From the NCBI GenBank assembly GCA_018677555.1, contig JAHHOT010000180.1, positions 1 through 32,500 of the forward strand: DNA of 32,500 nucleotides, read 5' to 3'. Below, piece by piece: positions 1 through 32,500 of this stretch. Below the pieces are notes generated by a model. It worked only from the letters and a program-made list of their open reading frames with translations, had not been told where the DNA came from and made no database searches. Each line of letters begins with the position of its first letter. Position 1 is the stretch's first letter. This stretch comes from Gammaproteobacteria bacterium. GTDB lineage: Bacteria > Pseudomonadota > Gammaproteobacteria > Steroidobacterales > Woeseiaceae. The translations under genes and the position numbers were made by a program.

Positions 1-597
1 CTTACCGGCCTCGGAGCGGTTCGCAATACAGCGAAGGTAACGCGCGGCAGCAGTGTTGTCGTCGTCGGCTGCGGGGGCGTCGGACTGAACGTTGTGCAGG
101 GCGCCAGCCTCGCGGGCGCCGCAACGATCGTCGCGGTCGATACCGCGCGGGACAAACTAGGCGTCGCCCGGTCATTCGGAGCAACGCATGCATTGCCCGC
201 AGGGTCCGCCGGGCTGCAGGAGCAGATCATTGAACTGACAGCCGGCCGCGGTGCCGATTACGTCTTCGTGTCCGTCGGCTCGAAGCTGGCGCTCGATCGG
301 TCGCAACGCTACCTCGCGCCGGGTGGAACCCTGGTGGTCGTGGGCATGCCAGCCAGCGGCGTCACAGCCGAGTACGATCCCGGCGATCTGGCCGCGCGTG
401 GCCAGCGTATACTGGGCTCGAAAATGGGTTCGTCGAGAATACATACCGACATTCCGCTGTTGCTCGATTTGTATCGCCGCGGCGATCTGCGTCTTGACGA
501 ACTGATCAGCGGCCGCTTTCCGTTACAGGACATCAACGCAGCAGTCGCCGAGGTGAGAGACGGCAATACGCTGCGCAACGTGATCACGTTCGAATGA
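1..597 (+). CDS. Zinc-type (MDR family) alcohol dehydrogenase, C-terminal part; gene truncated at window start
   Basis: Frame 1 is open from base 1; Rossmann motif VVVVGCGGVGLNVVQGA, then GATHALP...GRGADYVFVSVG...LAPGGTLVVVGMP, typical of MDR dehydrogenases. Confidence 0.9.
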   Translation, partial: LTGLGAVRNTAKVTRGSSVVVVGCGGVGLNVVQGASLAGAATIVAVDTARDKLGVARSFGATHALPAGSAGLQEQIIELTAGRGADYVFVSVGSKLALDRSQRYLAPGGTLVVVGMPASGVTAEYDPGDLAARGQRILGSKMGSSRIHTDIPLLLDLYRRGDLRLDELISGRFPLQDINAAVAEVRDGNTLRNVITFE

Positions 598-1802
598 AAA
601 TCACGGATTTCGAAACCTTTGTAGTGGCAAATCCCCCGCCCCGCTTCGGCGGTCGCTATTTTATTTTCGTCAAGCTGACCACGGACGACGGCATTGTGGG
701 TTACGGCGAGATTTACGCCGCGACGTTCGGCCCGCACACGATCGCCGCGATGGCACTCGACGTCGCCGAACGTCATCTTATCGGACACAACCCGTTCCAC
801 ATCGAACGGCTGTGGCGCAATGTCTACGGCAGCGGTTACAACCTGCGCCCGGATCCTTCATTGCTCGGCGTGCTGTCCGGGATGGAGATGGCCTGCTGGG
901 ACATCGTCGGCAAGGCCTGCGACAAACCGGTCTATGAGCTGTTGGGCGGGCAGGTCCACGAGGGCCTCAGAAGTTACACTTATATATATCCCCACGAAGG
1001 CGACGCGTACCCGGCGGACTACGATGAGTCGCATGTTTACGTTAACGCCGATACCGCGGCCGAACGTGCCCTCGACTACGTCGAGCAGGGTTTTACCGCG
1101 GTAAAGTTCGACCCCGCAGGTACCTACACCGTGTATGACGGCGGCATGCCGACCCTGGAGGAACTGGACCGCTCTGAACGATTCGTCAGGACGATCAGGG
1201 AGGCTGTCGGTGACCGCGCCGACCTGTTGTTCGGTACCCACGGCCAGTTCACGGCCGCGGGCGCGATCCGGCTCGCGCGCCGCCTCGAACCGTACGATCC
1301 ACTCTGGTTCGAGGAACCGGTGCCACCGGATAACGTCGACGAGATGGCGCGTGTCGCGCGGCAAACGAGCATTCCGGTCGCCACCGGCGAACGACTGTGC
1401 ACGAAACAGGAATTTGGCCGTCTGCTGGTACAGCAGGCCGCGTCAATCCTGCAGATGAATCTTGGGCGCGTCGGCGGACTGCTGGAAGCAAAGAAGATCG
1501 CGGGCATGGCCGAAGTCTTTTACGGCCAGATCGCGCCACACCTGTACTGCGGGCCGATTGTCGGTGCGGCCAACATCCAGCTGGCAACCTGTTCGCCAAA
1601 CTTCCTGATCCTGGAGGGCATCGAGCGCTGGGACGGTTTCCACGCTGACCTTCTGGAAGTGCCCGTTAAATGGGAAGACGGCTACGTCATCCCGTCGCGC
1701 GAGCCCGGGCTTGGCGTCGTGCTCGACGAGGAGGTCGCGCGGGCCAATCCCTGGGACGGCAGCGAACTGCAGCTGGAGATCAGCTACGACCCCGTCCGTT
1801 AG
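594..1802 (+). CDS. Mandelate racemase/muconate lactonizing enzyme family (enolase superfamily), sugar-acid dehydratase-like
   Basis: 402 aa; ELLGG, VKFDPAG, EEPVPPDN and ATGERL motifs of the MR/MLE (DgoD-like) family; ATGA overlap with upstream ADH. Confidence 0.9.
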   Translation: MKITDFETFVVANPPPRFGGRYFIFVKLTTDDGIVGYGEIYAATFGPHTIAAMALDVAERHLIGHNPFHIERLWRNVYGSGYNLRPDPSLLGVLSGMEMACWDIVGKACDKPVYELLGGQVHEGLRSYTYIYPHEGDAYPADYDESHVYVNADTAAERALDYVEQGFTAVKFDPAGTYTVYDGGMPTLEELDRSERFVRTIREAVGDRADLLFGTHGQFTAAGAIRLARRLEPYDPLWFEEPVPPDNVDEMARVARQTSIPVATGERLCTKQEFGRLLVQQAASILQMNLGRVGGLLEAKKIAGMAEVFYGQIAPHLYCGPIVGAANIQLATCSPNFLILEGIERWDGFHADLLEVPVKWEDGYVIPSREPGLGVVLDEEVARANPWDGSELQLEISYDPVR

Positions 1803-1845
1803 CTGGCCGGCGATTGCAGGACCGCGGCAGGTAAAACCCGGACTA

Positions 1846-3516
1846 CTAGCGCTGCTGACAACTCCAGTCTGGATGCTCCCACACGGGAACGTTCGCGGGC
1901 GGCAACAGGTCGACGCCGCGAATTATATCGGCGGCGCGTTCCGCGAGCATGATCGTCGGTGCATTGAGGTTGCCGTTCGTCATCGTCGGAAATACGGAAG
2001 AGTCGACGACGCGCAGGTTTCCCGTGCCGATGACACGACACGCAGCGTCCACAACCGCCATCGGGTCATCGGCGGAACCCATTCTTGCTGCGCAGGATGC
2101 GTGATATGCACTTTCGGCATTGCTGCGAACCCAGGCATCGATTTCCGCATCGGATGCAACCTCCTCGCCCGGTTGAATCTCGCCGTCGAAGTATTCAGAC
2201 AACGCGGGTTGTTGCATGATTTCGCGCGTCAGGCGTATGCAATCGCGAAAGGTTCGGCGATCGTCCTCGTGCTGCAGATAGTTGAAGCGCAGCTCTGGCT
2301 TGCTCGACGGATGCGGGTCCGGGATACGCAGCGTGCCGCGGCTCTTCGGCTTGTTCGGCCCGGCGTGCACCTGAAAGCCATGCCCTGCAAAAGCCACGGA
2401 ACCGTCGTAGGCGATTGCGCCAGGCAGAAAATGATATTGAATGTCGGGCCAGCGAACGCCGGCACGCGAACGGATGAATCCGCAGGACTCGAACTGGTTG
2501 CTGGCACCGAGCCCACGACGAAACAGGAGCCAGTTGATACCGATCAACGCCTTCGATATCAGGCCCAGGCGACTGTTGAGCGTAATCGGTTTCTTGCAGC
2601 GCGCCTGGAAGAAGACCTCCAGGTGGTCCTGCAGGTTTTCCCCGACCCCCGGCAATTCATGCACAACAGAAACTCCCGCGTCCGTTAACACGCTTGCCGG
2701 CCCGATCCCGGATCGCTGCAGGATCGCGGGGGAGCCGATGGCACCGGCCGCAAGAATGACTTCCCGTTGCGCCGACAATGTCATCCCCGTGCCGCCGCGC
2801 CGCGCGTTGACACCGGTAACCTTTCGGCCATCCATTATCAGCTTGCTGACCTCCACGTTTTTCAGCAGGCGCAGATTTGTGCGACGCAACGCCGACTTCA
2901 GGTAGGCATTAGCTGTCGAGGCGCGCACGCCGTCGCGGACGGTCATGTGCATCGGCCCGAAGCCTTCCTGGCGGAAGCCGTTATAGTCGTCTGTTTCGCC
3001 GTAGCCGGCGTCAATGCCGGCGCCGATGAAGGCGCGGTACAGCGGGTTCGCCATCCCGTTGCCGTTGCCGGTATGCAAGGGACCGTCACCGCCACGGTAC
3101 TCGTCCGCGCCACCTTGCCAGGTTTCCGCACGCCGGAAATACGGCAGGCAATTCTGGTAGTTCCAGCCCGCGGCACCCAGTTGTTCCCACTCATCGAAGT
3201 CCGCGGCATGGCCGCGCACATAGACGAGGCCGTTGATCGATGACGAGCCGCCCAGCCCCCTGCCCCGCGGGCAGGGAATGCGGCGATTGTCGAGCCCGGG
3301 CTCCGGCTCGGACAAATAGGCCCAATTGTGACGCCGCATGTTCATGGCTATCGAAAACGCGCTGGGCATCTGCACGAATACGCTGCGATCGTGACCGCCT
3401 GCCTCGACCAGCAATACGCTGTGCCTGCCATCGTCGCTGAGGCGCCGCGCCAGCACGCAGCCGGCGGAACCGGCGCCCACCACCACGTAGTCTGCAGAGA
3501 TCTCGGATTCGCTCAT
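1846..3516 (-). CDS. GMC family FAD-dependent oxidoreductase (choline/alcohol dehydrogenase-like)
   Basis: 556 aa; N-terminal [44 protein letters not shown]-terminal [31 protein letters not shown]. Confidence 0.95.
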
Positions 3517-3580
3517 GTTGTTGCGCTGTCGCCGGTGTGACCAATCCGGCGAGCCTACGTGAGCGCTCTCCGCGGCACAA

Positions 3581-3605
3581 GAAAACCGGCGGTGACGCGG
3601 TTTTC
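3581..3605. repeat. Inverted repeat upstream of the GMC gene (GAAAACCG - GCGGTGACG - CGGTTTTC)
   Basis: Perfect 8-bp arms read directly; extends by one A:T pair to 3580/3606. Confidence 0.6.
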
Positions 3606-3676
3606 TATTACATAATCGATAATTATTAAATATAAGTTATTGATTTACAATGATCAGAAAAAAGTTTTGCCTATAT

Positions 3677-3694
3677 TTCTATAGATCTATAGAA
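3677..3694. promoter_or_regulatory. Candidate TetR operator, perfect 18-bp palindrome TTCTATAGATCTATAGAA
   Basis: Exact dyad in the AT-rich GMC/TetR intergenic region, 30 nt before the TetR start. Confidence 0.55.
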
Positions 3695-3723
3695 TTCGCC
3701 AACGTTTCGACGAGAGCATACAG

Positions 3724-4317
3724 ATGCCGGGCACCGACAGCGCCAGATACCAGCAACAGCGACGGGAAGCGATCAAGTCGGCGGCGGCCGTTTTTGCTGA
3801 CAAGGGTTTTCATGGCGCCAGCACCAAAGATATTGCGGCGCACCTGGGTATCAAGCAAGGCAGCCTGTACTACTACTTCAAGTCAAAAGAAGAAGCCCTC
3901 GGTGAAGTCTGCCACTTTGGCATCCACGACTACGTCGAACGCATGAACAACATTGCCGCCAGCGAGCAGCCTTTCGAGGCAAAGCTGATGGCAACGGTAA
4001 CGTCGCATTTGTCGAGTTATCGTGAACGCAACGAGGCCCTGAAAGTTTATAACGACGAGCGCCTGTACCTGCCCGAGGAGAAGCGCAAGTCGCTCAAGCA
4101 AATGGGCAGCAGCTATCGTCAGCACCTGGAAGGAATATTCGAAGAGGGCGTACGCAGCGGTGCAATTCGCGAATCGGTCGACTGTCATTTCGCAGCGCAG
4201 GCCGTGATCGGTATTTGCAACGCCTGGGGCGACCTTATCGTGCGCGATCCGGATCTCGACGTGTTCGACGTGATCCAGAAATGTACAGAGCTTTTACTAC
4301 ATGGTTTTTCGAAATAG
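3724..4317 (+). CDS. TetR/AcrR family transcriptional regulator
   Basis: 197 aa; N-terminal [43 protein letters not shown]. Confidence 0.95.
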
Positions 4318-4336
4318 CAACAACAGGAATAAGGAA

Positions 4337-5008
4337 ATGGCTGAACAAAAAGCAACAAACGTTACCTGGCACGACGGAGAAATTTCCAGGGAAGATCGCT
4401 ACCAGATTCTGCGCCAGCGCGGCGTCACGATCTGGTTCACCGGTCTGTCAGGAAGTGGCAAGAGCACAATCGCGGTAGCGCTCGAGCAGGCGCTGTTCAA
4501 GATGGGCAAACTGTCGTACCGTCTCGACGGCGACAACGTTCGCATGGGCATCAACAAGAATCTTGGATTCTCGGGAGAGGATCGCAAGGAAAACATCCGA
4601 CGCATCGGCGAAGTAGCCAAGCTCTTTGTCGACGCCGGCACGATTTCACTGTCGAGCTTTATAAGCCCCTACAAGGAGGATCGCGACGAGGTTCGCGAAT
4701 TGCACGACAAGGCAGGATTGCCGTTCGTCGAGGTGTTCGTGGACTGTTCACTTGAGGTCGCAGAGCAGCGTGATCCCAAGGGGCTGTACAAGAAAGCACG
4801 CGCAGGCGAAATCAAGAATTTTACCGGCATCGACGATCCCTACGAGGCGCCGACGAGCCCGGAACTCCACTTGCATACCGACCAGATGACGATTGAAGAG
4901 GAAGTCACGGCGATTATCGACTACCTGCTCGCCGAGGGCTTCATCAGGTCTGAGCACTTCACTCGGGCAACCGACAGCGCGGACACCGTTTCCGCAGCCG
5001 CAGTCTAG
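4337..5008 (+). CDS. cysC: Adenylylsulfate (APS) kinase
   Basis: Walker [75 protein letters not shown] opens at 4301 but the ATG at 4337 has the better RBS (AATAAGGAA). Confidence 0.95.
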
Positions 5009-5020
5009 GAGACTACGACA

Positions 5021-6208
5021 ATGATCAAACCACACGGGGCGGATGCCCTTAATCCCCTATTGGTCTCGGATGCAGCAGAGCACCAGGCATTGACCGAGGA
5101 AGCGGAGTCGCTGCCGTCGATGCTTCTGAGCTCTGCAGCCGCGGCGAACGCCGTAATGCTGGGCGGCGGCTACTTCACACCGCTCGATGGCTACATGAAC
5201 CTCGACGACGCGCTGGCCGTGGCAAAAGACATGCACACGAGCAGCGGGCTGTTCTGGCCCGTCCCCGTTCTCAACCTGACCGCGGACATCGACGGTATCG
5301 AGAACGCAAAGCGTATCGCACTGCGGGATCCGAACGTCGAGGGACATCCTGTTATCGCAGTGATGACCGTCAGTGCCATCGAGAAAGCAAGTGACGAACA
5401 GCTGGACACGATCACAGAAAGCGTGTTCGGCACGCTGGACAGCGCGCATCCCGGTGTCAACGTTTTTCGGAATCTCGGCAACCACGTCGTGTCCGGGCCG
5501 ATCCAGGTACTGAACCTGAGCTACTTCGAGACGGATTTCCCCGGCACCTTCAAGACCGCAGTCGATATCCGCAATGAAATCAAGGCACTGGGTTGGAGCA
5601 AGGTTGTCGCCTTCCAGACGCGAAACCCGATGCACCTGGCACACGAAGAGCTGTGCAGAATGGCCATGGACCGGCTCGGCGCCGACGGCATCGTCGTCCA
5701 CATGCTTCTCGGCAAACTCAAGGCAGGTGATATTCCCGCTTCGGTTCGCGATGCCTGCATCCGCAAGATGGTCGACGTTTACTTCCCGCAGAACACCGTG
5801 ATGGTCAACGGTTACGGTTTCGACATGCTTTACGCGGGGCCGCGCGAAGCTGTGCTTCACGCACTGTTCCGCCAGAACATGGGAGCAACCCACCTGATCG
5901 TCGGTCGCGACCATGCAGGCGTTGGCGACTTCTACGGCCCCTTCGACGCGCAGACGATTTTCGACGAGCAGGTACCGGAGGGCGCACTCGACATCGAGAT
6001 CTTCAAAGCGGATCACACCGCCTATTCGAAGAAACTCAACAAGGTCGTCATGATGCGTGAAGTCGAAGACCACACACCCGAAGACTACGTGTTCCTGTCA
6101 GGAACCAAGGTCCGCGAAATGTTGGGCAACGGCATTGCACCGCCGCCCGAGTTCTCGCGGCCGGAGGTAGCGGAGATCCTGATGAATCATTACCGCTCTG
6201 TCGCCTGA
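5021..6208 (+). CDS. sat: Sulfate adenylyltransferase (ATP sulfurylase, Sat/Met3 type)
   Basis: 395 aa; QTRNPMHLAHEEL and GRDHAGVGDFYGPFDAQ motifs; follows cysC by 12 nt. Confidence 0.95.
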   Translation: MIKPHGADALNPLLVSDAAEHQALTEEAESLPSMLLSSAAAANAVMLGGGYFTPLDGYMNLDDALAVAKDMHTSSGLFWPVPVLNLTADIDGIENAKRIALRDPNVEGHPVIAVMTVSAIEKASDEQLDTITESVFGTLDSAHPGVNVFRNLGNHVVSGPIQVLNLSYFETDFPGTFKTAVDIRNEIKALGWSKVVAFQTRNPMHLAHEELCRMAMDRLGADGIVVHMLLGKLKAGDIPASVRDACIRKMVDVYFPQNTVMVNGYGFDMLYAGPREAVLHALFRQNMGATHLIVGRDHAGVGDFYGPFDAQTIFDEQVPEGALDIEIFKADHTAYSKKLNKVVMMREVEDHTPEDYVFLSGTKVREMLGNGIAPPPEFSRPEVAEILMNHYRSVA

Positions 6209-6230
6209 CGACCGGCGGGTCAACGTGGAA

Positions 6231-6264
6231 AAGCCGGGTTCCCCGTAGGGGCCCGGCTTTTTTT
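6231..6264 (+). terminator. Rho-independent terminator after sat
   Basis: AAGCCGGG-tt-CCCC-gta-GGGG-CCCGGCTT followed by a T run; the T run overlaps the stop codon of the convergent ORF. Confidence 0.85.
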
Positions 6265-6769
6265 ATTGCGCTTCAGACCCGACGTCCGCTGCTTCGTCGC
6301 CGCAGACACAGGTCAGGCGGCGTGACCGCACGCGTACCAGGTCGACGTCCTGTCCGACGAAGTATTGCTTCGTCAGCACAACGGGCTCGGCGTCGTCGCG
6401 CGACCACGATTCCTCATAGTCACGGGTCTGCAGCTTGCCGTCGGCACCCCGATAGCGGACCTGTATCGAATAACTGCCGTGCGACGCGGCACACTGTGTA
6501 TTGTCCAGTGTCGAGCTGACCTGCGCATTTTCACCGCGCTGGAAATATTCAATATTCAGTTTTGCTTCACAGCCGTCAGTTTTATATTCGAGCGTTACTT
6601 CGACCGGCACGGAATACTCCCTGGACTCGGACTTGTACTCCGAACTGCGGGTAATTTTCGTCGTCGGCTGCGGGTTGGCCTCGTAATGGCCCTGCCCTTT
6701 GGCGAGGCCCGGCAGCAATGCCAGGCCCAAATGGCTGATGATCAATGCGGTTACAGCTCTCGTACTCAT
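6263..6769 (-). CDS. Hypothetical secreted protein with signal peptide and four cysteines in the mature part
   Basis: 168 aa; N-terminal MSTRAVTALIISHLGLALLPGLAKGQ signal-like segment; no family recognised. Confidence 0.6.
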   Translation of the reverse strand: MSTRAVTALIISHLGLALLPGLAKGQGHYEANPQPTTKITRSSEYKSESREYSVPVEVTLEYKTDGCEAKLNIEYFQRGENAQVSSTLDNTQCAASHGSYSIQVRYRGADGKLQTRDYEESWSRDDAEPVVLTKQYFVGQDVDLVRVRSRRLTCVCGDEAADVGSEAQ

Positions 6770-6897
6770 CGTCAGTCCCGATCACAAAGCTCAATCCTGT
6801 CGTTTCAGCAAGTATACGCTACACCGGTGCTGCGAGCCGGCGTTGCTGAGATCTGCCGGCGAATGCAGTAATATCCTGTTTCGAAGGGGGGAGCGAC

Positions 6898-7290
6898 ATG
6901 TTGCGGATTTTGCTAGCTGTTTCGGCAATCGGCCTGCTGCTGTGCGGGCCCGCAAGTGTAGTTGCGCATCACTCCTTCGCCGCCGAGTTCCTGCCAGACG
7001 AAACCGGCACAATCTCCGGTGTCGTTACCCAGGTCTGGTTCAAGAATCCGCACGCACGTTATTACATCGAGGTCAGCGACGATGATGGACAGGTCGTTAC
7101 CTGGGACACGCGAGCCAACAGCCCGTCGCTCCTCGTTCGCAAAGGCTGGACCAAGGAATCGATCAAGGTGGGCGACCAGGTCACCGTACACGGCTACCTC
7201 GGCAGGGACGGTCGAAAACTGATGTCCATCATTACGGTCACGTTTCCCGATGGCACAGTGCTGCGCGACAAGCAGGAAGAACCGAACTAG
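6898..7290 (+). CDS. DUF6152-like secreted protein
   Basis: 130 aa; signal peptide then HHSFAAEF, GTISGVVTQVWFKNPHARYYIEV, LLVRKGWTKESIKVGDQVTVHGYLGRDG; RBS GGGGGGAG. Confidence 0.8.
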   Translation: MLRILLAVSAIGLLLCGPASVVAHHSFAAEFLPDETGTISGVVTQVWFKNPHARYYIEVSDDDGQVVTWDTRANSPSLLVRKGWTKESIKVGDQVTVHGYLGRDGRKLMSIITVTFPDGTVLRDKQEEPN

Positions 7291-7311
7291 TCAATCAGAG
7301 GTCCCGCAGTA

Positions 7312-8346
7312 GTGTTTCGACCGGCTCATCGATATTTGATTCTCTTGCTGGCAGTGATAACCACACCGTCACCCAGCGCAGAAACCGGATTTGCCGGCGA
7401 CTGGATGATTGAATTGCATTCTGCCGACGCGCCGATCACAGGGCTGCTGCAGCTGGAGAAATCGGCAGCGGGTTGGCAGGGCTACGTCGAGGGCGGACCG
7501 GTCGATGTGACGATAGCAGGCAAGGCCATCGAGGTGCGCGTCGATAGCCGGGATCTGTCAGGCTTCGTTTTTTATCGCGTGCTCCGCGGAACGCTCGACG
7601 ACGGTAAACTCGTTGGCCATTTCACGATCGAGCGAGAGCGGGCGTCGACCGAACGAGAAGGAACCTGGACCGGCGTACGGAAATCGCCGCAGCAACCCAT
7701 TGACGACCCGCAACCGGTCGACCTGAGCGGAATCTGGACGCCCGCACGGGGCGTCGACTTCCGCAAGTATTCAATGGACCTGACCCCGCAGGCTGAAGAA
7801 TGGCATGGCAATTACCTGATGCACTACGACCAGCCGAACGTGCGCTGTGCATCGGTCGGTATCGCCGCCATGGTCGCCTGGGGCGCATACCCGTTCGAGA
7901 TTCTCGAGACCCCGGGCAGGCTGACGTTTCTTTACGAAGTCGATAGCGAGGTACGGCGCATATACCTCGACGGCACGCCGCAGCCGGAATACTACCCGCC
8001 GTCCGACATGGGCTATTCGAATGCCTACTGGGACGGTAGTGAACTGGTCATCGAAACGGTAAACCTGGCCGCCAATGTGCGGGACTTTCGCGGCGAACCG
8101 ATCTCCGACGGTGCTTCCATGCTGGAACGATACTGGCTGGGCGACGACGGCAAGACGCTGAATGCCGTCATTGAACTGCACGACCCGGTGAATTACCGGC
8201 GACCGCCGATACGCCGACGCATGTGGACGCGGAATCCCGAAACCCGGATTTATCCTTACGAATGCGATCCGGAATCCTTCTATCGACAGATGTACGACGA
8301 AGGGCGGATGGACATGTATTTCGAACGCGCGGATCGACGAAACTGA
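7312..8346 (+). CDS. Secreted hypothetical protein of the 'DLSGIW ... G.P.P...PPSDMGYS...WDG..LVIET' type
   Basis: 344 aa with GTG start and signal peptide; recurring motifs DLSGIWTPARG, RRIYLDGTPQPEYYPPSDMGYSNAYWDGSELVIETVNL. Confidence 0.7.
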   Translation: MFRPAHRYLILLLAVITTPSPSAETGFAGDWMIELHSADAPITGLLQLEKSAAGWQGYVEGGPVDVTIAGKAIEVRVDSRDLSGFVFYRVLRGTLDDGKLVGHFTIERERASTEREGTWTGVRKSPQQPIDDPQPVDLSGIWTPARGVDFRKYSMDLTPQAEEWHGNYLMHYDQPNVRCASVGIAAMVAWGAYPFEILETPGRLTFLYEVDSEVRRIYLDGTPQPEYYPPSDMGYSNAYWDGSELVIETVNLAANVRDFRGEPISDGASMLERYWLGDDGKTLNAVIELHDPVNYRRPPIRRRMWTRNPETRIYPYECDPESFYRQMYDEGRMDMYFERADRRN

Positions 8347-9116
8347 TGCGACTCGCATTCGTTCCTGTCATGGGCGTATTTTTCGCGGCCACGGCGAACG
8401 CGCATCACTCGGTACTTCATTACGATGGAAAAACAGAAGTCAGGATCAGTGGCGTTATCAGCAAAGCACGCTACGGATTTCCGCACAGCAAGTACCAGAT
8501 CGAAGTCCGGAACGACGACGGCAGCAGCATATCGTGGACGCTGACAACCGAGGACCCGCGCGACGCACGACGCCTGGGTTTTGCCGAGGCCATCAAGGCA
8601 CTGCGGCCGGGCGATGAAATCGCCGTCATCGGCTGGCCCCACAAGTTCAACAATTACGAATTACGTGGTCACCAGTTACATTATCCGGACGGTCGGGTTG
8701 TGATGCTGCGCAGAGGAAACTACATCTGGCCGAAGGACATTCTCAGGCTCGACAAGCTGTATTACAGCCCGTCGGATATTCCGGCGAGCATTCGCGACAG
8801 CGACACGTCGCGCCCATTCGATGAGCAACTCGTCGAATGGATCGACGAAGGCGACCATGTAGCCCGCGCTGCATGGGAGTCGGCGCAGCAACGCCCGCGC
8901 CTTATCGGCATCCGGGATCAGGGTGAAGTGACGTTTTCCGGAATCGACGAACTACTGAGTTGCCATACGGAGCGGCCGGACTTCAGGGTAGTCGTCGATC
9001 TTGCCGACCTCGATGGCGCACAACGCGAGATCATCCAACCGAACAGCACGTACGTTTCCGAATACAACCGCGTGCTGTCGCGGTGGTGGGAACAGGAACA
9101 CGAGAGCTGCGACTAG
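8346..9116 (+). CDS. Second DUF6152-like secreted protein with a long C-terminal extension
   Basis: ATG at 8346 overlaps the previous stop; MRLAFVPVMGVFFAATANA|HHSVLHYDGKTEVRISGVISKARYGFPHSKYQIEV; the longer ORF call from 8223 lies inside the upstream gene. Confidence 0.75.
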   Translation: MRLAFVPVMGVFFAATANAHHSVLHYDGKTEVRISGVISKARYGFPHSKYQIEVRNDDGSSISWTLTTEDPRDARRLGFAEAIKALRPGDEIAVIGWPHKFNNYELRGHQLHYPDGRVVMLRRGNYIWPKDILRLDKLYYSPSDIPASIRDSDTSRPFDEQLVEWIDEGDHVARAAWESAQQRPRLIGIRDQGEVTFSGIDELLSCHTERPDFRVVVDLADLDGAQREIIQPNSTYVSEYNRVLSRWWEQEHESCD

Positions 9117-9118
9117 CT

Positions 9119-9562
9119 GTGGCATTTCTCGTTTGGCTCGAACAGACAGCACTTGCCACCTGGGTCGGCGAGTCTCTGTACGGATACCCGTTTCTGCTCA
9201 GCATGCATGTCACGGGTCTCGCGCTCATCGTCGGTATCAGCAGCGTCATCAACCTCAGCCTGCTCGGTGTTCTGCCCGTGACGGCTCGCGATGTACAAGG
9301 CTCGCTGCTGCGTCTCGCCTGGGCGGGATTCGCGATCAACGCACTTTCCGGCATCGCCCTGTTCACGTCGCAGGCAACGTATTTTGTGACCAGCGCAGCG
9401 TTTCTGAGCAAACTCCTGTGTATCATCTGCGGCATTATGACCGTTGCCATCATCCAAAGCAGATGTCGCAGCAATCGCAGCATCGGCCGCGTACTGCCCG
9501 CGTTCGGCCTTTTGTGCTGGCTTGCTGCGATTGCGGCGGGTCGCCTGATCGCCTACCTGTGA
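9119..9562 (+). CDS. Multi-TM membrane protein, DUF6644-like
   Basis: Hydrophobic; LLSMHVTGLALIVGISSVINLSLLGVLP resembles the ILHFVGLSLLLGAIVVVDLRMAG segment of the next gene; GTG start inferred. Confidence 0.6.
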   Translation: MAFLVWLEQTALATWVGESLYGYPFLLSMHVTGLALIVGISSVINLSLLGVLPVTARDVQGSLLRLAWAGFAINALSGIALFTSQATYFVTSAAFLSKLLCIICGIMTVAIIQSRCRSNRSIGRVLPAFGLLCWLAAIAAGRLIAYL

Positions 9563-9565
9563 CGA

Positions 9566-10060
9566 ATGACCGTGATTGAGTCTGTCGTAAACTGGATAGA
9601 AGGCGGCGTTATCAATAGCTGGGTGGTTGGCAGTGCCTGGGTCTGGCCGACGCTGGAAATTCTTCATTTCGTCGGACTGTCGTTGTTGCTCGGCGCGATT
9701 GTTGTCGTCGATCTGCGCATGGCGGGCCTCATTCGGTCGCTCGAACTCACCGCCGTGACACGCTTGCTGCCATTGGCGGGGCTGGGGTTCCTGATCAACG
9801 TCACAACCGGCGTGTTGTTCTTCTTCGGCGACCCGGCGCGCTATTCCGTCAACGTCGGTTTTCAGATCAAGATGTTACTGGTGGTGCTCGCAGGGGTGAA
9901 TGCACTCTGGTTCTTTATGAAGATCGAACCGCAGGTGCAGCACTGGACACCCGGCAGCGCACCACCGTTGACGGCGCGTCTCGTCGGCGTAACGTCGCTG
10001 GCCACGTGGTTCGGAGTCCTCCTGCTGGGGCGCCTGATCCCCTACATCGGAACGGGTTAG
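9566..10060 (+). CDS. Multi-TM membrane protein, DUF6644-like
   Basis: 164 aa; WPTLEILHFVGLSLLLGAIVVVDLRMAG, C-terminal GRLIPYIGTG; starts 4 nt after the previous gene. Confidence 0.65.
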   Translation: MTVIESVVNWIEGGVINSWVVGSAWVWPTLEILHFVGLSLLLGAIVVVDLRMAGLIRSLELTAVTRLLPLAGLGFLINVTTGVLFFFGDPARYSVNVGFQIKMLLVVLAGVNALWFFMKIEPQVQHWTPGSAPPLTARLVGVTSLATWFGVLLLGRLIPYIGTG

Positions 10061-10063
10061 GCG

Positions 10064-10771
10064 ATGCCTCATAACTTCCACTGGCAAGGCAAGCCGCTTG
10101 CCGCCGTGCTGCTGGCAATTTTCGCCGCACTTCTGGCCGTGACCGCCAGCGCTCATGGCGTCAGCGGCACCGATGCCGCCTTTCTCGAGAGGAGCAGCGG
10201 CATAAATTTGCCGGGCTTCACCTACCTGGGCGCGAAGCACATGGTCACCGGCTATGATCATCTGCTGTACCTGACCGGTGTCATATTTTTTCTGCGTCAC
10301 CTGCGCGACGTCGCTTTATATGTAACGCTTTTTGCCCTTGGCCACAGCATCACGCTGTTGACCGGCGTACTCGCCGGACTGCAGCTCAATGCGTACATCG
10401 TCGACGCGGTCATCGGCCTGTCCATCGTCTACAAAGCCTTCGAAAACCTGGGCGGTTTCCGCGCTTGTTTCGGCGTCCAGCCCAACCCCAAAGGCGCGGT
10501 ATTTCTGTTCGGCCTGGTGCACGGATTCGGCCTGGCAACGAAGTTGCAGGATCTCGCACTGTCCGACGAGGGGCTGGTGGCGAACATGATCGCATTCAAC
10601 GTTGGCGTGGAGATCGGGCAGTTACTGGCGCTCGTTTTTCTGCTGACTTTCTTCAACATCTGGCGCTCAACGCCGGGGTTTGCAAAACACGCCTACGGCT
10701 TTAACGTGCTGTTGATGTTCGCGGGCTTTGCCTTGTTCGGTTATCAGACCATGGGATTCTTTTATGAATAA
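10064..10771 (+). CDS. HupE/UreJ-like (nickel/cobalt permease family) membrane protein
   Basis: 235 aa; signal peptide ending ASA|HGVSG, KHMVTGYDHLLYL, LFALGHSITL, LVHGFGLA, AFNVGVEIGQL. Confidence 0.85.
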   Translation: MPHNFHWQGKPLAAVLLAIFAALLAVTASAHGVSGTDAAFLERSSGINLPGFTYLGAKHMVTGYDHLLYLTGVIFFLRHLRDVALYVTLFALGHSITLLTGVLAGLQLNAYIVDAVIGLSIVYKAFENLGGFRACFGVQPNPKGAVFLFGLVHGFGLATKLQDLALSDEGLVANMIAFNVGVEIGQLLALVFLLTFFNIWRSTPGFAKHAYGFNVLLMFAGFALFGYQTMGFFYE

Positions 10772-11390
10772 TGGTTCACATTCATCTGGAAGCATCTTGA
10801 AAGGTGTGCTGGCGTCATTTCTCGCGGCCGCATTGGTGACGGTTCTTTTCGTCCTGCCCGCGGAGTACGGCAAGGACCCGACCGGAATTGGCGATGTGCT
10901 GGGTCTCACGGGTATTGCCGCAGAGCGGCACAGCCCGACAATGGTAATGGAGGGAGCGTTCCCGGCCATCGTCGAGGACTTCGACGAGTACGAGCCACCG
11001 ATCATCGGGCTGCCGTTCAGCGCGACGCTCGACGGTGGCTTTGCGACGCAAACAGTCAACATCTCGTTGCAACCCGGCGAGCAGGTGGAGTACAAGGCAG
11101 TCATGGAGCGCGGCGACATGCTCGTCTACTCCTGGACCAGCAACGCCTCGGAAATTTATACGGATTTTCACGCCGATCCGGGACGCAAAGCCGACGGATA
11201 CCCGGCGGGATACTTCGTCCGTTACGTCGAATCGGAGTCAGGCGAGGGGCACGGCTCGATTGTCGCGCCTTTCACGGGGAACCACGGCTGGTACTGGCTC
11301 AACATCAGCGAGGAAGACGTCGACATCGAGTTGAGAGTCGCCGGTTACTTTGACACGATCAACGAACTCGGCCGCTCGTTTCAGTACTGA
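10764..11390 (+). CDS. Single-TM 'transmembrane anchor' type protein with periplasmic C-terminal domain
   Basis: ATG at 10764 overlaps hupE by 8 nt; SILKGVLASFLAAALVTVLFVLPAEYGKDPTGIGDVLGL, GNHGWYWLN. Confidence 0.7.
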   Translation: MNNGSHSSGSILKGVLASFLAAALVTVLFVLPAEYGKDPTGIGDVLGLTGIAAERHSPTMVMEGAFPAIVEDFDEYEPPIIGLPFSATLDGGFATQTVNISLQPGEQVEYKAVMERGDMLVYSWTSNASEIYTDFHADPGRKADGYPAGYFVRYVESESGEGHGSIVAPFTGNHGWYWLNISEEDVDIELRVAGYFDTINELGRSFQY

Positions 11391-11403
11391 TTGAGCGCCG
11401 ATC

Positions 11404-11877
11404 TCAGGACTCGGTTGATTCGAGCGCGACGTACATGCGTCTGAGTTGCTCGTAGAGCTGGTCGAGACCGTCTTTGCCGAACGCTTCCTCTATCTGCGCA
11501 TAACAGGCCTCGGAATCCGGCGCGACCGCCTCGAACAGCCGGCGGCCGTCACGCGTCAACGAAACAATCGAGCGGCGCTGATCGGTTTCGACGCGGGTGC
11601 GTTTCACATAGCGCTTGGTTTCCAGGAACTGCAATATGCGCGTGAGGCTCGGGGCCAACAGCATACAACGCTCAGCCAGTTCACTGACCTCCAGTCCGTC
11701 CACCTCGGCGAGTCCGCGTATCACCCGCCACTGCTGCTCCGTCAAACCGTGACGCCGCAACATAGGCCGGAATCGACGCATTGCGGATTCACGCGCCTGC
11801 AACAACGCCATCGGCAGGGAGTGCGCGAAATCGCGCATCGGCAATCGCGCGTTGTTTTTCTGCCTGTCGTCTGCCAT
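11404..11877 (-). CDS. hpaR: MarR family regulator, HpaR-like
   Basis: SLPMALLQARESAMRRFRPMLRRHGLTEQQWRVIRGLAE; DQRRSIVSLTRDG wing. The ORF can start at 11910, but MADDRQ at 11877 follows the upstream stop. Confidence 0.85.
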   Translation of the reverse strand: MADDRQKNNARLPMRDFAHSLPMALLQARESAMRRFRPMLRRHGLTEQQWRVIRGLAEVDGLEVSELAERCMLLAPSLTRILQFLETKRYVKRTRVETDQRRSIVSLTRDGRRLFEAVAPDSEACYAQIEEAFGKDGLDQLYEQLRRMYVALESTES

Positions 11878-11882
11878 TTCGG

Positions 11883-12485
11883 TCAGGGCTGGTGTTTGCC
11901 AGCTTCCCAACCACCATTGGCGCCAATGGTCTCTCGCGCGACCTGTGCCGGTAATTCCTCGATTTCCGTTGCCATCGAATCGTTCCAGCGGTTCAGGAAA
12001 CCGAACAACGCGACCGAAGCGACGATTTCGACGACCTGGCCTTCATCGAAATGTTCGTAGGCGGCGGCAAAGTCGTCGGCGGTCGTCTGCGCGGGAGACA
12101 TGGCACCGTGGTAAGCAAGCCTGAGCGCTGCGCGCTCCGCCTCGCTGAACAGGTCGCTGGTCTCGAAACTCCAGACGTTTGCAATTTTTTCGGCTGATGC
12201 AGCATAGATCTTGCTCAGGTTTGCCATGTGTGCCTGGCAATAGCGGCAGCCCGCGACCTGGCTTGCGATCAGGCTGACCAGCATCTTCAGCTCTTCTGCA
12301 ACCGTGCCCTCGTACAGTACGACCTTGTTGAGTTCCATGAAAGCACGCACGATATTCGGCCGTCTGGCCATCGTTTGAATACTGTTGGGCGTGAAGCCAC
12401 GCGTCTCGCGGTAATGAATGAAGCGCTCCTGAATGTCTTCGGGCACCGCGTCGAACGGCAATGGTTGCATATGTGGCATCGGCAC
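11883..12485 (-). CDS. Carboxymuconolactone decarboxylase / AhpD-like family protein
   Basis: 200 aa; MLVSLIASQVAGCRYCQAHMANL (CxxC...H). Confidence 0.85.
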   Translation of the reverse strand: MPMPHMQPLPFDAVPEDIQERFIHYRETRGFTPNSIQTMARRPNIVRAFMELNKVVLYEGTVAEELKMLVSLIASQVAGCRYCQAHMANLSKIYAASAEKIANVWSFETSDLFSEAERAALRLAYHGAMSPAQTTADDFAAAYEHFDEGQVVEIVASVALFGFLNRWNDSMATEIEELPAQVARETIGANGGWEAGKHQP

Positions 12486-12500
12486 TCCTCGATGTGTGAG

Positions 12501-13334
12501 TCAGGCGGCTGCGTCCAGGTCAAACCTGGCGACCGTGCAGCCCACCGCGAAGATCGGCAGGTCGGCGGTATAGAATTGCAGTGTGCCTGGAACTCGCGCT
12601 GCTGCCGCGATCGCAATGAACGTCCGAATCTCGAAGCCGCCCTGACCCGCGTCGGCGTAGGTCTGCTCGTCGGTGTAGTCGAGCAACGCAGCCTTGTCGT
12701 TGCGCATCAATCGATCGAGAAAGTCGCGATCCCATTCCTCATTGATTTTTCCGGAATCCGGCGTTGCGGGCCAGTGGGAAATGCCGCCGGTACCGACGAT
12801 GGCTATGCGCTCCGGCACCGCGTCACAGGCACGGCGCAGCGCTTCGCCGAAAGCCCACGCACGTGGCAGCGGCGTCAGGGGCGGACCCTGGCAATTGATG
12901 TTTACGGGCACGACCGGCATGTCGAAGCGCGGCGTCAGGAAATTCAACGGCACGATGATCCCGTGATCGAACTTCCACTCCTCGGCATACGCAACGTCGA
13001 CGGTATTCATGATTTCGCGGGTCAGGCGCAGCGACAGGTCGGCATTGCCGGGAATTTTCCGGCGCTCGATTTGCAGCCATTCCGGGTCTTCGATAGGACC
13101 CTCGTAGTAGTCCGCCATGCCGACGCAATAGGCCGGCATATTGTTCATGAAGAAATTGGCGAAATGCTCCGCCGCAACGACAACGAGTGCTTCCGCCCCG
13201 GATGCCTCGATCTCCTGGCGCTGCACATCGAATGCCGCGTAGAACTCTTCTCGCAGCGCTTTGTCCTTGACCAGATTCGCGCGCCCGGTGATGCCCGGTG
13301 CGTGACTGCAAACACCCGCGTATACAAGGCTCAT
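12501..13334 (-). CDS. Extradiol ring-cleavage dioxygenase, LigB-type catalytic subunit
   Basis: Start MSLVYAGVCSHAPGITG at 13334; VVAAEHFANFF, FDHGIIVPLNFL, VGTGGISHWP, INEEWDRDFLD. Confidence 0.85.
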   Translation of the reverse strand: MSLVYAGVCSHAPGITGRANLVKDKALREEFYAAFDVQRQEIEASGAEALVVVAAEHFANFFMNNMPAYCVGMADYYEGPIEDPEWLQIERRKIPGNADLSLRLTREIMNTVDVAYAEEWKFDHGIIVPLNFLTPRFDMPVVPVNINCQGPPLTPLPRAWAFGEALRRACDAVPERIAIVGTGGISHWPATPDSGKINEEWDRDFLDRLMRNDKAALLDYTDEQTYADAGQGGFEIRTFIAIAAAARVPGTLQFYTADLPIFAVGCTVARFDLDAAA

Positions 13335-13666
13335 TGGCTGTTCTCTTCCACGGTGAAACTGTCGCCGCCACCCGTCATGGCATAAATGCCGGCGCGCACC
13401 GGCCCATAGCGCTCGATCCCCTTGCGCATCATGTCGAGATAGTCGAACCATTCGATGCCCAGGAAAGCCGCGTAATGCATCAGGATCTGGCCGTTCACAC
13501 CCAGCACGTACAGGAGTCCAATGTCGCCGTCGCGCAGCGCGCGCCGCTCCTCGTCATCCAGGTCGTAGCTGTCCAGCAAGGCGTCGAGATCCGCCCGGTA
13601 GGATTCCTGCGCAGCCGGGTCGCGATTGAGGACGTAAAGAACCTTCTGCAGGTTATACAGGCTCAT
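13331..13666 (-). CDS. LigA-type small subunit of the extradiol dioxygenase
   Basis: 111 aa; DIGLLYVLGVNGQILMHYAAFLGIEWFDYLDMMRKG; ATGA overlap with the LigB gene. Confidence 0.8.
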   Translation of the reverse strand: MSLYNLQKVLYVLNRDPAAQESYRADLDALLDSYDLDDEERRALRDGDIGLLYVLGVNGQILMHYAAFLGIEWFDYLDMMRKGIERYGPVRAGIYAMTGGGDSFTVEENSQ

Positions 13667-15186
13667 TACGCGCCCAACTTCGGTACCGGGTGGGTGCCCA
13701 TCGCGATGCAGACGTTTTTCGTCTCCATGTAGAACTCGAAACTGTAGTCACCTCCGTCCCGCCCGATACCGCTCGCTTTCATGCCGCCGAACGGAGCTGG
13801 CAGGTGGCGGTTATTCTCGGAGTTTACCCAGATCATCCCGGCATCGATGCCGGCAGCCAATCGATGGCCGCGGCCGATATCATTGGTCCATACATAGCCT
13901 GCAAGGCCGTACTCGATGTCGTTGGCGATGCGCAGCGCGTCCGCTTCATCGGAGAACGGGATTGCCGTTAGCACCGGTCCGAAAATCTCCTGCTGCGCGA
14001 TGCGCATGCTGTTGTCGGCGTCGACGAACAGGGTCGGTTCGACGAAGTTACCCTTGCCATCGAGCGGCGCCGGCTTGCCGCCAGCCGCGATCCGCGCACC
14101 GTCTTGCGGCGCCATCTCGAAGTAGCTGCAAACCTTTTCGAAATGACGCTGGTGAATCAGCGGCCCGATCTCGGTTGCGGGATCCAGCGGATGCCCGACT
14201 TTCAGCTTGCCGATACGCTCGACCAGGCGGCCGATGAATTCGTCCTGAATCGTCTCCTGTACCAGCAAGCGGCTGGACGAGGTACACCGCTCGCCATTCA
14301 GGCTATAAATCATGAACACCACGGCGTCCAGCGCCCGCTCCAGATCGGCATCGTCGAAAACAATGACCGGATTCTTGCCCCCCAGCTCGAAATGCACCCG
14401 TTTCAGCGTGGCGGCGCCCTGCCGCATAATATGGCTGCCGGTCGACGATTCGCCGACGAAAGCAACGGCCTTGATCGCGGGATGCTCGGTCAGCGCCTTG
14501 CCGGCATCCTCTCCCAGGCCCTGCACGCAATTCAGTACGCCCGCAGGAAGTCCCGCTTCGCTGGCGATTTCCGCCAGCATCATCGCGCTATAGGGCGACC
14601 ACTCAGCGGGTTTGTGAACCACCGTGCAGCCGGCTGCCAGCGCCGGCGCTATCTTCCATGTCGACAGCATGAACGGTGTATTCCATGGCGTAATCACACC
14701 GACCGGACCGATTGGCTGGCGGACGGAATAGTTGAGGTGTTGCTCGGCGGGCAGAGACTGGCCGTCACGCGCAGACGGCGCCATGTCGGCGAAGAAACGG
14801 AAGTTGGCGGCACCGCGGATCGCGGCCTTGCTCATGAAGCGATAGGCCTGGCCGGAGTCGAAACTTTCGACGACCGCAATTTCGTGGGCGTTGGCCTCGA
14901 TCGCGTCAGCCACTTTGTGCAGAATCTTCTTGCGCTCCTTGCCCGGTATCGATTGCCAGTGCGCGAACGCCTCGGCTGAGCTGCGGCACGCGGCATCGAT
15001 GTCCTCGGCATTCCCGGCACTGACCTGGCCGATCAGGCTGTTGTCGACAGGCGTGACGTTGTCGAACGTTTTTCCGGAGCGGCCGACAGCGTGCCGGCCA
15101 TCAATGAAATGGGGCAGCGGCGCGTCCCGGAAGCGTTGTAACTGCGTGGCTGCGAGCTCGAGGTTGCCTTCGGCGGTACTGGACAT
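13666..15186 (-). CDS. hpaE: Aldehyde dehydrogenase, 5-carboxymethyl-2-hydroxymuconate semialdehyde dehydrogenase-like
   Basis: ALDH motifs [48 protein letters not shown]; neighbouring hpaF. Likely start MSSTAEG at 15186. Confidence 0.85.
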
Positions 15187-15206
15187 TGACGTATCTCGAC
15201 GAGTTC

Positions 15207-15602
15207 TCAACGGGCTTCGCGCCGTGCCATGTAATCGCGAAGGTTGTTTTTCTTGAACGTGAGCACCGGATGGATTTCCTGAATCTCGAAGGAAATCGCG
15301 AGTGGCGAGCTTGCGCTGACGGGCTCGAGAAATTCGCACAACACACGAAACATGTGCTCTCCGGCTTCGCGTCGCAGCGCTTCGGGACGCCCGTGACCCA
15401 GTTTCCAGGTCAGGTGCACAAACTGGTTGTCCGGGTGTCCGTCCGCAATCCTGTAGTGCTCGCGGCGCGCGGCGCGGGTGCGCAATCCGCCGAGCGGGAA
15501 CGCGTCGATGCCGGCTGCGGTCCGGTGCAAGGTCTCAATCAGGTCGCTGATGCTGATGCGCGACTCCAGATTGGAGGAGTATTCGACGATCTGATGTGGC
15601 AT
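15207..15602 (-). CDS. hpaF: 5-carboxymethyl-2-hydroxymuconate delta-isomerase
   Basis: Start MPHQIVEYSSNLE (catalytic Pro after Met, CHMI family); C-terminal ISFEIQEIHPVLTFKKNNLRDYM. Confidence 0.85.
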   Translation of the reverse strand: MPHQIVEYSSNLESRISISDLIETLHRTAAGIDAFPLGGLRTRAARREHYRIADGHPDNQFVHLTWKLGHGRPEALRREAGEHMFRVLCEFLEPVSASSPLAISFEIQEIHPVLTFKKNNLRDYMARREAR

Positions 15603-15630
15603 GCGGAAGCGAGCAGCGCTCGTTGAATTC

Positions 15631-15646
15631 ACTTAACATGTTAAGT
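15631..15646. promoter_or_regulatory. Candidate HpaR/MarR operator, perfect 16-bp palindrome ACTTAACATGTTAAGT
   Basis: Exact dyad between divergent hpaF and the DapA-fold aldolase; core recurs at 18011. Confidence 0.65.
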
Positions 15647-15708
15647 ATACTCCGCCTCGTCCACAGGTCAAGCGCCGCTCTGCGGCGAATTTCGCGGGGA
15701 GGCATAAC

Positions 15709-16620
15709 ATGGCACAAGACGACCGCCTGAAGGGCTCGATTCCACCGCTGGTTACGCCGATCAGGGAGGGCGAGATCGACTACGACGCTTACGCCGGCCT
15801 GGTCGAATTCCAGATCGCCGAGGGCTCCCACGGCATCCTCGTGAACGGCACGACCTCGGAACCGTCCACGCTCACCGTGGACGAGCGCAATCGGCTCGTG
15901 GACGTCGCAATGGAGGCTGCCGGTGGACGCATTCCCGTCGTCGTTGCCAGCGGCTCGCAGTCGCTGGCTGAATCCGAGCAGCTGACCGGTCATGCAGTGA
16001 AATCGGGCGCGAGCGCGTTGCTCATCGTCACGCCCTACTACATTCGCCCCCCGCAGCGCGGCCTCGTCGAGTACTACCTGTCGCTCAGCCGCAGCCATGA
16101 CACGCCCTGGATGATTTACCACATCCCCGGTCGCACCGCGGTCAGCATGACGCTCGAGTCGATGAAGGAACTGCGCGAGAAATCGCCGAATTTCGTCGGC
16201 ATGAAGCACGCGGTCAACGATCTCGGCTTCGTCACCGAGTGTTTCTCCGCACTCGGCAACGATTTCAAGGTGTTTGTCGGACTGGAAGAGCTGTCGTTTC
16301 CGATGATGACGATCGGCGCCTGCGGGTTGATGAATGCCGTCGGCAACCTGCGACCGGGCATACTGGCCGACATGTGCCAGGCTGTGTGGGACAGCGATCT
16401 GCCAACCGGCCGCGAATTGCACCAGCGGCTGCTGGAGATCAACAAGGCCGTGTTCTTCGATACCAACCCGATCCCGATGAAGTACATGATGAAGCGTCTC
16501 GGCATCATGCCGAGTAACGAACACCGACTGCCGATGAGCCCCGCGACGCCGGAACTCGAACAGCGCCTGGACGGCGTATTGCGCCGCGCGGGCTTGCTGC
16601 AGGAGGACAATTCCGCATGA
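15709..16620 (+). CDS. DHDPS/DapA-fold aldolase, probably 2,4-dihydroxyhept-2-ene-1,7-dioate aldolase
   Basis: 303 aa; GSIPPLVTPIREGEIDYDAYAGLVEFQI, GTTSEPSTL, IYHIPGRTAVS, FVGMKHA (Schiff-base Lys); hpa cluster context. Confidence 0.8.
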   Translation: MAQDDRLKGSIPPLVTPIREGEIDYDAYAGLVEFQIAEGSHGILVNGTTSEPSTLTVDERNRLVDVAMEAAGGRIPVVVASGSQSLAESEQLTGHAVKSGASALLIVTPYYIRPPQRGLVEYYLSLSRSHDTPWMIYHIPGRTAVSMTLESMKELREKSPNFVGMKHAVNDLGFVTECFSALGNDFKVFVGLEELSFPMMTIGACGLMNAVGNLRPGILADMCQAVWDSDLPTGRELHQRLLEINKAVFFDTNPIPMKYMMKRLGIMPSNEHRLPMSPATPELEQRLDGVLRRAGLLQEDNSA

Positions 16621-17477
16621 GATTCGCGAGCTTTACACGCGCCGGTCGGGCGAGCTATGGCATCGTGCGCGCCGAAGAAGTCGTCGATCTCGGGGCGCGT
16701 GCCGACACTCCCGCGGACCTGCGCGACGCTATTCGACAGGACCGCCTTGCTGCACTGGGCGATCTTGCGGCGACCTTGCCGGCAGACTGTTCGATCAGTG
16801 ACATCAGCTACCTGCCGACGATACCCAACCCGGAAAAAATCATATGTATCGGCGTCAACTACAGCAATCGAAACGAGGAATACAGGGACGGCAGTGACGC
16901 GCCGAAGTACCCGAGCGTGTTCATGCGCAATCGAGACTCACTGGTCGGGCACGAACAGCCGATTATCGACCCCCCGGAATCGGATCAGCTCGACTACGAA
17001 GGCGAAATTGTGATTGTGGTCGGCAAGGAAGGACGGCGTATTCCGCAGGAGCGGGCGCACGAACACGTCGCCGGCCTTACAATCATGAACGAGGGATCGA
17101 TTCGCGATTACCTGCGGCATGCAAAGTTCAACGTCACGCAGGGCAAGAATTTCGAACACTCCGGCTCACTTGGGCCGTGGCTGGTGACGCCCGATGAACT
17201 CGATCCGATGGGTACGCTGCAGGTGTTGACCCGGGTCAACGGTGAGGAGCGGCAGAACGATATTACCGACAACCTGATGTTCCCGTTTCGCTACCTTCTG
17301 GGCTATCTGTCGACGTTTTACCGCCTGCGCCCCGGCGACATCATCGCAACCGGCACACCGAACGGCGCCGGCGCGCGCTTCGACCCGCCCAAATACCTGC
17401 GTGCGGGGGACGTGGTCGAGGTCGAGGTGCCGGGTATCGGGGTACTGCGTAACGCGGTGGAAACGGAAGCGGCCTAG
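16617..17477 (+). CDS. hpaG: Fumarylacetoacetate hydrolase family protein (HpaG-like isomerase/decarboxylase)
   Basis: 286 aa; ICIGVNYSNRNEEY, LDYEGEIVIVVGKEGRRI, GDIIATGTPNGAGA; ATGA overlap with the aldolase. Confidence 0.8.
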   Translation: MRFASFTRAGRASYGIVRAEEVVDLGARADTPADLRDAIRQDRLAALGDLAATLPADCSISDISYLPTIPNPEKIICIGVNYSNRNEEYRDGSDAPKYPSVFMRNRDSLVGHEQPIIDPPESDQLDYEGEIVIVVGKEGRRIPQERAHEHVAGLTIMNEGSIRDYLRHAKFNVTQGKNFEHSGSLGPWLVTPDELDPMGTLQVLTRVNGEERQNDITDNLMFPFRYLLGYLSTFYRLRPGDIIATGTPNGAGARFDPPKYLRAGDVVEVEVPGIGVLRNAVETEAA

Positions 17478-17947
17478 CGCGCCAGCGAGGCGTAGGCGCC
17501 GTTCGAAAAGACCAGTGGCTCGGCCTCCGATGCGCGAAAGCGTTCGACCTCGCCGATGATGATGTAGTGGTCGCCGCAATCATGAATCTGCCCGGTTCTG
17601 CACTCCAGGCAGGCCAGCGTGTCCGGGATCAGCGGAACACCGTACTCCGACATTTCATGCTCGACGCCGTCGAACAAGTTGGCCTCGCTCTTCGCGAACC
17701 GGTTGGACAGCGCCTGCTGGCCGGCGGCGAGGATGTTCACCGCGAACTGGCTGGCGTCCAGGTAAGCCTGTAACGAGCGCGACACCTTGGCGATATTCCA
17801 CAGGATCAGCGGTGGCTCGAGCGACACCGAGCTGAAGCTGTTCGCCGTGATGCCGCAGCGTTCGCCGTCCGCCGCGGTACAGGTCACGATGGTGACCCCG
17901 GTGGTAAATTTTCCGAGGCACTGGCGAAATTTCTTCATCTGATCCAT
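17474..17947 (-). CDS. hpaC: Flavin reductase family protein, 4-HPA 3-monooxygenase reductase component
   Basis: 157 aa; FRQCLGKFTTGVTIVTC...GITANSFSSVSLEPPLILWNI; close to hpaB. Confidence 0.85.
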   Translation of the reverse strand: MDQMKKFRQCLGKFTTGVTIVTCTAADGERCGITANSFSSVSLEPPLILWNIAKVSRSLQAYLDASQFAVNILAAGQQALSNRFAKSEANLFDGVEHEMSEYGVPLIPDTLACLECRTGQIHDCGDHYIIIGEVERFRASEAEPLVFSNGAYASLAR

Positions 17948-18010
17948 GGCGTCCGCTCACTTGCTGTCCGCAGTGCAGTGGCGTTTGCGCTTGACTGCGG
18001 GCAGAATTTA

Positions 18011-18039
18011 ATTAATATGTTAATCATTAATATCTTAAT
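18011..18039. promoter_or_regulatory. Tandem candidate MarR operators ATTAATATGTTAAT and ATTAATATCTTAAT, 15-bp register
   Basis: Two near-palindromes between divergent hpaC and marR2; TTAATATGTTAA matches TTAACATGTTAA at 15633 in 11 of 12 positions. Confidence 0.6.
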
Positions 18040-18053
18040 AAAAGCCTGATCGT

Positions 18054-18515
18054 ATGGCAATGCAAACCTTCAGCCGCTCGCTGCCGATGATGCTTTATCG
18101 CACGCTTGACGCGGTAATGCCGCGATTCCGTTCGATTTTTGGAGAATTCGGTTTGACGGAGCAACAATGGCGGGTGCTGCGCGTATTGTGGGAGGTCGAC
18201 GGCATCGGCTTCTCCGACCTCGCGGAAACTACGTGCATCCCGGCACCCAGCCTGGTTGGCGTGGTTGACCGGCTGGCGAAAAACGGCCTGGTCGAGCGGC
18301 GCCGCTCCGATGCCGACCGGCGCATGGTTTTCGTGCATGCGACCGAAACGGGCCAGCAGCTCGAGGAACGGGTGCGGCCCGAGGTCGTACGGGCATACGG
18401 CGAACTGCAGGCATCGATCGATCCCGCGGACTGGGAGCGTCTGATCTCCGGCATGGAAGCCATAATCGCGGCTTGCGAGCGCCATGACGAGCGGCGCAGG
18501 GCCATCAACGAATAG
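18054..18515 (+). CDS. Second MarR family regulator, HpaR-like
   Basis: 153 aa; SLPMMLYRTLDAVMPRFRSIFGEFGLTEQQWRVLRVLWEVDG, resembles the MarR at 11404..11877. Confidence 0.85.
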   Translation: MAMQTFSRSLPMMLYRTLDAVMPRFRSIFGEFGLTEQQWRVLRVLWEVDGIGFSDLAETTCIPAPSLVGVVDRLAKNGLVERRRSDADRRMVFVHATETGQQLEERVRPEVVRAYGELQASIDPADWERLISGMEAIIAACERHDERRRAINE

Positions 18516-18528
18516 CAGGTAGACAACT

Positions 18529-19998
18529 ATGAGTGCACAAGAAAAAGCGACCACCGGCAAAGGAATCCGTAATGGCGAGCAATACCTGGAAGGTTTGCGT
18601 GACGGCCGCGACGTCTGGATTCACGGCGAAAAGGTAAAAGACGTAACCCGCCATCCCGGGCTCAGTCGCGGCGCACAGACACTCGCGTCATTCATGGATC
18701 GCCAGTTCGACCCGGCGCTGCAGGACACGATCACCTACGAGGAAGACGGCAACCGCTATGCAACGTCTTTCATGATTCCGAAATCGAAAGACGACGTGGT
18801 CAAACGGGGCGCGGCTTTTTACGAATGGGCGACCTGGTCGAATGGCATGTTTGGCCGCACGCCGGATTACAAGAACGCCTCACTCATGGCGTTCGGCAGC
18901 GCCACAGATTTCCTGGCCGAGGGCAAACCCGAGTATGGCGAAAATATGAAAGCCTACTACGAGTATGTCCGCGATAACGACAAGGTGCTGACCCATACGC
19001 TGGTCAATCCGACCTTCAATCACGCGCAGGCGCAGGAAGGCAAATACAGCGACAAGGTTGCCCTGCAGGTGGTCAGGGAAACGGACGCAGGCCTGGTCGT
19101 GAGCGGCGCGCGTCTGCTGGCAACGCTTGGCCCACATGCCGACGAAATCGAAGTATTTCCGTCGACGCTGTTGAAAGCATCGGAAGAGAACCTGCCATTT
19201 GCCTTCGCTTTCGCAATCCCGATCGGTACGCCCGGCCTCCGACTGATCTGCCGCGACAGCTATGACCACGAGAAGTCGCATTTCGATGCACCGCTGTCCT
19301 CGCGCTTCGAGGAGATGGATGCGGTCGTAACGTTCGACAACGTTCTCGTACCGTGGGAGCGTGTTTTCATGTACCGCGACCCGCTGATGTGCAATCGTGC
19401 ATTTGCCGAGACGAATGCCGTAATTCACATGATGCATCAGGTCGCCTGCGGCAAACTCGCCAAGGCCGAATTCATCGTCGGACTTCTGTGTGCGATGGCG
19501 AAAGCAACCGGAAAAGACAAGGACATGAACATCAAGGGCCAGATTGCGGAGGCAATGTGGATCGCGGAAAGTGTCAGGGCGTTTCGCTACAGCGCCGAGC
19601 AGCAGGCTCACCCGGACCAGCGCGGCAACTACATACCGCTGCGGCGGCCTCTGGATACGTCGCGCAATCTGTTCCCCAAGATGTACCCGCGGCTGGTCGA
19701 AATGGTGCAGCTGCTCGGCTCCAGTTCGTTAATGGCAACGCCCAGTGAGGCCGACCTGACAAACGACATCGCACATGATGTAGGTCAATACTTCCAGACG
19801 GTTAACCTCGACAGCCGCGAGCGCATCGCACTGTTCCGCCTTGCGCACGATGTCGCCGTGTCAGGGTTCGGCAACCGCCAGGCGCTTTACGAACGCTTCT
19901 TCTTCGGCCCGCAAAACGTCATGGCCTCGATCTACTTCGATCTGTACAACAAGGATGACATGATGGACCGGGTAACCGAGCTGCTCAACCGGGAATGA
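18529..19998 (+). CDS. hpaB: 4-hydroxyphenylacetate 3-monooxygenase oxygenase component
   Basis: 489 aa; GEQYLEGLRDGRDVWIHGEKVKDVTRHPGL, FDNVLVPWERVFMYRD, C-terminal GNRQALYERFFFG. Confidence 0.9.
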   Translation: MSAQEKATTGKGIRNGEQYLEGLRDGRDVWIHGEKVKDVTRHPGLSRGAQTLASFMDRQFDPALQDTITYEEDGNRYATSFMIPKSKDDVVKRGAAFYEWATWSNGMFGRTPDYKNASLMAFGSATDFLAEGKPEYGENMKAYYEYVRDNDKVLTHTLVNPTFNHAQAQEGKYSDKVALQVVRETDAGLVVSGARLLATLGPHADEIEVFPSTLLKASEENLPFAFAFAIPIGTPGLRLICRDSYDHEKSHFDAPLSSRFEEMDAVVTFDNVLVPWERVFMYRDPLMCNRAFAETNAVIHMMHQVACGKLAKAEFIVGLLCAMAKATGKDKDMNIKGQIAEAMWIAESVRAFRYSAEQQAHPDQRGNYIPLRRPLDTSRNLFPKMYPRLVEMVQLLGSSSLMATPSEADLTNDIAHDVGQYFQTVNLDSRERIALFRLAHDVAVSGFGNRQALYERFFFGPQNVMASIYFDLYNKDDMMDRVTELLNRE

Positions 19999-19999
19999 A

Positions 20000-20587
20000 G
20001 TGAATTACTGCTCGGCTTGCGGATCCAGGGTATCTCTGCAATCCGTCGAAGGTGACAACCGAAAACGCTTCGTGTGCGTGGGCTGCGGCACAACGCACTA
20101 CCAGAACCCGACCGTGCTCGTTGCATGCTACGTTTGTGTCGGTGAACGCTTTCTCTGGATTCGCCGTGGCATCGCGCCGAAGATCGGCAGGTGGGCCATT
20201 CCGGGCGGCTACATGGAGAACGACGAGACGCCAGAGGAGGCGGCGTGCCGCGAACTGCGCGAGGAAACCGGCCTCGTGCTTACGCCCGACGACCTCGTGC
20301 TGGTCAGCGTCAGCTCCATCCTGCACATGACCCAGACGCATCTCGTATTTCGTTGCCACCTCGACGCGACACCCGCAACAATGCAAACGGCGGAAGCCCT
20401 GGAATGCCGCTGGTTCTCCGAACAGGAGCTGCCGTGGGACCACCTGGCGTTCAGGTCAGTCGAACCACAGATTCGCCAGATGTACCGCTGGCTGCGGCGC
20501 GGTGAGTACGGGATTCGTATTGGCTTCGTCGATCAGAAGCGCAGTCAATATCGTAACTTTCCGCTAGCCAACCGGGAGGCTGACTGA
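20000..20587 (+). CDS. NUDIX hydrolase with N-terminal zinc ribbon
   Basis: GTG start; MNYCSACG...CVGCGTTHYQNP ribbon; Nudix box GGYMENDETPEEAACRELREETGL. Confidence 0.9.
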   Translation: MNYCSACGSRVSLQSVEGDNRKRFVCVGCGTTHYQNPTVLVACYVCVGERFLWIRRGIAPKIGRWAIPGGYMENDETPEEAACRELREETGLVLTPDDLVLVSVSSILHMTQTHLVFRCHLDATPATMQTAEALECRWFSEQELPWDHLAFRSVEPQIRQMYRWLRRGEYGIRIGFVDQKRSQYRNFPLANREAD

Positions 20588-20616
20588 GGTCCTGCCGGAC
20601 AACGCGGCACGATCCG

Positions 20617-22104
20617 TTAAAGCGCAATCCATCCCGTTTTCAATGCTGTGTACTTGTCGAGGGCGTGCAGCGATTTGTCGTAGCCATTGCCGGACTGCTT
20701 CATGCCACCCAGTGGCACGGTTATATCAGTGCCGCCATAACAATTGACGTGCACGACCCCAGAGCGCACGCGCTGCAGCATGCGATGCGCGCGCGACAGG
20801 TTTGCAGTCCACACGCCCGCGGCCAGGCCGTAGTCGGTGGCATTCGCGATTCGAATCGCTTCGTCCTCGTCGTCGAACGGCATCACCGACAAGACGGGGC
20901 CGAAGACCTCCTCTCGCGCGATCTGCATGTCGCTTGCTACGTTGTCGAAGATCGCAGGCGACATGTAGTAGCCGCCTGATTCCTGCAGAATCCGTTCTCC
21001 GCCGCTGACGCATTCTGCGCCACCTTCCGAAGCGATCCGCACGAACTGGAGGTTTTTGGCAAGTTGTTCTTCAGAATTGATCGCACCGACATCCGTCGCA
21101 GCGTCAAGCGGGTCACCGACACGTAACTGCTCCGTGCGTTGCCGGACCCTGGCCACGAAGTCGCGGTGAATCGAGCGCTCGACCAGCAGGCGCGACCCCG
21201 CAACGCATACCTGACCGGAATTTCGAAAGATGCCGTTGACCGCGGCCGATGCCGCCTTGTCCATGTCAGGGGCATCCGCGAACACGATGTTGGGCGATTT
21301 TCCACCGAGCTCGAGATACACGTGCTTGAGATTGGAATGCGCCGAATACCCGAGCAACTTGCGGCCGACAAAACCCGATCCCGTGAAGGCGATGATGTCG
21401 ACGTCATCGTGCAGACCGAGGGCTTCACCGACTACGGCGCCCTTGCCCGTAACGACATTCAACACACCGTCGGGCAGCCCTGCTTCGAGTGCCAGCTGCG
21501 CAAGCCGCAGCAGCGACAGGGATGCTGTTTCCGATGGCTTGACCACGACCGAATTGCCGACAGCCAGCGCCGGTGCAATCTTCCAGGCACCAATCATCAT
21601 CGGAAAATTCCACGGGACGATACAACCGACCACACCCACCGGTTGTCGCAATACCAGGCCGATATTCGCGGGACCCGTCGGCGCGACCTCGCCGCCAATC
21701 TTGTCAACGGCCTCCCCGTAGTAACGAAAGGTGGCGGCGGCACTCCCGGGTTCCGCTTTCAGCGCCATGCTGATTTCCGTTCCGTTATCGCGCACACCGA
21801 GAACCGCAAGCTCGTAGGCATGTTCGTCGATCAACTCCGCGATACGCATCAGGATTTTCTTGCGCTCGGCCGGCGCCCGATTCGCCCACGCGCCGCTCTC
21901 GAAACTCTGTCGCGCGGCGCGTACCGCATCGTCAACGTCGGCCGCGCAACCGTCGGCCACCGTAGTAAGCAAGGTGCCGTTGCGTGGACTGAGGACCTCG
22001 AGTTCGGCGGCATCGCGTGCGGCCTGCTCGCGCCCGCCAATCAGGTGTTTTTGCGGCGGGACTGGTGCGTCGGCAAGCGCGGCAATGCGTTGCGAATCGA
22101 TCAA
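20617..22104 (-). CDS. Aldehyde dehydrogenase family protein
   Basis: 495 aa; [61 protein letters not shown]. Confidence 0.93.
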   Translation of the reverse strand: MIDSQRIAALADAPVPPQKHLIGGREQAARDAAELEVLSPRNGTLLTTVADGCAADVDDAVRAARQSFESGAWANRAPAERKKILMRIAELIDEHAYELAVLGVRDNGTEISMALKAEPGSAAATFRYYGEAVDKIGGEVAPTGPANIGLVLRQPVGVVGCIVPWNFPMMIGAWKIAPALAVGNSVVVKPSETASLSLLRLAQLALEAGLPDGVLNVVTGKGAVVGEALGLHDDVDIIAFTGSGFVGRKLLGYSAHSNLKHVYLELGGKSPNIVFADAPDMDKAASAAVNGIFRNSGQVCVAGSRLLVERSIHRDFVARVRQRTEQLRVGDPLDAATDVGAINSEEQLAKNLQFVRIASEGGAECVSGGERILQESGGYYMSPAIFDNVASDMQIAREEVFGPVLSVMPFDDEDEAIRIANATDYGLAAGVWTANLSRAHRMLQRVRSGVVHVNCYGGTDITVPLGGMKQSGNGYDKSLHALDKYTALKTGWIAL

Positions 22105-22119
22105 GGCGAATCTCCGTGA

Positions 22120-22147
22120 TTGACAATTCCGGGTGGTTCATTATTAT
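22120..22147 (+). promoter_or_regulatory. Candidate sigma70 promoter for the IclR gene (TTGACA-N16-TATTAT)
   Basis: TTGACA at 22120..22125 and TATTAT at 22142..22147 in the divergent ALDH/IclR gap. Confidence 0.5.
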
Positions 22148-22198
22148 CACCGACGTTTCATTTTTTGACAAGCGCGCCACCGGGGCGCCGCGGGACAC

Positions 22199-22963
22199 AT
22201 GCAGACTGTCGACAAAGCGTTTGAATTACTTGGATTTTTTTCCGAGCAGCGGCCGCAGGCCGGGCTCAGCGAACTGGCGCAGGAGAGCGGCTTCGACAAA
22301 GCGACCGTGCATCGCCTGTTGCTGGCGCTCTTGCGGCACGGCGTCGTCGAGCAGGATCCCGGCAACAAACGCTACCGCATCGGGCCTGGCGTCCTGCGCC
22401 TCGCGCGTTTGCGCGAAGCGACCTCGCCACTGGCGTCGATTGGCGCCCCGTTATTGCGCGCGTTGGCGGAACACACGGGCGAGACGGCACACCTGACCGT
22501 GCTCGCGGGATCCCGCCTGTCGACGATCGCCGTCGAGGAGAGCCGGCATTCGAACCGCGTAAAAATGGATCTTGGTGAGGCCCTGCCGTTGCACGCCACT
22601 GCGTCCGGGATGGTCGTGCTCGCATTCGCCGACGACCTGCTGTTCGAGTGTCTGCGCAGTCGAGCGCGGCAAGGCTACACGGGCAACACTGTCACCAGGG
22701 CGGCCGAGCTCGAGCGGCTCGCCGCAAAGACGCGGAGCGACGGTTATGCCACTGCAGAAGGCTGGTTCGAAACGGACGTTTGCAGCATCGCTGCGCCGTA
22801 TTTCGATCAGTTCGGCTGCGTGCGAGGCAGCATTGCCGTGGCCGCGCCATCGACGCGTTTTTCGCCGCAGCAGCAGGCAAGCATACGCAGCGCCGTTGCG
22901 CGCGCTGCCGCCGACATGACGACGCGCAGCGGTGGCGCCGCGCCGGCCGGTATGGCGGCCTGA
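22199..22963 (+). CDS. IclR family transcriptional regulator
   Basis: 254 aa; VDKAFELLGFFSEQRPQAGLSELAQESGFDKATVHRLLLALLRHGVVEQD HTH. Confidence 0.92.
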   Translation: MQTVDKAFELLGFFSEQRPQAGLSELAQESGFDKATVHRLLLALLRHGVVEQDPGNKRYRIGPGVLRLARLREATSPLASIGAPLLRALAEHTGETAHLTVLAGSRLSTIAVEESRHSNRVKMDLGEALPLHATASGMVVLAFADDLLFECLRSRARQGYTGNTVTRAAELERLAAKTRSDGYATAEGWFETDVCSIAAPYFDQFGCVRGSIAVAAPSTRFSPQQQASIRSAVARAAADMTTRSGGAAPAGMAA

Positions 22964-22964
22964 C

Positions 22965-23639
22965 ATGGACGCAACCGCGCTCATCCTCGACTTCGGCGGA
23001 GTGATCTCCAGGACAATTTTTGAAACCCACCGGGACACCGAGAAGGCGCTCGGCCTGCCGCCCGATTCGCTAACCTGGCGCGGCCCGTTCGATCCCGAAT
23101 CCGACCCACTGTGGGCTGCGATGCAGCGCGACGAAATCAGCGAACGCGAATACTATGCGAGGCGTACCGCCGAGGTCAGCGCGATGCTCGACGCCGGCTG
23201 GACCGAAATGTCGCAATTTATTCGTGCGGCGCGTGGCGCGGACCCGGCCTCGATAGTGCGGCCCGAGGCCGTTGCAGCAATCAACGCTGCAAAACGCGGT
23301 GGACACAAGCTTGCCATTCTGTCGAATGAGCTGGACCTGTTTTACGGCGCGGGTTTTCGCGACAGTCTTCCGCTACTCGGCGAATTCGACGTCATCTACG
23401 ATGCAACGCACACCGGCATTCTGAAGCCGAGAGCGCGCGCGTATCGTGACTGCCTCGAACAGCTGTCAGTAACGGCGAATCGATCGGTCTTCGTGGATGA
23501 TCAGATGCGCAACATTCGCGGCGCCAAGGCCGTAGGTATGTACGCCATTCATTTCGACGTTACCCGACCCGCCGAGAGTTTCGCCGAAGCTCTCAAGAAT
23601 CTGGACGAACTGAAGGAACGAGACAATGCGCCCCCCTGA
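22965..23639 (+). CDS. HAD family hydrolase
   Basis: Start MDATALILDFGGVIS at 22965; AILSNE, FVDDQMRNIRGAKAVGMYAIHF. Confidence 0.88.
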   Translation: MDATALILDFGGVISRTIFETHRDTEKALGLPPDSLTWRGPFDPESDPLWAAMQRDEISEREYYARRTAEVSAMLDAGWTEMSQFIRAARGADPASIVRPEAVAAINAAKRGGHKLAILSNELDLFYGAGFRDSLPLLGEFDVIYDATHTGILKPRARAYRDCLEQLSVTANRSVFVDDQMRNIRGAKAVGMYAIHFDVTRPAESFAEALKNLDELKERDNAPP

Positions 23640-24978
23640 GTTTTTCAGCGAACACAACGCCCGGCATTTCTGGCATCCGATGGCGCACCCCGCCGAGATG
23701 CAAAGCCACCCGCCCAAAGTCATTGCGAGCGCCGAAGGCGTGCATGTTACGGATGTCGACGGGCACCGGGTTCTCGACGCCGTGGGCGGTCTCTGGAACG
23801 TCAATCTCGGCTTTTCCAACCAGGCGATCAAAGACGCCATGCGCGACCAGCTCGAACGAATGCCGTATTACTCGGCATTTCGCGGCACGTCCAACACCGC
23901 AGCGGTCGAGTTGTCATTGATACTGCGAGAATGGTTTGAACCGGACGGACTGACGCGCGCATTTTTCAGCTCGGGCGGCTCGGATGCGGTTGAAACCGCG
24001 CTGCGCCTGGCGCGCCAGTATCACCGCGTGCGCGGTCAGCTCGACCGGACCAAGTTCATCAGTCTCAAGCAGGGCTACCACGGCACGCATTTTGGCGGGG
24101 CATCCGTCAACGGAAACGCCAAGTTCCGCCGCAACTACGAGCCCATGCTGCCGGGATGCTTCCACATTCCTGCGCCCTGGACCTATCGTAATCCGTTCGA
24201 CGAACAGGATCCCGCCCGTCTCGCCGAATTGTGCGCCGGACTGCTGGATGCTGAAATCAGGTTCCAGAGCCCGGACACGGTTGCCGCCTTTATCATGGAA
24301 CCCGTACTCGGCGCCGGCGGCGTCATTCCACCGCATGAGTCTTTCATGCCGATGGTGCGGGAAATATGTAATCGGCACGGCGTGTTGTTGATCGCCGACG
24401 AAGTCATCACGGCTTTCGGCCGCACCGGCGCGTGGACCGGGTCACGGCTGTGGGGCGTGCAGCCGGACCTGATGTGTACCGCCAAGGGCATCACGAACGG
24501 CTATTTCCCGTTCGGCGCAACAATGATCTCGGAAAAGGTCGCCGCCGCCTTTGAGGGCAACAAGGACGGGTTTGGCGCGATCGGGCATGGCTACACCTAC
24601 TCCGCTCACCCGGTCGGTGCTGCCGCAGCGATCGCCACGCTTGCCGAAACGGAACGCCTGCAGGTCGCGGAGAATGCACGGCATCGCGGAAAAGAGCTGA
24701 TCGCGGCATGCCGCGGAATGCAGGACCGCCAGGAAATCATCGGCGACGTCCGCGGGCAAGGGCTGATGGTTTGCCTCGAACTGGTGTCCGATCGCGATAA
24801 CAAAACACCGATGGACAAGAAGCGTGTGGACGCCATATTCGAACAGGCGTACGCTGACGGCGTGATGATTCGGGTCTCCGGCAACAACGTAATTTTGTCG
24901 CCGTCGCTGATCGTGACCGATGGCAATATCAGGACGATTGCCGAGACGATCGAAGCTGCAATACGAAAAACGGCCTGA
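23626..24978 (+). CDS. Class III (PLP) aminotransferase, omega-amino acid:pyruvate type
   Basis: 450 aa; FFSSGGSDAVETALRLARQYH, IADEVITAFGRTGAWTGS, CTAKGITNGYFPFGA; 14-nt overlap with the HAD gene. Confidence 0.92.
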   Translation: MRPPEFFSEHNARHFWHPMAHPAEMQSHPPKVIASAEGVHVTDVDGHRVLDAVGGLWNVNLGFSNQAIKDAMRDQLERMPYYSAFRGTSNTAAVELSLILREWFEPDGLTRAFFSSGGSDAVETALRLARQYHRVRGQLDRTKFISLKQGYHGTHFGGASVNGNAKFRRNYEPMLPGCFHIPAPWTYRNPFDEQDPARLAELCAGLLDAEIRFQSPDTVAAFIMEPVLGAGGVIPPHESFMPMVREICNRHGVLLIADEVITAFGRTGAWTGSRLWGVQPDLMCTAKGITNGYFPFGATMISEKVAAAFEGNKDGFGAIGHGYTYSAHPVGAAAAIATLAETERLQVAENARHRGKELIAACRGMQDRQEIIGDVRGQGLMVCLELVSDRDNKTPMDKKRVDAIFEQAYADGVMIRVSGNNVILSPSLIVTDGNIRTIAETIEAAIRKTA

Positions 24979-24983
24979 CCCGC

Positions 24984-26222
24984 ATGGCTGCTCCGACAAT
25001 TCTCCTGATCGGCACTGCCGATACGAAATCGGACGAAATGCTCTACCTCGCCTCCGTGCTTGAATCCGCAGGCGCAATCCCGGCAATAATGGATGTCGGC
25101 GTGCTCGGCGACCCGCCTTTCGAGCCACAGTACTCCAAACACGACGTAGCCGGCGCGATCGGAATGAGCAATCAGGACATCATTGACCTGGGCGACGAGA
25201 ACCGCGCAATGGTCAGGCAGGCAGCAGGCGCCGCCAGGCTGGCTGGCCAGCTCGCCGGCGACAACAGAATCCACGGCATGCTGGCCATCGGCGGATCGAT
25301 GGCCACCGACCTGGCGCTGGACGTCGCCGAAGTGCTGCCGCTCGGGTTTCCGAAGTTCATCGTCTCGACCGTCGCGTTCTCCTCCATTCTGCCACCGGAA
25401 CGTATTTCTCCGGACGTGATGATGATCCTGTGGGCGGGGGGCTTATATGGCCTTAACTCGGTGTGCCGCACGGTCCTCAGCCAGGCCGCCGGTGCAGTCG
25501 TCGGTGCCTGCAAGAGCGTGGAACTGCCAGCGCAGCAAAAGCCGCTGATCGGCATGACGTCACTCGGCAAATCCACCCTGAAGTACATGGTGCGGCTGAA
25601 GCCGGAGATCGAAAAACGCGGTTACGAGCTGGCGGTATTTCACACGACCGGTATGGGCGGTCGTGCCATGGAGGCGCTGGCCACAAAGAAGAAGCTCGCG
25701 GCCGTTCTTGACTTCTCGCTGATCGAAGTCAGCAATCACCGTCATGGCTCCGTCATCAGCGCGGGCAGCAATCGTCTCGAGGCCGCCGGCGCCGCCGGCG
25801 TACCGCAGATCGTGGCGCCGGGTGGAGTGACTCTCGTCGATTTTCGCACCTGGGCCGACGTTCCACCTCGTTTTGCAGACCGGGAAGTGCATACGCACAA
25901 TCGCCTGATCGCCTGCGCGAAACTGACCTCGGAAGAGCGCGTTGAATCCGCACGTTGCATCGCCGAAAAACTGATGAAAGCGACCGGACCGACGGCGTTC
26001 ATCATGCCACTGCAGGGTATTGACGAATGGGACAGGAAAGGCGGGCCGTTTCACGACCCCGCCGGCCTGGCCGCATTCGCTGCGGAAATCCGTAACCGCG
26101 TGAAGCCACCGGTGGAGCTGGCCGAAGTCGACGCGCACATCAACGATGCCGCGTTTGCAGATTGCGCACTGGAAATGCTGGACCGCTGGATAGCCGACGG
26201 TAAAGTAACAAGCGTACGCTAG
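24984..26222 (+). CDS. Tm-1-like ATP-binding domain / UPF0261 family protein
   Basis: 412 aa; LLIGTADTKSDEMLYLASVLESAGAIPAIMDVGV, GMLAIGGSMATDLA, VFHTTGMGGRAMEAL, PLQGIDEWDRKGGPFHDPAG. Confidence 0.88.
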   Translation: MAAPTILLIGTADTKSDEMLYLASVLESAGAIPAIMDVGVLGDPPFEPQYSKHDVAGAIGMSNQDIIDLGDENRAMVRQAAGAARLAGQLAGDNRIHGMLAIGGSMATDLALDVAEVLPLGFPKFIVSTVAFSSILPPERISPDVMMILWAGGLYGLNSVCRTVLSQAAGAVVGACKSVELPAQQKPLIGMTSLGKSTLKYMVRLKPEIEKRGYELAVFHTTGMGGRAMEALATKKKLAAVLDFSLIEVSNHRHGSVISAGSNRLEAAGAAGVPQIVAPGGVTLVDFRTWADVPPRFADREVHTHNRLIACAKLTSEERVESARCIAEKLMKATGPTAFIMPLQGIDEWDRKGGPFHDPAGLAAFAAEIRNRVKPPVELAEVDAHINDAAFADCALEMLDRWIADGKVTSVR

Positions 26223-27343
26223 AACGACAGCCGTTTCGCCTGCTCGCCGGCGAGCACATTGAGGTATGTCGACCAGTAGTCTTCCGCCATGCGCTTTACC
26301 CCGAACCTGCTCGAGGTCCTGGCAGCGCTGGCCCCGAGTCGACGCAACAGCGCATCGTCGTGTGCAAGCCGGGAGATAGCCGCGGCAATTTCCTCCGCTG
26401 ATTCCGTCGGCACGAGCAGTCCATTCACTTCGTTCTGCACGATCTCGGGTATGCCGCCGACGTCGCTGGCGATCACCGGCCGCGCGCTGGACATCGCGTC
26501 GAGTATGGTCGAACCCAGGGCTTCGAAGCGCGACGGTTGTACCAGCACATCCATCTCCTCGTACAGTTCCGCCAGGTCGTCCTGCCAGCCGTTCAACCGC
26601 ACGTTCGGCAGGCCCGCGCACAGGGCCTGCAGCCGGCCGGCATCCGGACCATCGCCGGTGATGACCAGCTCTACCTGTGGGCAACTGCCCAGCAACCGTC
26701 GGGCGACATCAACCAGCAGATCCTGCCCTTTGGTGGCGAAATGAATCGTCCCGATACAGCCAACGACGAAATAGCGATTCGGGCATTCACCACGCCGTTG
26801 GCTGGTGGAAGTACTGACGCAATCGGGGATGGTCGAGACGCTTTGGTGGCTCAGGTAGGCTTTCATCACCGCCGATACGCGGTCGGACACACCGACAACG
26901 CGTGAGGCCCGGGAGAACGACCAGCGCGTTGCGAAATTTACTTTAGGGACGATCGCGGAGCGGCGTGTGACGACGAACGGTATTCCGCGATGTGACAGGA
27001 GCGCACCCGCCGCAACGCCGCTATCGCTGTGCACATGCACGATGTCAGCATGACGGGCGGCTCGCGCCGCCGCCAACGCTGAATTCGACGTCGCGACAAT
27101 CGCGACATCATCAAGCCGTGCCGCAGCCTCCGCCACCGCCGTGCCACGTCGCACGACGACGGTTTGCACAAGGCCGTCGCAAACCGGTTCACGTGCAAGC
27201 GCGCGAACGAGCGCCAGCATCTGGCGCGGACCGCCGCGCATTTCGGCGGTCAGGTCTATGTGCGCAACGCTAAGTTGACAGGCGACGTCGCACGCGTCAA
27301 CGCCGTCGACCGGGTGCGTTTGCTGTTGGGCTCCTTCCAACAC
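26219..27343 (-). CDS. Glycosyltransferase family 4 protein
   Basis: 374 aa; HVHSDSGVAAG, GCIGTIHFATKGQDLLVDVA, SRFEALGSTILDAMSSARPVIASDVGGIPEIV. Confidence 0.88.
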   Translation of the reverse strand: MLEGAQQQTHPVDGVDACDVACQLSVAHIDLTAEMRGGPRQMLALVRALAREPVCDGLVQTVVVRRGTAVAEAAARLDDVAIVATSNSALAAARAARHADIVHVHSDSGVAAGALLSHRGIPFVVTRRSAIVPKVNFATRWSFSRASRVVGVSDRVSAVMKAYLSHQSVSTIPDCVSTSTSQRRGECPNRYFVVGCIGTIHFATKGQDLLVDVARRLLGSCPQVELVITGDGPDAGRLQALCAGLPNVRLNGWQDDLAELYEEMDVLVQPSRFEALGSTILDAMSSARPVIASDVGGIPEIVQNEVNGLLVPTESAEEIAAAISRLAHDDALLRRLGASAARTSSRFGVKRMAEDYWSTYLNVLAGEQAKRLSF

Positions 27344-27346
27344 TGA

Positions 27347-28021
27347 TCAAAACCGATAGTTGAGCGACAGTGACAGCCCCAATGGCGACAACTTGTCGAC
27401 ACTGCGGCTCTCGCCACTGACACGTTCAATGATTTGCATATCGACGAATTGATGCTCGACGCGGCCGGCGGCGACAATGGACCAGTGCGGCGAAAATGCA
27501 AAAGCGGCACCCGCCGAAACCCCGAGGTGGATACCGACCCCGGTTTCAACATGCAGATCGTAGCGACGGCCGTTTGCCTGCTCGCCCGTCAAGCCGGAGA
27601 CAGCACTGACACCAAGCCCGATGCCCGCGTCCCAGAACCAGTCGATGCCCCGATCCAGGTCCCGCCGGCGCTTGCCGAGCGCGGTCGCGAACACCACCGT
27701 CCGGGCAGGCACATGCGCGTAGGGATCGACCAGGTCGTAACGATAGGAATCGAGCGAGAACACGACAAACCAGTCGTCCGCAACGTGATAACGCCAGCGA
27801 ATTCCCGCACCCACCATCGCATCGGTCACCGAGTCCCCCGCATGCAAGACCGACGCACGGACGCCCACTTCGCTGTTTCCGGTTTCGGCCCGGGCAACAT
27901 ACGGCTGATGCAGGACGAGCAGCAGCAACGCCAGCCACGGCGTCGCCGGGTGGGCGCAGCCCCTGGGTGCGAACCCGCGTCCGCTGCTGCACCGCAACAT
28001 TTTTGTTGTCAGGTAGCTCAC
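27347..28021 (-). CDS. Putative outer-membrane beta-barrel protein
   Basis: 224 aa; signal-like segment ending ARA, alternating amphipathic strands, C-terminal LSLSLNYRF. Confidence 0.65.
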   Translation of the reverse strand: MSYLTTKMLRCSSGRGFAPRGCAHPATPWLALLLLVLHQPYVARAETGNSEVGVRASVLHAGDSVTDAMVGAGIRWRYHVADDWFVVFSLDSYRYDLVDPYAHVPARTVVFATALGKRRRDLDRGIDWFWDAGIGLGVSAVSGLTGEQANGRRYDLHVETGVGIHLGVSAGAAFAFSPHWSIVAAGRVEHQFVDMQIIERVSGESRSVDKLSPLGLSLSLNYRF

Positions 28022-28171
28022 ACCTCTCTTTGACGTTATTTGTCCGAATTCCGGTCGGGGTTTCGAAGCGGCTATCGCAGCAACGACGGCTGGCAGGCAA
28101 TATGCTGTAATCAGAGGAGATTACTGCATGCAGGCGACCGGTTTTCCGCCGGCACAACGTCAAACCTAGTG

Positions 28172-28801
28172 ATGGCAAAGGGACGCAAAGCAGTCGTCTA
28201 CCTGGATGACAAGCGCCTGGCCGCTCGGGTTCGTAGCGGCGATGAAGAGGCGTTTCGCCAGTTTTTCGACGACAACTACGACCGCCTCTATCGTTTTGCG
28301 CTTACACGGCTCAAAAACGACATAGACGCGGCGGAGGACATCGTGCAGCTCAGTTTTTCAAAAGCGCTGGCGAAACTCCATACCTACAAGGCGGAGTCCC
28401 AGCTGCATACCTGGCTCTGTGCGATCTGTCGTAATGATATTGGCGACTGGTATCGCAAGCAGGGTCGATACGAGGAGCGGATCGTGCTGGTCGAAGATCA
28501 ACCGGCTATTCAAGCGGCAATTGACTCTTTTCGCGCACCGGCAATTGACGATCCCGTACTCAGTTTTCAGCGCACCGAAGCCGCCAGGCTGATCCAGGTA
28601 GCACTCGATCGCCTGCCGCCGAAATACGGCAACGCACTCGAATGGAAATACGTAGAGGGCTATTCATCAAGGGAAATCGCGGAGCGACTGAACATCGGCG
28701 TGGAAGCCGCACAGTCACTGCTGGCACGCGCGAAGCGCGCATTTGCCGACGTTTACGGGGCGCTCGCAAGCGCCAGCAATGAATCCGCAAGTCGAGGCTG
28801 A
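28172..28801 (+). CDS. ECF-type RNA polymerase sigma factor
   Basis: FFDDNYDRLYRFALTRLKNDIDAAEDIVQLSFSKAL (region 2) and LPPKYGNALEWKYVEGYSSREIAERLNIGVEAAQSLLARAKRAF (region 4). ORF opens at 28040; start MAKGRK at 28172 more likely. Confidence 0.9.
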   Translation: MAKGRKAVVYLDDKRLAARVRSGDEEAFRQFFDDNYDRLYRFALTRLKNDIDAAEDIVQLSFSKALAKLHTYKAESQLHTWLCAICRNDIGDWYRKQGRYEERIVLVEDQPAIQAAIDSFRAPAIDDPVLSFQRTEAARLIQVALDRLPPKYGNALEWKYVEGYSSREIAERLNIGVEAAQSLLARAKRAFADVYGALASASNESASRG

Positions 28802-28805
28802 AGGA

Positions 28806-29807
28806 ATGTCGAACAAAGATATTGACGACAAACACGAGGATATGCTGAGCGAACTGTTCGAACACGCATCGCCTCGCCCGCAACCATCCAGCGACGCGCG
28901 TGCACGTACGTTTGCCGCCCTCCATGGCGAATGGCAGGCGCTATCGGCCCGCCGTCGCAACAGGCAGCGGATCATGCAATGGAGCGTCGCGGCGACGGTC
29001 ATGATTGCTGCAGTGCTCGGTTTTCGCAGCATGGATAGCGGCGCGCCAACGACCACAATTCCGGTGGCGCAGATCAATCGAATCTCCGGCGATGAGGTCT
29101 TTATCAACGATCGGCGGATCGATAGCGCTGCGCAAGCCGCTGCGACGATTCGCGTCCTGCCCGGCGATACGCTGCGGGCAGGTCCCGACTCGCTGGTGGC
29201 GCTCGGCTGGTCCGGCGGTGGATCGCTGCGAGTGGCGCCGAACACGACCATCCGGTTTCAGTCCAGCGAGGCAATTCGCCTGCGCGCCGGCAGCCTGTAC
29301 TTCGATTCGCGGCCGTTTGGCCAGGCGGCCAGGCCGGATCTGACATTCACTGTTGACACGCGATTTGGCCGCATCAGCCATATTGGCACGCAATTCATGC
29401 TGCGGCAGGACGCCACGCAGCTGTCTGTGAGCGTGCGCGAGGGCGAGGTGCAACTCGCGGGTCCGAATGTCGACGTGGCGGTACGCAGCGGCGATGAAAA
29501 AATCCTGCATGCAAACGGCGACTTCGACCAGCGCGCCATCGATGCGGACGATCCACGCTGGCGCTGGGCAAGCGACATTGCTCCCGAGGTCGAATTCAGC
29601 CGCCTGAAAATCGATGACATCCTGCAATGGGCCGGGCGGGAAACGGGGAGGACGGTCATTTACAGGACCAGCGCCGTGCGCGCGGTCGCAGAAAGAGAGT
29701 CTGCTTTCGGTCTGGACGGGCAATCACCGGAGCATGCGCTCCAGCTCATTCCGGGGATGACCGGTTTAAGTGCCACTACCGGCAACGGCAGGATCGTCGT
29801 CGAATAA
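28806..29807 (+). CDS. FecR-like anti-sigma/signal transducer with STN-like C-terminus
   Basis: One TM (IMQWSVAATVMIAAVLGF), FecR motifs DTRFGRISHIGTQFMLRQD...VREGEVQL, C-terminal VEFSRLKIDDILQWAGRETGRTVIY. Start uncertain (28779 or 28806). Confidence 0.85.
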   Translation: MSNKDIDDKHEDMLSELFEHASPRPQPSSDARARTFAALHGEWQALSARRRNRQRIMQWSVAATVMIAAVLGFRSMDSGAPTTTIPVAQINRISGDEVFINDRRIDSAAQAAATIRVLPGDTLRAGPDSLVALGWSGGGSLRVAPNTTIRFQSSEAIRLRAGSLYFDSRPFGQAARPDLTFTVDTRFGRISHIGTQFMLRQDATQLSVSVREGEVQLAGPNVDVAVRSGDEKILHANGDFDQRAIDADDPRWRWASDIAPEVEFSRLKIDDILQWAGRETGRTVIYRTSAVRAVAERESAFGLDGQSPEHALQLIPGMTGLSATTGNGRIVVE

Positions 29808-29941
29808 GCGGCGTAAAATGTGGGGGCGTATCAAAGATATCGGATCTTTTTCGGCGCATACTTGGCCGGGCTTCCGCATTCGAGGTGCGCTAACGTTACT
29901 GCGCGGAGTCGCGGCCTGTTGCTGGGCGCCGGGGAGTTGAG

Positions 29942-32281
29942 ATGCCGGCCTGGGTAGGAAAACTCGTGCTTTTTGCGTCGCTGTGGGCCGTTCCGGCCCT
30001 GGCACAGGACCGTGCCACGCCGGCAAGCATCGTCGTTGGCCGCTCGATCCAGGAGGTCATCGACGATTTTCGTTCGCAGGGAATCGCGATTGCCTACAGC
30101 ACCGCGTTGCTGTCACCCGACCTGCTGGTCCGGGAAGACCCGAAATCCACCGATCCGATCAATATCGTCAACGAGATTCTCGCACCGCACGGTTTGACCG
30201 TGACCGCTACCGATGATCTGTATGTCGTCACCCGCATGACGACGGCGGGGGCAGCGCAAAGCGGCGAAGCGGGTGACATCGCCGTCCCCGCGGCACAACC
30301 CGAAGCACCCATTCCCGAACTCAGTGTTTCCGCAAGTCGTTACGAAATTCTCCGCGACCTGATGGACTCCCCGACCTTTATCGACCAGCGCACGATACAA
30401 CAGCTACCGATACTGGGCGAGGATCCGATACGAGCTGTTCAACGTTTGCCAGGCGCAGCGGCAAGCGGCGTTTCAGCGCAGGCACATCTGCGTGGTAGTG
30501 CTCGTGACGATACCGGGATGATTCTGAACGGGCAGCGACTGCTTGATCCGTTCCATGTGCGCGAATATCACAATCTGTTTTCGGCGATCGATTCGCGCGC
30601 GGTCAACGGCATCGAGGTGTTCACCGGCGGATTCCCCGCACAGTACGGCGACCAGATGGGTGGATTGGTGCTGATCGACACGGTGACGCCCGACAAGGAA
30701 CGACACACGGAAATCGGCCTGAGCGTATACAACACATCGCTGCTCACGGCCGGCACAGGCGCCGATGGCGATGTCGAATGGCTGGTGTCGGCACGGCGTG
30801 GCAACCTCGACCTGGTCATGAACCCGGAGCTCGGCGAACCGACATACAACGACGTATTCGCCGAAATCGGCGTCAACTTCTCCGATAAAAGCAAAGTGTC
30901 CGTAAACGGGCTGGTCGCCCACGATTCGATCCTGCTGATTACGGAGTCCGACCCTGAGGAACGGGAACAGGCGAAAAGTGACGCACGCAATGCGCAGTTC
31001 TGGATCAACTGGCGCCAGGAATGGACTGATCGCCTGGTCAGCTACACGACCTTGTCCATCAGTGAACTGAAGAGCACCCGCAGCGGCTCGATCGAGGACG
31101 AGGAAGAGATCGTCGGTTCAGTCAATGACCGGCGCGATATCAGCGTCTATGGCGCATCCACCCACTGGACGTTCCAACCGAACGACGTCCATCGCATCAA
31201 GTTCGGTGGCGAGTTTCGGCGGGTCCAGGGAGATTTCGATTATTTCGGCGAAGTGGAGTATTTCGAGGACTTCGCCCGGTTTCCCGGTGTGCCGAACCCG
31301 ATTCAGCGGTCCGTAGTCACGTCCGTCGACGGTGACGCCATCTCGCTTTACGCGGCGGACCGCTTGCGCTTCGGCCGCCGCACGGCGGCCGAAATCGGTA
31401 TCCGCTGGGACAAGCAGTCCTACACTGACGTGCTCGAGGACGACCAGGTCAGCCCTCGCCTCAGCCTCGTCCATGGTATCGGCAAGGCGACCGACCTCCG
31501 CCTGAGCTGGGGACGCTACTACCAGTCGCAAAGCGTTAACCAGCTCCAGGTCGAAGACGGTATTTCCAGCTACTACCCGGCGCAGCGCGCGGACCAGGCT
31601 ATCGTTGGCCTGACGCATCGATTCGGTAATGGCTATGCCGCGCGCGCCGAGATTTACCGCAAGTCGATGGAACGGGTTCGGCCGCGCTTCGAAAACATGC
31701 TCGACCCGCTCGCCGTCATGCCGGAACTCAAACCCGATCGGGTACGCATAGATCCCAGCAGTGCGGAAGCGCATGGCGTCGAGCTATCCCTGTCCTATGA
31801 CGGCAGCGAGGCGCTCAGCTGGTGGACGTCGTATGTCTGGTCGAGAGTCGAGGACCGGATCGGCGGACGCGACGTACCGCGCAGCTGGGATCAACAGCAT
31901 GCCCTGCAAAGTGGCATCATGTGGAACCACGGCCGCTGGGATATCGCGTTCGTCCTGAATGCACACAGTGGCTGGCCGCTCACCGAGGTTTTCATCGATC
32001 CGGATTCTGATCCGGAGGACCCGGAACTGATCTTCGGACCGCGTAATGCGCGTCGTTACGAATGGTTTGGCACGCTCGACTTTCGCGTGAGTTACAAGAA
32101 AGAATTCGCAAAGAGCGCGTTGACGCTGTTTCTCGAGATCTCCAACTCGACCAATCGCGTGAATGAGTGCTGCCTTGACTTCGAGACCGATGAAGATGAG
32201 AACGAAAACACCATTCTTCTGACCAAAACCGAGGATTGGTACCCGATCCTCCCGGCAGTCGGCATCCTCTGGGAATTCTGA
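29942..32281 (+). CDS. TonB-dependent receptor with N-terminal STN domain
   Basis: 779 aa; signal peptide ending ALA, STN-like SIQEVIDDFRSQGIAIAYSTALL, plug AVQRLPGAAASGVSAQAHLRGSARDDTGMILNGQRL...VFTGGFPAQYGDQMGG, C-terminal aromatic F. Confidence 0.92.
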   Translation: MPAWVGKLVLFASLWAVPALAQDRATPASIVVGRSIQEVIDDFRSQGIAIAYSTALLSPDLLVREDPKSTDPINIVNEILAPHGLTVTATDDLYVVTRMTTAGAAQSGEAGDIAVPAAQPEAPIPELSVSASRYEILRDLMDSPTFIDQRTIQQLPILGEDPIRAVQRLPGAAASGVSAQAHLRGSARDDTGMILNGQRLLDPFHVREYHNLFSAIDSRAVNGIEVFTGGFPAQYGDQMGGLVLIDTVTPDKERHTEIGLSVYNTSLLTAGTGADGDVEWLVSARRGNLDLVMNPELGEPTYNDVFAEIGVNFSDKSKVSVNGLVAHDSILLITESDPEEREQAKSDARNAQFWINWRQEWTDRLVSYTTLSISELKSTRSGSIEDEEEIVGSVNDRRDISVYGASTHWTFQPNDVHRIKFGGEFRRVQGDFDYFGEVEYFEDFARFPGVPNPIQRSVVTSVDGDAISLYAADRLRFGRRTAAEIGIRWDKQSYTDVLEDDQVSPRLSLVHGIGKATDLRLSWGRYYQSQSVNQLQVEDGISSYYPAQRADQAIVGLTHRFGNGYAARAEIYRKSMERVRPRFENMLDPLAVMPELKPDRVRIDPSSAEAHGVELSLSYDGSEALSWWTSYVWSRVEDRIGGRDVPRSWDQQHALQSGIMWNHGRWDIAFVLNAHSGWPLTEVFIDPDSDPEDPELIFGPRNARRYEWFGTLDFRVSYKKEFAKSALTLFLEISNSTNRVNECCLDFETDEDENENTILLTKTEDWYPILPAVGILWEF

Positions 32282-32308
32282 GCCGCCGGCGCTCGCGACA
32301 AAGCAACC

Positions 32309-32375
32309 GTAGGAGCGGCGCCCCCGTCGCGACCACCAACATCGATCGCAGTCGCGGCGAGGGCGCCGCTCCTAC
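32309..32375. repeat. GTAG-headed REP-like inverted repeat pair
   Basis: Arms 32309..32333 (GTAGGAGCGGCGCCCCCGTCGCGAC) and 32351..32375 (reverse complement with 2 mismatches), 17-nt loop; outer 14 bp perfect. Confidence 0.8.
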
Positions 32376-32500
32376 ATTAGGTGGTACCCGCGTACGAGCA
32401 CCGCCCCGATGCGATCGCAGTCACGAATGGGTGTCGCGGCCCGTCGCCGCTCCTGGAAACAATTCGCCGCGGTCGCCGGGTGCGTTAAACTCGGCACCCC

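Follow-up and report, generated by a model that had tools for sequence, protein, structure and literature searches.

Computational investigation of a seven-gene envelope operon in a Woeseiaceae genome revealed a block that looks like a composite of three joined modules, comprising a module of DUF6152 and DLSGIW proteins, two small membrane proteins encoded in tandem (g4-g5) and a HupE permease accompanied by a further protein, g7. HupE and g7 form a near-obligate pair and likely constitute a metal-handling core, g4-g5 is a conditional partner of HupE, and in Woeseiaceae the block belongs to a ring-cleavage catabolic cluster (LigB, FAH) and not to a hydrogenase or urease locus.

Organisation of the operon

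The window, i.e., the whole stretch of DNA that was analysed, comprises 32,500 nt of a Gammaproteobacteria bacterium (Woeseiaceae; assembly GCA_018677555.1, contig JAHHOT010000180.1, positions 1-32,500, forward strand). The source is a marine sediment bacterium, a Woeseiaceae-type gammaproteobacterium, and the closest named relatives of the operon sequences are Woeseia/Woeseiaceae genomes. All seven ORFs between positions 6898 and 11390 of the + strand were confirmed to be present and, because every one of them has homologues in other genomes, they are real genes and not chance ORFs. The tight packing of same-strand genes described in an earlier, sequence-only reading of the stretch was borne out, the junctions from g1 to g7 being +21, -1, +2, +3, +3 and -8 nt, where positive values are gaps and negative values overlaps. 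A scan of the operon revealed no convincing internal promoter, the sites being fewer than in shuffled sequences, and the number of terminator-like sites in the operon was within chance expectation. Pfam searches gave no match to any family for g2, g4 and g7, and the NCBIfam search of the operon proteins returned nothing useful and no match for g2.

The HupE permease and its partner g7

Regarding the permease, g6 (10064-10771, + strand) matches HupE_UreJ_2 (Pfam PF13795) with 177.8 bits against a curated cut-off of 24.5. HupE/UreJ proteins carry an HPxxGxDH signature in the first transmembrane helix (PMC7689651); the corresponding motif of g6, KHMVTGYDH, retains H-x5-D-H with M in place of P, and the form HMxTGxDH was found in 101 of 104 HupE homologues. 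A signal peptide is predicted to be cleaved at ASA/HG (the slash marking the cut), with an N-terminus of the type A/H[GAN][VI] in 96 of the 104 homologues. The protein is approximately 53-65% identical to HupE proteins of Ni/Co/Zn resistance loci, and this close relationship makes a metal role likely. HupE and UreJ have been described as single-component permeases (PMC5557971), and HupE/UreJ have been reported adjoining His-rich CutF-like proteins (PMC9973294). The lack of a hydrogenase or urease gene, previously pointed out for the window, extends to the entire assembly (82% complete), in which no NiFe hydrogenase was detected and the single match to a urease model covers 57 residues (E=2e-4) in a frame interrupted by a stop.

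Gene g7 (10764-11390, + strand) encodes a 'transmembrane anchor protein'. A g7 profile was searched over one genome per species and the best 80 of 577 matches were retained, a non-random sample consisting mainly of Proteobacteria with some Acidobacteria and one Nitrospirae genome. Among these best 80 of 577 matches, 78 loci also contained HupE, and in 74 of the 80 the distance between HupE and g7 did not exceed 300 bp. The pairs were found in same-strand as well as opposite-strand arrangements, so the pairing survives rearrangement, and in Woeseiaceae relatives g7 adjoins most HupE orthologues, on either strand. Searches of plasmid records revealed 377 with a g7 match, many of them from Klebsiella and Enterobacter, and 497 with a HupE match; annotated plasmid loci contain a 'HupE/UreJ family protein' followed by a 'transmembrane anchor protein' or a hypothetical protein, and on Klebsiella, Enterobacter and E. 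coli plasmids HupE-g7 adjoins Ni/Co/Zn efflux genes. The plasmids carrying the pair include metal-resistance plasmids from hospital bacteria. A literature search for the 'transmembrane anchor protein' in connection with HupE or nickel found nothing, which does not prove that no such text exists.

The AlphaFold model of g7 (pLDDT 89), built with 54 homologues, predicts one helix (residues 8-35) and a nine-strand GOLD-like beta-sandwich (93-206). Foldseek comparison of this predicted structure, on which the assignment of a GOLD-type beta-sandwich fold is exclusively based, matched the GOLD domain of human TMED1 (TM-score 0.81 of the target, 2.1 A, 107 columns), with p24gamma2 and Sec14-like proteins also among the best matches. 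The GOLD sequence profile of Pfam did not match g7, nor did a search of PDB sequences with the g7 alignment profile give a match. Residues E109, K111, W124, H136, H174, W176 and W178 are invariant in the homologue alignment. GOLD domains serve as adaptors in eukaryotes, and by analogy g7 may have an adaptor or gating role. In the sequence-only reading g7, the closest partner of HupE, had been called merely an 'anchor'.

The settings in which HupE-g7 is found elsewhere include RcnA with a metal-sensing repressor, a metal-sensing repressor with an MFS transporter, CzcCBA/CusA-type RND pumps, and ncrABC at a distance of about 7 kb. Efflux markers (Czc/RcnA/RcnR type) were present within 10 kb in 31 of the 78 HupE-g7 loci, g4/g5 or DUF6152/DLSGIW within 7 kb in 15, and both contexts together in none (Fisher p=2e-4, with the relatedness of the loci ignored, the loci being related, the contigs cut and the sampling favouring window-like sequences). 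Since the contexts never overlap in these 78 loci, the function of HupE-g7 may differ between efflux and DUF settings.

The frequent proximity of HupE-g7 to efflux pumps and metal-sensing repressors is consistent with resistance instead of acquisition, HupE-g7 then being a detoxification accessory that sequesters or moves excess Ni/Co as on plasmids and that here would protect the cell during uptake of metal-chelating aromatics. In Sphingobium sp. ba1, excess nickel induced a HupE/UreJ-like gene, clustered with NreB and RND genes, more strongly than any other gene seen (PMC5557971), which fits such a role as well as a metal-handling core in general. However, characterised HupE proteins mediate uptake of Ni or Co (reviewed in PMC7689651), and efflux pumps and metal repressors are absent beside HupE-g7 both in the window, where neither was detected among the seven genes or in the scanned flank (11.4-20 kb), and in the DUF-type loci. 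We consider the resistance role unlikely.

The DUF6152/DLSGIW module and the tandem membrane pair

The genes g1 (6898-7290), encoding a small secreted protein, and g3 (8346-9116), encoding a protein with a C-terminal extension of approximately 150 aa, belong to DUF6152 (Pfam PF19649), with 83.1 and 55.6 bits, respectively, above the cut-off of 27. They flank g2 (7312-8346, GTG start), which encodes a secreted DLSGIW protein without a Pfam family; all three are on the + strand. The model of g1 is an OB-fold (AlphaFold pLDDT 81) with OB-fold matches in the PDB, and the predicted mature N-terminus of the protein starts with His-His (SVVA/HHSF). This HH is present in 59 of 62 DUF6152 homologues, an AxA-type cleavage site immediately precedes it in 52 of the 62, and NPH is conserved in 52 as well; we hypothesise that DUF6152 has a metal site. 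Homologues of g3 were detected in loci L040 and L049. A search of PDB sequences with the DUF6152 alignment profile gave no match, and the literature search found no text on DUF6152, which is not proof of absence.

A survey of 20 other DUF6152 regions in ten relatives, selected by score, detected HupE in none of them and a relative of g2 near DUF6152 in 18, and 21 proteins in the collected loci have an N-terminal DUF6152 fused to a DLSGIW domain. Copy numbers of DUF6152 range from 1 to 75 per genome among the genomes that have it, and the neighbours of DUF6152/DLSGIW are varied, including PQQ dehydrogenase, TonB receptors, sulfatase, FAD oxidase, a TPP enzyme and transporters. DUF6152/DLSGIW is thus a general secreted module, given its many copies, mostly without HupE, and its varied neighbours. 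The DUF6152 proteins had been proposed as dedicated HupE partners, a proposal that the survey contradicts, DUF6152 genes being rarely located near HupE. Two genomes weigh towards a HupE link and against the general-module view, that of L148 having two DUF6152 genes, one of them near HupE, and that of L079 four, all near HupE. Where a genome has 30-75 DUF6152 copies, their proximity to HupE was rejected as evidence, since it is expected by chance.

The genes g4 (9119-9562, GTG start) and g5 (9566-10060), both on the + strand, encode small, mutually homologous membrane proteins that form a DUF6644/DUF2214-like tandem pair. Gene g5 remains below the Pfam cut-offs of both DUF2214 (PF09980; 26.1 of 34.1 bits, 9e-6) and DUF6644 (PF20349; 18.6 of 27 bits, 0.002), so that 'DUF6644-like' is a loose label, and g4 matched neither profile in Pfam. 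H34, G43, G82, F99, K102, W148 and G155 are invariant in the alignment of g5 homologues. Searching PDB sequences with the g4/g5 alignment profile gave no match, and no text on DUF6644 was found in the literature, again not proof.

Woeseiaceae carrying the g4-g5 pair mostly have one copy per genome, and in 20 of 20 relatives with pair and matching HupE on the same contig the pair lies upstream of HupE, on the same strand, at 0.27-4.75 kb. Two further genomes have pair and HupE on separate contigs, and two others have no matching HupE. Outside Woeseiaceae, g4-g5 was found near HupE-g7 in L079, L084, L091, L123 and L148; most of the non-Woeseiaceae genomes with g4-g5 near HupE contain just one to three pairs, which makes chance proximity unlikely. 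On the HupE tree the g4-g5 context requires six changes, at least three of them forced by well supported branches. Far from being rare near HupE, the pair is tightly linked to it in Woeseiaceae.

The compact operon with its overlaps, as well as the co-occurrence of all three modules in L079, L148 and L042 (in L042 separated by other genes), would suit the original view of a single integrated seven-protein metal acquisition system having the DUF proteins as dedicated partners. This is highly improbable, however, as DUF6152/DLSGIW is mostly found without HupE and DUF6152 is missing from most HupE-g7 pairs. Thus, of the envelope metal system first proposed, a metal-handling core is likely retained in HupE-g7, DUF6152 is lost as a dedicated partner, and g4-g5 is kept conditionally.

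Catabolic neighbourhood, proposed role and relation to known systems

The cluster adjoining the operon (11407-17474) contains, according to Pfam, MarR, CMD, LigB, LigA, aldehyde dehydrogenase (ALDH), CHMI, DHDPS-type and FAH genes, and flavin reductase and HpaB are also present downstream, a gene set from which we infer a homoprotocatechuate-like meta-cleavage route. The sequence-only reading made no mention of this aromatic catabolic cluster. The catabolic families recur beside g4-g5-HupE in L043/L078 and other relatives; LigB was detected in 16 of 18 Woeseiaceae loci having g4-g5, and LigB and FAH also in L079 (Cellvibrionales). Extra neighbours in relatives include MFS, IclR, Nramp-like, TPP enzyme and sulfatase genes. 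Cytochrome b561 was detected by Pfam in L041 and L091, and members of its protein cluster were present in L079 as well as in seven loci from Woeseiaceae. A TonB receptor adjoins HupE in L036, L044, L054 and L079; its candidacy as a fixed part of the operon was dropped, as the family is also found away from HupE.

The strong linkage to LigB, FAH and ALDH genes in relatives, and the diversity of enzymes that DUF6152-DLSGIW accompanies (e.g., PQQ dehydrogenase and sulfatase, besides TonB receptors), could also mean that the operon is a catabolic accessory handling aromatic substrate or redox chemistry in the envelope, with no special part for metal and with HupE as a co-inherited neighbour. Against this, HupE retains the conserved permease motifs and its own partner g7, a member of metal loci elsewhere, and we regard the accessory role as distinctly unlikely.

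The explanation that we favour, tentatively and at slightly less than an even chance, is a composite envelope operon in which a HupE-g7 divalent-metal core, a conditional g4-g5 pair and a general DUF6152/DLSGIW module serve or protect ring cleavage. Its core would be a two-gene divalent-metal unit of HupE and g7, the latter with one helix and a periplasmic GOLD-like domain and probably holding or gating HupE. Divalent metal belonging to the Ni/Co/Fe/Mn class would arrive in the periplasm, as the TonB receptor beside HupE in four relatives suggests. Ligands in the periplasm, perhaps including the two histidines with which mature DUF6152 begins, would bind it before HupE with g7 would carry it over the inner membrane. 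The g4-g5 pair may contribute a membrane or redox function, as may cytochrome b561 in those relatives that have it. In Woeseiaceae the unit may serve or protect a ring-cleavage pathway with a LigB-type dioxygenase, a link to which the gene neighbourhood points; LigB-type dioxygenases belong to a metal-dependent enzyme family. The seven-gene block contains no metal-sensing regulator, which speaks against this explanation, as does the M of HupE in place of P in HPxxGxDH. It is conceivable, at low confidence, that HupE and a GOLD-domain anchor represent an undescribed class of two-component bacterial metal permeases, of which the version with g4-g5, DUF6152 and DLSGIW would be a specialised form, dealing from the envelope with the need for metal, or with the chelation of metal, in an aromatic ring-cleavage pathway. 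A near-obligate membrane-anchored partner would change the assay and annotation of this branch of the HupE family, and a connection between a metal permease and the ring-cleavage catabolism of marine sediment bacteria would lend itself to direct testing.

Compared with the HupE of Rhizobium and Synechocystis, g6 has the same Pfam HupE/UreJ_2 match, H-x5-D-H motif and predicted cleavable N-terminus, but neither a neighbouring hydrogenase nor a urease or B12 gene was found; from HupE/UreJ permeases it differs by M for P of HPxxGxDH and by the near-strict pairing with g7. The DUF6152 and DLSGIW module elsewhere resembles g1-g2 in adjacency and sequence, often as a single fused protein, but is normally without the HupE linkage seen here. 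Like the p24/TMED GOLD membrane proteins, g7 has one membrane helix and, by predicted structure, a GOLD-like beta-sandwich, whereas it lacks a sequence match to them, its helix is N-terminal, and it is bacterial and predicted to be periplasmic. The plasmid Ni/Co/Zn loci (IncC, Klebsiella ncr plasmids, Sphingobium RND cluster) contain homologues of HupE and g7 in matching order with short gaps or an overlap; those loci, however, have RcnA/NcrABC/Czc and metal-sensing repressors, while the operon described here has DUF6152, DLSGIW, DUF6644-like and catabolic genes.

Neighbours of HupE and g7 in other genomes

In the Woeseiaceae loci L038, L039, L041, L050, L051 and L056, a conserved run encoding an Nramp-like transporter and a TPP enzyme adjoins the genes for the HupE permease and the transmembrane anchor protein g7, and is often accompanied by an aldehyde dehydrogenase and a sulfatase. 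The Spongiibacteraceae locus L091 has the order g5-g5-b561-HupE-g7 (b561, cytochrome b561; g5, DUF6644/DUF2214-like membrane protein), followed downstream by genes for a DUF4198 protein and for a secreted protein that is small and contains Cys (L091:3437-5301). In two plasmid loci, HupE is preceded by a small ORF of ~120 aa (L068:8720-9076 and L176:8472-8837), possibly encoding a His-rich CutF-like protein, a type mentioned in PMC9973294.

DUF6152 copy number

Among relatives, as well as in marine genomes of other origin, DUF6152 is greatly expanded: G067, G053, G081, G084, G085 and G086 each hold 30-75 copies.

Other genes in the window

Translations read upstream of the operon (4301-6208) revealed sulfate adenylyltransferase and adenylylsulfate kinase genes. 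Downstream, a homoprotocatechuate/4-hydroxyphenylacetate-like degradation cluster (11407-19995; MarR, CMD, LigB, LigA, ALDH, CHMI, DHDPS, FAH, flavin reductase and HpaB families) is rearranged relative to that of relatives. At 28040-32281, the translations read as an ECF-type sigma factor, a FecR-like protein and a TonB-type receptor that carries a signalling domain at its N-terminus, a trio resembling a Fec-type regulatory set.
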